This document shows, piece after piece, positions 1 to 64,000 of a DNA stretch of 64,000 nucleotides (positions are counted from its first letter, which is position 1; each line of letters begins with the position of its first letter). Both the position numbers and the translations under genes were made by a program. Under the pieces are notes generated by a model, which saw only the letters and a list, made by a program, of their open reading frames with translations, made no database searches and had not been told where the DNA came from. Source of the DNA: Kutzneria kofuensis (GTDB taxonomy: Bacteria > Actinomycetota > Actinomycetes > Mycobacteriales > Pseudonocardiaceae); NCBI RefSeq assembly GCF_014203355.1, contig NZ_JACHIR010000001.1, forward strand, positions 7,814,038 to 7,878,037, written 5' to 3'.

Positions 1-486
1 AGCCAGCAGACGCCGGAAGAGGTGTTGCAGTGGAACAAGGTGTGCCTGGAGCGGGCCGACAAGTCCGGTGACGAGCGGGTGCGTGCCTTCTACGCCTCGA
101 TGCACCTGAGCCTGGCCCGCGCGCACACCAATGTCGACGACGCCGACCAGGCCCGTGAACACTACAAGCTCGCCGCCGACAGCCTGCAGCACGTGCCGGC
201 CGGCCCCCACCACGAGGCGGCCCGCTTCGCCATCGCCAGGGGACTGGACTCGACGTCCAAGTCCGCGGCGCTCGCGGAGCTGCTGGGCAAGCTGTCGGCC
301 CGGGGCGACCTGCTCGCGCTGGGCCTGCTGCTGCCGGCCTACCTCCGCGACCTGGGCACGGCCGAGGACCGGACGGCGCTGCTGATGGCCCTGCAGACGG
401 TCCGCGTCGACCGGCACCTGCCCGAGGACGAGCAGGAGATCCTGGCCCGCGCGGTGGCCGAGGTGACGGAGTCCGCGAAGGGCTGA
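1..486 (+). CDS. Helical-repeat (TPR-like) protein, C-terminal part
   Basis: The reading frame is open from the first base of the window, so the gene begins outside it; a GTG at 22 could start translation, but nothing marks it as the real start. The visible 160 or so residues are almost entirely amphipathic helix. A tyrosine/alanine-rich hairpin (FYASMHLSLARAH, then ADQAREHYKLAADSL) has the spacing of a tetratricopeptide repeat. Such repeats mediate protein-protein contacts. No catalytic motif is visible. The gene ends at TGA 484-486 and is followed directly by a strong hairpin. Function is unknown; TPR-like is a fold-level guess. Confidence 0.6.
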   Translation, partial: SQQTPEEVLQWNKVCLERADKSGDERVRAFYASMHLSLARAHTNVDDADQAREHYKLAADSLQHVPAGPHHEAARFAIARGLDSTSKSAALAELLGKLSARGDLLALGLLLPAYLRDLGTAEDRTALLMALQTVRVDRHLPEDEQEILARAVAEVTESAKG

Positions 487-537
487 CCGACCGCCGGCGG
501 ATCTCCCACACGCCGAGATCCGCCGGTGTCGGCTTTG
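487..537 (+). terminator. Rho-independent-type hairpin after the TPR-like gene
   Basis: A perfect 12-bp stem pairs 494-505 (CCGGCGGATCTC) with 515-526 across a 9-nt loop. It is extended by a 5-bp lower stem (487-491 with 528-532). It is followed by a short T-containing stretch (CTTT at 533-536) and lies immediately after the stop codon. Confidence 0.75.
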
Positions 538-569
538 CGACGTGTCGTGGTTCTGACACGGGCCGATCG

Positions 570-905
570 GTGACAAACCGCCCGCGGATGCAGCATCGTT
601 TCCTCCGACGAGCAGTGCTCGCGATGGGATTGACCCTGGCGTTGGCGGTGCCGGCCACGGAGGCCCGGGCCCCGCAGTGGTTGTCGATGGGGCCGAACGC
701 CAGCGGCGGATTTCTCGCCTTCACGCCGGCAGCGCCGTCGAGACTCTACGTCCTGCCGGACGGGGCCCGCGCCGTTTTCCGCAGCGACGACCACGGCATC
801 ACCTGGGCGCCGCCGACCCCGTTGCCGTCCCAAGACGTGAGACCCCGGCGAGTCCCGCTCAGCGGCACACCGAAAGTACGAAACCGTTTCACGCATTCGG
901 TGTGA
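570..905 (+). pseudogene. Truncated secreted BNR/Asp-box repeat protein
   Basis: This short frame (GTG 570, or ATG 588) starts like a secreted protein: two arginines, a hydrophobic core (LAMGLTLALAVPA) and an AxA-like cleavage region. The mature part contains a clear Asp-box, RSDDHGITW (S-x-D-x-G-x-T-W), as found in sialidase-like and photosystem-II-stability-type beta-propellers. Those proteins carry several repeats over more than 300 residues. Here only about one repeat remains, and the frame runs at about residue 89 into the palindrome at 843-927, where it stops. I read it as the 5' remnant of a larger extracellular beta-propeller gene. A genuine small secreted protein is the less likely alternative. 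Confidence 0.5.
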
Positions 906-927
906 CTGTAAGCGGGACTCGCCGGGG
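843..927. repeat. Large nested palindrome, possible bidirectional terminator
   Basis: A perfect 17-bp inverted repeat joins 843-859 (CCCCGGCGAGTCCCGCT) with 911-927. Nested inside is a second pair, CACACCGAA with TTCGGTGTG (ending at 904), and near the centre GAAAC-C-GTTTC. The structure sits between the truncated BNR frame and the convergent beta-helix gene, so it can act as a terminator for both. Its size and nesting also resemble a mobile-repeat end or a deletion scar. Confidence 0.7.
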
Positions 928-932
928 GAGAG

Positions 933-3695
933 CTACCTGGCGCCGTACACCGCCAGCTCGCTGATGGCCATCTGGCCGCCGGTCTGGCCGCCGTCGTCCG
1001 GCCGGTCGGCGACCACCTTCACGTAGCGGGCCGTCACGGGCTGGTCCAGCTGCACGCCGGTGATGCCGCCGGCGCTGTCCACCCGGCGCGCGACCGTCCA
1101 GAACGTCGACCCGTCCAGCGAGACGTCGATGTGGAACCGGGTGGCGAACTTGTCGGTCGGCATCAGCAGCGACACCACGTCGATCGACTGCGCCTTCTGC
1201 AGATCCACCTGGTACGACCAGCGGAACCGTTGCGTGGCCTGGGTCCACGTGTTCGGGTTGCCGTCGTCACCGAGGGCGGGCGTGGAGTTCGGCTGCATCA
1301 GGGCCTGCGTGCCGTCGATGAAGAACGCCTGCGCCGGGCGGTTCAACGCGGCGTTGTCGGGCCCCGCGCAGGCGGCGAACGCACCGATCTCGCTGATCGC
1401 CATCTGGTCGCCGCGCTGGCCCCAGTCGTCCGGCTTCTCGGCGACGATCCGCAGGTAGCGGGCAGTCACCGGGGTGGCGAAGTCGACCGGGACCGTGCCC
1501 CAGCCGCTGCCGTGCACGCTGCCGACGGTCGTCCACGCGGTGCCGTCGGTGGAGGCGTCGACGTGGAAGTCGGTGGCGAAGTGCGGCTGCGGCATGCCGA
1601 CCGTGACGTAGCCGAGGGTCTGGGCCTGCTGCAGGTCGACGACGAGCTGCCACCTGAACTGCCCGCTGGCCTGGATGTAGGTGGCGGGGTTTCCGTCCGT
1701 GGCATAGGAAAGCTGCGACTCCGGCTGCAGCTGCGCGGTGCTGCCGTCGAGGAACTGGGCCTGCACCGGCTTGCCGGCGGCGAGGTTGTCCGGCGCGTGG
1801 CCGGCCGGCGGGGTGATCAGCGACCTGTACTGCGGCTCGATGCCCGCGTTGGCGAGCAGCGACGCCGGCACGCCGGTGCCGTCGAAGGACACCTTGGCGT
1901 TGTTGGACAGCACGAGGTCGGTGGGGTCACCGGCCGGCCAGTCCGGCGTGTTCTCCTCGTAGTAGTTGTCGGTGAAGACGAAGTCGCCGTAGGGGTTGTT
2001 CGCCTCCTTGCTGCCGCCGAAGGAGTGGGTGTCGTTGCCGAACACGGCGTTGTCGGTTTCGGTGATGTGCCAGCTGCCGCCGTCGGTGTAGATGGAGTGG
2101 CCGAAGCCGGCGCCGTTGCGCACGACGTTGCCGCTGATCAGCAGGCCGTTGGCCAGCGAGGTGCCCTCCTGGCCGAGCACGTAGATGCCGCCGCCGTCGA
2201 TGTGCTGCTGCAGGTGGTCGAACACCAGGTTGTCGGTGATCTTGTTGCCCTCGGTCTTCGTGCCCGGGTTCCAGCCCCAGCCCCAGTTCGAGCTGATGCC
2301 GCTGTACGGCACGTCGTTGACCTGGTTGTGGGTGATGGTGTCGTAGCGGGCGTAGCCCTGGAAGATGCCGACGCCGCCGGTGTACTCGACGGCCACGTGG
2401 TGCACCCAGTTGTCGGCGATGGTGTTGTCGGCCGGGATCACGCCGAGGTCACCGGGGTTGGCGTCGGCGCCGTTGCCGATCTCCAGGCCGTTGGACGAGA
2501 TGTCGGTGAACGCGTTGCCGGTGATCGACGAGTTGTGCACGTACTGGCCCAGCTGCAGGCCGGCCGCGCCGAGGTGGCTGAAGGTGTCGCCCTGGATGCT
2601 CAATCCGTCGGTGTGGTCGAACACCACATTGCCGGGAGTCATGGTCCAGTTGCCGTACGGGCAGGTGCCGGGGTCGGTCTGCGAGAACCGGTCGCACGAG
2701 CCCTGCTTGTCCCACGCGTCCGGGCCGGTGAGACGCATGTTGGCCTGCACCTCGGAGAAGCCGTCCGGGCCGTTCGACGCGGTCCAGCCTCCGTACTGGA
2801 CGGTGAGTCCCTTGAGCACCAGACCGCGCAGCGGCTTCGCGACCGTGCCGGTGCCCTGGATGATCGTCTGCAGGCGCGGGATCTCCACGTCGGCGGTGCG
2901 CAGGTCCTGGCCCTCGCGCGGGATGTAGTACACGGTGTGCGCGGGCTTGTCGAGGTAGAACTCGCCCGGGTTGTCGAGCAGCTCCTTGGCGTTCTCCACG
3001 TAGGACGGCTGGTCGATGTTGACGCCGTAGGGCTTCTTGGACGAGTTGTCGAAGCACGGCTGCTTCATCGTCACGGTCGTGCCGGACACCGACGCGACCC
3101 CGCAGCGCACCTGCGTCCAGCTGACGTTGTAGACGAACTCGACGTCGGAGATGTTGTGCCAGCTCGCCAGCGTCGCGTCGGAGGTGGTGTAGCCGGTGGC
3201 GGTGCGGCTGAAGCCGGTCGGGTTCGGCCCGGAGGCGCGGTCGGCGCGCACGCCGTCCACGTACAGCTGCCGGGTGTCGGTGCCGGCCGGCACGTTCGCC
3301 GACCACACGCCGCCCGCGCCCTGCTTCCAGCCGTTGACCTGCCGACCGCCGCTGATCACCGGGTGCGCGCCCGGGGCCGCCTGGTAGGTGACGGTGTGGC
3401 CGTTGGTCGCGGAATCGCCCGCGGCGGCGTCGAAGCTGAACGTCTTGTCGAGCCGGTAGGTTCCGTCCGCGAGCACGACCGAGATGTCGGACGACATGGC
3501 GGCGGTGGCCTGGTGGACCTTGGACTGCGCGGCCAGCAGGGAACAGGGGTTCTGCTGGGTGCAGGCCGAGCCCTGGCCGTTCGGGGCCGCGTAGTAGGTG
3601 GTGCCTGACGCGGCGGCGGCGTCCGAAGTGGACGCTGTGACGGCGCCGGCCGCCAGGAGCACGGCTAACGCCGCGCCCGTGAAACGGTGGTGCAT
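933..3695 (-). CDS. Secreted beta-helix carbohydrate-active protein with two discoidin domains
   Basis: The 920-residue product has a signal peptide (about 1-29, hydrophobic AALAVLLAAGAVTA). A long right-handed parallel beta-helix region follows (about 35-600), with the Asn/Asp/Gly-rich rungs typical of polysaccharide lyases and some glycosidases. The C-terminus holds two tandem F5/8-type C (discoidin) carbohydrate-binding domains (about 640-775 and 785-920). Each contains a DLQ-x-AQ strand and ends in a matching MAISE motif. ATG 3695 is preferred over GTG 3701 because GGGAG lies 5 nt upstream of it. The gene is the last of the minus-strand transport operon, so it probably makes the sugar acid or oligomer that the transporter imports. 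Exact substrate and lyase versus hydrolase cannot be told from sequence. Confidence 0.85.
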   Translation of the reverse strand: MHHRFTGAALAVLLAAGAVTASTSDAAAASGTTYYAAPNGQGSACTQQNPCSLLAAQSKVHQATAAMSSDISVVLADGTYRLDKTFSFDAAAGDSATNGHTVTYQAAPGAHPVISGGRQVNGWKQGAGGVWSANVPAGTDTRQLYVDGVRADRASGPNPTGFSRTATGYTTSDATLASWHNISDVEFVYNVSWTQVRCGVASVSGTTVTMKQPCFDNSSKKPYGVNIDQPSYVENAKELLDNPGEFYLDKPAHTVYYIPREGQDLRTADVEIPRLQTIIQGTGTVAKPLRGLVLKGLTVQYGGWTASNGPDGFSEVQANMRLTGPDAWDKQGSCDRFSQTDPGTCPYGNWTMTPGNVVFDHTDGLSIQGDTFSHLGAAGLQLGQYVHNSSITGNAFTDISSNGLEIGNGADANPGDLGVIPADNTIADNWVHHVAVEYTGGVGIFQGYARYDTITHNQVNDVPYSGISSNWGWGWNPGTKTEGNKITDNLVFDHLQQHIDGGGIYVLGQEGTSLANGLLISGNVVRNGAGFGHSIYTDGGSWHITETDNAVFGNDTHSFGGSKEANNPYGDFVFTDNYYEENTPDWPAGDPTDLVLSNNAKVSFDGTGVPASLLANAGIEPQYRSLITPPAGHAPDNLAAGKPVQAQFLDGSTAQLQPESQLSYATDGNPATYIQASGQFRWQLVVDLQQAQTLGYVTVGMPQPHFATDFHVDASTDGTAWTTVGSVHGSGWGTVPVDFATPVTARYLRIVAEKPDDWGQRGDQMAISEIGAFAACAGPDNAALNRPAQAFFIDGTQALMQPNSTPALGDDGNPNTWTQATQRFRWSYQVDLQKAQSIDVVSLLMPTDKFATRFHIDVSLDGSTFWTVARRVDSAGGITGVQLDQPVTARYVKVVADRPDDGGQTGGQMAISELAVYGAR

Positions 3696-3732
3696 GGACA
3701 CTCCCGAGACGTCGTTGGTCGAGAAGGGACGG

Positions 3733-4599
3733 TCATTCCTTGGTGGCCCCGGCGAGCATCCCCGACACGAGGGTGCGCTGGGAGAACAGGAACAGCACGA
3801 GCACGGGCAGGACGGCGACGATGATCGCCAGCGCCAGCTCCGGGCTGGTGATGTTCAGGCCGGCGCCGGCGACCGGGTTGAACGACGGCGTCGACGACAG
3901 CAGCTGGTTCAGCCCCACCTGGATCGGGAACTCGTCACTGCCCGGCAACACCAGGTAGGGCAGGAAGAAGTTGTTCCAGTTGCCGACGAAGCTGAAGAAC
4001 GCCACCAGGCCGACGACCGGCGTGGCCAGCGGCAGCGCGATCCGGGTGAAGATCTGCCACTCGGAGGCCCCGTCCAGCCGCGCCGCCGACAGCAGCTCGC
4101 GCGGCAGGCTGGTGGCGAAGTAGATGTACACCAGGTACACCCCGAAGGGGTAGAACGAGAACGGCAGGATGATCGACCACGCGGTGCCGATCAGGTGCAC
4201 CAGGTTGAGCTCAAGGAACACCGGCAGCACCAGCGCCGCCGACGGCATGATCATCACGATCAGCGTGACGGTGAGCAGCAGCTTGCGCCCGCGGAACCTG
4301 GTCAGCGCCAGGGCGTAACCAGCGGGAATGCTGGTGACGAGCGTGACGATCAGCGCGCCGACCGCATACACCGCGGAGTTGCGCAGCCACACGAACAGCA
4401 CGCCGTTCTCGAAGCCGGTCAGGTGCTGCCAGGCCAGGCCGATGTTGGCGAAGGACCCGAACGACAGCGGGGACTGGCCGGTCAGCTCGGCGGCGGTCTT
4501 GGTCGGCGCGAGCAGCAGCCAGAGCGCCGGCAGCACGAAAAACGCCAGCAGCACCAGCAGAACCAGCGCCACCACCGTCGTCCCGATGATGCGTTTCAT
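3733..4599 (-). CDS. Carbohydrate ABC transporter permease (MalG type)
   Basis: The 288-residue membrane protein has about six hydrophobic segments. The cytoplasmic EAA loop is ELLSAARLDGASEWQIF, which contacts the ATPase subunit. This is the MalG/UgpE-type inner membrane permease that pairs with the product of the preceding gene to import a sugar. The ATG start overlaps the stop of the upstream permease by four bases (ATGA), implying coupled translation. No ABC ATPase gene is present here; actinomycetes commonly use a shared ATPase (MsiK type) encoded elsewhere, which is family knowledge rather than something seen here. Confidence 0.92.
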   Translation of the reverse strand: MKRIIGTTVVALVLLVLLAFFVLPALWLLLAPTKTAAELTGQSPLSFGSFANIGLAWQHLTGFENGVLFVWLRNSAVYAVGALIVTLVTSIPAGYALALTRFRGRKLLLTVTLIVMIMPSAALVLPVFLELNLVHLIGTAWSIILPFSFYPFGVYLVYIYFATSLPRELLSAARLDGASEWQIFTRIALPLATPVVGLVAFFSFVGNWNNFFLPYLVLPGSDEFPIQVGLNQLLSSTPSFNPVAGAGLNITSPELALAIIVAVLPVLVLFLFSQRTLVSGMLAGATKE

Positions 4600-5522
4600 T
4601 GCTCGTCCACCTTGAACAGGCCCGACCTCGTGACCAGCAGCCCGGCCCCGGCCAGGCCGATCACCAACAGCACCAGGGAGATCGCGGCCGCCCCGTTGAA
4701 GTCGCCGTGCTGGAAGGCGTACACGTAGGCGAGCTGGTTGGGCGACCAGGTCGGGCTGACCCGGCCCAGCGACGCCGTCTGCAGCAGTTGCGGCTCCACG
4801 AACAGCTGGGTGCCGGCCGCGAACGCCAGGATCACCATGTAGACGATCCACTTGCGGATCATCGGGATCTGGACGTGCAGCGCCAGCCGCCACGGCCCGG
4901 CGCCGTCCATCCGGGCGGCCTCCAGCACCTCCTGCGGAATGTTGTTCAGCGCCCCGTACATCACCACGATCCAGCCGCCCGCGCCGGTCCAGAACGCGAT
5001 CAGCGCGAAGATCAGCGACAGGTGACCGGGGGCCAGCACCTCGGCGAAGGTGTCGAGTCCCAACGAGGTGAGAAGCCAGTTGGCTGGGCTCACCGACGGG
5101 TCCAGCATGAACAGCCACACCAGCACGCTGGCCACGCCGGCGAGCGCGCCCGGGATGTAGTACAGGAACCGCAGCGCCGCCGACAGCGGCGCCGGCATCC
5201 GGCTGCGCAGCACGATCGCCACGCCGACCGTCAACACGACGATGAGCAGCAGCCAGAACACCAGGTACACCAGGATGTCGCCGAACGCCGGCCAGAACCG
5301 GAAGTCCTGGAACACCCGGAGGAACTGGTTCAGGCCGGTGAACTGCCCGCGGACGTTGGTGAACGCCAGGTACACCGCGTACAGCGTGGGCAGCACACCG
5401 AATGCCACCAGCAGCACGACGTACCCGCTGACGAACAGCGGCCCAGAGATCCCCGTCTTCCCGGCTCGCCGCACCGCCGCGCGGCGAGCCGGGGCGACGA
5501 CGGGAGTGTCGAGAGCCGTCAC
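4596..5522 (-). CDS. Carbohydrate ABC transporter permease (MalF type)
   Basis: The 308-residue protein begins with a short basic N-terminus followed by about six membrane spans. The EAA-loop motif is EVLEAARMDGAGPWRLAL, defining a MalF/UgpA-type sugar permease. The chosen GTG start (5520-5522) overlaps the stop of the binding-protein gene by four bases (GTGA); longer versions of the frame would run into the binding-protein gene. It forms a heterodimer with the next permease. Confidence 0.9.
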   Translation of the reverse strand: MTALDTPVVAPARRAAVRRAGKTGISGPLFVSGYVVLLVAFGVLPTLYAVYLAFTNVRGQFTGLNQFLRVFQDFRFWPAFGDILVYLVFWLLLIVVLTVGVAIVLRSRMPAPLSAALRFLYYIPGALAGVASVLVWLFMLDPSVSPANWLLTSLGLDTFAEVLAPGHLSLIFALIAFWTGAGGWIVVMYGALNNIPQEVLEAARMDGAGPWRLALHVQIPMIRKWIVYMVILAFAAGTQLFVEPQLLQTASLGRVSPTWSPNQLAYVYAFQHGDFNGAAAISLVLLVIGLAGAGLLVTRSGLFKVDEQ

Positions 5523-6865
5523 TGCGTGGTCACCGTGTATCCGACGGACTTGGCCTCGCTGGTGATCTCGTTCTGCCACGCGGGAAGCGTTTCGGTGAGC
5601 GTCCTGCCGGCGGTCACCGCCGGCAGCACGACGCTGGACCACGCCGTCGCGTCACTGAACTTCGTGTTGCCCCACCCGGTCCACACCTCGTCGGCGGCCT
5701 GCTGGAACACGCCGGAGACGTCGGTGGCGAAGTAGTCCTTGTTGGCGGGATTGGCCAGCCACGCCTTGGCGCCGGGGGAGTAGGCCGGGTAGGTCGGCGC
5801 GCCCTTGAGGTTGTCGTCGGACGTCGTCAGCCAGGACGCGAGCGCGGTGGCGGCCTTGAGGTTCTTGCTGTGAGAGGAGATCATCCACACGCCGCCGCCG
5901 ACGTTGCCGGTGTACGTCCGGGATTCGCCCTGCCACTTCAGCGGGGCCGCGGCGGTGATCTGCCCGGCCGGCGTCTTGAACGCGGAGTTGAACAGGTACT
6001 GCCCGTACCAGGACGGCCCGTAGGCCATCAGCACCTTGCCGCCGTAGTCCTTGGCGAAGCCCTGCCCGAAGAACCCTTGCTTGGACACGGATCCGGCCTT
6101 GATCAGGTCGTCCAGCAGTGAGGCCATCTTCGTGCAGTGCGAGTCCTGTAGGTTGGAGCGCAGGGTCTTGGCGTCGGTCAGCTGCTGGGCCGGGCACTGC
6201 GCGGACCAGAAGTACGACTCGTGCGAGTTGGTGTCGCCGATCGCGCCGACCAGGTAGCCGGGGTGCTCCCTGGCCACCTTCTCGCCCAGCGCCTGGTACT
6301 CCTCCCACGTCGTGGGCACCGAGTAGCCGAACTGGTCGAGCAGCGTCTTGTCGTACCAGAGCACAACCTGCGCGATGTCGTTGCGCAGGCAGTAGGTGTG
6401 GCCGCCGAACTGGCACGGGGCCAGTGATCCGTCGGCGAAGTTCTTCAGCGTGTCCGCGGGCACCAGGCCCTCGTCGACCGGCGCGGCGAAGGCCTGCGCG
6501 CTCGGGCTGGTCGGCTGGGACGCCCAGGTGACGTCGGTCGGCGACGCGAACACCACGTCCGGCCAGCCGCTGCCGGTTCTGTCGAACAGCTGGACCTTGG
6601 TCTGCAGGTACGTGGAGCCGTCGGCGGAACCGTCGTAGGTGACGACGTCCATCTGCACGTTCGGATCGGCCTTCTGGAAGGCCTGCACCGAGGGCAGCCG
6701 GGTCGAGTCGGTCCAGACGGTGATCTTCGCGTTGGCGTCCTGGGGCTGGGCGGTGAAGCCGGCGGCCGGCGTTTCGTCGCCGGCACCGGGATCCGCGCTG
6801 GCGCAGCCGGTGGCGAGGGCGCCGATGGCCAACACGGCCATGATCCGGCGGAGGGATGACGTCAT
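5519..6865 (-). CDS. Extracellular solute-binding lipoprotein (family 1)
   Basis: The 448-residue protein has a lipoprotein signal with lipobox LATGC (Cys at about 21), followed by an Asp/Ala-rich linker and the two-lobed periplasmic-binding fold. Features include the WPDVVFASP region and the late VGGGVWMISSHSKN segment seen in MalE-like family 1 proteins. It would be tethered outside the membrane and hand its ligand to the two downstream permeases. The ligand is probably a uronate, sugar acid or oligosaccharide, judging by the dehydratase gene upstream and the beta-helix enzyme downstream. Confidence 0.9.
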   Translation of the reverse strand: MTSSLRRIMAVLAIGALATGCASADPGAGDETPAAGFTAQPQDANAKITVWTDSTRLPSVQAFQKADPNVQMDVVTYDGSADGSTYLQTKVQLFDRTGSGWPDVVFASPTDVTWASQPTSPSAQAFAAPVDEGLVPADTLKNFADGSLAPCQFGGHTYCLRNDIAQVVLWYDKTLLDQFGYSVPTTWEEYQALGEKVAREHPGYLVGAIGDTNSHESYFWSAQCPAQQLTDAKTLRSNLQDSHCTKMASLLDDLIKAGSVSKQGFFGQGFAKDYGGKVLMAYGPSWYGQYLFNSAFKTPAGQITAAAPLKWQGESRTYTGNVGGGVWMISSHSKNLKAATALASWLTTSDDNLKGAPTYPAYSPGAKAWLANPANKDYFATDVSGVFQQAADEVWTGWGNTKFSDATAWSSVVLPAVTAGRTLTETLPAWQNEITSEAKSVGYTVTTQ

Positions 6866-6896
6866 TGTCCGGTCCTTCGGGGCGGGGTGGAAATGA

Positions 6897-7994
6897 TCAG
6901 GCGGCGCGCTCCACGTACGGCGACAGGGTGGCGCCGTAGCCGAACTCGGCGGGAAGGGCGATGCCGGGCGAAGTCGGGGCGTGGACGAGCCCCTCGGCGT
7001 CCACGTGGCGTTCCCGCCGCACGGACGTCGACGTCACCAGCGACTCGTAGTACGTGGTGTTCGGGATGGCCATGCACAGGTGGTGGTTCGGGATGTCCGA
7101 ACCGTGCACCTCGGCGCGCAGCCGGTAGGCGTCGGCCAGGTGCGCGATCCGCATGGCGCCGGTGATTCCGCCGCGCAACGTGGTGCCGGTGCGGACACCG
7201 AACGTGGCGGCCCCGGCGGCGATGAAGTCGCCGGAGTTCATGTGGGAGCCGTCCGAGGTCTCGGCCACCAGCAGCGGGACGCGGACCAGCCGGGCGAGCT
7301 GCCGGTACGCGGTCACGCTGAACTCGCGCATCGGCTCCTCGTACCAGAGGTAGTCCGCCTCGCTGAGCGCCGAGCCGAGGTAGACGGCGTCGGGCAGGTC
7401 GAAACCGGCCGACCCGTCGTACATCAGCGGCACGTCGGGGCCGACGTGCTCGCGCAGCGCGACGCACAGCGCGGCGTCGCGGCGGGCGTCGCCCCAGGCG
7501 TGCAGCTTGACACCGCGGTAGCCGAGCTTGAGGCACTGGTCCGCGACGTCGAGGAACTCGCTCGTCGAGTCGAATGTGGACGTCGACGCGTAGGCGGGGA
7601 TCTTGTCGCGGTAGCCGCCGAGCACCTGCCACACGGGTTGGTCGTAGAGGCGGCCGGCGAGGTCCCAGAGCGCGATGTCCACCAGCCCCAGGGTGGGTAG
7701 CGGCAGCTCCTGGATGCGGTCCAGCTCCCACATCCGGTGCCAGATCCACTCGCGCCGCAACGGATCCTGGCCGACCAGCTCGTCACGGAAGACGCGGTCC
7801 ACCAGGTCGTCCAGCATGACGCCGGCGCCAGGCCGGGCGAACAGGGCGACGCCCTCGACGCCCGCGTCCGTGCCGATGCGCAGCACGGCGCCGTCGCCGG
7901 TGGCGGGGCTGCCGGACAGGCCGTCGCGCCAGTGGAACGGCGGTTCCGTCGGCGGGACGTGGATCCGGTGCGACTCGACGTGCGTGATCTTCAC
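6897..7994 (-). CDS. Enolase-superfamily sugar-acid dehydratase-like enzyme
   Basis: The 365-residue protein has the N-terminal capping domain and the TIM barrel of the mandelate racemase/muconate lactonizing group. Barrel motifs in order are VKLHAWGD (about 162, K-x-H instead of the usual K-x-K), MYDGSAGFD (about 191, first metal ligand Asp), WYEEPM (about 216, Glu), AETSDG (about 244, Glu) and HGSDIPNHHL (about 293). These enzymes abstract the proton next to a carboxylate and usually dehydrate sugar acids. GTG 7994 was chosen because family homology starts at KITHVESHRI; a longer frame to 8048 adds an unlike N-terminus. It lies between the GntR regulator and the transporter. Confidence 0.88.
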   Translation of the reverse strand: MKITHVESHRIHVPPTEPPFHWRDGLSGSPATGDGAVLRIGTDAGVEGVALFARPGAGVMLDDLVDRVFRDELVGQDPLRREWIWHRMWELDRIQELPLPTLGLVDIALWDLAGRLYDQPVWQVLGGYRDKIPAYASTSTFDSTSEFLDVADQCLKLGYRGVKLHAWGDARRDAALCVALREHVGPDVPLMYDGSAGFDLPDAVYLGSALSEADYLWYEEPMREFSVTAYRQLARLVRVPLLVAETSDGSHMNSGDFIAAGAATFGVRTGTTLRGGITGAMRIAHLADAYRLRAEVHGSDIPNHHLCMAIPNTTYYESLVTSTSVRRERHVDAEGLVHAPTSPGIALPAEFGYGATLSPYVERAA

Positions 7995-8071
7995 AGTCCG
8001 TCCATTGTGGAGAATTGCGGGCAGGGGGCATCGCCACACCGGGTTCACGGTGTGGTCTTCGGCTGGGAAGG

Positions 8072-8821
8072 TCAGTCCATCTTGAACATCCGGTTGCGGA
8101 TCTTGCGTTCGAACTGGCGCTGCGTGGTGTCGATGTGCGCGATCATCAGCTGCACCGCGCGGTCCGGGTCGCCCTCGGCGATGGCGTCGGCGATCGCGAC
8201 GTGCTGGCGGCCGGCGACCTCCAGCGAGCCGGGCACGTCGCCGTGGAACAGCAGGGTGTCGGTCTGGGCCGCGAAGCGGCGGACGTTCACCACGTCGGCC
8301 TGCAGGAAGATGTTGTCGGCGGCGATCGCCACCGCGTCGTGGAACTGCTTGTCCGCGTTGGCGAAACCCTGCACGTCCATTTCCGTCCCGGCGCGCAGCG
8401 ACTCCGCCGCGCTCTCCCGGATCGCCCGCACCTGGATCGGCGTGGCCAGCGACGCCGCGCGGCGGGCGGTTTCCGCCTCGATCAGCCGGCGGAAGTCCAG
8501 CAGCATCGACACGTGCGCCATGTCCGTCGGCTGGAAGTGCGCCAGTTCCTCCTCCGCCAGCGTCTTGTCCGCCGCCACGAAGATGCCCGCGCCGCGGCGC
8601 ACGCTCAGCCGGCCGATCGCCGCCAGCACCTTCACCGCCTCGCGCATCTGGTTGCGGGTCGTGCCCAGCAGCTCGGCCAGCCCCTGCTCGGTGGGCAGCC
8701 GGTCGCCCGGGTGCAGGTTCTGCTCGGCGATGTGCTGCAACAACCGCTCCGCCACCAGCTCGTAGCCCGGCCGGTACCGGTCACCGCCGTCCTGCGCACG
8801 CTCGGCGCTGTCCCCCGCCAT
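8072..8821 (-). CDS. GntR family regulator, FadR subfamily
   Basis: The 249-residue protein has an N-terminal winged helix (about 20-85, with LPTEQGLAELLGTTRNQMREAV, shown here only to mark the recognition helix region). An all-helical FCD effector domain follows, with conserved Asp and His metal ligands (DFRRLIE, FHDAV, QHVAIADAI). FCD regulators bind carboxylated ligands such as sugar acids, which suits the adjacent dehydratase. ATG 8821 is supported by GGAGGG six bases upstream. It probably represses the minus-strand operon running to 933, and the inverted repeats just upstream are the obvious operator candidates. Confidence 0.9.
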   Translation of the reverse strand: MAGDSAERAQDGGDRYRPGYELVAERLLQHIAEQNLHPGDRLPTEQGLAELLGTTRNQMREAVKVLAAIGRLSVRRGAGIFVAADKTLAEEELAHFQPTDMAHVSMLLDFRRLIEAETARRAASLATPIQVRAIRESAAESLRAGTEMDVQGFANADKQFHDAVAIAADNIFLQADVVNVRRFAAQTDTLLFHGDVPGSLEVAGRQHVAIADAIAEGDPDRAVQLMIAHIDTTQRQFERKIRNRMFKMD

Positions 8822-8847
8822 GGACCCTCCGCCCGTCGATAAAGCCG

Positions 8848-8939
8848 ACTCATGTGTGGATGAGTATGAACTATCGCGACCGAAGCGCAAGACCCTTGGC
8901 TTGAATCAGACTCATTGCTGGGTGTGACGGTGTGGTCAC
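8848..8939 (-). promoter_or_regulatory. Candidate GntR operators upstream of the regulator gene
   Basis: ACTCAT at 8848-8853 and ATGAGT at 8860-8865 form a perfect inverted repeat with a 6-bp spacer. A further GACTCAT half-site lies at about 8909-8914. A second inverted repeat, GTGAC/GTCAC (8924-8928 with 8935-8939), also has a 6-bp spacer. They lie 27-118 bp upstream of the GntR start. Assignment to this regulator is by position only. Confidence 0.45.
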
Positions 8940-9048
8940 CGCGTTGACGTGGGGTTTCGCCCCAAGGTCAGCGATGGCCGGCGGCCCTGCGGACAGCGAC
9001 CGCGCGTTGCTTCATTGACGCCGTCACGTTGCCGGAACCTCCACGAGC

Positions 9049-9182
9049 AGCCCGGCAGCGGATATGTCCACGTCGGGCGGAACCTGGGCGCGACGCCGGT
9101 GGTGCCGGAGGTGCTCTACGAGCCCCCGGTCGGGCAGCCGCCGGCGGTGGACGCGCCCAACCCGGGCTGCGACTTCCAGTGA
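9049..9182 (+). pseudogene. Gene remnant: 3' end of an unidentified protein
   Basis: From about 9058 to the TGA at 9180-9182 one plus-strand frame has nearly all G or C third positions. It encodes a plausible tail (GYVHVGRNLGATPVVPEV, then a Pro-rich stretch ending NPGCDFQ). Upstream of it the frame loses coding character and no credible start or ribosome site is seen. It ends seven bases before a perfect hairpin, as a real gene end would. I do not recognise the family. Confidence 0.4.
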
Positions 9183-9188
9183 CTTCGA

Positions 9189-9220
9189 CGTCCCGGCCTG
9201 GACCAGGCCAGGCCGGGACG
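9189..9220. terminator. Hairpin terminator between remnant and carboxylic acid reductase gene
   Basis: A perfect 13-bp stem (CGTCCCGGCCTGG, 9189-9201, with 9208-9220) closes a 6-nt loop between two convergent reading frames. It can terminate transcription from either side. Confidence 0.75.
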
Positions 9221-9230
9221 ATCACCGGGG

Positions 9231-12200
9231 TCAGATCAGGCGCAGCTGCCGCAGGTCGGCGGCGTACTTGTGGATGAGGTCGGCGGTGATGTGCGGGATG
9301 TCCTTGTCGGGACCGATCTTGGCGGCCTGGACGGCGGCCCGGAAGCGGTCGGCGGGGACGCCGGCGCCGTCGACGGCCTCGGCCGGCTGGGCGAATGCGG
9401 CCAGCAGGGGCAGCAGGGAGTGCTGGCGCTGCTTCTCGGGCAGGGCCCGGATGCCCTGCTCGAACCGGGTGAACCACTCGGCATAGTCGTCGATGCGGGT
9501 GATGGTGTTGCCGGCCTCGATCAGCCAGTCGACGATGACGTCGAGGGAGACGCCGTCGGCATGGGGGTTGAGCACGTTGAAGGTCCGGTAACCCTGGCAG
9601 ACCTCGGAGCCGATGGCGGTGATGGACTCGGCGGTGAAGTCGGCCGGCAGGCCGTCGTAGTGGGCGGGGCCGGAGTCGGGGCGGTAGAAGGACTTCGGCG
9701 CGACGCCGGTGGCGATCAGGCTGACCAGCAAGCGGGTGAACATGTCGGGCACGTTGAGCTGGCCGCGGTACCGGCTGTGCGCGAGGATCATGTCGGACCG
9801 GAACACGGCGACGGGCAGCCCGCACAGGTCGAAAGCCTCCCGCAGCAGGACCTCGCCGGCCCACTTGCTGACGGCGTACCCGTTGGCGTAGCCGTCGCCC
9901 AGCTCGCGGACGGGGCTGGTGACCCGGATGTCGGCGTCCTCGTCGGCGATGGCGGCGTCGCCCTCGGTCACGGCGACCGTGGACAGGTAGGTGACGGGCT
10001 TGATCCGCGAGGTCAGGGCCAGCCGGATCAGCTCGGCGGTGCCGACGACGTTCGGCCCGAACAGCTGGTCGTACGGCAGCACGTGGTTGACCAGCGCGGC
10101 CGGGTGCGAGATCAGGTCGACGGTGTCGGCCAACCGCCGCCACGTCGGCTGGTCCAGGCCCAGGTCGGGCTCGCCGACGTCACCGGCCACCACCTCCAGG
10201 TGCTCGGCGGCCAGCTCGCGGAAGTGCCGCAGCAGCTCCGCGTCGCCGCTGTCGAACGCCTCCTCCAGCCGTGCGCGGGCCGCCTCGGCGTCCCGGCCCC
10301 GGACGATGCAGATCAGCCTGCCGCCGACCGGCGCGAGCCGCTCCAGCCACTCCAGGCACAGGAACCGGCCGAGGTAGCCGTTGGCTCCGGTGAGCAAGAC
10401 CGTCCTGATTGGACCATCGCGGCGCGGCAGCGCTGCGGCGGCGGCCAGGGTCTCCGCGTCGATGAACTTGGCCAGCTTGAGATCGGCGGCCCGCGCCCGC
10501 GTGGCGCCGGCGCCGTGCACGGTGGCGAAAGTCGGCTGCCTCGAACCGGATTTCACGTCCGCCTCGATGATCCCGGCCAGCCGGCGCAGCGTGTTGGCGG
10601 CGCTGATCACCACGCCGACCGGCACGTCGACCTCGAAGATCTCCTTGAGCAGATTCGAGAACGTCAACGCGGACAGCGAATCGCCGCCGAGGTCGGTGAA
10701 GTGCGCGTCCGGCGACGGGGCGCTGGACGACCGGCCGAGCACCGCCTGCGCGGCCCGCAGCACGGCAGTGAGCACCGGCTGCTCGCGACCGGCCCGGCGC
10801 AGCTCGTCGAGCTCGCTGGTCTCGCGGTCGGCCAGCTCGGCGTAGAGCTGCTCCAGCCGCGGGCCGTAGCGGTCCTTCAGCCGCGGCCGCATCAGCTTGC
10901 GGATGTCGGACAGCAGCCCGTTCTCGGTGCTGAACGGCTCGTCCTCGATCAGGAAGTCCCGGGGGATCTCGTACGAGTTCAGCCCGGCTTCCTTGGCGAT
11001 CCGCTGCAGCGACTCGGCGATGCCCGGCCGGGAGGCGCCCTCGGCGGGCACGACCACCGCGAGCAGGTAGGCGCGCTCGCTGCTGCCGTAGACGTAGATC
11101 TGCCGGATCAGCGGGCTCGCCGCGAACAACGCCTCCAGCTTCGACACGGCCACGAACTCGCCCTGCGACAGCTTGAGCACGTTCTTGCGGCGGTCCACGT
11201 ACACCAGGCGGTCCGGCTCGATCTCGGCCACGATGTCGCCGGAGCGGTAGTAGCCGTCCTCGGTGAAGAACTCGGTGTTGAGCTCGGGCCGCTTGTAGTA
11301 GCCGGGGATGATCGTCTCGGTCCTGAGCAGCAGCTCGCCGCGCGGGTGCGGGCTGTCGGTGCGGAAGTAGCCCAGCTCCGGCACGTCGTCCAGCCGGTAG
11401 TCGATGACCGGCGGCCGCGCCACCCGGCCGTCGATCATGATCGCGCCCGCCTCGGTGGAGCCGAAGCCGTCGCGCAGCGGGAAGCCGAGGCAGTCGGCGA
11501 TGAACGCGCCGACCTCCGCGGACAGCGGCGCCGAGCCCGTGGCGGCCCACACGACGCGACCGCCGAGGAAGGTCTTGCGCAGCCGCGTGCTGTCCTGGCC
11601 CTTGTGCCGCTGGTAGAGCATGTCGCAGACGCGCGGCACCAGCATCAGCTCGGCCGGGCGCGCCAGCTCGATGTCCTCGAACAGCGTGGACAGGTCGCTG
11701 CGTGCGGTGAAGTAGGTGACGCCGCCCTTGGCGAGGGACCCGACCAGCATCGCGCGGCCGGCGACGTGGCTCATGGGCATGTAGCTCAGGCCGACGCCCG
11801 GGTGGTCGGAGGCGTCCGCGAACCAGCCGCGCCACAGGTTGCTCACCAGCCGGGCCGGGTACATCGCGCCCTTCGGCGCGCCGGTGCTGCCGGAGGTGTA
11901 GATCAGCAGGGCCAGCTCTTCGGGGTCCCATTCGTGCGTGGGAACGGGCGGCAGCGTGCGGCCGCGGGCGATGACGTCGGCCAGTGAGTCGAGGGCGACA
12001 GGGCGGCCGCTCTCGGCGAGTCGTCGGCGGGCGGCCTCGAACTTCTCCCGCTCGTCGTCCACGTCAGGGTGGTAGTCGAACACGACGACGCGGCGCAGCG
12101 ACGTGCTCTCCGCCGTCGTGTCGATGGCCAGATCCACCAGCTCGATGCTGGTGGCGACGATCAGCGGCTCGGTCTCGGCGACGATCGGCTTGAGGTGGGC

Positions 12201-12647
12201 GGCCGTCGCGCTGTTCTGCAGCGGCACCGCCACCGCGCCGCTGCGCAGGCACGCCAGGTCGATCACCGCGTAGTCGGGGCTGGTGAAGCCCAGCGTGCAG
12301 ACGATGTCACCGGCGTCGAGCGGCCGCTCGCCGTGCCGGCGCCAGTCGGCGGCGATCGCCGCGGCCCGGTCCCGCGCCTCGCGGTAGGTGATGGCCTCGA
12401 AGCGCGGCAGCAGCCGCCGCGTGGTGCGGCCGGTCGCGGGATCGACCACCGGTTCCGAGGCCCGCTCGGCCAGCGCCGGGCGGTCCGCGTAGGCCGCCGT
12501 CACCGTCTCGACCTGCCGATCGAGCGAGGTGCTCGGATCCCTGAGCACGGCGGTGACGGCGGGGTCCGGCATGGCGTCCCGGAGTTCCTCGTCGACGGCG
12601 AGCAGTTCCTCCAGACGAGCGACGTCCTGTTCCCCAGATAGTTGCAT
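9231..12647 (-). CDS. car: Carboxylic acid reductase (adenylation, carrier and reductase domains)
   Basis: The 1138-residue product is the usual length for bacterial carboxylic acid reductase, which turns R-COOH into R-CHO using ATP and NADPH. Domain order: an ANL adenylation domain (about 60-620) with the AMP-binding loop [11 protein letters not shown] (about 250); a phosphopantetheine carrier domain with LGGDSLSAL (attachment Ser about 657); and an extended short-chain reductase domain with nucleotide-binding TGANGYLG (about 752) and YAVSK active-site pair (about 926). It needs a phosphopantetheinyl transferase, which is not in this window. It is the last gene of the minus-strand set from 16325. 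A 27-bp inverted repeat covers its start codon. The natural substrate is unknown; these enzymes often accept many acids. Confidence 0.95.
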
Positions 12648-12661
12648 ACATTAACTATCTG
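12635..12661 (-). promoter_or_regulatory. Inverted repeat spanning the reductase start codon
   Basis: CAGATAGTT (12635-12643) and AACTATCTG (12653-12661) are perfect 9-bp arms around a 9-nt AT-rich spacer that contains the ATG of the reductase (12645-12647). In DNA this is an operator-like dyad; in RNA it would form a hairpin with the start codon in the loop. It stands out from its GC-rich surroundings. Confidence 0.5.
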
Positions 12662-12747
12662 CCTCTGGGTGGTGACTCGTCCACTCGGTGCAACTGTGAG
12701 CAACGACTCACCGTGCCCGAGCGTTTACGCCTGGTAGTATGTCCAGC

Positions 12748-13704
12748 TCAGTTCGACACGGCCAGCGCGGTGTCCCGAATCGCCCGGTCGAGGTCGGCGT
12801 GCTTGATGCCGAGCTTCTGGCCCGCGATCTCGGTGTCGACGAACATGTCGGACGCGTGCAGCCGGCCGACCTTCACGATGTTGAAGCCGGACCGGACGCC
12901 CTCGTTGCGCCGCCGCAGGTTGCGCAGCCGGAAGTACGCCGCCGTCTCCATCGGGCCCAGCCGCCACACCCGTTGCGGCGCGTGGCCCGACGCCACGGCG
13001 AGCCGGCGCAGCAGGTCGGCCCAGCTGATGTTCGCCGTGGCGATGGGGAAATCGCCGTCGACGCGCTTGTCCAGGGCGGCCACCGTCGCATCGGCCACTT
13101 CGGACACAGCGGCCACCGCGGTCCCGCCGGGATAGACCACGATTCCCTTGCCCTGGGCCATTTGCTGCACGTACGGGTCGAGCGCCGAGGGGCGGCCCGG
13201 CGTCGCGCCGAGAACGTACGGCAGCTCCAACACCGCCAGCGACATCCCGTCGCCGGCGGCGCGGCGGGCCCACGCCGCCTGCTCGATCCGGCTCTGGATG
13301 TAGGGACTTCCCTCGTGCAGGCGGGAATCGGGGTTCTCGCGGTTCAGCGTCACGTAGTAGCTGCCGAGCAGCACCGCCCGGTCGCAGCCCGTGCGCCGGG
13401 CCGCCGCCAGCAGGCGCACCACCGGCTCGACGTTGCTGGCGCGGTAGAAGGCGGCCGTGTCGACGTCTTGTGGTGAGAAGAAGGCGGCCGCCGCGGCGTG
13501 GACCACGCCGTCGTGCCCGGCCAGCAGACCGTCCAGGTCCTCATCGGAGAGCTTCTGCGCGTCGGCGGCGTGGAAGGCGACCGCCGCCGGGGTGGTGGCC
13601 GGGCGGTTCCGGGCCAGCACGGAAACCTCGTGCCCCCGCTCCAGAAGCTTGTGGACGATGTGGTGGCCGACGAACCCCGTGCCGCCTACCAGCAGGACCT
13701 TCAA
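12748..13704 (-). CDS. NAD(P)-dependent epimerase/dehydratase family oxidoreductase
   Basis: The 318-residue protein opens with a Rossmann motif VGGTGFVGHHIVHKL (GxxGxxG) and has the extended-SDR layout. The catalytic tyrosine is in the SYYVTLNRE or PYIQSRIEQA region rather than a textbook YxxxK, so activity may be atypical. The TTG start (13704) is chosen because GAGGAG lies 8 nt upstream and TTGA overlaps the stop of the membrane-protein gene by four bases. Relatives act on nucleotide sugars, flavonoids or steroids. Beside a carboxylic acid reductase it may process the aldehyde product or its precursor; this is inference. Confidence 0.8.
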   Translation of the reverse strand: MKVLLVGGTGFVGHHIVHKLLERGHEVSVLARNRPATTPAAVAFHAADAQKLSDEDLDGLLAGHDGVVHAAAAAFFSPQDVDTAAFYRASNVEPVVRLLAAARRTGCDRAVLLGSYYVTLNRENPDSRLHEGSPYIQSRIEQAAWARRAAGDGMSLAVLELPYVLGATPGRPSALDPYVQQMAQGKGIVVYPGGTAVAAVSEVADATVAALDKRVDGDFPIATANISWADLLRRLAVASGHAPQRVWRLGPMETAAYFRLRNLRRRNEGVRSGFNIVKVGRLHASDMFVDTEIAGQKLGIKHADLDRAIRDTALAVSN

Positions 13705-14984
13705 GAAACGTCTCCTCGTTCGATGACCGGCACCGGCGCGGCGAGAACCGCCGCGACGACAGGGGAGTGGAAGTACAGGTCGGAGATGAGCAGCCAGCGC
13801 CGCGCCTCCTGCGCGGACGTGCCGTCGTCGGTCCGGGCGGCGAGCGGCGCGGGCGGGGCGCTCTGCCGTGGACGATTCGCGAGGTAGGCGGCGCGGCCGG
13901 CCGCCAGGCCGGCGGCGTCCACGACGGCGGCCAGCGCCTCGCCGGTGAGACCCTGTTCGCGGCCAAGGGCTTCGGCTTCGGCGTACGTCTCCGGCGGCGT
14001 GAAGCGGCGCAGGGTCTGCTGGAAGTCGGCCAGCTCGATGGTCCGTCGATAGAGGTTGTGCTTGGCCCGTAACCGAAACAGGTCGGTCAACCGGGACCGG
14101 GACGGATCGAGCGCCTCCGCCGGCAGTGCGCGCCACAGCTCCGCCCACAGCGGGTAGAGGTCGACATAGGTGCGGTAGTACTGCCACCACAAACGCATGC
14201 TGTGCAACATCTTCCGCACGGGTCGCAGGTACGGACTCGCCGCGAGCACGGAGTACAGGCCGGTCGCGGACAGGCCGAGCATCGTGCACGCGCCGGCGAC
14301 CGTGATCGGCCAGCTCTCCACCGACGCCTGCGACCACGGCGGCACGACCCCACCGAGCAGCGCGACCTGGTAGCCGACCACGTGCACGTCGGTGATGATC
14401 GCGATCAGCGCGCCCAGCGAGTAGATCCACAGGGTGATCGACAGCCAGCGGACCGACGCGGCCTTGCGCGCCCAGCGCTGGTTGACGCGCACCAGCTCCT
14501 GCAGCGGATACATCAGGTAGACGACCAGCAGCAGCCAGGTGATCGGGCCGATCGGCGAGTCGGCCGGGCCGCCGGTCATGAACCGGCCGTTCGGCCCGAA
14601 GTCGAAGTCCCGCGCATGCGGCGCCAGCGCGAACAGTCCGATGAGGACAGTGCAGGAGATCAGCACGCCGGTGAGGTGCTGCGACATCCGCCGCGCCGAC
14701 ACCCTCGGCTCGTCGAGCGTGAAGTGGACGTAGCACAGCATGAAGTACTGGCACAGGATGCCGGCGACGATGTGCGCGGGCCACGTGACGTTCACGTCGC
14801 CGATGACCAACCGGTCGGAGACCGGCGGCAGGCGCACCACCGCGGCGGCCAAGGCGAACAGTGCCCCCAGCGCCAGGGCGCGCAGCTGGGGCGTGCGTCC
14901 GCCCTGGGCCACCCGGTGCAGCACCGTGATCACGCAGACCAGCGCCGGCACCGCGCCGACCGGCACGGCGGCCGCCAGGTTCAC
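13701..14984 (-). CDS. Multi-pass membrane protein, MAB_1171c-like family
   Basis: The 427-residue protein has about seven hydrophobic segments in its first 230 residues and a soluble helical C-terminal half rich in Arg, Trp and Tyr (RLWWQYYRTYVDLYPLWAELW). This pattern and its place after an XRE regulator and a HExxH protein match the actinobacterial family often labelled MAB_1171c putative transporter; transport has not been shown as far as I know. The GTG start overlaps the metalloprotein stop (GTGA). The soluble tail suggests signalling at the membrane as an alternative role. Confidence 0.75.
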   Translation of the reverse strand: MNLAAAVPVGAVPALVCVITVLHRVAQGGRTPQLRALALGALFALAAAVVRLPPVSDRLVIGDVNVTWPAHIVAGILCQYFMLCYVHFTLDEPRVSARRMSQHLTGVLISCTVLIGLFALAPHARDFDFGPNGRFMTGGPADSPIGPITWLLLVVYLMYPLQELVRVNQRWARKAASVRWLSITLWIYSLGALIAIITDVHVVGYQVALLGGVVPPWSQASVESWPITVAGACTMLGLSATGLYSVLAASPYLRPVRKMLHSMRLWWQYYRTYVDLYPLWAELWRALPAEALDPSRSRLTDLFRLRAKHNLYRRTIELADFQQTLRRFTPPETYAEAEALGREQGLTGEALAAVVDAAGLAAGRAAYLANRPRQSAPPAPLAARTDDGTSAQEARRWLLISDLYFHSPVVAAVLAAPVPVIERGDVS

Positions 14985-15571
14985 GGCCGCTTCCGGGGGC
15001 CGAGCGTCGACATGAAGCGGGCGATCACCGCGAGGTCGGACGGATCCGGCGGCGGGATCGGGTGGATCAGGCGCGCCTCCGACACCCGTGCGCCGAGCTC
15101 GGTCGCGAACCGCTCGGCCGCCTCCTCCTGCTCGTCCACGTAACCACAGTTCGACCGGCACAGCCCGGCGCGGACGGTTCGCTTGATCACCTGCGGCTGC
15201 AGGTCCGGAAGCAGCGCGGACATCAGCCGCAGCTGCAGGCCGTCGATGTCCTCGGTCGACAGGTGGCCGAGCAGCATGTGCGCGACCTCGTGGAACACGG
15301 CGTGGCGCTGCGTCGCCTGCGGCGCCGTGTCGTCGTACACGATGCAGTCCAGGCGCGGGGCCTTCACCCACAGGCCCGAGAACGGCGCCGCCACATCCGG
15401 CACCACCTCGGAGAACGGCACCAGGCTCACCGGGCGGTTGCGCAACCGCGCCAGCCGCCGGACGAACGCGTCCAGGTCCGTGCCCACGGGCACCGCCGCC
15501 AGCAGGTCCCGGACGGCGCGCGCGACCTGCCGCTGCCGGTGTGCCCGGCCCAGCCACGACGTGAAACCCAA
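14981..15571 (-). CDS. ImmA/IrrE-like metallopeptidase domain protein
   Basis: The 196-residue protein contains HEVAHMLLGH (about 92-101), the zinc-binding HExxH helix with a third His, as in ImmA/IrrE peptidases that cleave partner repressors. A further EEAAERFATELG helix fits the downstream Glu-containing segment of this family. The TTG start at 15571 has a GGGGGG ribosome site six bases upstream. It sits 22 bp after the XRE regulator, and the regulator-peptidase pairing is the classic arrangement for regulated repressor cleavage. A fixed cysteine pair (CRSNC) mid-protein may bind metal or respond to redox state. Confidence 0.8.
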   Translation of the reverse strand: MGFTSWLGRAHRQRQVARAVRDLLAAVPVGTDLDAFVRRLARLRNRPVSLVPFSEVVPDVAAPFSGLWVKAPRLDCIVYDDTAPQATQRHAVFHEVAHMLLGHLSTEDIDGLQLRLMSALLPDLQPQVIKRTVRAGLCRSNCGYVDEQEEAAERFATELGARVSEARLIHPIPPPDPSDLAVIARFMSTLGPRKRP

Positions 15572-15593
15572 CGAAATCCCCCCAGGAATGTGC

Positions 15594-16325
15594 TCAGGCC
15601 GGCGGCTCGCCGGCTTGCTCGGCGTCCCGCTCGCGGACGTGCCGGAGGACCGCGGCGAGCACGCTGAGCGACGACGTGTCGCCGAGGTGTCGGGCCGCCA
15701 TCGGCATCAGGTCCGCGAGCAGGTCGAGCTGCTCGTTCACGCCGGCGATCAGCTTGGCGTCGGTGTCGGTGAGGTAGGCGGCCGGCACGCCGAAGTGCTC
15801 CGCGAGCGCCTGGAGCAGCCTGAGCCCCGGGTCGTCCTCGGAACCGTCCCGCACGCGGCGGATCTGCGCCACGTCCACGCCGATCGCGGCGGCCACCGCG
15901 TCGTCGGTGTACGGGGCGGCGGTCGGCCCGTTCGGCCGGACCTTGTCGAACAGGTTGTTCACCCGGTCCCGCACCGACGGCTGCTTCAGGTACAGCGGCA
16001 GCTCGCCGACCGGGATCTCGTCCTTCACCAGGTACGTGACGTCGACGCCGAAGAAGTCCGCCAGCTTCTGGATCAGCTTGAGGTTCGGGTTGTCCCGCTG
16101 GCCGTAGCGGAGCTGGGTGACGTAGGTGTCCGTCGACCCGATCGCCCGGGCGACCGCGCTGTGGCTGTACTCCGTGCGCCGGCGGGGCGCGTGCGGGTTG
16201 CCCGTGGCCGCGACGTCGCGGGCGTGCTGGTGGTCGGAGACGGGTCGCAGCTGCCGTGCGAACAACGCCTGGATCTTCGCCGCCAGCGGCCCCAGCTCGC
16301 CGTCCTGGCGCGGTGGTGTCGCCAT
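15594..16325 (-). CDS. XRE-family regulator with two tandem HTH domains
   Basis: The 243-residue protein has two related Cro/CI-like helix-turn-helix units. The first (about 50-100) contains AVARAIGSTDTYVTQLRYG and ends LADFFGVDVTYL; the second (about 125-175) contains AVAAAIGVDVAQIRRVRDG and ends LAEHFGVPAAYL. The parallel endings show an internal duplication. ATG 16325 begins MATPPRQ; an upstream extension has no support. It heads the minus-strand set with the peptidase-like, membrane, epimerase and reductase genes and is expected to control them, with the peptidase able to relieve repression. A perfect dyad 55 bp upstream is the likely binding site. Confidence 0.85.
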   Translation of the reverse strand: MATPPRQDGELGPLAAKIQALFARQLRPVSDHQHARDVAATGNPHAPRRRTEYSHSAVARAIGSTDTYVTQLRYGQRDNPNLKLIQKLADFFGVDVTYLVKDEIPVGELPLYLKQPSVRDRVNNLFDKVRPNGPTAAPYTDDAVAAAIGVDVAQIRRVRDGSEDDPGLRLLQALAEHFGVPAAYLTDTDAKLIAGVNEQLDLLADLMPMAARHLGDTSSLSVLAAVLRHVRERDAEQAGEPPA

Positions 16326-16379
16326 GCGCCGAGCGTAACCGAGTTGCTTCGCCCGCGGATACGGTTGGTGAAACCAGCT

Positions 16380-16402
16380 ACCGGTTGCGGACGTCAACCG
16401 GT
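16380..16402 (-). promoter_or_regulatory. Candidate XRE operator
   Basis: ACCGGTTG (16380-16387) and CAACCGGT (16395-16402) are perfect 8-bp arms with a 7-bp spacer, 55 bp upstream of the XRE start codon. Related AACCG/CGGTT half-sites occur between it and the gene (about 16339 and 16362). A separate 10-bp palindrome ATTGGCCAAT lies at 16444-16453. Confidence 0.45.
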
Positions 16403-16684
16403 CACCGGCCGTCGAACCGATTCACGGACCGGGAGCTGGGCGTATTGGCCAATTACCTGAGCGGTGGGCGCCGGTAAGTTCACTGCTCCGTTCGAGTGAG
16501 GTTGCCACTCGTAACGGTGTTTTGAGTTGGCATCGATGACATGCTGGGCGTCGGGATGATCGTGAGGCCGCGTCGACGTCCCGTAGGGGGGAGGAGGCGA
16601 GGGCGACTTCGCCTCCCGTTCCGGCGCCGTCCGCGTTCGAGGGTCCCCAGCCCTTCGGACCCGGGTCGCTCACGACGTCCTCGG

Positions 16685-16732
16685 GCCCGCCCGCGTTCAG
16701 GTTCCCCGGCGCGGGCGGGCTCTTTCGCTTTG
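16685..16732 (+). terminator. Orphan intrinsic terminator
   Basis: GCCCGCCCGCG (16685-16695) pairs perfectly with 16710-16720 across a 14-nt loop and is followed by TCTTTCGCTTTG. No gene precedes it on the plus strand for hundreds of bases, so it may end a small RNA or attenuate a leader. Confidence 0.55.
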
Positions 16733-16916
16733 CCGCGTCCCGGAGTCGATCAGCGCTGCCGGCCCGGTCGTCGGCAGCGCCAACCAGTGGCACGTCGCCC
16801 CACCAAGTGAGGACTCCTCGTGTCGCTGGGCGGCATCGCGATCACGGCGGCCGTCTGTCTCATGGTGGTGGACTGCGGCCGGCCGTCGCCGCCGAGGGGG
16901 CCGACTCGCTCCTTTA

Positions 16917-16946
16917 GTTCCAACAGAACGTCGTTCCAACAGAACG
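16917..16946. promoter_or_regulatory. Tandem GTTC-N5-GAAC sites
   Basis: GTTCCAACAGAACG occurs twice in direct orientation (16917-16930 and 16933-16946), 16 bp apart. Each copy is itself a dyad (GTTC, 5 bp, GAAC). They lie about 170 bp upstream of the esterase start and could be paired operator sites. Confidence 0.4.
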
Positions 16947-17115
16947 CCGGTGTGGAACACGGTTGAGCGCCTCCTTTCTGGATGCCCTTCGGGTATCACG
17001 GGAGTGGGAAGTGGTATTGGACGTCGGCGCACGGCGTCGCCACGATGGAATCCGCTTCGGCACATTCCGCGACAGGCGGAAAGCATTCCCGGACACAGGG
17101 ACAGATGGAAGGCTC

Positions 17116-18030
17116 GTGAAAACCGTGCGACACGATATCGAATTCGACGCCGAGGGTGCGTTGCTGCGTGGCTGGTTCTATGAGCCGGAAGGGGTGGCGG
17201 GGCCGGCTCCGTGTGTGGTGATGGCGCACGGCTGGTCGTCCACCAAGGAGATGTATCTGGACAGGTTCGCCGAGGTGTTCGCGGCGGCGGGGTTGGCGGC
17301 GGTGGTGTACGACAATCGTGGTTGGGGTGCGTCGGAGGCCGCCGCGGGCAAGCCGCGGCACGAGATCGATCCGTTCGAGCAGATCCGGGACTACCAGCAC
17401 GCGATCACGTTCGCGCAGAACCACCCGCGGGTGGATCCCGACCGGATCGGCGTCTGGGGCACCAGTTTCTCGGCGGCGCATGCCTTCGTGGTCGCGGCGA
17501 TCGACCGCCGGGTCAGGGCCGTGAGCGGTCAGGCGCCGTTCATCAGCGGCCGGGCGACGTACGCCAACCTCGCTCGGGTGCGCAACCTCGTGGTGGGGCC
17601 AGCGATGTTCACCGCTGACCGGCGCGCGCGTGCGGAAGGCAAGCCGCCGGTGATGGTGCCGGTGGTGGGAACCGACCCGGACGAGCTGGTCGGCTTGCCG
17701 ACTCCCGACTCGTACGAGTACTTCACGCACGCCCGGGCGGAACTGGACCCGGCGTGGCCGAACGAGGTGACGCTGCGCAGCCTCGACAACTTCTACGGGT
17801 ACGAGCCGGCGCGCTATCTCCCGGACGTGACGCCGACGCCGCTGCTGATGATCGTCGGTCGTGAGGACGGCCTGACCGGCGGGAATCTCGCGGCCTCGGC
17901 GTTCCAGACGGCGGCCGAGCCGAAGAAGATCGTGTTCTTGCCCGGCGGTCACTTCGCGGCGTACACGGGTGACGGGTTCGCCATCGCGTCGCAGGCGTCC
18001 CGGGACTGGTTCCTGCGGCATCTCGCATGA
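17116..18030 (+). CDS. Alpha/beta hydrolase, dienelactone/acetyl-esterase type
   Basis: The 304-residue cytoplasmic protein (no signal peptide) has the alpha/beta hydrolase order: oxyanion strand VVMAHGWSSTK, nucleophile elbow GVWGTSFSAAHA (Ser about 117), acid residue in GREDGL and catalytic His in PGGHFAAYTG near the end. This layout resembles the DUF1100/dienelactone-hydrolase-like esterases that take small ester substrates. GTG 17116 was chosen because GGAAGG precedes it and family homology begins at about VRHDIEFDAEG; an upstream ATG-less extension to 16963 has weak codon usage. It stands alone on the plus strand before the GH3 gene. Confidence 0.8.
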   Translation: MKTVRHDIEFDAEGALLRGWFYEPEGVAGPAPCVVMAHGWSSTKEMYLDRFAEVFAAAGLAAVVYDNRGWGASEAAAGKPRHEIDPFEQIRDYQHAITFAQNHPRVDPDRIGVWGTSFSAAHAFVVAAIDRRVRAVSGQAPFISGRATYANLARVRNLVVGPAMFTADRRARAEGKPPVMVPVVGTDPDELVGLPTPDSYEYFTHARAELDPAWPNEVTLRSLDNFYGYEPARYLPDVTPTPLLMIVGREDGLTGGNLAASAFQTAAEPKKIVFLPGGHFAAYTGDGFAIASQASRDWFLRHLA

Positions 18031-18135
18031 CCCGAGCCTTTCTCCGTCAGTGCTCCGAAGTCCCGGACGAGACAAACCAGCGGACAAGGCATTGACCGTG
18101 ACCGGTCGCGTGGAGAGACTCGCCTCGCCGCCAGA

Positions 18136-18158
18136 GTTAGTTCGACTTTGCTACTAAC
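18136..18158 (+). promoter_or_regulatory. Inverted repeat upstream of the GH3 gene
   Basis: GTTAGT (18136-18141) and ACTAAC (18153-18158) form a dyad with an 11-bp spacer, about 50 bp before the GH3 start. It is AT-rich relative to its surroundings and placed where an operator would overlap the promoter. Confidence 0.4.
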
Positions 18159-18208
18159 CTCGGAAGGCTTGGCCGGGGGACCGGGCCGGAGGGCAAGACG
18201 GAGGCGTG

Positions 18209-21200
18209 ATGGCACGTTCGACCTGGTTCGGTCCCCGCAGGGTGGTCGCCCTCGCGGCCGCCCTGCCGCTGGTGTTGGCGGTGACGCCCGCCGACGGCGC
18301 GGCGGCCGCCGCCCGGGTGCCGGTGTACCTGGACACCCACTACTCGTTCGCCGAGCGCGCGGCCGACCTCGTGTCCCGCATGACGCTGCCGGAGAAGGTC
18401 GCCCAGCTGGAGACGACCGCTCCCGGCATCCCGCGGCTGGGTGTGCAGGAGTACAACTACTGGAGCGAGGGCCAGCACGGCGTCAACTCGCTGCACGACG
18501 ACCTCAACCACGGCGACCACCCGGACAACCCGCCGGTGGCGACCAGTTTCCCCACCAACTTCGCGGCGACGATGTCGTGGGACCCGGCCCTGATCTACGA
18601 CGAGACGACGGCGATCTCCGACGAGGCGCGAGGCTTCCTCGACAAGTCCTTGTTCGGGGTCGACCAGAACAACCTGGGCGACTCCCGGGACAACTACGGG
18701 CATCTCACCTACTGGGCGCCGACGGTCAACCTGGATCGCGACCCGCGCTGGGGCCGCACGGATGAGGCGTTCGGCGAGGATCCCTACCTGGTGTCGACGA
18801 TGGCGGGCGCGTACGTCAACGGGTTCCAGGGACAGACGATGCAGGGCGCGCCGCTGTCGCCGTACCTGAAGGTCGCCGCCACCGCCAAGCACTACGCGCT
18901 CAACAACGTCGAGCAGGACCGCACCGGCGTCACCTCCGACGTCACCGACGCCAACCTGCGTGACTACTACACGGCGCAGTTCGCCAGCCTGGTGCGGGAC
19001 GCGCACGTCGCCGGCCTGATGACGTCGTACAACGCGATCAACGGCACGCCGTCGGTGGCCGACACCTACACCACCAACCAGCTGGCGCAGCGCACCGACG
19101 GGTTCACCGGCTACATCACGTCGGACTGCGGCGCCATCGGCACCACGTACAAGACGTTCCCCGACGGCCACGACTGGGCGCCGCCGGGCTGGACCACCGA
19201 CGGCAAGGGCGAAGCCGCCACGTGGACCAACACCACGACCGGCGTGAAGGTGTCCGCCGTCGCGGGCGGTCTGGCGTACGCGCTGCGCGCCGGCACCGGC
19301 CTGGACTGCGGCGGCCTGGAGAACACCGTGGCCAACGTGGAGGCGGCGATCAACGCTGGCATCCTCGGCGTCGGCGTGATCGACAACGACCTGGTCCGCG
19401 CGTTCACCATCCGGATGCGGACGGGCGAGTTCGACGGCCCCAAGGCGCACAACCCGTACACGGCGATCACCAAGGCCGCCATCCAGAGTCCCGCGCACCA
19501 GCAGCTGGCCCGGAAGGTCGCCGACAACTCCTTGGTGCTGCTGAAGAACGAGGCGCTGCTGCCGGTGCAGCCGAAGTCGCTCAACAAGGTCGTCATCGTC
19601 GGCGATCTCGCCGGCAAGGTCACCCTCGGCGGCTACTCCGGCAATCCGACGTTGCAGGTCAGCCCGGTCGCCGGCATCACCGACGAGGTGAAGAAGGCCA
19701 ACCCGAACGCGTCCGTCGTGTTCGACGCTGCCGGCACGTCCACCACCGCCACCGGCGCCGCGACGCTGAGCGCACGGACCAGGGCCGACATCGCCGCGGC
19801 CGACCTGGTCATCGTCTTCGTCGGCACGGACACGACCATCGCGTCCGAGGGCACCGACCGGCCGAGCATCGCCATGCCCGGCAACTACACCTCGCTCATC
19901 GACCAGGTCACCGCGCTGGGCAACGAGCACACGGCGCTGGTGATCCAGTCCAACGGTCCCGTCGACATCGCCGACGAGCAGGCCAAGTTCCCGGCCGTCG
20001 TGTTCAGCGGCTACAACGGTGAGAGCCAGGGGACCGCGCTGGCCGACGTGCTGTTCGGCCGGCAGAATCCGGACGGGCACCTGAACTTCACCTGGTACGC
20101 CGACGACAGCCAGCTCCCGGCGATGTCCAACTACGGGCTCACCCCGTCGCAGACCGGCGGTCTCGGCCGGACCTACCAGTACGCCACCACCACACCCACG
20201 TACCCGTTCGGCTACGGCCTGAGCTACTCGTCGTTCGCCTATGCCGACGTCAAGGCCGACACCCGGCACGTGTCGGCGGACGGAACGGTGAAGGTGGCCC
20301 TGACCGTCACCAACACCGGGAAGACCGCCGGCTCCACGGTCGCCCAGCTCTACGCGGCCACGCCGTTCACCGTGCCCGGCGTGGAACTGCCCAGGGAGCG
20401 CCTCGCCGCGTTCGCCAAGACCGCGGTGCTGGCGCCGGGCAAGTCGCAGCGGCTCACGCTGTCGGTCAAGATCGCCGACCTGGCGTTCTGGGACGCGAAC
20501 GCGATGAAGTCGCGGGTGTATCCGGGCGACTACGAGTTCCGGCTCGGCACCGACGCCACGCACATCGGCGCCACGCAACGGGTGTCGGTCACCGGCTCGA
20601 TCACGCCGAAGGTCGCCGCGGTGACGGTGCAGCCCGAGTCGAGCACGTACCAGGTCGGGCAGACCATCGACCTCACGGGCCGGAACCGCTGGCTCGCCGA
20701 CGACACCATCCCCAGCCGCGAGCAGCGCAACCTCGCCGTCACCGCCGATCACGTCGTGGAGGCGGTGAACAACGACGGCTCCTTCGCCGACCTCGGCAAG
20801 TCCGAGGTGAAATACCGCAGCAGCAACGAATCGGTGGCTCGGGTCAGCCCGCGCGGCGTCGTCACGGCCGTCGGCACCGGCGTGGCGACCATTTCGGCCA
20901 CAGTGGACGGTGTGACCGGCGCCGCGCCGATCGTCGTCGGCCACGGCCTGAAGATCACCGCGCCGGCCATCGTCGACCCGGTCGAGCCGGCCAGCATCAC
21001 CACCACCTTCACCAACCCCGGCGCGACCGTGCACGACGTCGCCCTGTCGCTGGCCGTGCCGGCCGGGTGGACGGCGACGCCCAGCACGCCGGCGACCTTC
21101 GCCACGGTCGCGGGCAAGGCCACCGTCACCACCACGTGGTCGGTACGGGCCCAGGCCGGCACCGACGGCGGGACGCTGTCCTTCGCCGCCAACGCCACCG

Positions 21201-22678
21201 TCGGCGGCGCGCACGACAGCACGGCCAGCGCGGACGTCGACGTCGCGTACTCCCGCCTGGCCGCCAGCTTCGACAACACGGGCATCAGCCCGGACAGCAA
21301 CCACGGCGTCGGCAACTTCGACGGCAACGGGTCGAGCTTCTCGGCGGATGCCCTGGCGGCGGCGGGAATCCACGCCGGAGCGAAGATCACCCACGACGGC
21401 TACGCCTTCGCCTGGCCCGACGGCGGCCCGAACGATGTCGCCGCCGGCGGGCAGAGCATCGCACTCGCGGCCGGCGGATCCTCGCTCGGCTTCATCGGCG
21501 CGGCGACGTACGGAACCCAAACGGGCAAGGTGACTCTCACCTACACCGACGGCACCACCGAACAGCAGACGCTGTCCTTCGCCGACTGGTACGGCAACCA
21601 AGCCGCACCCGGCGGCGACGTCGTCGCGACGATGCCGTACATCAACACCACCAGCGGCACGAACCAGGGCGCGTACAGCCTGTACTTCGCGTCGGTGCCG
21701 CTTGATGCCGGCAAGACGCTGCAGTACGTCACTCTGCCCGACATCAGCCACGGCACGTCCGGCGGGTCGCCGTCCATGCACATCTTCGCCATCGCGGCCA
21801 AGAACGACTCGCTCGCGGTGACCGCACCGCCGATCGCCCCGCCCGACTCGACGCTCGCGGCCACGACGACCTACACCAACGTCAGCTCGGCGGCGGTGAA
21901 CGCCGTGACGCTCACGGTGGCCGCCCCTGGTGGCTGGACGGCGACGGCAACGTCACCGGCGAGCTTCGCCACCGTGGCGCCGGGCGCGTCCGTGCAGACG
22001 ACCTGGCAGCTCAAGGTGCCCGCCGACGCAGCGCCGTCGCGTACGGACCTGACAGCTGTCGCGGCCGTCGGCGGCACGACCGTGACGACCGCAGTCACCG
22101 GACTCACAGTGCCGTATCCGAACCTGGCCGCTGCTTTCGACAACAGGGCGATCAGCGACGACGCGACACCGGCGGATGCCGACTTCGACGGTGGCGGCGC
22201 CAGCTACTCGACCCAGGCGCTGGCCGCCGTCGGGCTCACCGCCGGCGCGGTGATCAAGCACGACGGCGTGGCCTTCACCTGGCCCGACACCAAGTCGGGG
22301 CAGGTCGACAACGTCGTGTCCGGTGGCCAGACCATCCGGCTCGACGGTGCGCCGACCAAGCTCGGCTTCGTCGGCTCGGCGTCGTACGGGCTGACCTCCG
22401 GCGTCGGCACCGTCACCTACGACGACGGCAGCACCCAGCAGTTCACCTTGTCGATGGCCGACTGGTACGGCGTCACCGCGCAATCCGGCGGTGACGTGGT
22501 GGCCAGCACGGCCTACATCCACAAGCCGCTCAACAGCCAGCCCGGTTTCAGCGTCTACTACAGCCCGGTCGAGCTCCAGCCCGGCAAGACCGCCCGCTAC
22601 GTGACGCTGCCGGATCTCGGCGACAGCGCCAAGCAGTACCGGCCGACGATGCACCTGTTCGCGATCGGCCTCGGCTGA
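18209..22678 (+). CDS. Secreted multidomain GH3 beta-xylosidase-like glycosidase
   Basis: The 1489-residue protein has a signal peptide (about 1-34), then the GH3 TIM barrel with KHYALNNVE and nucleophile motif TSDCGAIG (about 303-310; the Cys-containing form is typical of plant/fungal-like beta-xylosidases). The GH3 C-terminal sandwich (GYNGESQGTALADVLFG) and an FnIII-like domain (YPFGYGLSYSSF) follow. About 800-910 is an Ig-like BIG2-type domain. The rest is a duplicated unit: a NEW3-like beta-sandwich (PAGWTATPST and PGGWTATATS) followed by a roughly 170-residue domain with ADWYG-x9-GGDVVA in both copies. ATG 18209 follows GGAGG by five bases; GTG 18206 is possible. It probably releases xylose or arabinose from hemicellulose outside the cell. 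Confidence 0.92.
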   Translation: MARSTWFGPRRVVALAAALPLVLAVTPADGAAAAARVPVYLDTHYSFAERAADLVSRMTLPEKVAQLETTAPGIPRLGVQEYNYWSEGQHGVNSLHDDLNHGDHPDNPPVATSFPTNFAATMSWDPALIYDETTAISDEARGFLDKSLFGVDQNNLGDSRDNYGHLTYWAPTVNLDRDPRWGRTDEAFGEDPYLVSTMAGAYVNGFQGQTMQGAPLSPYLKVAATAKHYALNNVEQDRTGVTSDVTDANLRDYYTAQFASLVRDAHVAGLMTSYNAINGTPSVADTYTTNQLAQRTDGFTGYITSDCGAIGTTYKTFPDGHDWAPPGWTTDGKGEAATWTNTTTGVKVSAVAGGLAYALRAGTGLDCGGLENTVANVEAAINAGILGVGVIDNDLVRAFTIRMRTGEFDGPKAHNPYTAITKAAIQSPAHQQLARKVADNSLVLLKNEALLPVQPKSLNKVVIVGDLAGKVTLGGYSGNPTLQVSPVAGITDEVKKANPNASVVFDAAGTSTTATGAATLSARTRADIAAADLVIVFVGTDTTIASEGTDRPSIAMPGNYTSLIDQVTALGNEHTALVIQSNGPVDIADEQAKFPAVVFSGYNGESQGTALADVLFGRQNPDGHLNFTWYADDSQLPAMSNYGLTPSQTGGLGRTYQYATTTPTYPFGYGLSYSSFAYADVKADTRHVSADGTVKVALTVTNTGKTAGSTVAQLYAATPFTVPGVELPRERLAAFAKTAVLAPGKSQRLTLSVKIADLAFWDANAMKSRVYPGDYEFRLGTDATHIGATQRVSVTGSITPKVAAVTVQPESSTYQVGQTIDLTGRNRWLADDTIPSREQRNLAVTADHVVEAVNNDGSFADLGKSEVKYRSSNESVARVSPRGVVTAVGTGVATISATVDGVTGAAPIVVGHGLKITAPAIVDPVEPASITTTFTNPGATVHDVALSLAVPAGWTATPSTPATFATVAGKATVTTTWSVRAQAGTDGGTLSFAANATVGGAHDSTASADVDVAYSRLAASFDNTGISPDSNHGVGNFDGNGSSFSADALAAAGIHAGAKITHDGYAFAWPDGGPNDVAAGGQSIALAAGGSSLGFIGAATYGTQTGKVTLTYTDGTTEQQTLSFADWYGNQAAPGGDVVATMPYINTTSGTNQGAYSLYFASVPLDAGKTLQYVTLPDISHGTSGGSPSMHIFAIAAKNDSLAVTAPPIAPPDSTLAATTTYTNVSSAAVNAVTLTVAAPGGWTATATSPASFATVAPGASVQTTWQLKVPADAAPSRTDLTAVAAVGGTTVTTAVTGLTVPYPNLAAAFDNRAISDDATPADADFDGGGASYSTQALAAVGLTAGAVIKHDGVAFTWPDTKSGQVDNVVSGGQTIRLDGAPTKLGFVGSASYGLTSGVGTVTYDDGSTQQFTLSMADWYGVTAQSGGDVVASTAYIHKPLNSQPGFSVYYSPVELQPGKTARYVTLPDLGDSAKQYRPTMHLFAIGLG

Positions 22679-22685
22679 CGTCGTG

Positions 22686-22712
22686 GGCGGAGGGGCCGCC
22701 GGCCCCTCCGCC
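22686..22712. terminator. Hairpin between convergent GH3 and TetR genes
   Basis: GGCGGAGGGGCC (22686-22697) pairs perfectly with 22701-22712 over a 3-nt loop. It lies between the two convergent stop codons. Confidence 0.8.
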
Positions 22713-22715
22713 TGC

Positions 22716-23282
22716 CTACCGCGTGCGGATCCCGTCGAGGACGATGCCGATGGCCCGCTCGCGCTGGGCGTCGTCCACGTAGATGCCGGCGGTGACGGCG
22801 AAGACGAGGCGCATGACGTCGTCGGCGTTGACGTCGGCGCGCACGACACCGGCCTGCTGGGCCTGCTCGAACAGCGGGTCGGCGACGCCGTAGATGGCTT
22901 CGCTGCTGGGCTCGTACACCTTGGACTCGCGGGTCAGCACGGTGGCGAGCACGTGTTTGGTCGCCAGGTGCGTGACGAAACGGCTCAACCAGGCGGACAG
23001 GGCGGCCCACGGGTCGCTCCGGTCGAGGCCCTGGGCGTAGCGGACGAGGTCGTCGATGCCCGTCAGGTAGACGTGCTCCATCAGGTCGACGCGGGTGGGG
23101 AAGTTCCGGTAGAGCGTGGCGATACCGACCCCCGCGCGCCGGGCGATCTCGTCCATGGGCACGTCGGCGCCGAGCGTGGTGTACGCCTCGGTCGCCGCCG
23201 TGACCAGGGCGTCGAAGTTGCGCCGTGCGTCGGCGCGGTGTGGCCGGCGTTCGGCGATCAGGTCAGCCAGGTTCATGCCCAC
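22716..23282 (-). CDS. TetR/AcrR family regulator
   Basis: The 188-residue protein has the TetR DNA-binding domain: helix 1 FDALVTAATEAYTTLG, then MDEIARRAGVGIATLYRNF (HTH, about 43-61) and HFPTR-like FPTRVDLMEHVY. The rest is a variable ligand-binding helical domain. GTG 23282 is favoured because AAGGAG lies seven bases upstream, though ATG 23276 is only two codons in. It is divergent from the aldo/keto reductase gene and probably represses it through the intergenic repeats. Confidence 0.9.
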   Translation of the reverse strand: MGMNLADLIAERRPHRADARRNFDALVTAATEAYTTLGADVPMDEIARRAGVGIATLYRNFPTRVDLMEHVYLTGIDDLVRYAQGLDRSDPWAALSAWLSRFVTHLATKHVLATVLTRESKVYEPSSEAIYGVADPLFEQAQQAGVVRADVNADDVMRLVFAVTAGIYVDDAQRERAIGIVLDGIRTR

Positions 23283-23296
23283 CCACCGTCTCCTTG

Positions 23297-23325
23297 AAAG
23301 TGATAACTAGACTCCGTTAAAGTGA
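23297..23325. promoter_or_regulatory. Candidate TetR operator in divergent promoter
   Basis: AAAGTGA occurs as a direct repeat at 23297-23303 and 23319-23325, flanking an inverted repeat TAAC (23304-23307)/GTTA (23316-23319). It sits between the TetR start and the aldo/keto reductase start, about 30 bp from the latter. Confidence 0.45.
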
Positions 23326-23356
23326 GAAGGCGGCTATCGCTCTAGCGGAGGTTCCC

Positions 23357-24223
23357 ATGACACAGGCCATCACGATAGGAGGCGACCTGGCGGTGGGACG
23401 CCTCGGCTTCGGCGCGATGCGGCTCACCGGACCGCAGGTCTGGGGCGAGTACCCCGACCGTGACGGCGGCATCGCCGTGCTGCGCGAGGTCGTGGCCGCC
23501 GGTGTCACGTTCATCGACACCGCGGACGTCTACGGCCCGCACACCAACGAGATCCTCATCCGCGAGGCGCTGCACCCGTATCCGGACGACCTGGTCATCG
23601 CCACCAAGGGTGGGTTCGTCCGCGGCGGCTTCGACTACTCCACGCTCGGCGCCGTCGGCAACCCGAACTACCTGCGGCAGAGCGCCCACATGAGCGCCCG
23701 CCGGCTGGGCGTGGACACCATCGACCTGTACTACCTGCACAGCGGCCGGGCCACGGACGCGCCGTTCGAGGACCAGGTCGCCACCCTGGCCGCGCTGCGC
23801 GAGGAAGGGCTGATCCGCCACATCGGACTGTCCAATGTGACGCTTGAGCAGTTCAAGGCCGCACAGGCCATTGTGGACATCGCGGCGGTCACGGCCCACT
23901 TCAACGCCAGCGCCCGAACCGGCGCGGATCTGTTGCGGGCCGCCGAGGAATGTGGCGTGGTCTTCTCGCCGTGGCATCCGGTCACGCTGACCGAGGGACC
24001 CGACACGGACAAGGTCATGGCGGTGATCGAGCCGATCGCCGCCGAGCACGGCGTCACGTCGCGGCAGATCGCGCTGGCCTGGCTGCTGCACCGCTCGCCG
24101 GTGATGCTGCCCATTCCGGGCACCACCAGCGTCGCGCACCTGAAGGACAACCTGGCCGCGGCCGAGATCACGCTCTCCGCCGACGAGGTCGCCGCGATCA
24201 CCGAACTCGCCACGGAGGCGTGA
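23357..24223 (+). CDS. Aldo/keto reductase
   Basis: The 288-residue TIM-barrel oxidoreductase has GRLGFGAMRLTG, the catalytic Asp/Tyr in DTADVYGPHTNE (about 54-60), the Lys in VIATKGG, and a C-terminal NADPH-binding segment PIPGTTSVAHLKDN. These enzymes reduce aldehydes and ketones. GGAGG lies six bases before the ATG. It is followed five bases later by the CocE-type gene, so the two are probably one transcript under the divergent TetR. Confidence 0.92.
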   Translation: MTQAITIGGDLAVGRLGFGAMRLTGPQVWGEYPDRDGGIAVLREVVAAGVTFIDTADVYGPHTNEILIREALHPYPDDLVIATKGGFVRGGFDYSTLGAVGNPNYLRQSAHMSARRLGVDTIDLYYLHSGRATDAPFEDQVATLAALREEGLIRHIGLSNVTLEQFKAAQAIVDIAAVTAHFNASARTGADLLRAAEECGVVFSPWHPVTLTEGPDTDKVMAVIEPIAAEHGVTSRQIALAWLLHRSPVMLPIPGTTSVAHLKDNLAAAEITLSADEVAAITELATEA

Positions 24224-24228
24224 GATCC

Positions 24229-25878
24229 ATGCGTAGCGTTGGTATGGGCGCAAACCTGGTCAGCGCCGCGCTCGGGCGGCGGTGGCGGATGCCGGCCCGG
24301 CGCAACCGGGTGCGAGTGGCCCGAGCGGTCGAGGTCCCGATGCGCGACGGCGTCACCCTGCTCGCGGATCACTACGTTCCGGTCACCGCCGAGCGGGTGC
24401 CGACCATTCTGGTCCGTTGCCCGTACGGCCGGGGCTTTCTGTACAGCATGTTGACGGCGCAGCTCTACGCCGAGCGCGGCTATCACGTGCTGCTGCAGAG
24501 CACGCGCGGCACGTTCGGTTCCGGTGGCACGTTCATGCCCGCGGTCAGCGAGGCCGATGACGGGCAGGACACCGTGGCCTGGCTGCGTACCCAGGACTGG
24601 TTCGACGGCCGGCTGGCCACGGCCGGCGGCAGCTATCTCGGCTACACGCAATGGGCGCTCGCGCTGGACCCGCCGCCCGAGCTGACCGCGATGGTCGTGA
24701 CGATCGGCGTGCACGACATCGGCCGGGCCGGCCACCAGTACGGGCCGGTGGAGTTGTTCAACATGCTGAGCTGGTCCGATCTCCTGTCACACCAGGAAAC
24801 CGTCGGCGCGGTGCGCGGACTGGTCCGGATGATGCGGGCGGAACGGCGGCTGGCCCCGGCGCTGGACCGGCTCCCGCTGCGAGGTGCCATGGCCGGGCTC
24901 GGCGGCAAGGGTGCGCCGTGGTACGACGACTGGATCGAGCGTCCGGACCTGGAGGATCCGTACTGGGAGGGGTTTCGAGCCACCGAAGCCCTCCGGCGAG
25001 TCTCCGTGCCGACGTTGCTGATCGGCGGTTGGCACGACTTCTTCATCGACCAGACGTTGGCGCAGTACGAGGCGTTGCGGTCACGTGGCGTCGATGTCGC
25101 GATGACCATCGGTCCGTGGACACACCTCACAGTCGACAACGGCATCGCCATGCCGGAGGCACTTTCCTGGCTGGACGCGCACGCCGCAGGCCGGGCGCCG
25201 GTGCGCCGGGCAGCGCCGGTGCGGGTGTTCGTCGGCGGGGCCGGGCAGTGGGAGAACCACCAGACCTGGCCGCCCCGGGACACGGAATCCACGACCCTGT
25301 ATCTGCAGGGTGGAGGACAGCTCGCGGACTCACCGCCCGCGCAGCCGCGAAGTGTCACCGAATTCCGCTATGACCCGCACAACCCGACACCCTCGGTCGG
25401 CGGGCGGGTGATGGCGCCCAGCGGTGGGGCACAGGACAATCGCGAACTGGAAGCACGCGACGACGTTCTGGTCTTCAGCACGGAACCGCTCACCAGCGCC
25501 GTCGAGGTGCGCGGTGCGCCGGTGGTGGAGCTGCATGTCGCTTCCGACAACGCCAACGCCGACCTGTTCGTCCGGATCTGCGATGTCGACCCGCGCGGCC
25601 GTTCCGTCAACGTCACCGATCGGATCATCAGGTGCACCGGGCGGGACACGGTTCCGGGGGAGGTGCGGACGGTGCGAGTCGTGCTCGATGCCACCGCGCA
25701 CCGGTTCGACGGCGGCCACCGCATTCGGCTGCAGGTCTCCGGCGGCGCGTTTCCCCGGTTCGCCCGCAACCTCGGGACTGGTGAGCACCCGGGCACCAGC
25801 ACGGAAATGAAGCCCACCACGCACACCGTGTTCCACAACCGGGCGTGGCCGTCGAATATCGTGTTGCCGAGCCGCTGA
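24229..25878 (+). CDS. CocE/NonD family acyl hydrolase
   Basis: The 549-residue protein has the X-Pro dipeptidyl-peptidase (S15-like) alpha/beta hydrolase domain: VPMRDGVTLLADHY, RGTFGSGG, nucleophile elbow GGSYLGYTQ (Ser about 134) and GGWHDFF with nearby acid and His (IGPWTH). A C-terminal jelly-roll domain (about 330-549, ending SNIVLPSR) follows. Family members cleave esters or amides such as cocaine or acylated drugs, with no firm substrate here. ATG 24229 is five bases after the aldo/keto reductase stop, with GGAGG ten bases upstream. Confidence 0.88.
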   Translation: MRSVGMGANLVSAALGRRWRMPARRNRVRVARAVEVPMRDGVTLLADHYVPVTAERVPTILVRCPYGRGFLYSMLTAQLYAERGYHVLLQSTRGTFGSGGTFMPAVSEADDGQDTVAWLRTQDWFDGRLATAGGSYLGYTQWALALDPPPELTAMVVTIGVHDIGRAGHQYGPVELFNMLSWSDLLSHQETVGAVRGLVRMMRAERRLAPALDRLPLRGAMAGLGGKGAPWYDDWIERPDLEDPYWEGFRATEALRRVSVPTLLIGGWHDFFIDQTLAQYEALRSRGVDVAMTIGPWTHLTVDNGIAMPEALSWLDAHAAGRAPVRRAAPVRVFVGGAGQWENHQTWPPRDTESTTLYLQGGGQLADSPPAQPRSVTEFRYDPHNPTPSVGGRVMAPSGGAQDNRELEARDDVLVFSTEPLTSAVEVRGAPVVELHVASDNANADLFVRICDVDPRGRSVNVTDRIIRCTGRDTVPGEVRTVRVVLDATAHRFDGGHRIRLQVSGGAFPRFARNLGTGEHPGTSTEMKPTTHTVFHNRAWPSNIVLPSR

Positions 25879-25894
25879 GATCGACAACTATGCT
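25864..25894 (+). promoter_or_regulatory. Leaderless promoter of the epoxide hydrolase gene
   Basis: TTGCCG at 25864-25869 (-35) and TATGCT at 25889-25894 (-10) are separated by 19 bp. The -10 ends six bases before the ATG, so the transcript should begin at or next to the start codon. No ribosome-binding site is present. Confidence 0.45.
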
Positions 25895-25900
25895 TCCCCC

Positions 25901-27019
25901 ATGGCCACTCCCGAGCCGTTCACCACCCGCGCCACCACCGACGAACTCGAGGACCTCCGCTCCCGCCTGCGGAACACGCGCTGGCCGGACGCCCCGGAGG
26001 ACGCCGGCTGGTCGCTGGGGACGGACATCGCGTACCTCAGGCGGCTCGTCGACCACTGGGCCACCACCTTCGACTGGCCGGCCCAGGAGGCCAAGCTCTC
26101 CGAGCTGCCCAGGTTCCGCACTACCGTCGACGGCCTGGACATCCACTTCATCCACGCCAAGGCCACCGCCGGACCAGCGTTGCCGATCGTGCTCACCCAC
26201 GGCTGGCCGGACTCGTTCTGGCGCTACACCAAGGTGATCCAGCTGCTGACCAACCCGGCCGACCCCGCCGACGCGTTCGACGTGATCGTCCCGGACGTGC
26301 CCGGCTTCGGCTACTCCACCCGCCCCGCGCAGCCCCTGAACTCCATCGAGGTGGCCGACCTGTGGGCCCGGCTCATGGACTCCCTGGGCTACCAGCGGTT
26401 CGGCGCCGCCGGCGGCGACATCGGCAGCCACGTCAGCCGCTACCTGGGCCTCAACCACCCTGATCGCGTCGTCGCCGTGCACCGCACCGACGGCGGCATC
26501 CCGGTCTACACCGGCGACCCCGCCGAGCTCACCCAGGACGAACGCGACTGGATGCAGAGCACCGCCGCCTGGGGCGCCGCCGAGGGCGCGTACGCGGCGA
26601 TGCACCGCACGAAGCCGCAAACCGCCGCCGTCGGCCTCACCGACTCGCCGGCCGGACTCGCCGCCTGGATCGTCGAGAAGCTCCGCTCCTGGAGCGACGA
26701 CTTCGACGAGACCTACACCATGGACGAGATCCTCACCAACATCACGATCTACTGGCTCACGGGCACCATCGGCTCCTCGATGCGCATGTACAACGCGAAC
26801 GCCGCCATCCCGCCCGCCCAGCACGCCCGCCGCGTCGAGGTGCCGTCCGGCTTCTCCCTGTTCTCCGGCGACGTGGTGCGCCCGCCGCGCGCCTGGCTGG
26901 AGCGCGCCACCAACCTGGTCTACTTCAACGAGGTGGACGGCGGCGGCCACTTCGCCCCGTTCGAGGAGCCCGAGCTGTACGCCGCCGAGCTGCGCGAGTT
27001 CTTCCGCCCCTACCGGTGA
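25901..27019 (+). CDS. Epoxide hydrolase (EHN domain type)
   Basis: The 372-residue protein starts with the EHN lid domain (DLRSRLRNTRWP, W-x-x-L rich). An alpha/beta hydrolase core follows: oxyanion motif THGWPDSFWR (about 98-107) and nucleophile GGDIGSHVSR with Asp in place of Ser (about 172), as in microsomal/juvenile-hormone epoxide hydrolases. The catalytic His is in EVDGGGHFAPFE. It opens epoxides to diols without a cofactor. It has its own leaderless promoter and abuts the convergent hydrolase gene end to end, with no terminator between. Confidence 0.9.
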   Translation: MATPEPFTTRATTDELEDLRSRLRNTRWPDAPEDAGWSLGTDIAYLRRLVDHWATTFDWPAQEAKLSELPRFRTTVDGLDIHFIHAKATAGPALPIVLTHGWPDSFWRYTKVIQLLTNPADPADAFDVIVPDVPGFGYSTRPAQPLNSIEVADLWARLMDSLGYQRFGAAGGDIGSHVSRYLGLNHPDRVVAVHRTDGGIPVYTGDPAELTQDERDWMQSTAAWGAAEGAYAAMHRTKPQTAAVGLTDSPAGLAAWIVEKLRSWSDDFDETYTMDEILTNITIYWLTGTIGSSMRMYNANAAIPPAQHARRVEVPSGFSLFSGDVVRPPRAWLERATNLVYFNEVDGGGHFAPFEEPELYAAELREFFRPYR

Positions 27020-27781
27020 TCACAGCCCGTCCACGAACTCGGTGAGCCGCCGCCCCAGCCGCTCCGGGGCCTCGACCTGGATCGCGTGCCCGACCCCGGC
27101 CAGCACCTCGACCGGCAGCCCCAGCGACCGCAGGTAGTCCAGCGACACCATCTGGTCCTCGCTGCCGTGCAGGACCAGCAGTGGCCGCCCCAGCTTCGCG
27201 ACGGCCTCGACCTCGTCGATGATCCGGCCCTCGCGGAGGCTGGCGGCGAGCCCGAGCCGGGCGGCGGGGTCGGTGGCGAGGATGTCCGGCACGAACACCT
27301 CCGGCGACACCGACGACCCGGGCGCCAGCATGGCGGCGGCGAACGCGGCCGCGTCCTCGGCGCTGATCTCGCCCCGGAAGCCCGCGCCGACCGCCGGGTT
27401 CGGCAGGAACGCCGTCGCCGCCGACTCGGCGGCGGCGATCGGCGGCGTGCCCATGAGCACGAAGCCGGCCGCCCGGGGCAGCGCCGAGGCGGCGTGCAGC
27501 GCCACATGCCCGCCGAAGCTCCACCCGACGACCACGGCGTCCTCGGCTTCCGCCGACGACAGGAACCCGGCCAGCGCCGACGCGTACCCCGTCATCGAGT
27601 AGTCGCCGCCGCGCGGCGACGCTCCGTGCCCGGGCAGGTCGACGGCGAGGCAACGGAACCGCTGCCCGAACGGCCCGTCCAACAGCCCCTGCCACACCGC
27701 CGCCGACGAGGAGTTGCCGTGCACCAGCACGACGGTGCGGCCGGTGCCGGTGCTGCTGCGGAACGCGAGTTCAGTGGTCAT
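27020..27781 (-). CDS. Alpha/beta hydrolase
   Basis: The 253-residue protein has VVLVHGNSSSAAVW (oxyanion), DLPGHGASP, nucleophile elbow VVGWSFGGHVAL (Ser about 98), acid residue in LHGSEDQMV and His in GVGHAIQVEAPE near the end. This is the compact fold of haloperoxidase/BphD-like esterases, and the reaction cannot be assigned. ATG 27781 follows from the start of homology at TTELAFRSS. It lies 87 bp downstream of the amino acid permease gene; a perfect 16-bp palindrome (27816-27831) lies in the gap. Confidence 0.82.
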   Translation of the reverse strand: MTTELAFRSSTGTGRTVVLVHGNSSSAAVWQGLLDGPFGQRFRCLAVDLPGHGASPRGGDYSMTGYASALAGFLSSAEAEDAVVVGWSFGGHVALHAASALPRAAGFVLMGTPPIAAAESAATAFLPNPAVGAGFRGEISAEDAAAFAAAMLAPGSSVSPEVFVPDILATDPAARLGLAASLREGRIIDEVEAVAKLGRPLLVLHGSEDQMVSLDYLRSLGLPVEVLAGVGHAIQVEAPERLGRRLTEFVDGL

Positions 27782-27868
27782 ACCGCATCCTGGAACAGCA
27801 CCGGCGCCGATGTCAGGTCGGCCGGCCGACCCGGCCACCCGAGGCGGGGTAATACCGCACGAACGTCC

Positions 27869-29410
27869 TCAGGCATCCGCGACGATCGAGTCGCCGCCGG
27901 CGGGGACGGAGCCGCGGGGCAGGCTGCGGCCGGCGAAGAAGGAGCGGCAGCCGCGGTAGACGACGAGCATCAGCGGCACGCCGACGGCGATGGCCAGGAC
28001 GCCGATCACGGCCACGCCGCCGACGCCGAAGATGGTGGTCTCGCCGCTGTCCGGCTGGGCGTAGTAGACCACGGCCAGCGCCAGCACCAGCGCGAAGAAC
28101 AGGCCGCCGAGCAGCGGGAACACGCCCCGCAGGAAGAAGTTGCGGACGCTGGCCAGCAGGGTCCTGCGGAAGATCCACACGCAGGCCAGCGACGTCATGG
28201 CGTACTCGACGCCGATGGTGAGGCCGACGGCGCTGACGGAGTCGGACAGCACGTCGTCGCTGAGCAGCGACAGCAGCACGTACAGGGCGAAGGACACGAT
28301 GCCGAACGTCCAGGTCGACACGGTCGGCGTGAGGTAGCGGGGGTGCACGCGGGCGAAGACCTCGGGCAGCGCGCCGTGCGAGGCCATCGAGAGCGTGGTG
28401 CGGGCGCACGGCATGATGGTGGCCTGGCTGCTGGCGGCGGCGCTGGTGAGCACGGAGACGATCAGCAGCACGCCCATCACCTTGCCGAACGTGCCGTCGC
28501 CGAAGACGGCCGAGCCGAGACCGGCCAGCACATCGTCGGAGTTGTCCGGATTGCCCAGGCCGATGCCGGTCTGGCCGATGCCGGCGAACGCCAGCGCGGC
28601 GATGGTGACGATCACGTAGTTGAGCACCAGCAACACGGTCGACAGCACGGCGGCCTTGCCCGGCCCGCGCCGCGGGTCGGCGGACTCCTCGTTCACGGAG
28701 ACCGAGCTGTCCCAGCCCCAGTACAGGAACACGGCCGGCAGCGTGGCGGCGATGAACGCGCCCGCGCCGATGCCGGTCGGGAGCAGCCAGCTCCAGGCCG
28801 GAGTGGACGCCTGCGACCCGGCGGAGCCGTTGAGCACCCGGTACAGCGCGACCACGGCGAAGATCACCAGCACCGTGAGCTCGACCGCGAGCAGCACCCA
28901 CTGCAGCTTGGCGGACACCTCGATGCCGCGGTAGCAGATCCAGCAGAGCAGGACCAGCCAGGCCAGCCCGACCGCCATGGTGGCGAACTTGTTGTCGGCC
29001 AACGAGTCCGCGCCGAACAGCAGCAGCGTGTACTTGCCGGAGATGGCCGACTGGCTGGTCATGGCCAGCAGCTGCGCGATGGTCACCACCCAGCCGGACA
29101 TCCAGCCGACCTTGCTGCCGAAGGCGCGCGTCGCCCAGGTGAAGTTGGTGCCGCAGTCCGGCTCGGCCGAGTTCAGCTCACGGAACGCCAGCGCGACGAA
29201 CATCACCGGCACGAAGGCGAACAGCACGAAGGATGCGGCCTGGAAGCCGGTGCCGGCGATCACCAGCAGGCCGAGCGTCGCGGCGATGGAGTACGCCGGC
29301 GCGGTCGACGCCGTCCCGATCACCACCGACGACACCATGCCGAGTGCGCCGGGGCGCAGGCCCTTGCTGTCGGCGGACGGGGGGACGGCGTGCGCGACTA
29401 CTTCGGTCAT
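27869..29410 (-). CDS. APC-superfamily amino acid permease
   Basis: The 513-residue integral membrane protein has about 12 hydrophobic spans. It has the first-helix signature of the amino acid-polyamine-organocation family (LGMVSSVVIGTASTAPAYS) and a later CRGIEVSAKLQ-like loop. It probably imports an amino acid or amine in symport with protons. ATG 29410 is two bases after GGAGGAG, which argues against the 56-codon longer frame. It is divergent from the HxlR gene, which may regulate it. Confidence 0.9.
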   Translation of the reverse strand: MTEVVAHAVPPSADSKGLRPGALGMVSSVVIGTASTAPAYSIAATLGLLVIAGTGFQAASFVLFAFVPVMFVALAFRELNSAEPDCGTNFTWATRAFGSKVGWMSGWVVTIAQLLAMTSQSAISGKYTLLLFGADSLADNKFATMAVGLAWLVLLCWICYRGIEVSAKLQWVLLAVELTVLVIFAVVALYRVLNGSAGSQASTPAWSWLLPTGIGAGAFIAATLPAVFLYWGWDSSVSVNEESADPRRGPGKAAVLSTVLLVLNYVIVTIAALAFAGIGQTGIGLGNPDNSDDVLAGLGSAVFGDGTFGKVMGVLLIVSVLTSAAASSQATIMPCARTTLSMASHGALPEVFARVHPRYLTPTVSTWTFGIVSFALYVLLSLLSDDVLSDSVSAVGLTIGVEYAMTSLACVWIFRRTLLASVRNFFLRGVFPLLGGLFFALVLALAVVYYAQPDSGETTIFGVGGVAVIGVLAIAVGVPLMLVVYRGCRSFFAGRSLPRGSVPAGGDSIVADA

Positions 29411-29576
29411 GTCTCCTCCGGGACGGTGTCGAGCAGGGGTCGAGCGTTCCGGATGCACCGGGCCGAGGAGGAAAGATACGTGATCGAGGGCGGTCGGCGC
29501 GATCAGCGGACGGCGGATGTGGCCGGAACCGCGACGATCGTCGCAGGTCGGTTGCCCCGGGGCAGCGGGATTTGTC

Positions 29577-29592
29577 ATCCTGGATTCAGGAT
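29577..29592 (+). promoter_or_regulatory. Candidate HxlR operator
   Basis: ATCCTG (29577-29582) and CAGGAT (29587-29592) form a perfect dyad with a 4-bp spacer, 28 bp before the HxlR start. A perfect 14-bp palindrome GCGACGATCGTCGC lies upstream at 29531-29544 within the 209-bp divergent region. Confidence 0.4.
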
Positions 29593-29619
29593 CTCTAGCC
29601 AGAGGTGAGGAGTCTCACG

Positions 29620-30063
29620 GTGTCGGACGACCCGAGCTGCTCGATCGAGCGCAGCCTGCAGGTGCTGGGCGAGCGCTGGTCGCTGCTCATCCTGCGGCAG
29701 ATCTTCATCGGCCAGCACCGGTTCGCCGAGATCCAGGCCGAGCTGGGCGTCGCGCCCAACCTGCTCAGCGCGCGGCTGAAGACGCTGGTCGAGGCGGGTG
29801 TGCTGCGCATGCGTCCGTACCAGGAGGCGGGCAGCCGGCAGCGCCAGAGTTACCACCTGACGGATGCCGGCCGCGACCTGCTGCCCATTCTCGGCGCCTT
29901 CCAGCAGTGGGGCGACCGCTACCGGCCCCGGCCGTCCGGGCCGTCGGTGGCGCGCCGGACCCGGACCACCGGAGAACCGCTGCACGTGGCCTTCGTCACC
30001 GAGGACGGCCGTGAGGTGGATCTGTCCGATGTGGACATGCTGGTGACCCGGGACGCCGCCTAG
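29620..30063 (+). CDS. HxlR family winged-helix regulator
   Basis: The 147-residue protein has the HxlR/MarR-like wing: CSIERSLQVLGERWSLLILR, FAEIQAELGVAPNLLSARLK and LTDAGRDLLPIL. The early Cys before the ERWSLLILR helix is the position used for redox or aldehyde sensing in HxlR relatives. GTG 29620 is chosen because GAGGAG lies seven bases upstream. The divergent amino acid permease is the likely target. Confidence 0.9.
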   Translation: MSDDPSCSIERSLQVLGERWSLLILRQIFIGQHRFAEIQAELGVAPNLLSARLKTLVEAGVLRMRPYQEAGSRQRQSYHLTDAGRDLLPILGAFQQWGDRYRPRPSGPSVARRTRTTGEPLHVAFVTEDGREVDLSDVDMLVTRDAA

Positions 30064-30066
30064 GAC

Positions 30067-31158
30067 TCAAGTCCTGAGGGCGGCCGCGAGCGCGGCGGCG
30101 GAGGTTGGTCCGGAGTGGACGGTCTCGTCCAGCACCGAGTCGATCACCTCGGCGAGGGCCTCGGGCACGGTGGCGAGACGGTCGCGGACCGGCACCGGCG
30201 GCGTTCGCAGGACGACGGTGACGGCACTGGTCCGGGGCGGGAAGTCGCGTGGCGGCTGGCCGGTCAACATCCAGTACAGACAGGCGGTGATCGCCCACAG
30301 GTCCACATCGGGGCGGGCGTACTTGTAGTCGATGACCTGGCGGCGGGGCATGAAGGCGACGCTGCCGCCGATCGCGCCGGTTCGGGTGCGGCCGGACAGG
30401 CCGGCCTGGTCGAACGCCTTGGCCAGGCCGAAGTCGGCGATCTTGAGCCGGCCGTCGCCGGTGAGCAGCAGGTTCTGCGGCTTGAGGTCGCGGTGCACGA
30501 GGCCGTGTCCGATCACGGTGCTGCCGTCGGCCAGTCGTACCGGAACGTCGGCTTCGTGGGCGTAGACGAGGGCGTCAAGGGCTTGCAGCGTCAGGGAGAC
30601 GGCCTCGTCGACCGGGATGGGTCCGTGGTCGGCGAGGCTACCGCCGGCGCAGTACTCGTAGCGGACCCGGAGCACGCCGTCCTCGGTGTCACTGCCGAGG
30701 AAGTCGACGATGTGGTTGTGCCGCAACGCCTTCGTGCAGTCCAGTTCGCGCTGGAAGGCGTCGCGGGCGTCGGGGTCGACCCGACCCTGCTCGGTGAGCG
30801 TCTTGACCGCGACGAACTCGCCCGGCGTCTCCTCGACCAGCTCCACCACGCCCTGCGCGCCCCGACCCAGTTCCCTGACCGCGCGCGGAAAGAACGAGAC
30901 CAGCACCGTCGTGTCGCCGATCAGCAACTCGTCGCCGTCGCACAGTTCCGTTGTCTCGTGGGCCTCCCCGTTCACGATGGTGCCGTTGCGGCTGGCCAGG
31001 TCGCGCACGGTCACCGACGTCGGGCCCACGTCGACCAGGCAGTGCCGGCGGGAGACCTTGCGGTCGGCCGCGATCCGGAAATCGCACTCCGGCGCGCGGC
31101 CGACCACGCAGCTGCCGGTGATCACCTGCGAGACATCGCCACACGACAGCCTGATCAT
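30067..31158 (-). CDS. Serine/threonine protein kinase with N-terminal FHA domain
   Basis: The 363-residue protein starts with an FHA phosphothreonine-binding domain (about 1-85; GRAPECDF, SRRHC, SRNGTIV). A full kinase domain follows (about 88-360): GRGAQG loop, Lys in VAVKTL, catalytic loop HRDLKPQN and DFGLAKA, so it should be active. No transmembrane segment is seen, so it is cytoplasmic. The ATG overlaps the stop of the preceding kinase gene (ATGA). The FHA domain could bind the phosphorylated upstream kinase, giving a two-kinase relay; this is inference. Confidence 0.92.
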   Translation of the reverse strand: MIRLSCGDVSQVITGSCVVGRAPECDFRIAADRKVSRRHCLVDVGPTSVTVRDLASRNGTIVNGEAHETTELCDGDELLIGDTTVLVSFFPRAVRELGRGAQGVVELVEETPGEFVAVKTLTEQGRVDPDARDAFQRELDCTKALRHNHIVDFLGSDTEDGVLRVRYEYCAGGSLADHGPIPVDEAVSLTLQALDALVYAHEADVPVRLADGSTVIGHGLVHRDLKPQNLLLTGDGRLKIADFGLAKAFDQAGLSGRTRTGAIGGSVAFMPRRQVIDYKYARPDVDLWAITACLYWMLTGQPPRDFPPRTSAVTVVLRTPPVPVRDRLATVPEALAEVIDSVLDETVHSGPTSAAALAAALRT

Positions 31159-34100
31159 CGGAAGTCGTAGTCCCACACCAGTTCCCAGCCGCACATCGAC
31201 GAACCGATGTCGGTGGTGAGCAGCTTGCCGCCGTCGTCGCTGAGCATCATGCGGTGGATGTCGGCCCGGTGGCCCTCCATCTCCCGCAGGCACCCGCCGG
31301 TGCGCAGGTCCCACACCTGGATCTGGCGGGCGTTGTTGGCGGTGACCGCGAACGTCCCGTCGGCGCTGAGCACGTAGGCCTGGATCAGGTCGGGCACCGG
31401 CAGCGACCGATGGACCTCCCCGGTGTCGGTTCGCCAGACGGACAGCCCCTTCTCGCCCGGCGTCGCCGCGAGCCGGCCGTCGCCGCTGAGGGCCAGTCGC
31501 TGCTGCGGACCGATCAGCGAGGTGCCGCACCGCACCGAGTGTCGGAACTCGCCGGTCGCCGCGTCCCACACGCCGGTCGACAGCCCGAACGAGACGAACA
31601 GGAGGCGACCGTCGGGACTGAAACGCAGTCCCTCGTCGGCGGACCGGGACTTGAGGGTCCACGTCGGCCCGGGTGGTTCGCCCGCCCACACGTGGATCTC
31701 GTTCTCGTCGCCACCGGTGCTGCCCAGCGCCGCGACGTGCCGGCCGTCCGGGCTCATCGCCACGGTGTGAATCCGGCCCGGGAAGGCCTTCATCTCGGCC
31801 AGGACGTTGCCGCGCGGCAGGTCGCGCACGCGCAGCGTTCCGGTCTCGTCGCCGATGACGATGCCGGTGCCCGTCGCGTCGACGTCGAACGCGGTGAGCC
31901 GGCCGGTGTCCTTGGTGAAGATGCGTTTGCCGCCGTCGGCCAGGTTCAGCTGGCGGATGGTGCCGGCGGTGGTCAGGACCAGCACCAGCAGGCCGTCCAC
32001 GGCGAAGCGGACGTCCCTGGCCATGCCGCCCTCGCCGCGGTCGAACGTCAACAGCCGTTCCGCGGCAAGGAAGTCCCACACGTCCACTTCGCCGGTCCAC
32101 CGGCAGCTCACCGAGTACCGGCCGTCCTGGCGCAGCAGCACCACCGGCGGCTGGGTGAACTCGCCGTCCGCCGCGTACTCGTACAGGAACCAGCCGCCGA
32201 GCAGCCTCGACCTGGTGCCGTGCGGGCCGAGTCGGGCCCAGGCCTCGCGCACCTCGTGGTTGCGGGCGAAGCCGGGAACCTCCCGGATGGTCCGCAGCAC
32301 CTCGCCGGCCGCGGCGAACTGCTCCCGCTCGACGAGCTCCTTCACGCGGTCCATGCGGCTGCGGAAGGTGTCTTCCGTGCTGACGAGCTCGTGGGCCGCC
32401 CGGGGTCGCGCGTAACACCACGGCGCCTGGTAGTCGGCAGCCGGCAGGGAGCGGAGCGCGATGCCGGCGTAGTCGCTCGCGAGCGCGGCCACCCGTGCGT
32501 CGGCGGTGATCGCCGCCGCCTTCACGAACTGCGCGTCGGGCTTCAGATCGCGGCCGACCACGCGCAGGCAACGGCCGGTCGGCGCGTCGAAGACCCGGAC
32601 CGGAGGCTCGTAGGTGGTCATCATCGTGGTGCCGGCGACCACCATGGTGTAGATGTCCGCATACCGGGTCGGCACCTCGCTCACCACCACACCGTTGCGC
32701 GTGTCCCACGTCGTGAGCGGCCCGTGCCACCAGGCGACCACCGCATGGCTGGCGTCCAGGCTGACCGCGCCGATGTCCAATTCGGACGAATACTTGGGCA
32801 CTCCGTGCAGCGTTCCCCGCTGTGGCCCGGACAAGGCCGCGGTCAAGCTGTTGGTGGCCACGTCCCAGGCCCGCACCGAGCTGTCCCGATCGCGGAACGA
32901 GGCCGAGACGACCCGGCGGCCGTCCGGGCTCAACGCCAGCGAGTCGATCCGCCCTGCGTGCGCCCGCATGGCGGCGACCTGGCGTTCGTGCTCGACCGTC
33001 CAGACCGACACCAGGCCGGAGACCTGGCCCGTCGCGTAATGGCTGCCGTCGGCGCTCACCGCGACCGCACACACGCCGCCGGCATCGCGGAGCCCGGGCC
33101 GCTGGCGGCGTCGCGCCAGATCCCACAGCTCGACGGCACCTTGACGGATGATCGCGCCGACCGTGGCGTCCGCGCTCATGGCGACGGCCTGGACGGGATC
33201 CCCACGGCGGGTCAGGACGTGCTGCGCGCGCCGGCCGGTGCCCTTGGCCGGCGTCCACAACACCAGCCGCCCCTTCTTGTCGCCGAACAACACCTGCTGG
33301 CCGTCCGCGCTGAGCGCGACCGCCGTGACACCTTCGTGTTCGAGGTCGATGGCGATGCGCGGCGGACGGTTGTCCAGCGCGGCCAGTGCTGTCTGAGCGT
33401 CCATGGAGGATGGGTCGGCGGCGGCTGCCTTGCGCAGCAGCTCGCCGGCGCGCTCGTTCTCGTGTCGCTCCAACTGAACGGCCCCCAGCAGCAACGGCCC
33501 GAGGCTGTTGGCGGGGTCGGCGGAGCTGGCGGCCTCCAGGTCGGACACGACCTCCTCACCCGTGCGGGAGCCGGTCCGCCACTTGTGCAGGCCCTGGTTG
33601 TAGACGGACGGCAGGTGGTACGGATCCGCGCCGACCGCCCGCTGCCACAGCTCCTCCGCCTCCTCGACGCGGCCGAGGTCGAGCAGCGACAGGGCCTGGT
33701 TGGACAGGCCGTCGGCGAGCAGCCGCGCCGGCTTCGGAGCCTGACGCCCGTACGCCGTGCCGACGACATCCCCGTAGAGGTCGATCAGCTGCGCGGCGAC
33801 GTCGAGGGCGGTGGGACGCTGCTCCGGATCGTCGGCGAAGCAGGTGCGCAGCAGGGCCACGACCTTCGCCGGCATGGGCAGGCCCTCGTCCAGCAGTGTC
33901 GTCAGCGCCTCGCCGGCGGCCTCGCCGAAGTTGGTCGGCCGGCGGCCGGCGAACATCTCCAGCACCGTCACCGCCCACGACCACACGTCCGTCGCCGCTG
34001 TGATTCGCACCCCGGGCCGGCCGGCCATGGCGTCGGCCTGCTCGGGGGAGCAGTACTCCCGCGTCCTCCCGGCGAAGCTGACGCCGGCCGGCGCCTCCTC

Positions 34101-34592
34101 GTCCGTCTGCAGCGCCTTGGCCAGGCCGAAGTCGGTGACCTTGACGGTGCCGTCCGGTTCGAGCATCACGTTGGCCGGCTTGACGTCCTGGTGCACCAGG
34201 CCGGCCTCGTGCGCGTGGGCGAGGCCCCACGCCGTCTGGATCGCGATGTCGAGGATGCTCGCCGGATCGTCGAGCCGGCCCTTCGCCACCGCCTCGGCGA
34301 GGCTGCCGCCGTCGACCCACTCCGCGAACACCCTCGGCGTGGCGTCGATCGTGCGCACGTAGACGCAGTTCACGGTGTGCGGGTGCAGCCCCAGGTTCAC
34401 CCACGTGCCGGCCTCGCGCTCGAAGTGCCGGCGGTCCGCCGGCGTGGTCATCCACTCCGGGCGGGGCGTCTTCACCGCCAGGTCCACCTGCCAGCCGAGG
34501 TGACGCACCCGGTGCACGACGCCCATGCCGCCGCTGCGCACGTCCTTGACCTCGTACAGGCCGAGGACCGTCTCGCCCGGCTGCCAGGCCAT
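31155..34592 (-). CDS. Protein kinase with TPR and WD40 repeats
   Basis: The 1145-residue cytoplasmic protein begins with a kinase domain (about 8-270; SGGMGVV loop, Lys in LAVKTP, DFGLAKAL). Its catalytic loop reads VHQDVKPANV: the usual Arg of HRD is Gln, making it a non-RD kinase, while the catalytic Asp is kept. TPR-like helices (about 310-420; GRVEEAEELWQRA, NERAGELLRKAA) and a long WD40 region to the C-terminus (about 430-1145; repeats of ALSADGQ and VWDL type) follow. ATG 34592 overlaps the stop of the small upstream gene by one base (TGATG). It probably senses a signal through the propeller and passes it to the FHA kinase. Confidence 0.9.
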   Translation of the reverse strand: MAWQPGETVLGLYEVKDVRSGGMGVVHRVRHLGWQVDLAVKTPRPEWMTTPADRRHFEREAGTWVNLGLHPHTVNCVYVRTIDATPRVFAEWVDGGSLAEAVAKGRLDDPASILDIAIQTAWGLAHAHEAGLVHQDVKPANVMLEPDGTVKVTDFGLAKALQTDEEAPAGVSFAGRTREYCSPEQADAMAGRPGVRITAATDVWSWAVTVLEMFAGRRPTNFGEAAGEALTTLLDEGLPMPAKVVALLRTCFADDPEQRPTALDVAAQLIDLYGDVVGTAYGRQAPKPARLLADGLSNQALSLLDLGRVEEAEELWQRAVGADPYHLPSVYNQGLHKWRTGSRTGEEVVSDLEAASSADPANSLGPLLLGAVQLERHENERAGELLRKAAAADPSSMDAQTALAALDNRPPRIAIDLEHEGVTAVALSADGQQVLFGDKKGRLVLWTPAKGTGRRAQHVLTRRGDPVQAVAMSADATVGAIIRQGAVELWDLARRRQRPGLRDAGGVCAVAVSADGSHYATGQVSGLVSVWTVEHERQVAAMRAHAGRIDSLALSPDGRRVVSASFRDRDSSVRAWDVATNSLTAALSGPQRGTLHGVPKYSSELDIGAVSLDASHAVVAWWHGPLTTWDTRNGVVVSEVPTRYADIYTMVVAGTTMMTTYEPPVRVFDAPTGRCLRVVGRDLKPDAQFVKAAAITADARVAALASDYAGIALRSLPAADYQAPWCYARPRAAHELVSTEDTFRSRMDRVKELVEREQFAAAGEVLRTIREVPGFARNHEVREAWARLGPHGTRSRLLGGWFLYEYAADGEFTQPPVVLLRQDGRYSVSCRWTGEVDVWDFLAAERLLTFDRGEGGMARDVRFAVDGLLVLVLTTAGTIRQLNLADGGKRIFTKDTGRLTAFDVDATGTGIVIGDETGTLRVRDLPRGNVLAEMKAFPGRIHTVAMSPDGRHVAALGSTGGDENEIHVWAGEPPGPTWTLKSRSADEGLRFSPDGRLLFVSFGLSTGVWDAATGEFRHSVRCGTSLIGPQQRLALSGDGRLAATPGEKGLSVWRTDTGEVHRSLPVPDLIQAYVLSADGTFAVTANNARQIQVWDLRTGGCLREMEGHRADIHRMMLSDDGGKLLTTDIGSSMCGWELVWDYDFR

Positions 34593-35209
34593 CAGTCCGC
34601 CAGGGCGACGAACAGCGGGCTGCCCACCAGGACACTCACGGCCTTGCCGCCGTCGAGCTCCGGGTACGGGCTCGGGCCGTGCCGCAGGCGTTTCGCGACG
34701 AACTCCACCTCCTGCTCGTCGCCGCGCAGGTTCCGGTTGGCCAGGTACGCCAACTCCAGAGAGCTCTCCGCGGCGTCGTCCGCGGCGATCGCCTCCAGGC
34801 CCTGGACCAGCCCCGGCAGCTGGGACGGCGCGAACACCGCGTCCTTCGGCGCCGTCCCGCCGAAGATGTGCCCACTGGCGCCGCCCAGGCCCACCACCGT
34901 GTCCTCGGTGGCGCCGCCGAAGTAGACCAGCCCCGGCGCGGCCTGCTTCCAGCGCATCGCCAGCCGCCCCCGGAAGTACTGGCCCGGCTCGTCGATCGTG
35001 CCCACGTCGCAGAAGTCGTCCAGGTGCCGCACCACCCGCTCCAGCCGGGCGATCCGATCCGCGTCGGACTCCACCTTGCGCTTGCCGGTGACCACCTTGA
35101 GGTTGACCCCGACCTCCGTGCTGCGCTTGCCGGCGAACCCGGGATCGACCTGCGGCAACAGCATGTCGACCTTGGAATCGCTGATGTAGACGTAGTACCG
35201 CAGCGACAC
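34592..35209 (-). CDS. Unknown protein, DUF7019-like, first gene of kinase operon
   Basis: The 205-residue protein starts RYYVYISDSKVDMLLPQVD, which I recall as characteristic of an uncharacterised bacterial family (DUF7019); that label is from memory. It has no signal peptide or membrane span. A conserved-looking core FGGATEDTVVGLGGASGHIF is Gly-rich like a nucleotide- or ligand-binding loop. It is translationally coupled to the WD40 kinase, so it may be that kinase's sensor, substrate or regulator. Confidence 0.75.
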   Translation of the reverse strand: MSLRYYVYISDSKVDMLLPQVDPGFAGKRSTEVGVNLKVVTGKRKVESDADRIARLERVVRHLDDFCDVGTIDEPGQYFRGRLAMRWKQAAPGLVYFGGATEDTVVGLGGASGHIFGGTAPKDAVFAPSQLPGLVQGLEAIAADDAAESSLELAYLANRNLRGDEQEVEFVAKRLRHGPSPYPELDGGKAVSVLVGSPLFVALAD

Positions 35210-35292
35210 ACGGCCCCCTCACCTGCCGACTACTCCGGTCGGCCCAGGTTACAAGGCGTGCCGGGCCGCTCACCGGGCTTTCGCGCCATCGG

Positions 35293-35298
35293 TATGCT
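35293..35298 (+). promoter_or_regulatory. Leaderless -10 element of the AfsR-like gene
   Basis: TATGCT ends six bases before GTG 35305, with no ribosome-binding sequence in between, as expected for a leaderless mRNA. No convincing -35 is visible. The 95-bp region is divergent and also drives the kinase operon. Confidence 0.4.
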
Positions 35299-35304
35299 CG
35301 CGTC

Positions 35305-38300
35305 GTGGGGACAGCGCCCTCGGTCAAGGTGGAACTGCTCGGCGCGGTCCGCGCCTGGTCGGACAGCGGCGAGATCCCGTTGGGGCCGCCGCGTCAGCGC
35401 GCGGTCTTCGCCATGCTGGCGGCGAGCGTGGACACGGTGGTGTCCCGCAGCGAGCTGATCGACGGCATCTGGGGCGAGGAGCCGCCGGCGAGCGCCGAGG
35501 GCAGCCTGTACACGTACATTTCGGACTTGCGGCGAGCGCTGGAGCCGGGGCGGGCCAATCGCGCGCCGAGCCGGCTGCTGGAGTCCTCGGGCGCCGGCTA
35601 TGTGCTGCGGGTGCCGGCCGATCACGTGGACCTGACCAGATTCGCCGTGCTCCGCCAGGAAGCCGCCGGTCTGCTCGCGTCCGGATCGCCCGGCGCGGCC
35701 CTGCGGGCGCTCGACGCCGCGCTGGCGCTGTGGCAGGGCGAGGCGTTCGGCGGGATCCCCGGCCCGTACGCGGAACGGCGCCGGGGCAGCCTGGCCGAGC
35801 TGCGGCTGGCCACCCAGGAGCAGCGCGCGGAGGCGATGCTCGCCCTGGGCGCGGCCCACGACGTGATCGGCGAGCTGTCGGAACTGGTCCGGACCTATCC
35901 GCTGCGCGAGAGCCTCCGGGCGCTGCTGATGACCGCCCTGCACCGGAGCGGCCGGCGCGCCGAGGCGCTGGACGTCTACCGCGACGCCGAGCGGCTGCTG
36001 GAGGAGGAGCTCGGCATCGAGCCGAGCCCGCCGCTGACCAAGCTCTACCAGCAGCTGCAGGCCGACGAGGTCAGGCCGGTCGTCTCGGTCCGGGCGAGCC
36101 ACCACGCCCGAGTGCCCGACGGCTTCGTCAGCCGCGCGATGGAAGTGGCCCGGATGCAGGCCATGGTCGCCGACGTGGCCGCCGGCACCGGCGGCGTGAT
36201 CTGGCTCGAAGGCGAACCCGGCATCGGCAAGTCCTCGCTGCTCGCGGCCGGCCTGGCCGGCGCGGAGGAGGCCGGCTGCCAGCTCGGCTGGGCCGTCGCG
36301 GACGAGCTCGGCCAGCGCTTCCCGCTGCGCACCATCCTCGACTGCCTGGACGTGGACCGCCGCTCGGCCGACCCGCGCCGGGCGGAGCTCGCCGACAGCC
36401 TGCACAGCCCCGCCAACGGCCTGTTACCCGGCGCGGACCCGGTGACGGCCGCGGTCGACCGGCTGCTGGCGTTCGTCGAGACGCTGTGCGAGGACGCGCC
36501 GCTGCTGCTCGTGATGGACGACATGCAGTGGGCCGACGAGGTCAGTTTGCTGGTGTGGCACCGGCTTTCCCGCGCCACGAGCCGGCTGCCGCTGCTGCTG
36601 GTGGCCAGCGCGCGGACGCTGCCGCGGCGGCCGCACGTCGAACAGGTGCGGCTGGCGGCGGCGGACGGCTTTGTCGTCACCCTGGAACCGCTCAGCGCCA
36701 ACGATGTCGCCGACATCGTCCGGCAGTCGGTCGGCGCCCCGCCCGGACCGGAGCTTCGGACCCTGACCGCCCGTGCCGGCGGCAATCCGCTGTACGTGCG
36801 GGAACTTCTGGACGCGCTGTCCCGTGAGGACGCGATCACGGTCGCCGACGGCAGCGCCGAGATCCAGCACGGAACCGCCGCCAGCGCCCCGGGTTCGCTC
36901 GTGGCGGCGCTGACCCGCCGGCTGAGCTTCCTGTCCGCCAACGTCCGGGAGGCCCTGCAGTGGGCCTCGCTGCTCGGCGCGGAGTTCGCCGTCGGCGATC
37001 TCTCCGTCGTCAGCGACCGACCGGTGCCGCAGCTGCTGGGCCTGCTGGACGAGGCGATCACCAGCAACGTGGTGATCGCCAACGGGGACTACCTCGCGTT
37101 CCGGCACGGCCTGATCCGCCAGGCGCTGTACGAGGGCACACCCAGCGCCGTCCGGCTGGCCCTGCACAACCACGCCGCACAGGCGCTGGCCAAGGCCGGC
37201 GCGCCGCTCGAACAGGTCGCCGAGCAGCTGCTGGCGGTGCCCGGCGCCGTCGAACCCTGGGTCGTGACGTGGCTGCAGGACAATGCTTCCGCGCTCGGCC
37301 AGCTGGCGCCGCAGATCACCATGGACCTGATCGGCCGCGCGCTGGCCATGCCGACGCTCACACCGCCGGCGCGCGAGGCGCTCACCGCCGAGCTGGCTCG
37401 GCTGTCGTTCGCCCTCGGCGGCGTTCCCGAGTCCGAGGTGCGGTACGTGATCGGCCGGACGAGGAACGTCGACCGGTTGTCGGAGATGCGATCCATCCTC
37501 GCGCACATCCTGTGCCGGCGCGGCCAGGGCGCGGCGGCGGTGGAGATGCTGCGGGAGTCCATCGAGGGCCCGGACGTGCCGGAGGTGTGGAAGGCCCGGC
37601 ACGAGGTGCTCACCGCGATCGGCGAGCGGACCGGCAACCAGGACCTCACGGCGTGCGAGGTCAGCGCCCGGCGTGGCGTGAAACGCGGCCAGGAGTGCGG
37701 CGACGAGTTCGCTGCGGCACACGGACTTCAGGAGCTGTGGGTCGTGCACTCGGTGCGCCGCGAGCACGCGGCGGCGATTTCCGTGGTGGACGAGGCCATC
37801 GCCGCCATCGCGGACGTGCCGGCGCTGGTCGGGATGCGGCTGAACCTGTTGGACAACCGGCTGTTCAGCCTGCAGAACCTGGACCGCCTGGCCGACGTCG
37901 ACGACACGCTCCGGTTCGCGCGGGAACTCGGCCGGCAGCACGCCGTGCCGACCGAGCTGCACCTGCCGGCCGCCGTGCACCACTACTGGCTGGGCCGCTG
38001 GGACGAGGCGTTGGTCGAGCTGGACGGGGTCGTGCAGGACAGCCCGGAGATGACGTTCTACGGGCTGCGGGAAAGCACCGTGACGCTGCTCCTGCTGCAC
38101 GGTGTCGCCGCGCTGATCGCGTTGCGGCGGGCCGACGACGATGCCGCCGACGCGCATCTCCTCGCCGCCGCGGAGCTGCCGGTGGCCAGCCCGGCCGAGC
38201 GGGAGAACTGCGACTTCCTCGTTGCCGCGCAAGCGGTTGCGGCCGAGCGTGACGGCCGCATCGACGAGGCGGTGTCGCTGCTGACCCCGAACCTGCGGGC

Positions 38301-38706
38301 CGACTACTCGCAGATGACGTTGCGGCACCAGTGGTTGCCGGACCTGGCCCGGCTCGCGCTGCAGCAGGGCGACATCGCGATCGCCCGGGAGGCCGCCGAG
38401 CAGTGCGACGACGAGGCCAGCCGCGAGCAGCAGCCGGCCCGTGCCTTCACGGCCGCGTTGCGGTGCCGGGCTCTCGTCACCGGCGATCCCGAGCCGGCGC
38501 GTGAGGCCGTCGAGCACTACCGGCGAATCGGGCGGGCGGTGGAACTCGGGCAGGCGTTGGAGGATCTCGCCGTGCTGCACGCCGCCCGTGGGCACGTCTC
38601 CGATGCCGAGGCGGCACTGGGGGAGGCCATTGCCGAGTACTCGGCTTTCGGTGCGCGGTGGGACATTCAGCGTGCCCGCGAGCGGTCGGCGGCGGCGCGG
38701 CCGTAG
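35305..38706 (+). CDS. AfsR/SARP-like regulator with BTAD and ATPase domains
   Basis: The 1133-residue protein has an OmpR-like winged helix (about 7-100; LGPPRQRAVFAML, LIDGIWGEEPP, YTYISDLRRAL) and a bacterial transcriptional activation domain (about 105-250). Next is a STAND/AAA-type NTPase with Walker A GEPGIGKSSLL (about 303) and Walker B LLLVMDDMQWAD. A long TPR-like helical C-terminus (about 600-1133) completes it. This is the large-SARP layout of AfsR, which activates secondary metabolism in streptomycetes. There is no C-terminal LuxR HTH. Its target is unknown; the biosynthetic cluster 10 kb downstream is one candidate. Confidence 0.9.
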   Translation: MGTAPSVKVELLGAVRAWSDSGEIPLGPPRQRAVFAMLAASVDTVVSRSELIDGIWGEEPPASAEGSLYTYISDLRRALEPGRANRAPSRLLESSGAGYVLRVPADHVDLTRFAVLRQEAAGLLASGSPGAALRALDAALALWQGEAFGGIPGPYAERRRGSLAELRLATQEQRAEAMLALGAAHDVIGELSELVRTYPLRESLRALLMTALHRSGRRAEALDVYRDAERLLEEELGIEPSPPLTKLYQQLQADEVRPVVSVRASHHARVPDGFVSRAMEVARMQAMVADVAAGTGGVIWLEGEPGIGKSSLLAAGLAGAEEAGCQLGWAVADELGQRFPLRTILDCLDVDRRSADPRRAELADSLHSPANGLLPGADPVTAAVDRLLAFVETLCEDAPLLLVMDDMQWADEVSLLVWHRLSRATSRLPLLLVASARTLPRRPHVEQVRLAAADGFVVTLEPLSANDVADIVRQSVGAPPGPELRTLTARAGGNPLYVRELLDALSREDAITVADGSAEIQHGTAASAPGSLVAALTRRLSFLSANVREALQWASLLGAEFAVGDLSVVSDRPVPQLLGLLDEAITSNVVIANGDYLAFRHGLIRQALYEGTPSAVRLALHNHAAQALAKAGAPLEQVAEQLLAVPGAVEPWVVTWLQDNASALGQLAPQITMDLIGRALAMPTLTPPAREALTAELARLSFALGGVPESEVRYVIGRTRNVDRLSEMRSILAHILCRRGQGAAAVEMLRESIEGPDVPEVWKARHEVLTAIGERTGNQDLTACEVSARRGVKRGQECGDEFAAAHGLQELWVVHSVRREHAAAISVVDEAIAAIADVPALVGMRLNLLDNRLFSLQNLDRLADVDDTLRFARELGRQHAVPTELHLPAAVHHYWLGRWDEALVELDGVVQDSPEMTFYGLRESTVTLLLLHGVAALIALRRADDDAADAHLLAAAELPVASPAERENCDFLVAAQAVAAERDGRIDEAVSLLTPNLRADYSQMTLRHQWLPDLARLALQQGDIAIAREAAEQCDDEASREQQPARAFTAALRCRALVTGDPEPAREAVEHYRRIGRAVELGQALEDLAVLHAARGHVSDAEAALGEAIAEYSAFGARWDIQRARERSAAARP

Positions 38707-38772
38707 GCGATCTCGACGCCCCGTTCGGTGCAATCCGGCGCTCAACCGTGCGTGGACCCGCCGGATCCGCGC

Positions 38773-38778
38773 TAGGTT
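38773..38778 (+). promoter_or_regulatory. Leaderless -10 element of the NACHT gene
   Basis: TAGGTT ends eight bases before ATG 38787 and no ribosome-binding site intervenes. It resembles the arrangement of the neighbouring AfsR-like gene. Confidence 0.35.
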
Positions 38779-38786
38779 GACTGGCC

Positions 38787-41780
38787 ATGGATCCCGGGGA
38801 CGTCAGCAACGTCGTGGCCGGCGACGCGTCGGGGCCGGTCGTGCAGGCGGGCGTGATCCACGGCGGCGTACACTTCGGCCCGGACACGTCCCGGCAGGCG
38901 CAGATCCGGCTGCGCGAATACCTGCAGTCACTCGGCCAGGCCGACGACAAGCACGAGTACCGCAGCATCCTCGACGACGGGCCGCCGCTCGGGGAGATCT
39001 ACCTGCAGCGCGTGGCCGTCCGCGACGGCGACCGGCTGCCCGCCGAGCGGTTGCTGGACGTGCACGACGGCCTGCAGGTCACCGGCGAGCCCGGCGCCGG
39101 CAAGTCCAGCCTGCTGCGCCGGATCGCCGCGATCGCGGCCCGGGACCTGCTCGGCGGCGGCACGCCCCGGTTCGTCCCCGTGCTGGTCACGGCCAACGAC
39201 CTGGCGGCGGCGAAGTCCCTGCGGGAGGCCCTGATCGCCGGCACGTTCGGCAAGACCGACCAGGTCCTCGACACCGCCCAGCTGGCCGAGCTCTTCCGCG
39301 AGCCGCCGCTGCCCGACGTGCCGTGGCTGGTGCTCGTCGACGGCCTCGACGAGGTCGTGAGCGTCGGCGGGCAGCGGGACGTGCTGGACCTGATCCGCCG
39401 CAGCCGCGAGCTGGCGTCCTACCGGTTCGTCGTGGCCAGCCGGCCCATCGGCAGCGGCGGCTTCCGCATGATGGGGGAGGATCGCTATCCGACGTACGCG
39501 ATCCTGCCGTTCACCGACTCCGACTGGATCGAGTTCGCCGCCAAGTGGTTCGACCGGTACGGGCACGCCGACGCGCGGGCGCGGGCCACCGAGCTGCTGG
39601 CGCGGGTGGACCGGACCAAGCTCGGGCCGCTCACCCGCATCCCGCTGACCGCGTCCATGATCTGCCTGTTGCACCTCAGCGGCCCCGAGCAGGCGCTGCC
39701 CGACAACCAGTCACAGCTGTACGCCGCCTTCGTCCGGCTGCTGCTGTCGAAGTTCCCGCAGGTCGACATCCGGGCCCAGCTGCGCCGCACCCTCGACCCC
39801 TACGGCGCCGCCGACGCCGGCGAGCGCTTGGTCGACCACATCGAGCATCTCATGGAGCACCTGTCCTTCGTCGCGCAGACCGATGGCCCCGCCGGCACCA
39901 TGGCGGCGCTCACCACGTGCGCTTTGCACTGGCCCGCGGCGGGTTTACCGCCCGGGGTGCCCGAGCGGGACTGGCGCGACGTCCTGGCCAAGGTCATCGC
40001 CGCCACCGGCCTGGTCACCGTCCGTGCCACCGGCGACGTCGCCTACCTGCATCCGACCATCGCCGAGTACCTGGCGGCACGGCACGTGTTCCGCCGGACC
40101 CGCGGTCGCGGGCGCCTGGCCGCCTGCCGCGCCTTCGCCCCGCAGTCGGACTGGCCGTGGCCGGACCTGAACGTCAAGGTCTTCCTCGCCGCCAACTGGG
40201 TCGAGGCCGGCCGCGACCTGGGCTGGGCGCTCCGACGGCTGCTGCTGCCGTGGCATCGACAGCACAACGCCGGCTTCGTCGTGGAGCTGGTTCGTCACGG
40301 CATTTCCGTGGACGCCGCTTTGCTGGCCGCGACCGTGTCCGCGCTGCGAGCGATGATCGCCACCGTCCGGACACCGCCGACCGCGTGGCGGCACGCCGTG
40401 GAGTGGCTGCGCGAACTCGACATCGACGCGTTGCGGGAGGAAGTCACCAGGCTGGCGAACACGCCGCAGTTGCCGATCGACCGCTGGTACGAGGCCATCA
40501 GCTGCCTGGTCACCGTCGACTGGGACGAGGCGATGGCGCAGGTGCCCGAGCTCATGGCCGATGAGCGCGCCAGCGAGCAGGCGATGACCGCCCTGGCCCG
40601 TCAGGTGGCCAAGAAGTCGGCCGACGACAGCTTCGCGGTGCTGGTCGAGCTTCTCAGCAAGGGGCAGGGCCGGGAGCACAGCAGAAAGCTCGCCGCCACG
40701 CTGTTGGCGGTTCACCCCGAGCGTGGTGCCAAGGCGATCGTCGGCGACCTGGCGGCCGCCGCGCTGCGTGCCGGCATCTGGCAGGACGCGCTTGCTCGGA
40801 TCAGCGAGCACGCGCCGGAGCTCGCCCTGGAAGGGTGGGCTGTCACGGTGCGGTCGGGGCCCTCGGCGGAGATGCGCAGGGAAGCCCTGACCTACCTGGC
40901 TGAGCATGCTCCGGAACTCGCCGCAACGACTGCCCGTGACGTCGTCCGCGACGACAGCCAGCCCGGCGACACCCGGGTGGACGCGGCAATCCTCGCCGCG
41001 GACCTGCTCAACGACGGCGGAGCGTTGCTGACGGAACTCCTCACGGCGTCGGTCGGGCCGGAATACCGGGCGATGGCGTACGCGGCGTGGGGTGTGCGTA
41101 CGGGGAACCGGGCCGAGGCGATCCAGCGGATCCACGAGATCCACGGCGCCTGCGGTTCCGGCAGTTCCCTGCGTTTGACGGTGCCGGAGTCGATGGCCGT
41201 ACTGGACAAGGAGGCCGCGGTCGCGCTGATGCGGGAGGAGATCCTGCACGGCAGCCACGACTTCGACACCCGCGTCCGCGAACTGCGTGAATTGGCCAGA
41301 TGGGCGTCGAATGCGGAGCTCGCGTCCATTTGCCGCAGCCTGGCCCAGGACGCGCGACCCGAAGACGCTCTGAGCGTCGCGAGGCTCGCCGCTACCAAGT
41401 ACGACGACGTCAGCGTGGTCGAGAAGCTCATCCGGGAATGGAACGGCTCGCTCGCCATCGACGCGATGACGGTTCTGGCGGACCAGCACCCCTACAAGGC
41501 GGCGCAGCACCTGGCCGCCTTCGCCCGCAACGGTTCGGAGTCCGGGCCGGACCGGCTGCAGGCAGCCAGGACCGCCTACCGACTGCGTCCGCCACTGGGG
41601 GCGGACGCGCTGCGGGCCCTCGCCTCGGACCGAGCCCTCGACGCCGAATGCCGCCTCGTCCTGGCCAAGTCGCTGCTGGAGTTCGACCGTCGGCGTGGGG
41701 AGGACATCCTGCGCGTGTTGGTCAAGCACCGGTCGACTCCCGCCCGTGTGCGTCGGCAGGCCGAGCAACTGCTCAGCTAG
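38787..41780 (+). CDS. NACHT-type STAND NTPase with N-terminal amyloid-like motif
   Basis: The 997-residue protein opens with a short Gly/Asn/Gln motif, SNVVAGDASGPVVQAG then VIHGGVHFG (about 6-30). It resembles the RHIM/PP-like bacterial amyloid signalling motifs placed at the ends of actinobacterial NLR-like proteins. A NACHT ATPase follows: Walker A GEPGAGKSSLL (about 101-111) and Walker B LVLVDGLDEV (about 182-191), plus the usual helical and winged-helix segments. About 480-997 is HEAT/ARM-like helical repeat acting as the sensor. No enzymatic effector domain is present, so the effector should be a separate protein with a matching motif. Such proteins are linked to immunity and programmed cell death. 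A leaderless promoter precedes the ATG. Confidence 0.88.
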   Translation: MDPGDVSNVVAGDASGPVVQAGVIHGGVHFGPDTSRQAQIRLREYLQSLGQADDKHEYRSILDDGPPLGEIYLQRVAVRDGDRLPAERLLDVHDGLQVTGEPGAGKSSLLRRIAAIAARDLLGGGTPRFVPVLVTANDLAAAKSLREALIAGTFGKTDQVLDTAQLAELFREPPLPDVPWLVLVDGLDEVVSVGGQRDVLDLIRRSRELASYRFVVASRPIGSGGFRMMGEDRYPTYAILPFTDSDWIEFAAKWFDRYGHADARARATELLARVDRTKLGPLTRIPLTASMICLLHLSGPEQALPDNQSQLYAAFVRLLLSKFPQVDIRAQLRRTLDPYGAADAGERLVDHIEHLMEHLSFVAQTDGPAGTMAALTTCALHWPAAGLPPGVPERDWRDVLAKVIAATGLVTVRATGDVAYLHPTIAEYLAARHVFRRTRGRGRLAACRAFAPQSDWPWPDLNVKVFLAANWVEAGRDLGWALRRLLLPWHRQHNAGFVVELVRHGISVDAALLAATVSALRAMIATVRTPPTAWRHAVEWLRELDIDALREEVTRLANTPQLPIDRWYEAISCLVTVDWDEAMAQVPELMADERASEQAMTALARQVAKKSADDSFAVLVELLSKGQGREHSRKLAATLLAVHPERGAKAIVGDLAAAALRAGIWQDALARISEHAPELALEGWAVTVRSGPSAEMRREALTYLAEHAPELAATTARDVVRDDSQPGDTRVDAAILAADLLNDGGALLTELLTASVGPEYRAMAYAAWGVRTGNRAEAIQRIHEIHGACGSGSSLRLTVPESMAVLDKEAAVALMREEILHGSHDFDTRVRELRELARWASNAELASICRSLAQDARPEDALSVARLAATKYDDVSVVEKLIREWNGSLAIDAMTVLADQHPYKAAQHLAAFARNGSESGPDRLQAARTAYRLRPPLGADALRALASDRALDAECRLVLAKSLLEFDRRRGEDILRVLVKHRSTPARVRRQAEQLLS

Positions 41781-42127
41781 TGCCGAGGGGGTTGTCGATG
41801 GCGTAGCGCCAGAAGCCGTCGGGGCCGGGAGCTGATGCCCAAAACGCCGGTAACCAGTGACTCCCGTGCCCAGTCTGCCCGATCGGACGTTCCGCCCGGC
41901 GGTCCGGTCGTCCCTCCGCACGAAGGCATGCTCGGCCTTCCGGCCCTCGTGGCAACAGGAAGGCCAAGCCGGGCCGCGCTCGTGAACCGGGGCAGGCGGC
42001 AGCGCGGCTGATGGATCGATCGGGCCTCCCGATCGTGTATTGACTCATCGGATCACTGGTGGTTCCCTGACTGCACCGCCGCGCGCCGGCCGTCTGGTTT
42101 CCCTGCAACCTGACCAGGAGCGCGTTC
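41781..42127. other. Intergenic region before the PL6 gene
   Basis: No credible gene. It holds a terminator-like hairpin (42017-42035), then TTGACT at 42040-42045, a possible -35 for the PL6 gene without a clear -10, and AGGAG at 42117-42121 as its ribosome site. A minus-strand open frame covers the region but lacks a ribosome site and coherent composition. Confidence 0.5.
42017..42035 (+). terminator. Short hairpin after the NACHT gene
   Basis: CGATCGGG (42017-42024) pairs perfectly with CCCGATCG (42028-42035) over a 3-nt loop. It lies 240 bp after the NACHT stop codon, and no T-run follows. Confidence 0.4.
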
Positions 42128-43513
42128 ATGAGTCACGCTCGAAAAGTGGTGATCGCCGCCGGAGTGGCGGCCCTGCTCGCCGTCGGCGGCGCGCAGTTCG
42201 CCGGCGCGGCAACGCCGCGAACGCTCGTTTCGTCGTCACCGTCCCAATTGTCGGCAACTCTCGCGCAGGCGCGGCCCGGTGACCGGGTCGTCGTCGGCGC
42301 CGGGGTCTACGACGCCGGGCTGATCCGGGTCGGCCGCTCCGGCACCGCGCGGGCCCCGATCACCATCGCCGCCGCGCTCGGCCAGGTCCGGTTCAGCGGC
42401 GCCGGCGGTCTGGACCTGACCGGCGCGTCCCATGTCGTGGTGCAGGGATTCGTGTTCGCCGACGGCAACGGGCTGACCGTGCCCGGCGACGCCGCCGCCA
42501 ACCGGATCACGCGGAACACGTTCGAGGGCAACAAGGGCGGCGCCGACCTCACCGTCAAGGCCAACGACACCGAGGTCGACCACAACACGTTCGAGAACCG
42601 CACCGAGCAGGGCGTGTACCTGCAGGTGGTCGGCCCCGGCTCGAACGACATGGCGCAGCGCGTCCACGTGCACCACAACTACTTCTACAACCACCAGTAC
42701 AAGGGCGCGAACGGTGGCGAGTCCATCCGCTTCGGTCTCTCGGGCCGGCAGCACGCCGTCGCCGACGGGCTGATCGAGAACAACCTGTTCGACAAGGCCG
42801 ACGGCGACTCCGAGGCCATCTCGATCAAGTCGTCCAACAACGTGGTGCGGTACAACACCATCGTCAACAGCCGTGGCACGCTTTCCCTGCGGCACGGGTG
42901 GAACACCCGCGTCGAGGGCAACATCCTCATCGGCGGCAGCACCGGCATCCGGTTCTTCGGCAACAACCACGTCGTCATCAACAACATCGTCGAGGACACC
43001 TCCGGTCCGGCCATGGAGTTCGGCGGCGGCGAGGTGCGGGACGACACCACCAGCGGCACCGACCACGAGGCGTCCGACCACTGCGTCGTCGCCTTCAACA
43101 CGCTGTCCGGCAGCGACTACCTGATCTGGTACGAGAGCAGCAAGAAGTACCCGCCGTCGGACGACACGCTCGCCGACAACATCCTGCTCGGCCACGGGCA
43201 GGCCGCCGCCAAGGGCACCGGCACGTCGCTGCACTTCACCGGCGACATCCTGTCCGGCTCGTCGGCGGGTTCCCTGCCCGCCGGCTCGTACCGGAACGTC
43301 GACCCGAAGCTGGTGCGTGACGCGAACAAGCTGCTGCGGCCGGCCGCCAACAGTCCCGCCATCGGCGCGGCGACGGGCTCCTACCCGCAGGTGACGCTGG
43401 ACATCGACAAGCAGACCCGGCCGTCGGCCAAGGACGTCGGCGCCGACCAGTACAACACCTCGGCGCCGGGCCGACCGCTGACGACCGCGGATGTCGGGCC
43501 GAAGGCGCCGTAG
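42128..43513 (+). CDS. Secreted polysaccharide lyase family 6 (chondroitinase B/alginate lyase-like)
   Basis: The 461-residue protein has a signal peptide (about 1-28) and a single beta-helix. Conserved PL6 active-site elements appear in order: HNYFYNHQYKGANGGESIRFG (only the ends matter: NGGESIR with the Ca2+-binding region), DSEAISIKSSNN (catalytic Lys) and TLSLRHGWNTRVEGN (catalytic Arg). PL6 enzymes cleave alginate or dermatan sulfate by beta-elimination. AGGAG lies nine bases before the ATG. It lies on the plus strand, convergent with the GH54 gene and separated from it by a strong terminator. Confidence 0.88.
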   Translation: MSHARKVVIAAGVAALLAVGGAQFAGAATPRTLVSSSPSQLSATLAQARPGDRVVVGAGVYDAGLIRVGRSGTARAPITIAAALGQVRFSGAGGLDLTGASHVVVQGFVFADGNGLTVPGDAAANRITRNTFEGNKGGADLTVKANDTEVDHNTFENRTEQGVYLQVVGPGSNDMAQRVHVHHNYFYNHQYKGANGGESIRFGLSGRQHAVADGLIENNLFDKADGDSEAISIKSSNNVVRYNTIVNSRGTLSLRHGWNTRVEGNILIGGSTGIRFFGNNHVVINNIVEDTSGPAMEFGGGEVRDDTTSGTDHEASDHCVVAFNTLSGSDYLIWYESSKKYPPSDDTLADNILLGHGQAAAKGTGTSLHFTGDILSGSSAGSLPAGSYRNVDPKLVRDANKLLRPAANSPAIGAATGSYPQVTLDIDKQTRPSAKDVGADQYNTSAPGRPLTTADVGPKAP

Positions 43514-43525
43514 CGAAACGGCTCC

Positions 43526-43560
43526 GGCCGACCGCTGACGACGGCAGACGCCGTAGCGAA
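43526..43560 (+). repeat. Decayed duplication of the PL6 gene 3' end
   Basis: GGCCGACCGCTGACGAC at 43469-43485 (inside the gene) recurs exactly at 43526-43542 beyond the stop. GCCGTAGCGAA around the stop (43507-43517) recurs at 43550-43560. The second copy is 14 bp shorter, so a tandem duplication with a deletion is the simplest reading. Confidence 0.55.
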
Positions 43561-43563
43561 GAC

Positions 43564-43596
43564 GGTCCCGGCCGGCCGGCAAAGCCGGCCGGGACC
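43564..43596. terminator. Hairpin between convergent PL6 and GH54 genes
   Basis: GGTCCCGGCCGGC (43564-43576) pairs perfectly with 43584-43596 across a 7-nt loop, placed just before the GH54 stop codon. It can serve both genes. Confidence 0.8.
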
Positions 43597-43603
43597 ACGA
43601 ACC

Positions 43604-45124
43604 TCACGCCCAGGGCGCGGTGACCTCCCAGGTCGTGTCCTCCGCCCAGAGGGACGGGGTGTCCCAGGGATTCGAACCGCCGTTGTGGGCGATGTAGACG
43701 TTGCTGTTGTAGTGGCGGATGTCGTAGCCGGGATAGTTGTTGGACTGGAACGAGGTGTAGGCGCCGGTGTTGCCCGTGGCGGGGCAGAAGGTGGCGTCCT
43801 GGGCCATCAGAACGCTGCCGTCGAAGGGCTGGCGGTGCAGCTGGTAGTTGGAGTGGCGTAGGTAGTCGCCGGGATAGTTCTTGGACTCGAAGGAGACACA
43901 GGAGTTGTTGGCCAGGCCGCGGCGGACGATCCAGGTGGCGTCGGCCTTGTCCAGGGCCGGGCTGGCGGACGAGATCACGGAGGTGACGGCGTCGCCGGCG
44001 TAGTGGCGCAGGTAGCGGGTGGTGCAGCAGGACGTGGTGGCACGCAAGGAAATCGAGGAACCCGGGGTGAGGGTGCCGCCGGGAACACCGTTGGAGCCGC
44101 CGTAACCGGCGGAGACGATGTTGGCCTGCACGGCGTTGTCGGCGGCGTCGCTGGGCACGCCGGCGGTCATGACACCCTCGAAGAAGGAGCCGACGTCGGC
44201 GTTGCTGTTGTCGCCGCCGGTGCCGAGGACGATCGCGCCCTCCTGGTGCATGGGTGAGTATCCGCTCTTGACCGTCGGTTCGGAGCCGGAATACGTGGTG
44301 GTGAGGCCGCCGGTCTGGGCGTTGCCGCGTTTCAACGCGAAGTGGTTCTGGCCGTTGTTGGACAACATCGCGGTGACGTACGGGATGACGCCGGTGCCGG
44401 CGTCGGAGGCGTTGGTGCCGGTGTTGGACTGGTAGAGCCCGTTCTCCAGGTCGGCCTCGACCCACGGCCCGGGACCGTTGCAGCCGCCGAACTCGCAGCG
44501 CAGGCCCAGGTAGACGGCGTCCATGTGACCGTTGCCGGTGTCCTGGTTGTTGGTCTCGGCGTTGCCGTAGTCGAAGCAGCAGCCGCCGTTGACGTGGGTG
44601 CTGGAGGCCACCATGTACATGCCCTCGGGCTGGCCGTTGACCGCGACGCCGCTGGTGGAGTTGTCGCGGTAGCCCATGCCGGAGGAGATCTCGACGCCGT
44701 AGGCGGTGTGGCCGCCGACGCTCACCGGCAGCGCGTTCGCGGGCGCTCCGACGTCGGCCGCGCCGGCGCCGCCCGCACCCTCGATGGTGAGGTCGTTGTG
44801 TCGCGGCGACTGGTCGTAGATGACGTTGATGATGCACGTTGTGTTGGCGCAGAAGGAATCCTGCGCGGCGGCGTTGGCGATGCCGCCGGGGGAGAGCAGC
44901 CCGATGTCGGTCAAGGCGCCGTCGGCGCGCCTCACCTGGTACAGCGGGCCGTTGTAGCCGGAGTAGAGGGCGCGGATCGTGCTGTGCGCGGCGACGCACG
45001 GCGTGCCGGCGGAACCGTAGATGTCGCACGGGAGCGACGAGGCGGCCTGCGCGGTCGCGCCGAGGGCGACCAGGCAACTCGCCGCCAGGGCGACGATCCC
45101 GGCGATGGACAGTGATCGGAGCAC
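43604..45124 (-). CDS. Secreted alpha-L-arabinofuranosidase B, GH54 with CBM42
   Basis: The 506-residue protein has a signal peptide (about 1-29). A GH54 catalytic beta-sandwich (about 30-345) follows, with the vicinal Cys pair GGCCFDYG and CEFGGCNG carrying the catalytic Glu; the acid Asp is in NADVGSFFEG. A C-terminal CBM42/AbfB arabinose-binding beta-trefoil (about 350-506) has YLRHY, DYLRHSNY and YDIRHYN repeats. It removes arabinose side chains from arabinoxylan or arabinan. GTG 45124 is favoured by GGGAG eight bases upstream. The LacI gene lies directly upstream on the same strand and its operators sit in the 112-bp gap. Confidence 0.94.
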   Translation of the reverse strand: MLRSLSIAGIVALAASCLVALGATAQAASSLPCDIYGSAGTPCVAAHSTIRALYSGYNGPLYQVRRADGALTDIGLLSPGGIANAAAQDSFCANTTCIINVIYDQSPRHNDLTIEGAGGAGAADVGAPANALPVSVGGHTAYGVEISSGMGYRDNSTSGVAVNGQPEGMYMVASSTHVNGGCCFDYGNAETNNQDTGNGHMDAVYLGLRCEFGGCNGPGPWVEADLENGLYQSNTGTNASDAGTGVIPYVTAMLSNNGQNHFALKRGNAQTGGLTTTYSGSEPTVKSGYSPMHQEGAIVLGTGGDNSNADVGSFFEGVMTAGVPSDAADNAVQANIVSAGYGGSNGVPGGTLTPGSSISLRATTSCCTTRYLRHYAGDAVTSVISSASPALDKADATWIVRRGLANNSCVSFESKNYPGDYLRHSNYQLHRQPFDGSVLMAQDATFCPATGNTGAYTSFQSNNYPGYDIRHYNSNVYIAHNGGSNPWDTPSLWAEDTTWEVTAPWA

Positions 45125-45172
45125 AGGGGTCTCCCGGATTCGCAGGGGTGGGACACCACGTGGCACCTTGGT

Positions 45173-45199
45173 TTTACATCGATGGCACAACGTTGTAAA
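45173..45199 (-). promoter_or_regulatory. Paired LacI-type operators upstream of GH54
   Basis: Two CG-centred palindromes lie side by side: CATCGATG (45177-45184) within TTTACATCGATG, and ACAACGTTGT (45187-45196) followed by AAA. The outer TTTACA/TGTAAA pair makes the whole stretch a dyad. They lie 50-75 bp upstream of the GH54 start. On the coding strand the second site reads TTACAACGTTGT, nearly matching a site upstream of the GH30 gene. Confidence 0.55.
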
Positions 45200-45236
45200 T
45201 GCGGTTGTCCGGTTCAGGACAGTGAACAGCCCACTG

Positions 45237-46238
45237 TCATCCGGCGGTACTTTCCCTGATCGCCAGCGTGAACGGGGTCTGGATGTCCTCGGGCTCGAAC
45301 TCGCCGTCGGCTTCGATGCGGCGGCGGGCCAGATCCACGGCCGTCCGGGCGATGGCCAGCTTGTCGGGGGCGACGCTGGTGAGCGAGGGGCGGCTGTAAG
45401 CGCCTTCCTCGGTGTTGTCGAAGCCGACGACGGCGATGTCCTGCGGCACGCGAAGGCCCCGCTCGGCGATGGTGCGCAGCGCGCCGACGGCGAGGAGGTC
45501 GTTGAAGCAGAACACGGCGTCCGGTGGTTCGGGTAGGTCGAGCAGGTCGGCCATGGCCGAGGCGCCGTTCTGGCGGTGGTAGTGCAGAGCAGGCCGGACC
45601 AGTTCGGGCGGCTGCGGCAGGCCCGCCGCCGTGAGGGCCTCGCGGTAGCCGGCCAGACGGAGCGCCGCCGTCCCGCGATACGGGTGCTCGCCGATCGCGG
45701 CGATCCGCCGGCGGCCGATCTCCACCAGGTGCCCGACGGCGGTGCGGGCGGCCAGCACGTTGTCGATGGCGACGTGGTCGATGCGCACGTCCACCGAGTG
45801 CTCGCCGATCATCACCAGCGGCACGCCGGGGTCCAGGTCGGCGAAGTCCGAGGCGTGCAGCGCCTCCGGGCTGATCACGGCGGCGTCGATCAGATGCGGC
45901 CCGAGGGCGGCCAGCACCGCCCGCTCCCCGTCCCGGCTGGCCTGGGTCTGCTCGATCAGCACGTTCCAGCCCTGCTCCCGGCCGGCGGTGATGACCAGGC
46001 CGGCCAGCTCGCCGAAGTACGGAATGCCCAGCTCCGGCAGCACCAGCGCGATGAAGCCGGTGCGCCCGCGGCGCAGGTTGCGGGCGCCGATGTTGGGGCG
46101 GTAGCCGGTCGCGGCCAGCGCCTCCTCGACCCGCCTGCGGTTCTCCGGCTTGACGAACGAGTAGCCGTTGACCACGTTGGACGCGGTCTTGATCGACACG
46201 CCGGCCAGGCGCGCCACGTCCCTCAGCGTCACGGCCAT
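45237..46238 (-). CDS. LacI family transcriptional regulator
   Basis: The 333-residue protein has the N-terminal LacI HTH (VTLRDVARLAGVSIKTASNV, about 3-22), a hinge helix (RPNIGARNLRRGRTG) and a periplasmic-binding-like sugar domain with FCFNDLLAVGALR and VVGFDNTEEG. It should bind a pentose or arabino-oligosaccharide and repress the adjacent GH54 gene. ATG 46238 lacks a close ribosome site: AGGAGGAG is 17 bases away. A small dyad CGAGT/ACTCG (46276-46288) upstream of it could be an autoregulatory site or part of the divergent promoter. Confidence 0.92.
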   Translation of the reverse strand: MAVTLRDVARLAGVSIKTASNVVNGYSFVKPENRRRVEEALAATGYRPNIGARNLRRGRTGFIALVLPELGIPYFGELAGLVITAGREQGWNVLIEQTQASRDGERAVLAALGPHLIDAAVISPEALHASDFADLDPGVPLVMIGEHSVDVRIDHVAIDNVLAARTAVGHLVEIGRRRIAAIGEHPYRGTAALRLAGYREALTAAGLPQPPELVRPALHYHRQNGASAMADLLDLPEPPDAVFCFNDLLAVGALRTIAERGLRVPQDIAVVGFDNTEEGAYSRPSLTSVAPDKLAIARTAVDLARRRIEADGEFEPEDIQTPFTLAIRESTAG

Positions 46239-46364
46239 GCGTCGACGATAGCGCGGCTCCTCCTTACGGTTGATTCGAGTGCGACTCGGGTAGGAGGAAT
46301 TCCGAGCCGAGAACCGACTCATGGCCGGTGTGCCGCGGCGGCCCGGCGAACCAGCATCACGGGA

Positions 46365-48065
46365 GTGAATTGGCGAACCGCGACACTGTCGTTAACCTGT
46401 GCTTCCCTGATCATGGTCGGCCTGCCGGCCGCGGCCTCGGCCGCCGCCGATCCGTTCGCCGGCTACGAGAACCAGCAGCTCACCTGGTCCGCGTGCCCCT
46501 TCCCGGCCAGTGACGGCGTCAAGCCGGCGCAGTGCGCCCTGGTCACCGTGCCGCGGGACTGGGCGAACCCGGCGTCCGGCGTGGACATGAAGGTGTCGAT
46601 CAGCCGGGTGGCCGCCTCCGGCGCCTCGCTCGGCGCGATCCTGGTCAACCCGGGCGGACCCGGCGGCCAGGGCACGTCGCTGGCGGGCATACTCGCCGGC
46701 CTCGAGCCGAGTGTCAGCGCCCGCTACGACTTCGTCGGCATGGACCCGCGCGGCACCGGCCACGAGGGCTACACCAAGCCCGAGGACCAGCCCGTCCTGT
46801 GCCAGGTGCCGACCGGCCGGCTGCCGCAGGGCCCGCTGGACGCCAGCGACCGGTCCGCCGCGAGCATCGCCGCGCACCAGCAGATCCCGCGCGCGATCGC
46901 CGAGGCGTGCCAGAGCGTCGCCGAGTCGCCGTTCCTGACGACGTGGCAGACCGCGCACGACATGGAGCTGATCCGGCAACTGCTCGGCCAGGCCAAGCTG
47001 AACTACCTCGGCTACTCCTACGGCACGTGGCTCGGCGCCAAGTACGCCTCGCTGTTCCCGGCCAGCGCCGGCAAGATCGTGCTGGACTCCAGCGTGAACT
47101 GGCAGGGTCGGCTGCTGGCCGACTTCGAGGACTTCCCGGTCATCGACCAGCGCCAGTTCGACGACGTCTACGTGCCGTGGCTGACCCGTACGATGCCGGC
47201 TGTGTTCGGCGCGACGCCGGCGGCCGTCCAACAGAAGTGGCAGCAGGTGCGCGACTACTACAAGTCGCAGGGCCTGTCCCCGAACAACTTCAACGGGGTC
47301 TTCGTGGGCATGGGCAGCAAGTTCGGCTGGCTGCTGGCGACCGCCGTGTTCCAGGCCGGCGTGAAGGCACTGGGCGGCACCGCCACTGCCCCGGCCGACC
47401 TGCAGTCCCAGCTCGACGACCAGTCCGTGAAGACCTTCGGCAAGCCCGTCGCCGCGTTGACCGTGCAGGACGTCAACACCGCCCTGCAACCCGACTACGT
47501 CAAGCTCGCCGACGTGCGCGAGGCCGTCGCCTGCGGGGACCAGCCGACGAAGTCCGCCGCCTGGTACAAGAACCTCAGTGACCGGCAGGGGCCGAAGTAC
47601 CCGCTGTTCGGCTGGGCCTACGGCATCTCCGAGACCTGCGGCTTCTGGTCCGACGCGCCGCGCCAGACGCTGCCTGACCTGCCGGCGTCGGTGGCCAAGA
47701 ACGTGCTCGTCGTGCAGGGCGAGTTCGACCCGCAGACCGGCTACGACCAGGCCCACGCCGCCGTCGCCGCCGCGCCGGGCGTCAGCATGGTCTCCGTCGA
47801 CGACTCGCCGTACCACGGGCAGTACGCCCTCACGGCCAACCCCTGCGTCGACGGCATGGTCAACGTCTTCCTGCTGGACAACTCCCGGCCCGGCAACACC
47901 GTGTGCCCGGGCGTGCCGCTGATGAGCGAGGACCAGGTGTTCCCGGTGCCCGGCCCGGTGAAGACGCCCAAGCCGGCCGCCCGCTCGTTCGCGCCCGCCG
48001 CCGGCCCGTCCGCGCTGCGTGACCAGGCGCAGGAGTTCATCAGCAAGACGAACTCCCTGCGCTGA
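46365..48065 (+). CDS. Secreted alpha/beta hydrolase, tripeptidyl aminopeptidase-like
   Basis: The 566-residue protein begins with a signal sequence (TLSLTCASLIMVGLPAAASA). An alpha/beta hydrolase core follows: VNPGGPGGQG (oxyanion loop), DPRGTGHEG, nucleophile elbow LGYSYGTWLGAKY (Ser about 221), then a cap and a C-terminal TAP-like domain with VVQGEFDPQTGYDQA (acid) and a His in DSPYHGQY. This is the layout of the Streptomyces secreted mycelial proteases (Slp/Tap type) that release N-terminal tripeptides. GTG 46365 is the most likely start, although its ribosome site overlaps it; ATG 46414 would leave too short a signal. Confidence 0.85.
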   Translation: MNWRTATLSLTCASLIMVGLPAAASAAADPFAGYENQQLTWSACPFPASDGVKPAQCALVTVPRDWANPASGVDMKVSISRVAASGASLGAILVNPGGPGGQGTSLAGILAGLEPSVSARYDFVGMDPRGTGHEGYTKPEDQPVLCQVPTGRLPQGPLDASDRSAASIAAHQQIPRAIAEACQSVAESPFLTTWQTAHDMELIRQLLGQAKLNYLGYSYGTWLGAKYASLFPASAGKIVLDSSVNWQGRLLADFEDFPVIDQRQFDDVYVPWLTRTMPAVFGATPAAVQQKWQQVRDYYKSQGLSPNNFNGVFVGMGSKFGWLLATAVFQAGVKALGGTATAPADLQSQLDDQSVKTFGKPVAALTVQDVNTALQPDYVKLADVREAVACGDQPTKSAAWYKNLSDRQGPKYPLFGWAYGISETCGFWSDAPRQTLPDLPASVAKNVLVVQGEFDPQTGYDQAHAAVAAAPGVSMVSVDDSPYHGQYALTANPCVDGMVNVFLLDNSRPGNTVCPGVPLMSEDQVFPVPGPVKTPKPAARSFAPAAGPSALRDQAQEFISKTNSLR

Positions 48066-48087
48066 CACCACGGCGTCCCAAGTCCAG

Positions 48088-48140
48088 CGCACGTGAGTGG
48101 CTCACTTGGTCCCTGCGGCCAAGTGAGCCACTCACGTGCG
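48088..48140. terminator. 22-bp perfect hairpin after the peptidase gene
   Basis: Positions 48088-48109 pair perfectly with 48119-48140 around a 9-nt loop; the arm begins CGCACGTGAGTGG. It is much longer than a normal terminator stem and has no T-run. The AGTGAGCCACTCAC core looks like a dispersed intergenic repeat of actinomycetes, which is a recollection and not checked. Confidence 0.7.
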
Positions 48141-48239
48141 CGGCCGAGGGGGCATGCCCGCCACGCCCGGGAAATCCGACTTGCCGGGCCGGGCCGCCGC
48201 CGTGCAGGATCTCCGCGCCGCCAAGTAGGAAGGGCCCGG

Positions 48240-49097
48240 ATGCGCTTCTCCGTCAACCTCCCCAACTTCGGCGACTTCGCCGACGCCCGGACCGTCGCGC
48301 GGGTGGCCGTCGCGGCGGAGCAGGCCGGCTGGGACGGGCTGTTCGTCTGGGACCACGTCGTGCACGACAAGGACCGGCGTCGCGGCGTGCCCTTCGGGGA
48401 CCCGTGGATGCTGCTCACCGCCGCCGCCCTGGCGACGTCCCGGATCCGGCTCGGCACGCTCGTGACCCCCGTGGCCCGGCGGCGGCCGGAGCAGCTCGCC
48501 CGCCAGGTCGCCACCCTCGATTCCGTCAGCGGCGGCCGGGTGATCTTCGGCGCCGGCCTCGGCGGCCCGATCGAGGACGAGTTCGGCAGTTTCGGCGAAC
48601 CCACCGACCCCGCCGTGCTCGCGGAGCGCCTCGACGAGGGCTTGGACCTGCTGCGACGCTATTGGTCCGGTGAGCCCGTGACCCACGCCGGCCGGCACTT
48701 CCAGGTCCGGGACGTCACCCTGCTCCCCGCCACCGTGCAACGCCCGCGTCCACCGGTCTGGATCGGCGGCTTCTGGCCGGCCCGCCGCCCCGTGCGCCGC
48801 GCCGCCCGCTGGGACGGCGTCGTCCCGCTGTTCGACACCGCCCGGCACGGCGAGATTCCACCCGTCGACCAGGTCCGCGACCTCGTCGCCTACGTCCGCC
48901 GGCACCGCTCGGACGACTCCCCGTTCGACATCGTCCTCGGCGGCGCCACCGATCCCGCCACCGCCCGGGACGTGCTCGCGCCGCTGGCCGAGGCCGGCGC
49001 CACCTGGTGGGACGAACGCCAACTCCAGACCAGCGCCGACATCGACCGCCTCGAGCCGGTGCTGCGGCGCATCGACGCGGGGCCGCCTACGCCGTGA
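48240..49097 (+). CDS. LLM-class flavin/F420-dependent oxidoreductase
   Basis: The 285-residue protein has the luciferase-like TIM barrel: SVNLPNFGDFADA, EQAGWDGLFVWDH (about 28-40), IRLGTLVTPVARRRPEQLA and SGGRVIFGAGLG. The last is the cofactor loop seen in F420- or FMN-dependent members. Substrate is unknown. ATG 48240 follows GGAAGG by eight bases. Its last 11 bases overlap the end of the convergent MFS gene, so there is no terminator between them. Confidence 0.9.
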   Translation: MRFSVNLPNFGDFADARTVARVAVAAEQAGWDGLFVWDHVVHDKDRRRGVPFGDPWMLLTAAALATSRIRLGTLVTPVARRRPEQLARQVATLDSVSGGRVIFGAGLGGPIEDEFGSFGEPTDPAVLAERLDEGLDLLRRYWSGEPVTHAGRHFQVRDVTLLPATVQRPRPPVWIGGFWPARRPVRRAARWDGVVPLFDTARHGEIPPVDQVRDLVAYVRRHRSDDSPFDIVLGGATDPATARDVLAPLAEAGATWWDERQLQTSADIDRLEPVLRRIDAGPPTP

Positions 49098-50274
49098 CGG
49101 GCTGGCGGCGCCGGGCGCGGGCCGTGATGAACGTGACGGCGGTGCAGCAGGCGGCGAGGCCGAGCCAGACGGTGGGGGCGCTGCCGGTGAGGGCGAGGGC
49201 GACGCCGATCGAGGGCCCGGCGAAGTTGCCGATGCCCATCATGGAGTTGACGAGGGCGTTGGCTCGGGTGAGATCCCGGTCGGGGACGAGGGAGATCAGC
49301 CAGGGGTGGAACGACGCCGAGTAGGCGCACTCGCCGAGGGCGAAAAGGACGGCGTAGGCGAGGAGGCCGGCCAGGCGGAGCGGGTAGGGGCCGAAGGAGA
49401 CGACGCCGGCGATGAGGTAGGCGGCGACCCAGAGCAGCATGGCGCAGCGGAGACCGAACAACTCCGGGCGTTTCTCCAGGAGGCGGGTGACAAGGCCCTG
49501 CGCGAAGGCGATGACGCCGACGTCGACCATGAGCAGCAGGGAGACGGTGGACAGACCCATCGCCATGAGGTTGACGGAAACGAGCGGGGCGGTGGCCTCG
49601 AACTGGCTGAGCCCGAAGAGGTAGACGGCGAGCTGGAAGGCGGCGGCGGACAGGGTGATCCGCCACAGCTGGCCGACCGGCGTCGCGTCCGACCGTTCCC
49701 GATCCGACGACGCAGCGGGAAGATGCTTGCGTACGGCCAGGATGGCGACGGTGACGGGCAGCATGCCGACGGCGTTGGCCAGGAACAGGTAAGGGATCAC
49801 GGTGCGGGGCAGGGCGAGCGTGAGCCCGGCGGCGACGAGGGAGCCCAGCGCGAGCGTGGCGTTGAGGACGGCGTAGCGCCGGGCGAAGACCCGGCGCCGT
49901 TCCTCCGCGGTGACGAGCGAGTTGACGATGGGGATGATCGCGGCGAGGAAACTGCCCTGCCCGACGCCGATGGCCAGGCCGGCGGCGACCACCGCCGGAT
50001 AGGACCCGGCGAGGTAGAGGCCGAGGTAGCCGACGAACCACAGCAGCGTCCCGAGCACCCCGAGCGGCACGCCGCGAAGGCGCAGAATCCCCGTGCTCAG
50101 CAGCAAGGCGGTGGCGAGGTTGGCGCCGCCGGTGCACGCGTAGAACACGGCCACGCCGGGCGTTCCCACGCCCGGCATGTCCGACAGGTAGATCGCGGTG
50201 TACGGAAACACCAGGCCCAGACAGAACGACGACAGGCCGTGGGTGGCGATGAGGCCGTTGACCGGCTTAGGCAC
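49087..50274 (-). CDS. MFS transporter, probable product exporter
   Basis: The 395-residue protein has about 12 hydrophobic spans and the MFS loop with acidic and basic residues after span 2 (LRLRGVPLG). A second-half repeat (ALGECAYSASFHPWLISL) is also seen. The GTG start (50274) overlaps the end of the ATP-grasp gene by eight bases, so it is part of the biosynthetic operon, most likely as exporter or self-resistance pump for the product. Confidence 0.88.
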   Translation of the reverse strand: MPKPVNGLIATHGLSSFCLGLVFPYTAIYLSDMPGVGTPGVAVFYACTGGANLATALLLSTGILRLRGVPLGVLGTLLWFVGYLGLYLAGSYPAVVAAGLAIGVGQGSFLAAIIPIVNSLVTAEERRRVFARRYAVLNATLALGSLVAAGLTLALPRTVIPYLFLANAVGMLPVTVAILAVRKHLPAASSDRERSDATPVGQLWRITLSAAAFQLAVYLFGLSQFEATAPLVSVNLMAMGLSTVSLLLMVDVGVIAFAQGLVTRLLEKRPELFGLRCAMLLWVAAYLIAGVVSFGPYPLRLAGLLAYAVLFALGECAYSASFHPWLISLVPDRDLTRANALVNSMMGIGNFAGPSIGVALALTGSAPTVWLGLAACCTAVTFITARARRRQPVTA

Positions 50275-51475
50275 CGCTGACCTCGCTGACGACCAGCGGC
50301 ACGGCGGTGTCCAGGACAGCCCGGCATCCGTCCTCGTCCCCGGCGACCGCGACGAGCGCCGCCAGCCGCGGAATCGCTTGCCGGGGCGGCAGGAGCAGCG
50401 TCGAGCCGGTCTCGGCCAGCACCGCCACGTGCTCGATGCCGGGCACGTCGGCGGCCGCGCGAAGGTCGATGCGGTGCACAACGGCGTCGTAGGGCGGGTA
50501 GACGAACCGCACCTCGGCGGCGCGGTCGTGCACGGGCGTCAGATCGGGCTCACGGCCGAGCGCGAGTTCCGCGGCGGCGACGACCAGGTCGATGCCGGTG
50601 GCCAGGAATCCCGCGTACGGAATGAGATCCCCGCCGAGCCGGCCGTTGAGCTCCACCAGCCGCGGCCCGGCCGCGGTGAGCCGAAGCTCGGCATGGGTGA
50701 CGCCGAGTTCGACGCCGAGCGCGCGATGCGCGTTGACCACCAGGTCCCGCACGGCGTCGGCCCACGGCTCGGACGTCCAGCCGGTGAGCAGGTGCCCGAC
50801 CTCCTCGAAGTGCGGCTCGAAGCCCAGCCGCTTGCGGGCGACGTGCACGCAGGTGACGGCGCCGTCGGACACCACGCTGTCGACGCTGATCTCCGGCCCG
50901 TCGAGGTACTCCTCCACCAGCACCCCGTGCCCGTTGGGCAGCGTCGCGAACGCCGCGCCGGTGGCGAGGCCGAACGCGTCCCACACCTCCCCGGCGTCGT
51001 TGGCGAGCACGACGCCGACGCTGCCGGCGAGCGCACGGGGCTTGACCACGACCGGGAATCCCAGCCCCTCGGCGATCGACACCGCTTCGTTGGCGCTGTG
51101 TGCGAGGCCGTACCGCACGGCGGGCAGGCCGGCGGCGTCGAGCAACGTCCGCGTCGTGTACTTGTCACGGCAGCGAGCCGCCGACTCCGCGGACATGTGT
51201 CGCAGCGACAGCTTCTCCGCGGCCCGGGCGGTGCTCTTCAGCACCGTCTCGTCCCACGTGAGCACGCCGGAATCCGGGCCCGCCAACGAACGCAGGGCGT
51301 CCACTACGGCGGCGTCGTCGGCGAAGTCGACGACGCGCCAGTCGTCCAGGTAGAGCCGCTGCCACGTCGGCTCCGCGGGCAGCAGGGCGGACAGCCGGTA
51401 CCGCGGCGCCAACGACGTGAACGCGTACTCGCGGTAGGGCCGGCCGCCGCTGCCGACCACGATCAGATGGTCCAT
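50267..51475 (-). CDS. ATP-grasp ligase
   Basis: The 402-residue protein has an ATP-grasp core: VVVKPRALAGSVGVV (about 140-155, ATP-binding Lys), VEEYLDGPEISVDSVV (about 182) and VELNGRLGGDLIP (about 275, Mg-binding Glu/Asn). It resembles BacD-type L-amino acid ligases and other carboxylate-amine ligases that activate a carboxylate as acyl phosphate. It would form an amide bond in the cluster product. ATG 51475 is five bases after the stop of the flavin reductase gene, and the next gene (exporter) overlaps its end. Confidence 0.9.
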   Translation of the reverse strand: MDHLIVVGSGGRPYREYAFTSLAPRYRLSALLPAEPTWQRLYLDDWRVVDFADDAAVVDALRSLAGPDSGVLTWDETVLKSTARAAEKLSLRHMSAESAARCRDKYTTRTLLDAAGLPAVRYGLAHSANEAVSIAEGLGFPVVVKPRALAGSVGVVLANDAGEVWDAFGLATGAAFATLPNGHGVLVEEYLDGPEISVDSVVSDGAVTCVHVARKRLGFEPHFEEVGHLLTGWTSEPWADAVRDLVVNAHRALGVELGVTHAELRLTAAGPRLVELNGRLGGDLIPYAGFLATGIDLVVAAAELALGREPDLTPVHDRAAEVRFVYPPYDAVVHRIDLRAAADVPGIEHVAVLAETGSTLLLPPRQAIPRLAALVAVAGDEDGCRAVLDTAVPLVVSEVSGA

Positions 51476-51480
51476 CGGTC

Positions 51481-52056
51481 TCACCCGGCGGCCTTGGCGC
51501 GCAACGGTTCCAGCGCCTCGGCGACGCTGTGCAGCTCGTCGAGCATGCCCTCGGCCGAGGAGGCCATCGCGTCGGTGCCGGTGAAGTTGCCGTCGGCGTC
51601 GATGTGCTGGCCGATGAAGTGGATGGCGACGCACTCCGGCACCGGCACCATCTTCAGCGTGGTGACGACCTGCTTGGTCATCTGCGCGGCCCGCAGGCCG
51701 GCGGAGGTGTTGCCGTAGCTGACGATGCCGACCGGCTTGTACTGCCACTCGAAGTACAGGTAGTCGATGGCGTTCTTGAGCGCCGCGTTGATCGAGTAGT
51801 TGTACTCGGGGGCGACGAACACGAACGCGTCGGCCGCGTCGACGATCGCGCTCCAGTCCTTGGTGTGCTGCTTGGTGTAGTTGCGCTCGGACGGGTGGTT
51901 GGGCTCGTCGAGCAGCGGCAGGCCGACCTCGGCCAGGTCGACCAGGCGGATCTCGAACCGGCCGTGCTTCTCGGCGATCTTCGTGAACCACTCGGCGACG
52001 GCGGGGCCGGAGCGGCCGGGCCGGGTGCTGGCGATGATCACGTTCAGGCGGGGCAT
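51481..52056 (-). CDS. NADPH-dependent FMN reductase family protein
   Basis: The 191-residue flavodoxin-like protein has the FMN phosphate loop ASTRPGRSGPAVAEW and the APEYNYSINAALKNAIDYL motif typical of this family. It reduces FMN or quinones with NAD(P)H. ATG 52056 is preferred to TTG 52077 because AAAGG sits nine bases before it. It may provide reduced flavin to other enzymes of the cluster. Confidence 0.9.
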   Translation of the reverse strand: MPRLNVIIASTRPGRSGPAVAEWFTKIAEKHGRFEIRLVDLAEVGLPLLDEPNHPSERNYTKQHTKDWSAIVDAADAFVFVAPEYNYSINAALKNAIDYLYFEWQYKPVGIVSYGNTSAGLRAAQMTKQVVTTLKMVPVPECVAIHFIGQHIDADGNFTGTDAMASSAEGMLDELHSVAEALEPLRAKAAG

Positions 52057-52085
52057 GGGGGAAAGCCTTTCGGTCAAAGGGGGAT

Positions 52086-52505
52086 TCAGGCCGGGAGCCA
52101 GCCGTACGAGCGGTCGATGCGGAACCGGACGACGAGCCGGCGGTCGGCGACCATCGCCCGCCGGTAGTCGTCCCAGTCGGGGTGTTCGCCCTGCACGCCG
52201 CGGTAGACCTCGATGAGCTCCTCGACGGCCTGGTCGTGCGGCTCGGCGGCCACCGCGGACAGCTCGGCGACGCCCTCGAAGACCGCGTACGCGCCGCCCT
52301 CGGGGGTGGTTACGTGCAGGCTGACCCGCGGGTCGCGCCGCAGGTTGCGGATCTTCGCGCGGTCCTCCGTGGTCGACAGCCGCACCACCCGGGTGGCCGG
52401 GTCGTAGTCGAAGTCCACGTTGGACAGCTGCGGCCGGCCGTCCCGCTTGAGGGTCACCAGCACTCCCCGGCGGCGCTGGTCGAGCAGGGAGAGGTAGTCC
52501 GACAT
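52086..52505 (-). CDS. PPOX-class F420/FMN-dependent reductase-like protein
   Basis: The 139-residue split-barrel protein (VLVTLKRDGRPQLSNVDF; AKIRNLRRDPRVSLHV; late IDRSYGWLPA) belongs to the pyridoxamine-phosphate-oxidase-like group. Many actinobacterial members of this group use F420 instead of FMN. It is 29 bp upstream of the flavin reductase gene. Its reaction in the cluster is unknown; reducing a double bond or imine would fit. Confidence 0.88.
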   Translation of the reverse strand: MSDYLSLLDQRRRGVLVTLKRDGRPQLSNVDFDYDPATRVVRLSTTEDRAKIRNLRRDPRVSLHVTTPEGGAYAVFEGVAELSAVAAEPHDQAVEELIEVYRGVQGEHPDWDDYRRAMVADRRLVVRFRIDRSYGWLPA

Positions 52506-52531
52506 CTGGGGTTCCCTTCGGTCACGCGGGC

Positions 52532-52555
52532 GTACGGTCCAGTATCTGGAAGTAC
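52532..52555 (-). promoter_or_regulatory. Dyad in the only sizeable gap of the biosynthetic cluster
   Basis: GTAC-2-TCCAG-3-CTGGA-1-GTAC (52532-52555) is a near-perfect nested palindrome in the 92-bp gap between the cyclase and PPOX genes. It is the widest gap among the twelve genes. It may be an internal operator or promoter dividing the cluster into two transcripts. Confidence 0.35.
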
Positions 52556-52597
52556 GGGTCGCCGTCCCGGCGGACTTGACGTTGTCCGCGTCGGATC

Positions 52598-53362
52598 TCA
52601 CGGACGAGTGACGAGCGCGAGCACCCTGGTCGGGCTGCCCGAGCCGCCGACGATCGGCAGCGGCGAGGCGACGACCACCGCGCCGGTCGGCGGCAGCAGC
52701 GCGAGGTTGCGCAGCTGGGTGAGGCCGTACTTGCCGGCGCCGTGCAGGAACCAGTGGCACGGGAACGGCTGCTCGAACTCGCCGGCCAGCCCGGCGTCGG
52801 TGCCGACGGTCTCCACGCCGAGGCCGATCACCGGGGTCTCCTCGGCGATCCACCGCGCGCAGTCCTCGGCCACGCCGGGGGTGTGCCGGCCGTTGATGAA
52901 CGCCTGCGGGTCGGCGCCCCGGGCGTCCCAGCCGGTCCGGTACAGCAGCCAGCCGCCGTCGGGCAGCGGGCCGTGCTCGGCGATCCACGCCTCGATGTGT
53001 TCCCGCCGCAGCAGGAAGTCCGGGTCCCGGGCGACATCCTCGGACAGGTCGATCACCGCTGCCGGAGCGACGAGCCGTTGGGGCGGCACCTGCGAGACGT
53101 CCTGGGTGTTCTTGCCGGACAGCCAGTGCGACGGCGCGTCGAAGTGCGTGCCGGTGTGCTCGGAGAGCCGGATGTTGTTCCAGTAGACGGTCGGTCCCGC
53201 GGCGTCGAAGTCGCTGATCACCTCGCGGGAGAACGGCCACGGCTGGCCGCGGTCCGGCGGCAGGTCGATGATCGGCGTCTGCTCGGACAGCGGCGCGGTC
53301 AGGTCGATCACTTCGACCGCGCCGGAGGTCAAGGCCGTGATCAGGTCGGTGAGCACGGTCAT
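52598..53362 (-). CDS. Cyclase family protein, kynurenine formamidase-like
   Basis: The 254-residue protein has the metal-binding signature of the cyclase/KynB family, SEHTGTHFDAPSHWLSG (about 67-83). Later motifs are VIDLSEDV, LLYRTGW and GVETVGTDAG. KynB members hydrolyse N-formylkynurenine to kynurenine; others are polyketide or isatin hydrolases. With tryptophan 2,3-dioxygenase in the same operon, formamidase is the natural reading. The ATG overlaps the aminotransferase stop by four bases (ATGA). Confidence 0.88.
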   Translation of the reverse strand: MTVLTDLITALTSGAVEVIDLTAPLSEQTPIIDLPPDRGQPWPFSREVISDFDAAGPTVYWNNIRLSEHTGTHFDAPSHWLSGKNTQDVSQVPPQRLVAPAAVIDLSEDVARDPDFLLRREHIEAWIAEHGPLPDGGWLLYRTGWDARGADPQAFINGRHTPGVAEDCARWIAEETPVIGLGVETVGTDAGLAGEFEQPFPCHWFLHGAGKYGLTQLRNLALLPPTGAVVVASPLPIVGGSGSPTRVLALVTRP

Positions 53363-54297
53363 GCCGTCACCTCCTCGCGGGCCGGGGCGATCGGCGTGCA
53401 CCACTCGGGGTGGTCGCCGCGGGCGCGGACCGCGTCGTCGTAATGGCTCTGCAGGGCGGCGGTGAGCGGGCCGCGTTTGCCGTCGCCCACCGGGTTGCGG
53501 TCCACGCTCGTGACCGGCAGCAGCTCGGCCAGCGTGCCGCACAGGAAGATCTCGTCGGCGACGTAGAGCTCCGTGCGGTCGATCTCCCGCCGCCGCAACG
53601 GAATGCCGAGCTTCTCCTCGGCCAGGCGGGCCACCGTGGCGACGGTGATGCCCTCCAGCACGCCGCTCGTGCCGGGCGGCGTGACGAGCTCGCCGTCGCG
53701 AACCATCACCACGCACGATCCCGGCGCCTCCGCCACCGTGCCGCGCTGGTTGAGCAGCAACGTGGTGTCGTACCCGTTGCGGACGGCTTCGTGCTGGGCC
53801 AGCCGGCTGTTGTGGTAGTTCGCCCCGGTCTTGATCCGCGGCGGCATCGAGTCGTCGCTGATCCGCCGCCACGAGGCGATGCTCGCCGCGGCGCCGGTCT
53901 CGTGCTTGGCCGAGCGCGGCATCGGGATCGCGGTGATGTGCACGCCGGTGGAGGTGGTGTACGCCAGCGGGTCGAAGTTCGGCCCCTCGTCGAAGTACGC
54001 CACCACGCAGATGTGTGTGTCGGTGTTGAAACCGTTGGCCTGCACCACATCCAGGCAGGCCTGCTTGAGCTCGGCGTCGCTGTGCCCGATCTCCAGGTGC
54101 AGACTCTTCATCGAGCGCCGCAGCCGGGCCAGGTGGTCGTCCACGCGGAACGCGTGCATGGTCTCCGGGCCGGCGTAGGCGCGGATCCCCTCGAAGACGT
54201 TCGCGCCCCAGAACGCGCCCTGGCTGCGGGCGTGCACGACGCAGTCGTCCCACCGGACCAGACGGCCGTTCTGCCAGGCGTAATCGGGCGCGGTCAT
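53359..54297 (-). CDS. Class IV PLP aminotransferase (branched-chain type)
   Basis: The 312-residue protein has the class IV fold of IlvE, D-amino acid aminotransferase and PabC: GANVFEGIRAY, PLP Lys in RIKTGANYHNS (about 157), RGTVAEAPGSCVVMV and the ELYVADEIFLCGT phosphate loop. It matches branched-chain amino acid aminotransferases in length. In the cluster it may supply or convert an amino acid building block. The start overlaps the stop of the hydroxylase gene (ATGA). Confidence 0.92.
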   Translation of the reverse strand: MTAPDYAWQNGRLVRWDDCVVHARSQGAFWGANVFEGIRAYAGPETMHAFRVDDHLARLRRSMKSLHLEIGHSDAELKQACLDVVQANGFNTDTHICVVAYFDEGPNFDPLAYTTSTGVHITAIPMPRSAKHETGAAASIASWRRISDDSMPPRIKTGANYHNSRLAQHEAVRNGYDTTLLLNQRGTVAEAPGSCVVMVRDGELVTPPGTSGVLEGITVATVARLAEEKLGIPLRRREIDRTELYVADEIFLCGTLAELLPVTSVDRNPVGDGKRGPLTAALQSHYDDAVRARGDHPEWCTPIAPAREEVTA

Positions 54298-55901
54298 GCG
54301 CTGGTTCCCTTCACGAGAGTGCGGTCCAAGGCGCCGACGCCGGCAGCGGTGCGCAGCGCGGCGGCGAAGTCGTTGCCGTCGCTACCCCGGGCGGCGAGAT
54401 GGCCGTCCGGTCGTACGACCCACCAGGTGCCGCCGACCGTGCCATATCGGGCGAGCAACTCGGTGTCCTCGGAGCGGACGACCCGGGCACCGTTCGGCAC
54501 GCCCTCGGCCGGCGCTCCCTCGGGCAGCACGACCACCATGTCGCACTCGGTGGAACGAGCCTGGTCGAGGAGTTCGGCGGCGCGGGTGCCGGTGGTGGCG
54601 AAGCACAGCACGACGAAGCGGTGCCCGAACAAACGCCGCAGCCGGGAAGGCTCGCCGTCGATCCGCATGTCCGGCGCGAACGAACCCAGCAGCGGGTCGT
54701 CGCCGGCGGGTTGCACGATGGGCGATTCGGTGTAGACGTACGGCTCGGCCATCCGGCCGCTGTTGACGTGCTTGCGGGCCAGGCCGAGGGAGCGCGACAG
54801 CCCCAGCAACGCCGCCCGGGTCCAGCGGCGGATCCGGTTGGGCGGCACCATGAACCGGATGGTCGCCTCGGTGACGCGCAGGTTCTCCCGCGCCGCGGCG
54901 TACCGCTCGATGTGATACGTCTCCAGCAGCTCCTCGCCGGCTTGTCCATTGTGGATGGCGGCGAGCTTCCACGCGAGGTTGTCGGCGTCCTGGATGCCGC
55001 TGTTCATGCCCCGGGAACCGTACGGCGGCAGGGAATGCGCGGCGTCGCCGGCGAACAACACCCGGCCGACCCGCAGCCGGGCCACGACCCGCTGGTGGAA
55101 CCGGTAGGTGCTGACCCAGTCGATCTCGTACGGGATGTCGCCGATGACGGCCCGCACCCGCTGGTCGAACCGGCCGTCCAGTTGCTCCGCCTCGATGTCG
55201 GCGTCCGGCGGCAGCTGCCAGTCGATGCGCCAGATGTCGTTGGGCTGCGGGTGCATCACCAGCTGCCGGCCCGGGTTGAACGACGGGTCGTAGTGGAAGT
55301 GCCGTTCCTTGGCCAGCGGCAGCTTCGCCTTGATGTCCGTGATCAGGAACCGGTCCTTGTGCGTGTAGCCGGTCCACTCGACGTCCATCAGCTCGCGCAT
55401 CTTGCTGCGGACGCCGTCGGCGGCGACGAGGTGGGCGAACCGCAGGTCCTGCTCACCCTCGGCGGTGTTCACCCGGACCGTCACGCTGTCGGCGTCCTGG
55501 GTCACGGCCATCACCTCGTGGCCCCAGCGCAGGTCGCAGAGCGGGTTGGCCTCGGCCGCCTCGACCAGCACCTGCTCGATGCGGAACTGGGAGATGTTCA
55601 CGAACGGGCCGAAGCCCAGCCCGCGCGGGTACTCGGCGGAGCGGATCACCCGGTTGCGGACGTAGGTCCGCGCCACGGTCCACGTCACGCCCTCGTCCCG
55701 GATCGGCTCGGCGCAGCCGAACTTGTCCAGCACCTCCAGCACGTCGCCCTGGATCAGGCACGCCTTGGAGCCCTGCTTGAGCAGCTCGGGCTTGGCCTCC
55801 AGCAGCACGGTCGGCACGCCGAGCCCGGCCAGCCGCAGCGCCGCGACCAGGCCGACCGGCCCGGCGCCGACGATGCCCACGGGAGCGTCGAATGCGGTCA
55901 T
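54294..55901 (-). CDS. FAD-dependent aromatic hydroxylase
   Basis: The 535-residue class A flavoprotein monooxygenase has the dinucleotide motif VGIVGAGPVGLVAAL (about 8-22) and the LVAADGVRSKMRELM substrate/DG motif. A GDAAHSLPPYGSRGMNSG FAD motif (about 282) and a C-terminal thioredoxin-like domain (VLCFATTG to WWVVRPDGHLAARG) follow, as in MhpA, phenol hydroxylase and PgaE-type enzymes. It hydroxylates an aromatic ring with NAD(P)H and O2. Ring hydroxylation of kynurenine or anthranilate is the likely step. The ATG overlaps the stop of the upstream dioxygenase-like gene. Confidence 0.92.
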   Translation of the reverse strand: MTAFDAPVGIVGAGPVGLVAALRLAGLGVPTVLLEAKPELLKQGSKACLIQGDVLEVLDKFGCAEPIRDEGVTWTVARTYVRNRVIRSAEYPRGLGFGPFVNISQFRIEQVLVEAAEANPLCDLRWGHEVMAVTQDADSVTVRVNTAEGEQDLRFAHLVAADGVRSKMRELMDVEWTGYTHKDRFLITDIKAKLPLAKERHFHYDPSFNPGRQLVMHPQPNDIWRIDWQLPPDADIEAEQLDGRFDQRVRAVIGDIPYEIDWVSTYRFHQRVVARLRVGRVLFAGDAAHSLPPYGSRGMNSGIQDADNLAWKLAAIHNGQAGEELLETYHIERYAAARENLRVTEATIRFMVPPNRIRRWTRAALLGLSRSLGLARKHVNSGRMAEPYVYTESPIVQPAGDDPLLGSFAPDMRIDGEPSRLRRLFGHRFVVLCFATTGTRAAELLDQARSTECDMVVVLPEGAPAEGVPNGARVVRSEDTELLARYGTVGGTWWVVRPDGHLAARGSDGNDFAAALRTAAGVGALDRTLVKGTSA

Positions 55902-57151
55902 CGGGTCCTCGCAGTCTCGTCGGTCTCCTCGCCGGCGACGTCCACGGCGTGGAAGACGGGGATGGTGCGCACCGCCTTGAGATAGGGCGTGCCCTCGGTG
56001 TAGCCGGTGCCGGTGGCCTCGCCGAGCATCCGCACGGCCAGCCGGTAGTGGGTGTTGCGCCAGCGCAGCAGGGCGCGGGCGAAGCCCTTCATGCCCTCGG
56101 CGATGCGCTCGCGGTCGTGTTCGCTGACGGCGCCGGACTCGCGCAGCTCGCGGTAGGCGTCGTCGAGGGTGTGCTGGCCGGCCAGCACGCGGTCGCGCAC
56201 GTCGGGGGCTGAGTGGAAGGCGGGGGAGTCCACGCGCTCGGCATCGGGTTGCCGGCAGAGCGACTCGACGAGCTTGTAGTTGCGGGACTGGATCGCGCTC
56301 GCGCCCTCGGTGAACTGGCGGAAGGTGCGGAACGACTCGATCTGCATGGTCGCGAGCATCGAGAACAGCGGCGCGGACTCCCGCAGCGCGTTCTCCGCGG
56401 TGGCCAGGAAATGCACCGCGCGGTCGGCCTCGCCCTGAGCGAGTGCGGCGGTGACTCCGCGCAGCAGCACCGCCAGCAGGGCGAAGACCGTCTCGAACGT
56501 CTGCAGCACGCGCAGGAACATGTACTCGTCGTGCGCGGTGTAGACCGGCAGCACGCTCAGCTCCAGGGCGCGTTCCTCGCTGAACGACATGTCGGCCCGC
56601 ACCACCGAGCACACCTGCCGCGCCAGCTCCAACGGCTCGGTGGCGGTGAGGCCGCCGTCGAGCGACATGCGGGCCAGCACGGGCCGGATCACCCGTAGGC
56701 CGTGCTTGCAGCGCTTGACGACCAGGTCCGGGTCGGGCCGCATGGCCGGCAGCAGGGCCGTCGCGCCCTCCACGGCGGCGATCTCGAACCCCAGCGCGTC
56801 GGCGACGAGCTGCGCGATCAGCCGGTCGCAGCGGGACCGCGCGAACGGCGCCTGCTCCACCGGATCGTCCACAGTGGGCAGTTGCAGCAGCGACAACGCC
56901 AGGTAGGTCGGGTAGTCGTACCGGCCGTCCGGCTTGTCCAGCGCGGTGTCCAGGAACGACGCGAGGGTCTGGACGTGCTCCCACGGGCCGCGCATGGACG
57001 GCAGCCGGTCGCGGACGTCGGCCAGCACGGACAGCAGCTCGGGGTGGACGAAGTGCTTGCCGACCCGCTGGTAGTGGCGGACGACGGCGGCGTAGGGGAA
57101 CTTCTTGGGATCGGATTCGTGGAGCCAGGTGCGTAACTCAGCCGTGGACAT
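55898..57151 (-). CDS. Heme dioxygenase-like protein of the tryptophan 2,3-dioxygenase superfamily
   Basis: This 417-residue all-helical protein resembles tryptophan/indoleamine dioxygenases only in key segments. One is FRQFTEGASAIQSRNYKLVE (about 278-297), matching the substrate Arg and the QSxxYR region. The other is RNTHYRLAVRMLG then GTGYTEGTPYLK (about 363-391), matching the heme-ligand His, Arg and Gly/Thr-rich carboxylate loop. It is longer and more divergent than the true TDO three kb upstream. Relatives such as PrnB, MarE and other TDO-like proteins catalyse unusual oxidations of tryptophan derivatives, so it probably performs a second oxidation. The stop overlaps the next start (ATGA). 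Confidence 0.75.
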   Translation of the reverse strand: MSTAELRTWLHESDPKKFPYAAVVRHYQRVGKHFVHPELLSVLADVRDRLPSMRGPWEHVQTLASFLDTALDKPDGRYDYPTYLALSLLQLPTVDDPVEQAPFARSRCDRLIAQLVADALGFEIAAVEGATALLPAMRPDPDLVVKRCKHGLRVIRPVLARMSLDGGLTATEPLELARQVCSVVRADMSFSEERALELSVLPVYTAHDEYMFLRVLQTFETVFALLAVLLRGVTAALAQGEADRAVHFLATAENALRESAPLFSMLATMQIESFRTFRQFTEGASAIQSRNYKLVESLCRQPDAERVDSPAFHSAPDVRDRVLAGQHTLDDAYRELRESGAVSEHDRERIAEGMKGFARALLRWRNTHYRLAVRMLGEATGTGYTEGTPYLKAVRTIPVFHAVDVAGEETDETARTR

Positions 57152-57156
57152 GGGAT

Positions 57157-58245
57157 CTACCGCTCGATTCGGGAAAGTGCCGCGCAGAGCGCGTCGATGT
57201 CTTCGGTGGTGCTGTAGTGGTGGAACGACAGCCGCACGACGTCGCCGCGGGGGCTGACCGCGATGCCGTGCGCCGCCAACCGCTTGGCCAGGCCGATGGG
57301 ATCGGGGTCGACCAGTCCGATGTGCGCGCCGCGGCGTTCGCGCGGCAGCGCGTGGACCTGCCTGCCCTGCGCGGTCAGAAGGTCGATGGCGAGGTCGGTG
57401 AGGCCGAGGATGTGGTCGCGGACGGCGGCGAGGTCGGTCCGGGCGATCAGCCGCAGTCCCGCGTTGGCCGTGTAGGCGGCGGGCACCGACGGCGTGCCGG
57501 TCTCGAACCTTGTTGCCGTGGCGGCGAAGTCGAGGGTGCGTGGGTCGAAGGCGAACGGGTCGACCCGGCCGAACCAGCCGGTCAGTCGCGGGTCACGGTC
57601 GGTCCGAGCGGGCGAACGCACGTAGAGGAAGGCCAGGCCGGGCAGGCCCAGCAGGTACTTCATGGTACCGGCGACGAGGTAGTCACAGCCGAGCCGGTCG
57701 ACGTCGACCGGCTCGGTGCCGATGGCCTGGTAGGCGTCGACGAACACCTCGGCGCCGGCGTCGTGCGCGCGCCGGGCGATGTCGGCGACGGGCAGCCGCT
57801 CGCCGTACTGGTACCCGGTCATCGGCACCGACACGAGCCGCGTGGCCTGGTCGATCTCGCCGCCGTACACGACCTCCGCGCCGCGAGGGCGTTGCGCCAG
57901 CCAGACGTGCGCGACGGACGGGAACTCCAGGTCGGTGGTGACGATCTTCGGCCGCCGACCGAAGTCCATCGTGGATGCGACCTGATAGGCGCCGACGGAT
58001 GCGTTGGGCACCACCGCGATCTGTTCGACCCGAGCGCCGACGAGTGCCGCGAAGCCTTGCCGGGCCTGGTGCAGCTGGTCCTCGAAGCGGTCCCACGGCG
58101 CGCCGCCGTCGGCCATGTCGTCGAGCATCAGCCGCAGTGCGTCGTCGAGATCGAGCGACCGCGCGCCGAGACTGCAACTCGCCAGGTGAACCCTGTTGCC
58201 CAGCATGGGAAAGCGGGCACGGAAGGCGGCGGGGGAGAGGTTCAC
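57157..58245 (-). CDS. Class V PLP enzyme, kynureninase/cysteine desulfurase-like
   Basis: The 362-residue fold-type I PLP enzyme has NASVGAYQV (phosphate loop), the Asp of FVDAYQAIGTEPVD (about 193) and the Schiff-base Lys in VAGTMKYLLGLPG (about 216). It resembles kynureninase and isopenicillin-N-epimerase-like proteins. Between a dioxygenase and a formamidase-like enzyme, kynureninase (giving anthranilate and alanine) is the best guess, though another C-C or C-S cleavage is possible. The GTG start (58245) overlaps the TDO stop by four bases (GTGA). Confidence 0.88.
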   Translation of the reverse strand: MNLSPAAFRARFPMLGNRVHLASCSLGARSLDLDDALRLMLDDMADGGAPWDRFEDQLHQARQGFAALVGARVEQIAVVPNASVGAYQVASTMDFGRRPKIVTTDLEFPSVAHVWLAQRPRGAEVVYGGEIDQATRLVSVPMTGYQYGERLPVADIARRAHDAGAEVFVDAYQAIGTEPVDVDRLGCDYLVAGTMKYLLGLPGLAFLYVRSPARTDRDPRLTGWFGRVDPFAFDPRTLDFAATATRFETGTPSVPAAYTANAGLRLIARTDLAAVRDHILGLTDLAIDLLTAQGRQVHALPRERRGAHIGLVDPDPIGLAKRLAAHGIAVSPRGDVVRLSFHHYSTTEDIDALCAALSRIER

Positions 58246-58979
58246 GACGACGTCCCCAGGTGGTACTGGCCCATCGGGCCGGTCTCGGTCAGCTCGGTGC
58301 GCAGCCGCCACAGCTCGGGGAAGAAGCGGTCCTCGATGAGCCGGGCCAGCGTGTCGGTGTGCGTGCCCTGGGTGCCGATGACCTCGTTGCCGATGACCCG
58401 GGTGAGCATCTTGTAGTGGCGCACCCGCCACAGCGACACCCGCTCGTCGAACTCGATCAACGCCTCGGCCAGCCGGTGCTCGGGGCCGTGCACGCGGCTG
58501 CGGTACTGCTCGGCGAGGTCGACACCCTCGGTCTCGACGTACTCCCGGAACACGCGGCCGAGCACAGCGCCCTGGCGGTGGATGGAGCGCCAGCCGGGGG
58601 AGTCCGCGCCCGAGCCGTGCCCGAGCACGGTCCGCATGGTCTGGAAGTCCCACGGCGACAGGTGGTGCATCATCTCCAGCTGCTCGGTCACCAGCACCAT
58701 GCCCAGCGACGCCCGGTTGAGCAGCGCGATCGCGGCGTCGAAGTCGCGGGCACGGACCCGGTCGGTCGCCTCGACGAGCTCGGAGTGCGCGAGCTTGAGC
58801 CACAGCTCGGTGGACTGGTGCACGATCTGGAACAGCAGCTCGTCGCGGTGCACGACCTCCTCGGGCCTGCGCTGCAACGACAGCAGCGTCCCGGTGTGCA
58901 TGTAGCGCTCGTAGTCGTTGCCGCCCTCGCCGTCGAGGATCTGCTCCGAGTAGTCGCGCAGGACCTGGTCGTTCTTCAC
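58242..58979 (-). CDS. Tryptophan 2,3-dioxygenase
   Basis: The 245-residue protein has the hallmark TDO segments: YMHTGTLLSLQRRPEE, HRDELLFQIVHQSTELW (substrate pocket and distal His) and WRVRHYKMLTRVIGNEVIGT with the proximal heme His (about 205). It opens the indole ring of tryptophan to N-formylkynurenine with O2. It is short for the family (about 280 usual), and the usual GTGGSSG loop is replaced by GTQGTHT, a form I associate with biosynthetic TDOs. GTG 58979 overlaps the ATP-grasp stop by four bases (GTGA). Confidence 0.93.
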   Translation of the reverse strand: MKNDQVLRDYSEQILDGEGGNDYERYMHTGTLLSLQRRPEEVVHRDELLFQIVHQSTELWLKLAHSELVEATDRVRARDFDAAIALLNRASLGMVLVTEQLEMMHHLSPWDFQTMRTVLGHGSGADSPGWRSIHRQGAVLGRVFREYVETEGVDLAEQYRSRVHGPEHRLAEALIEFDERVSLWRVRHYKMLTRVIGNEVIGTQGTHTDTLARLIEDRFFPELWRLRTELTETGPMGQYHLGTSS

Positions 58980-60211
58980 CGCGCACCCACCCGCTCGACC
59001 GGCTCCGCGCTGACCCGGAAGCCCCTGGCCGTCTCCTCCAACGCCTTCTCCACCTCGGCACTGGTCGCACCGCGGAAGCGGAACCGGCCGCCGACGTGCT
59101 CGTAGTAGGCGTCCGCCTCGGGCAGCACCTCGCCGACACCGAGCAGCGCCTCCGCGTACGGTCCCGGCGTCGCGCCGACCATCGACGTCACCTCGGTGAT
59201 CCGGCACGGGCGCGCGGCGGGCGCCGGGATCAGCAGCCAGCCGCCGACCTCGCCGCTGGCGACCGCCGGGGGTTGCTGCGGCTCACGGCCCAGTTGCAGG
59301 TCGAAGGCGGCCCGCATGAGGTCGTAGCCGTGCAGGTCGCGCCAGATGAACGGGATCTCCGAGCCGCCGGCGCGGGCGCCGACCTCCAGGAAGGTGCAGG
59401 TCTCGCCGTCGAAGAAGACTTCGAGGTGCAGCGGGGTCGGCTGGTCGGTGAGGGCGCGGAGGAAGTCGGTGGCGGCGGCGCGTACGGCGTCGATGACCGC
59501 CGGATCGTCCACCTCGACCGAGCCGAGGAAGCTGCCGGTGCGGAAGCCCAGGCAGGTGTTGACGTACCGGGAGACCTTCAGGCACGCCATCTCGGCGCCG
59601 GTGAACACGCCGTCGACGTGGTGGATCGGGTGCGGGTTGAACGCCTGGACGAGCATCGGCTCGTCGGTGAGCGCGATCCCGGCCGGACCGTCGACCACCA
59701 CCACACCGGCGCTGGAGCTGCCGATACGCGGCTTGAGCACGACCGGCCAGCCGTGTTCGCCGGCGAAGTCGAGCACCGACTGCGGCCCGGTGACCTCGGC
59801 GAAGGCGGGGACGGGCAGCCCGGCGGCCTCGATCGCCCGGCCCATCAGGAACTTGTCGCGGAACCGGAGCAGGTCGGCCGGCCGGTGGCCGGGCACGTCC
59901 CACTCCTCGCGCAGCTGGGCCCCGACCAGCAGGTCGTCCTCCTTCAGCGCGACGATGCGGTGCGGCTCGCCGTGGCGGCGCACGAGCTCGGCCAGCGCGG
60001 CGCGGGCCTGGGGCAGGTCGTCGGTGGCGTCGACGAGAACGGTGTCGGTCGCGGCGGCGGGAACCGAGCCGAGGCCGACCTCCGTGCTGATGTAGGTGAC
60101 GCGATGCGTCGAATGGTCGAGATAGCGGTGGTAATCGGCGTAGTGCTCACGCCATCGGTTGATGACGACGACGTGCGGGCGCGCGTCATCGCCCCCCGTT
60201 GGTCTGTTCAT
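58976..60211 (-). CDS. ATP-grasp ligase, second in the cluster
   Basis: The 411-residue protein has the ATP-grasp fold: DKFLMGRAIEAAGLPVPAF (lead-in), VVLKPRIGSSSAGVVVV (about 163) and LEVFFDGETCTFLEVGARAGG (about 285; Mg-binding Glu/Arg in the LEVGARAGG part). It is not closely similar to the ligase at 50267. Carboxylate-amine ligation in the biosynthetic pathway is likely. The ATG has only a weak GGAA site. It is the second gene of the operon, 22 bp after the first. Confidence 0.9.
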   Translation of the reverse strand: MNRPTGGDDARPHVVVINRWREHYADYHRYLDHSTHRVTYISTEVGLGSVPAAATDTVLVDATDDLPQARAALAELVRRHGEPHRIVALKEDDLLVGAQLREEWDVPGHRPADLLRFRDKFLMGRAIEAAGLPVPAFAEVTGPQSVLDFAGEHGWPVVLKPRIGSSSAGVVVVDGPAGIALTDEPMLVQAFNPHPIHHVDGVFTGAEMACLKVSRYVNTCLGFRTGSFLGSVEVDDPAVIDAVRAAATDFLRALTDQPTPLHLEVFFDGETCTFLEVGARAGGSEIPFIWRDLHGYDLMRAAFDLQLGREPQQPPAVASGEVGGWLLIPAPAARPCRITEVTSMVGATPGPYAEALLGVGEVLPEADAYYEHVGGRFRFRGATSAEVEKALEETARGFRVSAEPVERVGAR

Positions 60212-60233
60212 TTCACGTTCCGTTCGGAAAAGT

Positions 60234-61541
60234 TCAGCTGGTGGTGAAAACACACGTGCCGCGGGTGCCGGAGTTCGAGTACGAAACCACCGACCCGTCG
60301 GCGGGCTTGAGTGCGCGTACGAATCCGCCGGCATATCCCGCGGAATCGACGAATATCCCCCAGTTCGCCACCCATTCCTCGATGGCGTTCGTCTCCGCGT
60401 TCAGCACCGGCTCGGTCCTCGGCCGAACCCGGCGCTGCACGACGTGGTCGCCGGTCCGGCGCTCGGCCAGGGCCCGCTCCCACTCCTCGTCGGTGACGGC
60501 GTGCCCGACCACGGTGCCGACGCCGCCGTAGCCGACGCCCGGCTTGAGCACGAGATTCCGGCGCTCGTCCCGGCAGTGCCGGAACAGCGCGTCCTGGCCG
60601 TCCTCGGCGCCGAGCAGCCGGGTCCACGGCACGACACGGTCGACAACCGCGTGCTCCTCGGCGGAGAAGGTCGCGCGGACGGCCGGGTCGTGCAGCATCG
60701 CGAGGCTGCCCTTGCTCGCGTACACGCCGCCCTCCAGCGGCGTGAAGAGCACCGTCTCGGGGGCTTCGATCAACAGGTCCAGCTTCTGCTGGGCGGTCGG
60801 GTCGTCGACGAGCTCGCCGGCGACGAAGTAGCGCAGCACGACGTCGAGTGGCGTGCCCCGCAGCGTGATCTTGCCGTTCTGTTCGTCGAGCTCGTGGATC
60901 TCGCCCAACAGCAGGTCGATGCCCTGGTCGCGCAGCGCTTCCCGGAGCGCGAGGAACACATGCTCGTGGGCGGCGAGGCCGTCGGTGCTCTCGATCAGCG
61001 CCACCACCGGCTCGTCGACCAGGGCCGCCTGCCGCAGCGCGGCGGCGACACGGGGGATCGTGTCGACGTGGCCGAGCTCGTGCCGCTGGGCGAAGTCGGC
61101 GAACTCGGGTCGGGCCAGGAACGCGCGGTTGAGCTGCGCGGTGTCCAGGCCGCCGAGCTCGCTGCCGACGTTGAGTTCCAGCAGCTTGAACGACGTGCCG
61201 TCGTGGTAGGCGTCGGCCCGGGCGTACAGCGGCGGCGCGCCGGTGGCGCCGCGGCACATCAGCGCGGCCAGCCGGTCGTCCATGCCGAGCGCGGCGCAGT
61301 AGCGGCGGAGGTCGCCGTCGAACAGGCGGCCGGGCAGGGAGACGAGGATGTCGAAGACGGCGGCGAGGTCGGCGGCGAATGCGGTGATCTCCGCTTCCGG
61401 CACGAACAGCGGCCGGTCGAGCTGGAGATTTCCGTACGAGGCCGCATAGGTCTCGGGAAGTCGGAGTTCACGCGCGGCGTGACGGAGCGGTCTCGAATTG
61501 GCGGATTCGGCAAGGTACTGCTTGGTGACGACGTTCGGCAC
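60234..61541 (-). CDS. ATP-grasp-like synthetase, glutathionylspermidine-synthase type
   Basis: The roughly 435-residue protein has LLELNVGSELGG (about 122; acidic metal-site-like motif) and LVLKPGVGYGGVGTVVG (about 338; Gly-rich ATP-grasp-like loop after a Lys). The order is reversed relative to normal ATP-grasp proteins, as in circularly permuted glutathionylspermidine-synthase-like enzymes. It would make an amide bond. It is the promoter-proximal gene of the twelve. GTG 61541 is chosen for a GGGGG site eight bases away; TTG 61550 is an alternative. The family call is moderate because no exact homologue is recognised. Confidence 0.7.
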   Translation of the reverse strand: MPNVVTKQYLAESANSRPLRHAARELRLPETYAASYGNLQLDRPLFVPEAEITAFAADLAAVFDILVSLPGRLFDGDLRRYCAALGMDDRLAALMCRGATGAPPLYARADAYHDGTSFKLLELNVGSELGGLDTAQLNRAFLARPEFADFAQRHELGHVDTIPRVAAALRQAALVDEPVVALIESTDGLAAHEHVFLALREALRDQGIDLLLGEIHELDEQNGKITLRGTPLDVVLRYFVAGELVDDPTAQQKLDLLIEAPETVLFTPLEGGVYASKGSLAMLHDPAVRATFSAEEHAVVDRVVPWTRLLGAEDGQDALFRHCRDERRNLVLKPGVGYGGVGTVVGHAVTDEEWERALAERRTGDHVVQRRVRPRTEPVLNAETNAIEEWVANWGIFVDSAGYAGGFVRALKPADGSVVSYSNSGTRGTCVFTTS

Positions 61542-61655
61542 TGCGGACAACCCCCACTGCGGGAATTCGCGCGATTGTTTTCGCCGTCGGCGAACACGTT
61601 CCGCGCGCCGGGAATGGTGAATGCGGTGTGGTGCATTTCGTGGACGATGTGAAGT

Positions 61656-61727
61656 CTACGTTGACGCGGATTGGCCGTTGTCGGCGAACTTGACGAAGTC
61701 CGCACTGCCTTCTTCGAACCGCGTCAC
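61656..61727 (-). CDS. Possible 23-residue peptide upstream of the biosynthetic cluster
   Basis: GTG 61727 opens a 23-codon frame (MTRFEEGSAD then FVKFADNGQSAST) that stops at TAG 61656-61658, 114 bp before the first ligase gene. GGTGGA lies about seven bases upstream as a weak ribosome site. The peptide is acidic at its start and ends in polar residues. Its GTTCGCCGAC block recurs 93 bp downstream. It could be a leader peptide, a ribosomal substrate of the ATP-grasp enzymes, or chance. There is no homology evidence. Confidence 0.2.
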   Translation of the reverse strand: MTRFEEGSADFVKFADNGQSAST

Positions 61728-61828
61728 GGGCTGTCCACCCGCACGTCCTGGGGGTCATCGAACGGGCCGGTCGGGGCCGGGATGCAGGCATGGGCGGAGC
61801 GAGGGTCCTCGACGCCACTACCTGATGG

Positions 61829-61857
61829 TGGGCGCGCGCCCGGATCGAACGCGCGCC
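61829..61857 (-). terminator. Hairpin after the GH30 gene
   Basis: GGGCGCGCG (61829-61837) pairs with CGCGCGCCC (61849-61857) across an 11-nt loop, eight bases beyond the GH30 stop codon. The gap from here to the first ligase gene (about 290 bp) otherwise holds the cluster promoter region and a TTCGCCG-T-CGGCGAA palindrome at 61580-61594. Confidence 0.7.
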
Positions 61858-61864
61858 CGGACGG

Positions 61865-63754
61865 TCATTGAGCGGCCAGCCGGAACGACTGCGCCGGCCC
61901 GCCGCTGCACGTCCACTGCTGCAGCAACGCGCCGTCCGCCGTCGACTGATCACGGACATCGAGGCACTTGTTGCTGTTGCGGGCGACGAACTTGTAGTAC
62001 CCGTTGCCCACGTCCACCGCCTGCCACTGCTGGTTGGTCCCGCCGGCGTAGCTCCACAACTGGACCTGCGTGCCGTCGGCGGTCGCCCCGGCCCCGCCGG
62101 AGACGTCCCACACCAGGCTGGGCGCGTTGCGGTTGACGACCTGGTAGTAGCCGTCGCTGGTCGGCCGGAACTGCCACTCCTGGTTGGCCGTCGCCCCGCA
62201 GCCCCACTGCTGCAGCGCGGTGCCGTTGGCGGTGCCCCAGCCGGCGGCGTCCAGGCACCTGCCGCTGTTCTGGTTGATCACCTCGTACCACTGGGACGAG
62301 TCGATCGGGCCGGTCGGCGGCGGCGTGCTGCCGCCGGAGCCGGGCCAGGTGAAGGTGGCCATCGAGCCGCCGGGCAGGCTGTAGCCGAACGACGAGCCGC
62401 CGTAGGAGACCTGGAAGTTCTGCGTACCGCCGGAGTTCACGGCCACCAGCACGATGGAGCCGTCCGGGTTGCGGAAGGCCACGTTCTCGATGCCGCCCTG
62501 GGACTGCGCGGTGGAGTTGATGCGCACCGCCCCCGGCTTGACGAACTTGGCCAGGTGCCCCAGCACGTAGTAGTCGGCGTTGTAGGTGACGCTGCCGCCG
62601 TTGACGGTGACCAGGCCCATGCAGTTGCCGCAGGAGCCGATCACCGGGCCGTGGTTGCCGTCCAGGGCCATGTTCCACAGGCTGACGCTGCGCGCCCAGT
62701 TGCGGGTGGTCCCGATGGCCAGGTTGCGGCCCTGCCAGAGCAGTGAGTCGGCGAAGGTGTTGCCCGACTCGGTTCCGGAGCACTCGGTGAAGAAGATGTC
62801 CTTGTTCGGGTACGCGTTGTGCACGCCGGTCTGCGCGCTCGGGTCGCCGCCGTAGCAGTGCCAGGCGGAGCCGGCCGTGTTGCTGCCGGTGGCGGCCAGC
62901 ACCTGCTGGGCGTACCCGGGGTTGTCCCAGTTGTGGTCCCAGGCCAGGATCTTCGTGCCCAGCCCGGCCGCCGACAGCCTGGGCGCGAGCGTGTTGATCA
63001 GGCGGCTCTGCTGGTCGGCCGACATCAGCATGCCCGGGTAGCCGCCGGGCGAGTTCTGCGGCTCGTTGGCCACCGCCAGGTACTGCACCGGCACGCCCGC
63101 GGCCTGGTAGGCCTGGACCGACTTGACCAGGTAGTCGGCGAAGGCGCCCTCGTAGTTCGTGGCCAGGCCGCCGCCGACCATGTTGCCGCTGGTCTTCATC
63201 CAGCCCGGCGCGCTCCACGGCACGACCATCACCGAGGTGGCCGGGTTGAGCGACCGGGCCTGGTTGATCAGCGGCAGGATGTAGGCCTGGTCGTGCGAGA
63301 TCGAGAAGCGGGACAGGCTCGGGTCGGCCGAACCGTCGTCGTAGCTGTAGAAGTTGCGGGAGAAGTCGGACGCCCCCAGTGGCTGGCGCAGCCAGTCCAG
63401 CCCGATGCCGCTGGTCGGGCTGAACAGCGCGGTCATGATGCTGTTGCGGTTGGGGGAGTTGTAGATGTTGTACGCCGCCGAGTCGGTCAGCGAGGCGCCG
63501 AAGCCGACCATGGACTGGTAGGTCGTGTTCGGGTCGACGGTGATCACCGCGCCGCTGCCCGGCGTGCCGAACGACACCGATCCCTTCTGCGTCAACAGGT
63601 TCGCCCGGTCCGGGGTGGTCAGCCAGACGTTGGCCGAGGTGGCGGCGAAGGCCGGCGGGGCCTGGGTGACGGCGTAGGCCGCGCCGGCGGCCAGCAGGGT
63701 CGCCGCCGCGCAGGTGGCGAGCACCCGCCGGCGGGATTCAACGGTGGAGGCCAT
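61865..63754 (-). CDS. Secreted GH30 glycosidase with ricin-B-type lectin domain
   Basis: The 629-residue protein has a signal peptide (about 1-37; twin-Arg-like ESRRRVLATCAAATLLAAG, so Tat export is possible). The GH30 (beta/alpha)8 barrel with side beta-sandwich (about 45-480) has acid/base Glu in AVANEPQNSPGG (about 235) and nucleophile Glu in IFFTECSGTES (about 330). This is the pattern of endo-beta-1,6-glucanases and glucosylceramidases. After a Pro-rich linker a CBM13/ricin B trefoil (about 500-629) shows GRCLDAAG, LVWDVSGG and KCLDVRDQ repeats. AGGAGGG lies ten bases before ATG 63754. The promoter has a LacI-type site shared with the GH54 gene. Confidence 0.93.
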   Translation of the reverse strand: MASTVESRRRVLATCAAATLLAAGAAYAVTQAPPAFAATSANVWLTTPDRANLLTQKGSVSFGTPGSGAVITVDPNTTYQSMVGFGASLTDSAAYNIYNSPNRNSIMTALFSPTSGIGLDWLRQPLGASDFSRNFYSYDDGSADPSLSRFSISHDQAYILPLINQARSLNPATSVMVVPWSAPGWMKTSGNMVGGGLATNYEGAFADYLVKSVQAYQAAGVPVQYLAVANEPQNSPGGYPGMLMSADQQSRLINTLAPRLSAAGLGTKILAWDHNWDNPGYAQQVLAATGSNTAGSAWHCYGGDPSAQTGVHNAYPNKDIFFTECSGTESGNTFADSLLWQGRNLAIGTTRNWARSVSLWNMALDGNHGPVIGSCGNCMGLVTVNGGSVTYNADYYVLGHLAKFVKPGAVRINSTAQSQGGIENVAFRNPDGSIVLVAVNSGGTQNFQVSYGGSSFGYSLPGGSMATFTWPGSGGSTPPPTGPIDSSQWYEVINQNSGRCLDAAGWGTANGTALQQWGCGATANQEWQFRPTSDGYYQVVNRNAPSLVWDVSGGAGATADGTQVQLWSYAGGTNQQWQAVDVGNGYYKFVARNSNKCLDVRDQSTADGALLQQWTCSGGPAQSFRLAAQ

Positions 63755-63770
63755 GCAGGGACACCCTCCT

Positions 63771-63890
63771 CGTGAAACAAATGTAACAACGATGTAACAG
63801 GGTTTGCAAAGTGCAGCACCGGTTGTTCCTCTTGTCAAGAATGGGCAATGGAATCGAACCTGAGCGGCGTCGTGAAACAAATGGAACAAG
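63771..63890 (-). promoter_or_regulatory. GH30 promoter region: LacI-like site and 100-bp-spaced repeats
   Basis: CGTGAAACAAATG followed by T/GAACAA occurs at 63771 and again exactly 100 bp away at 63871. Inside, 63786-63797 reads TTACATCGTTGT on the coding strand, 32 bp upstream of the start codon. It differs at one of 12 positions from the GH54 site at 45187-45198. ATGTAACA is also repeated in tandem (63781 and 63792). Confidence 0.5.
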
Positions 63891-63980
63891 AGTGGGGCGA
63901 CAGAGCGCCGCGGTGACGGCGTTGGGCCGCACGGCCCAGCCGCGCGGCGGTCGGCCCGAGCCGCTGACATACTGCCGATC

Positions 63981-64000
63981 ATGGGCGTACACACCAGGAA
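63981..64000 (+). CDS. Possible start of a plus-strand gene cut by the window edge
   Basis: ATG at 63981 opens a frame (MGVHTR) reaching the end of the window. CATACT at 63967-63972 could be a -10 for a leaderless message. Only six codons are visible, so this is little more than a position to check. Confidence 0.15.

What the first reader, a model, noticed from the sequence alone, without database searches (positions are those of the whole stretch)
49087..61541. Candidate undescribed biosynthetic gene cluster joining kynurenine chemistry to three ATP-grasp ligases
Twelve minus-strand genes, most with 1-8 bp start/stop overlaps, encode TDO, a TDO-like protein, kynureninase-like and formamidase-like enzymes, an aromatic hydroxylase, a class IV aminotransferase, two flavin-type redox proteins, three ATP-grasp-type ligases and an exporter. 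Established: TDO, formamidase, kynureninase and hydroxylase gene sets supply (hydroxy)anthranilate in pyrrolobenzodiazepine and actinomycin-type pathways. Unlike those, there is no NRPS or PKS here, so amide bonds must come from the ATP-grasp enzymes. I do not recognise a known cluster with this composition.
Basis: partly seen in the sequence, partly recalled or inferred. Interest (0 to 1): 0.85.

Follow-up and report, generated by a model that had tools for sequence, protein, structure and literature searches.

The report
Mansouramycin-type gene cluster lacking methyltransferase
This is a set of twelve bacterial genes that very probably turns the amino acid tryptophan into a quinone natural product of the already reported mansouramycin type, here without the gene thought to add a methyl group, and it carries a heme enzyme of unknown activity that recurs in several other gene clusters.

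Summary
The twelve-gene minus-strand operon at 49087-61541 is real and its order is conserved: 10 places (window plus 9 others, at least three actinomycete families) carry g1-g8, g11 and g12 in the same order. It is probably not undescribed. The orthologous operon of Streptomyces albidoflavus ends in an ATP-grasp gene overlapping an MFS gene; none of 6 other ATP-grasp hits checked there (of 8) has that. This matches the published XNR_4443-XNR_4444 pair beside the mansouramycin D cluster (PMC12892944), which makes a C7 aminoquinone carboxamide from tryptophan and escapes antiSMASH (PMC12690601). The primary papers were not held and the J1074 sequence was not seen, so the link is strong inference. 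The window lacks the methyltransferase found in 7 of the 10 operons, and its genome shows no ortholog; I predict an N-desmethyl product. One part stays open: g5, a TDO-like heme protein, keeps the heme His and carboxylate Arg but has Leu for the catalytic His in 48 of 48 sequences; a short TDO lies beside it in 41 of 49 places, across several cluster types. It may oxidise kynurenine rather than tryptophan.

The parts
60234..61541 (-). g1: 435 aa, circularly permuted ATP-grasp-like protein (glutathionylspermidine synthase-like, weak); first gene of the operon
   Evidence: PF14403 16.6 bits (cut-off 32); 3n6x E 0.054; profile found no ATP-grasp in the PDB; AF2 model unusable, pLDDT 40; orthologs in the other 9 full operons
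58976..60211 (-). g2: 411 aa, ATP-grasp, L-amino acid ligase-like
   Evidence: below Pfam cut-offs; profile A4 hits L-amino acid ligase 4wd3 E 1.2e-15
58242..58979 (-). g3: 245 aa, short tryptophan 2,3-dioxygenase, with the catalytic His (xcTDO H55) and heme His (H240)
   Evidence: PF03301 79.3 bits, cut-off 34.9; His in 52 of 52 family members at both sites
57157..58245 (-). g4: 362 aa, kynureninase-like class V PLP enzyme; lysine K196, aligned with the lysine of the kynureninase KYL-G-PG motif, invariant in 11 of 11 aligned
   Evidence: 1qz9 kynureninase E 2e-26, profile E 2.1e-37; TIGR01814 58.7 bits, below cut-off 246.4; alignment A3
55898..57151 (-). g5: 417 aa, TDO-like heme protein; C-terminal TDO-like domain plus about 180 N-terminal, mostly helical residues; Leu in place of the catalytic His
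54294..55901 (-). g6: 535 aa, FAD-dependent aromatic-ring hydroxylase
   Evidence: PF01494 229.9 bits; PRK08132 543 bits, cut-off 416
53359..54297 (-). g7: 312 aa, class IV aminotransferase (ilvE-like)
   Evidence: PF01063 156.8 bits; TIGR01122 253.4 bits, cut-off 245.55
52598..53362 (-). g8: 254 aa, PF04199 cyclase-fold hydrolase, probable kynurenine formamidase
   Evidence: PF04199 137.8 bits; arylformamidase TIGR03035 32.7 bits, below cut-off 223
52506..52597 (.). 92-bp gap where 7 of 10 operons carry a SAM methyltransferase gene (about 230 aa); absent here
   Evidence: own genome holds only partial matches of 23-37% identity
52086..52505 (-). g9: 139 aa, pyridoxamine 5'-phosphate oxidase-like flavin/F420-type reductase
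   Evidence: PF01243 46.7 bits
51481..52077 (-). g10: NADPH-dependent FMN reductase (198 aa, or 191 aa from ATG 52056)
   Evidence: PF03358 130.7 bits
50267..51475 (-). g11: 402 aa, ATP-grasp amino acid ligase; proposed counterpart of XNR_4443
   Evidence: PF13535 63.4 bits, cut-off 27; 67% identity to the S. albidoflavus ortholog
49087..50274 (-). g12: 395 aa, MFS exporter; proposed counterpart of XNR_4444
   Evidence: PF07690 75.5 bits; 68% identity to the S. albidoflavus ortholog

Best explanation
A mansouramycin-type (isoquinolinequinone) biosynthetic operon in a Pseudonocardiaceae genome close to Kutzneria, lacking the usual methyltransferase. Proposed route: TDO (g3) opens the indole of tryptophan to N-formylkynurenine; the cyclase-fold hydrolase (g8) removes the formyl group; the heme protein g5 and the FAD hydroxylase g6 add ring oxygens; the kynureninase-like g4 cuts off alanine and leaves a C7 hydroxyanthranilate; g7, g9 and g10 set the amino and quinone/hydroquinone state; ATP-grasp-type enzymes (g2, perhaps g1) turn the carboxyl into a carboxamide or amide; g11 helps join the C7 unit to a second amine-bearing piece; g12 exports the product. 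Without the methyltransferase the ring nitrogen should stay unmethylated. Reported by others for S. albidoflavus: tryptophan origin, C7 precursor, about 50% loss of mansouramycin D without XNR_4443. Shown here: conserved operon, missing methyltransferase. The enzyme-by-step assignment is inferred.
For: Ten operons with g1-g8, g11 and g12 in the same order, including S. albidoflavus NRRL B-1271 (L015) with all twelve genes at 62-80% identity each. A search of that genome with g11 gave 9 hits: the ortholog and 8 others. Of the 8, five were read with their surroundings and g2 is inside the operon; none of these 6 is followed by an MFS gene, whereas the g11 ortholog overlaps a 10-TM MFS gene by 4 bp (two hits in one frame of contig C13 were not looked at). 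Literature: XNR_4443 (ATP-grasp) and XNR_4444 (MFS) are a bicistron beside the mansouramycin D cluster, and deletion of XNR_4443 cuts mansouramycin D by about 50% (PMC12892944, passages). The cluster uses Trp, makes 5-(methylamino)-3,6-dioxocyclohexa-1,4-diene-1-carboxamide and was not annotated by antiSMASH (PMC12690601, sections 4 and 7). The gene set fits: TDO, formamidase fold, kynureninase fold, hydroxylase, flavin reductases, and a methyltransferase in most operons. The other two TDO places of S. albidoflavus lie elsewhere, one beside a g4-like (kynureninase-type) gene.
Against: The gene lists of the primary papers (Shuai 2022, Chai 2021) were not held and the J1074 sequence was not seen, so identity with the published cluster rests on a conspecific strain and the ATP-grasp/MFS pair. 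The window lacks the methyltransferase implied by the methylamino group. g4, g8 and g3 fall below the curated cut-offs for kynureninase, arylformamidase and TDO equivalogs, and g1 and g2 below Pfam ATP-grasp cut-offs. PMC12892944 and PMC12690601 name the C7 partner differently, a pyridine carboxamide against a quinone carboxamide.
Confidence: 0.82

Rival explanations
1. An undescribed pathway to a kynurenine- or anthranilate-containing peptide-like amide, put together by three ATP-grasp ligases.
For: ATP-grasp-type genes and no NRPS or PKS in the operon; the g2 profile matches an L-amino acid ligase, and g11 carries a weak LAL_C2 match (25.5 bits, cut-off 29.4).
Against: The orthologous operon in S. 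albidoflavus matches the published neighbourhood of mansouramycin D, whose C7 unit is a quinone carboxamide.
Confidence: 0.1
2. Same C7 aminoquinone carboxamide chemistry, but the window's strain joins it to a different partner, so that the final product is not an isoquinolinequinone.
For: PMC12690601 reports that the late steps are flexible and unknown (malevonin, mansevorone). Core genes g3-g6 and g8 occur without g2 and g12 in other settings (L012, L079, L109, L110; L011 beside PKS-type genes).
Against: g1, g2, g11 and g12 are all kept in the window in the order seen in S. albidoflavus.
Confidence: 0.2
3. g5 is not an enzyme acting on its own substrate but a partner subunit of g3, the two forming a mixed TDO.
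For: A g3-type TDO lies beside g5 in 41 of 49 places, duplicates counted once; g5 has lost the distal His in 48 of 48; in the TDO homolog MarE residues of a neighbouring subunit line the pocket (PMC11904535, passages).
Against: g5 keeps the heme His, the carboxylate Arg and the F51 counterpart in 48 of 48. g3-type TDOs occur without g5 in 9 fetched loci, L116-L118, L120-L124 and L126; a tenth, L125, is cut by a contig end.
Confidence: 0.2
4. A tryptophan catabolic operon with an exporter, not secondary metabolism.
For: TDO, formamidase-fold and kynureninase-fold genes are present.
Against: The own genome has two other TDO loci; ligases, redox enzymes and a class IV aminotransferase are not expected in catabolism (general knowledge); g5 relatives occur in 23 of 397 genomes of the order and 9 of 394 of the class sample.
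Confidence: 0.03

Closest known systems
Mansouramycin D cluster of Streptomyces albidoflavus J1074 (XNR_4443-XNR_4444 and adjacent genes)
   Same: Seen through the conspecific strain NRRL B-1271 (L015): all twelve genes present in the same order, ATP-grasp/MFS pair at the end, tryptophan-derived chemistry (PMC12892944, PMC12690601)
   Different: No methyltransferase between g8 and g9 in the window; proteins 62-80% identical; product not known in the window's strain
Operon of Kutzneria sp. 744 (L009)
   Same: Same twelve genes, same flanks (GH30, luciferase-like), no methyltransferase; 82-95% identity
   Different: One extra gene called between GH30 and g1 in L009
Tryptophan 2,3-dioxygenase / MarE / PrnB / IDO heme oxygenases
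   Same: g5 keeps the fold of the heme domain and the heme His, F51 and R117 counterparts
   Different: Leu replaces the His that bonds the indole N-H; about 180 N-terminal residues that the TDO alignments do not cover but the PrnB and IDO alignments do
Actinomycin, sibiromycin and other pyrrolobenzodiazepine kynurenine modules (recalled, from no call)
   Same: TDO, formamidase, kynureninase, hydroxylase and methyltransferase supply an anthranilate unit
   Different: There NRPSs build the amides; none lies in this operon

Membership tests
Mansouramycin-type cluster | ATP-grasp ligase and MFS gene as a pair beside Trp-related genes | tested here: met
   g11/g12 overlap 8 bp in the window, 4 bp in S. 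albidoflavus; not seen at the 6 other ATP-grasp hits checked there, of 8
Mansouramycin-type cluster | genes for a Trp-to-C7 route (TDO, formamidase fold, kynureninase fold, ring hydroxylase) | tested here: met
Mansouramycin-type cluster | methyltransferase for the methylamino group | tested here: not met
   absent from the operon; only 23-37% partial matches in the own genome; so filed as a variant of the type, not as a mansouramycin cluster proper
Mansouramycin-type cluster | gene-by-gene identity with the J1074 locus | tested here: inconclusive
   primary gene lists not held, J1074 not seen; the conspecific NRRL B-1271 matches all twelve
Mansouramycin-type cluster | production of an isoquinolinequinone | not testable with these tools
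   needs culture and LC-MS
Tryptophan 2,3-dioxygenase (g3) | PF03301 over cut-off with catalytic and heme His | tested here: met
   79.3 against 34.9 bits; both His 52 of 52; 119.9 bits on TIGR03036, below its equivalog cut-off 390.7
Tryptophan 2,3-dioxygenase (g5) | catalytic His at xcTDO position 55 | tested here: not met
   Leu in 48 of 48
Kynureninase (g4) | curated kynureninase model TIGR01814 | tested here: not met
   58.7 bits, cut-off 246.4; nearest solved structure by sequence is kynureninase
Arylformamidase (g8) | curated model TIGR03035 | tested here: not met
   32.7 bits, cut-off 223; PF04199 met
ATP-grasp (g11) | Pfam ATP-grasp model over cut-off | tested here: met
   PF13535 63.4 against 27
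ATP-grasp (g1, g2) | Pfam ATP-grasp model over cut-off | tested here: not met
   16.6/32 and 18.1/23.2 bits; g2 profile matches L-amino acid ligase 4wd3

The most novel reading that the evidence does not exclude
g5 founds an undescribed branch of the heme-dependent aromatic oxygenases: a TDO-type heme domain with an IDO/PrnB-like N-terminal domain, Leu instead of the indole-binding His, acting on kynurenine or N-formylkynurenine instead of tryptophan. Paired with a short TDO it would form a portable module feeding several natural-product pathways (ATP-grasp operons, NRPS clusters, three- and four-gene islands). In the window it would help make an N-desmethyl isoquinolinequinone.
Probability: 0.35. 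Interest if true: 0.65.

Novelty: new variant of a known kind. Interest (0 to 1): 0.45.

Why it matters
It extends a recently reported tryptophan-to-isoquinolinequinone route, which antiSMASH was reported to miss (PMC12690601), to several actinomycete families, predicts an N-desmethyl product, and isolates one conserved heme protein (g5) whose substrate is unknown and directly testable. The 10 operons and their stripped-down relatives show which genes go together: g3-g4-g5 as a small recurring unit, g1-g2-g11 as the ligase part.

Tried and rejected
The AF2 model of g1 had pLDDT 40 and was not used; the g1 profile search of the PDB gave no ATP-grasp. Paper searches joining ATP-grasp with kynurenine, kynureninase or isoquinoline found nothing; the mansouramycin link came from recall of its tryptophan origin, then. 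An idea that g3 and g5 are obligate partners was weakened: g3-type genes occur without g5 in L116-L118, L120-L124 and L126; L125 is cut by a contig end, and L127 holds only a partial g3. A tree of five concatenated proteins could not tell gain from loss of the methyltransferase: the label needs 4 changes, and 159 of 500 shuffles are as low. In one search the comparison column of ordinary TDOs was dropped, because the extraction failed for one own-genome TDO and was doubtful for the other; position 254 is quoted for g5 only, as g3 aligns poorly there. antiSMASH and MIBiG were not available, so their silence is no result. The remaining large genes of the window outside 42128-63994 were not scanned.
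Full report
What is there. The window holds a single-strand operon of twelve genes, g1 (60234-61541) to g12 (49087-50274), between a GH30/ricin-lectin-domain glycosidase gene (61865-63994, minus) and a luciferase-like oxidoreductase gene (48093-49097, plus). Six of 11 junctions overlap by 4 or 8 bp (7 if g11 starts at GTG 51484). The genome is 10.4 Mb; the nearest named relative found for this operon is Kutzneria sp. 744, 82-95% identical per gene with the same two flanking genes. That the host is a Kutzneria or close kin is inference.

How far it is conserved. A scan of the species-level genome collection with g5 gave 11 loci; 7 of the 11 (L009, L010, L013, L014, L015, L018, L019) hold g1-g8, g11 and g12 in the window's order. 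One more full operon came from a sample of 394 genomes of the class (L108) and one from 390 genomes of the family (L140, by gene calls, with g2 called in two pieces), which makes 10 with the window. g9 is missing in L013 and was not called in L140; g10 is missing in L010 and L018. In the family sample 45 of 390 genomes have a g1 relative at E 1e-30 or better, but only 4 (own genome included) reach 59% identity. Of the 7 genomes of the own genus shown there (own included), 2 have the ortholog.

What it is. L015 is Streptomyces albidoflavus, the species of strain J1074. In that genome a search with g11 gave 9 hits, the ortholog and 8 others. Five of the 8 (two of them neighbouring genes) were read with their surroundings and one is g2 inside the operon; none of these 6 is followed by an MFS gene. 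The g11 ortholog is followed by a 10-TM MFS gene with a 4-bp overlap. The last two hits, in one 1105-codon frame, were not looked at further. [quoted passage not shown] PMC12690601 (abstract, sections 4 and 7, passages) states that the cluster uses tryptophan, was not annotated by antiSMASH, leads to the C7 precursor 5-(methylamino)-3,6-dioxocyclohexa-1,4-diene-1-carboxamide, and that the last steps are unknown. The primary papers (Shuai et al. 2022; Chai et al. 2021) were not held; I saw them only as reference entries. The other two TDO places of S. albidoflavus lie elsewhere, one next to a g4-like, kynureninase-type gene. The window's operon is therefore very probably of the mansouramycin type.

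How this copy differs. Seven of the 10 full operons carry a methyltransferase gene of about 230 aa between g8 and g9 or g10 (L010, L014, L015, L018, L019, L108, L140). The cluster copies compared (these without L140, plus L011) are 55-87% identical to each other. The window, L009 and L013 do not have it. The window's genome has only partial matches of 23-37% identity, Kutzneria 744 one of 28%, Actinophytocola (L013) one of 40% at E 1.5e-35 elsewhere in its genome, which might stand in for it there. The window's gap is 92 bp. If this enzyme makes the methylamino group, which is inferred and not read anywhere, the window's product is N-desmethyl. The tree joins window and L009 (100/100) but cannot decide gain or loss.

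Setting of g5. Of 50 places with a g5-type frame, 42 have a g3-type TDO on the same strand within about 2.5 kb; without the duplicate L083 it is 41 of 49. The 8 without are L105-L107 and L111-L115: L106 and L113 lie at contig ends, L105 has an in-frame stop, and identity to g5 is 35-43% except for the truncated L106 (51%); one search gives 47% for L105. The settings are: full ATP-grasp operons; g3-g4-g5-g6-g8 without g2 (L011, L012, L079, L109, L110); the trio g3-g4-g5 (L016, L017, L082, L094-L096, L098, L099, L102); g3-g5-g4-like plus a protein whose L085 copy scores as a methyltransferase (L085-L093, L097, L100, L101); and g3-g5 in NRPS clusters (L080, L081) or without g4 in the stretch (L103, L104; L084 is cut by a contig end). 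The reverse does not hold: L116-L118, L120-L124 and L126 have g3 without g5. Because g5 occurs where no kynureninase-type gene is near, action before the kynureninase step is the simpler reading, though a kynureninase elsewhere in those genomes was not looked for.

Relatives of the ligase part. In four genomes (L141, L142, L145, L146) a g1 homologue (41-44%) stands with two g11-like ATP-grasp genes, a class IV aminotransferase, a PF04199 cyclase and a gene that looks MFS-like by eye, together with anthranilate-synthase-type subunits; no TDO or g4 homologue was matched in those stretches. Only the L141 proteins were scanned against families; the other three share the same gene clusters by similarity. 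This suggests that the ligase part is a module served by different sources of an aminobenzoate; the product is unknown.

What remains inferred. No step of the window's pathway has been tested. The identity of the published cluster with L015 rests on species, gene order and the ATP-grasp/MFS pair. The two papers name the C7 partner differently. The order of hydroxylations, the origin of the ring nitrogen and the roles of g1, g2, g7, g9 and g10 are guesses guided by family.

Noticed in passing
   Followed up: partly
L080 and L081 (Streptomyces sp. NBC_01343 and NBC_01006, linear plasmids): A short TDO and a g5-type protein with a 4-bp overlap inside NRPS clusters with two acyl-CoA-dehydrogenase-type genes and an M20 peptidase gene.
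   Followed up: no
L082, 9422-17679 (Micromonospora zamorensis plasmid): g3-g4-g5 and an MFS gene downstream of nitric oxide synthase oxygenase and globin genes.
   Followed up: no
L012, L109, L110: g7 is absent and a small Rieske-like protein gene stands before g8 (family scan of the L012 copy only, below cut-offs); L012 also has a UvrA/ABC-like ATPase gene right after g8, which in other clusters can mean protection from a DNA-damaging product (recalled)..
   Followed up: partly
L085-L093, L097, L100, L101; also L117, L118, L120, L126: A four-gene set TDO, g5, g4-like, methyltransferase-like protein (c3); the last four loci have it without g5.
   Followed up: partly
L121-L125: Genomes of 1.5-2.4 Mb carry a short g3-type TDO with no g5 found beside it (L125 cut by a contig end).
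   Followed up: no
L079 (NZ_LT559118.1): An 11.85-Mb Nonomuraea gerenzanensis record is listed in the plasmid collection as 'plasmid I'; by size it looks like the chromosome.
   Followed up: no
window 42128-46322: Carbohydrate-degradation genes beside the cluster: chondroitinase-B-like protein, arabinofuranosidase with AbfB domain, LacI-type regulator.
   Followed up: no
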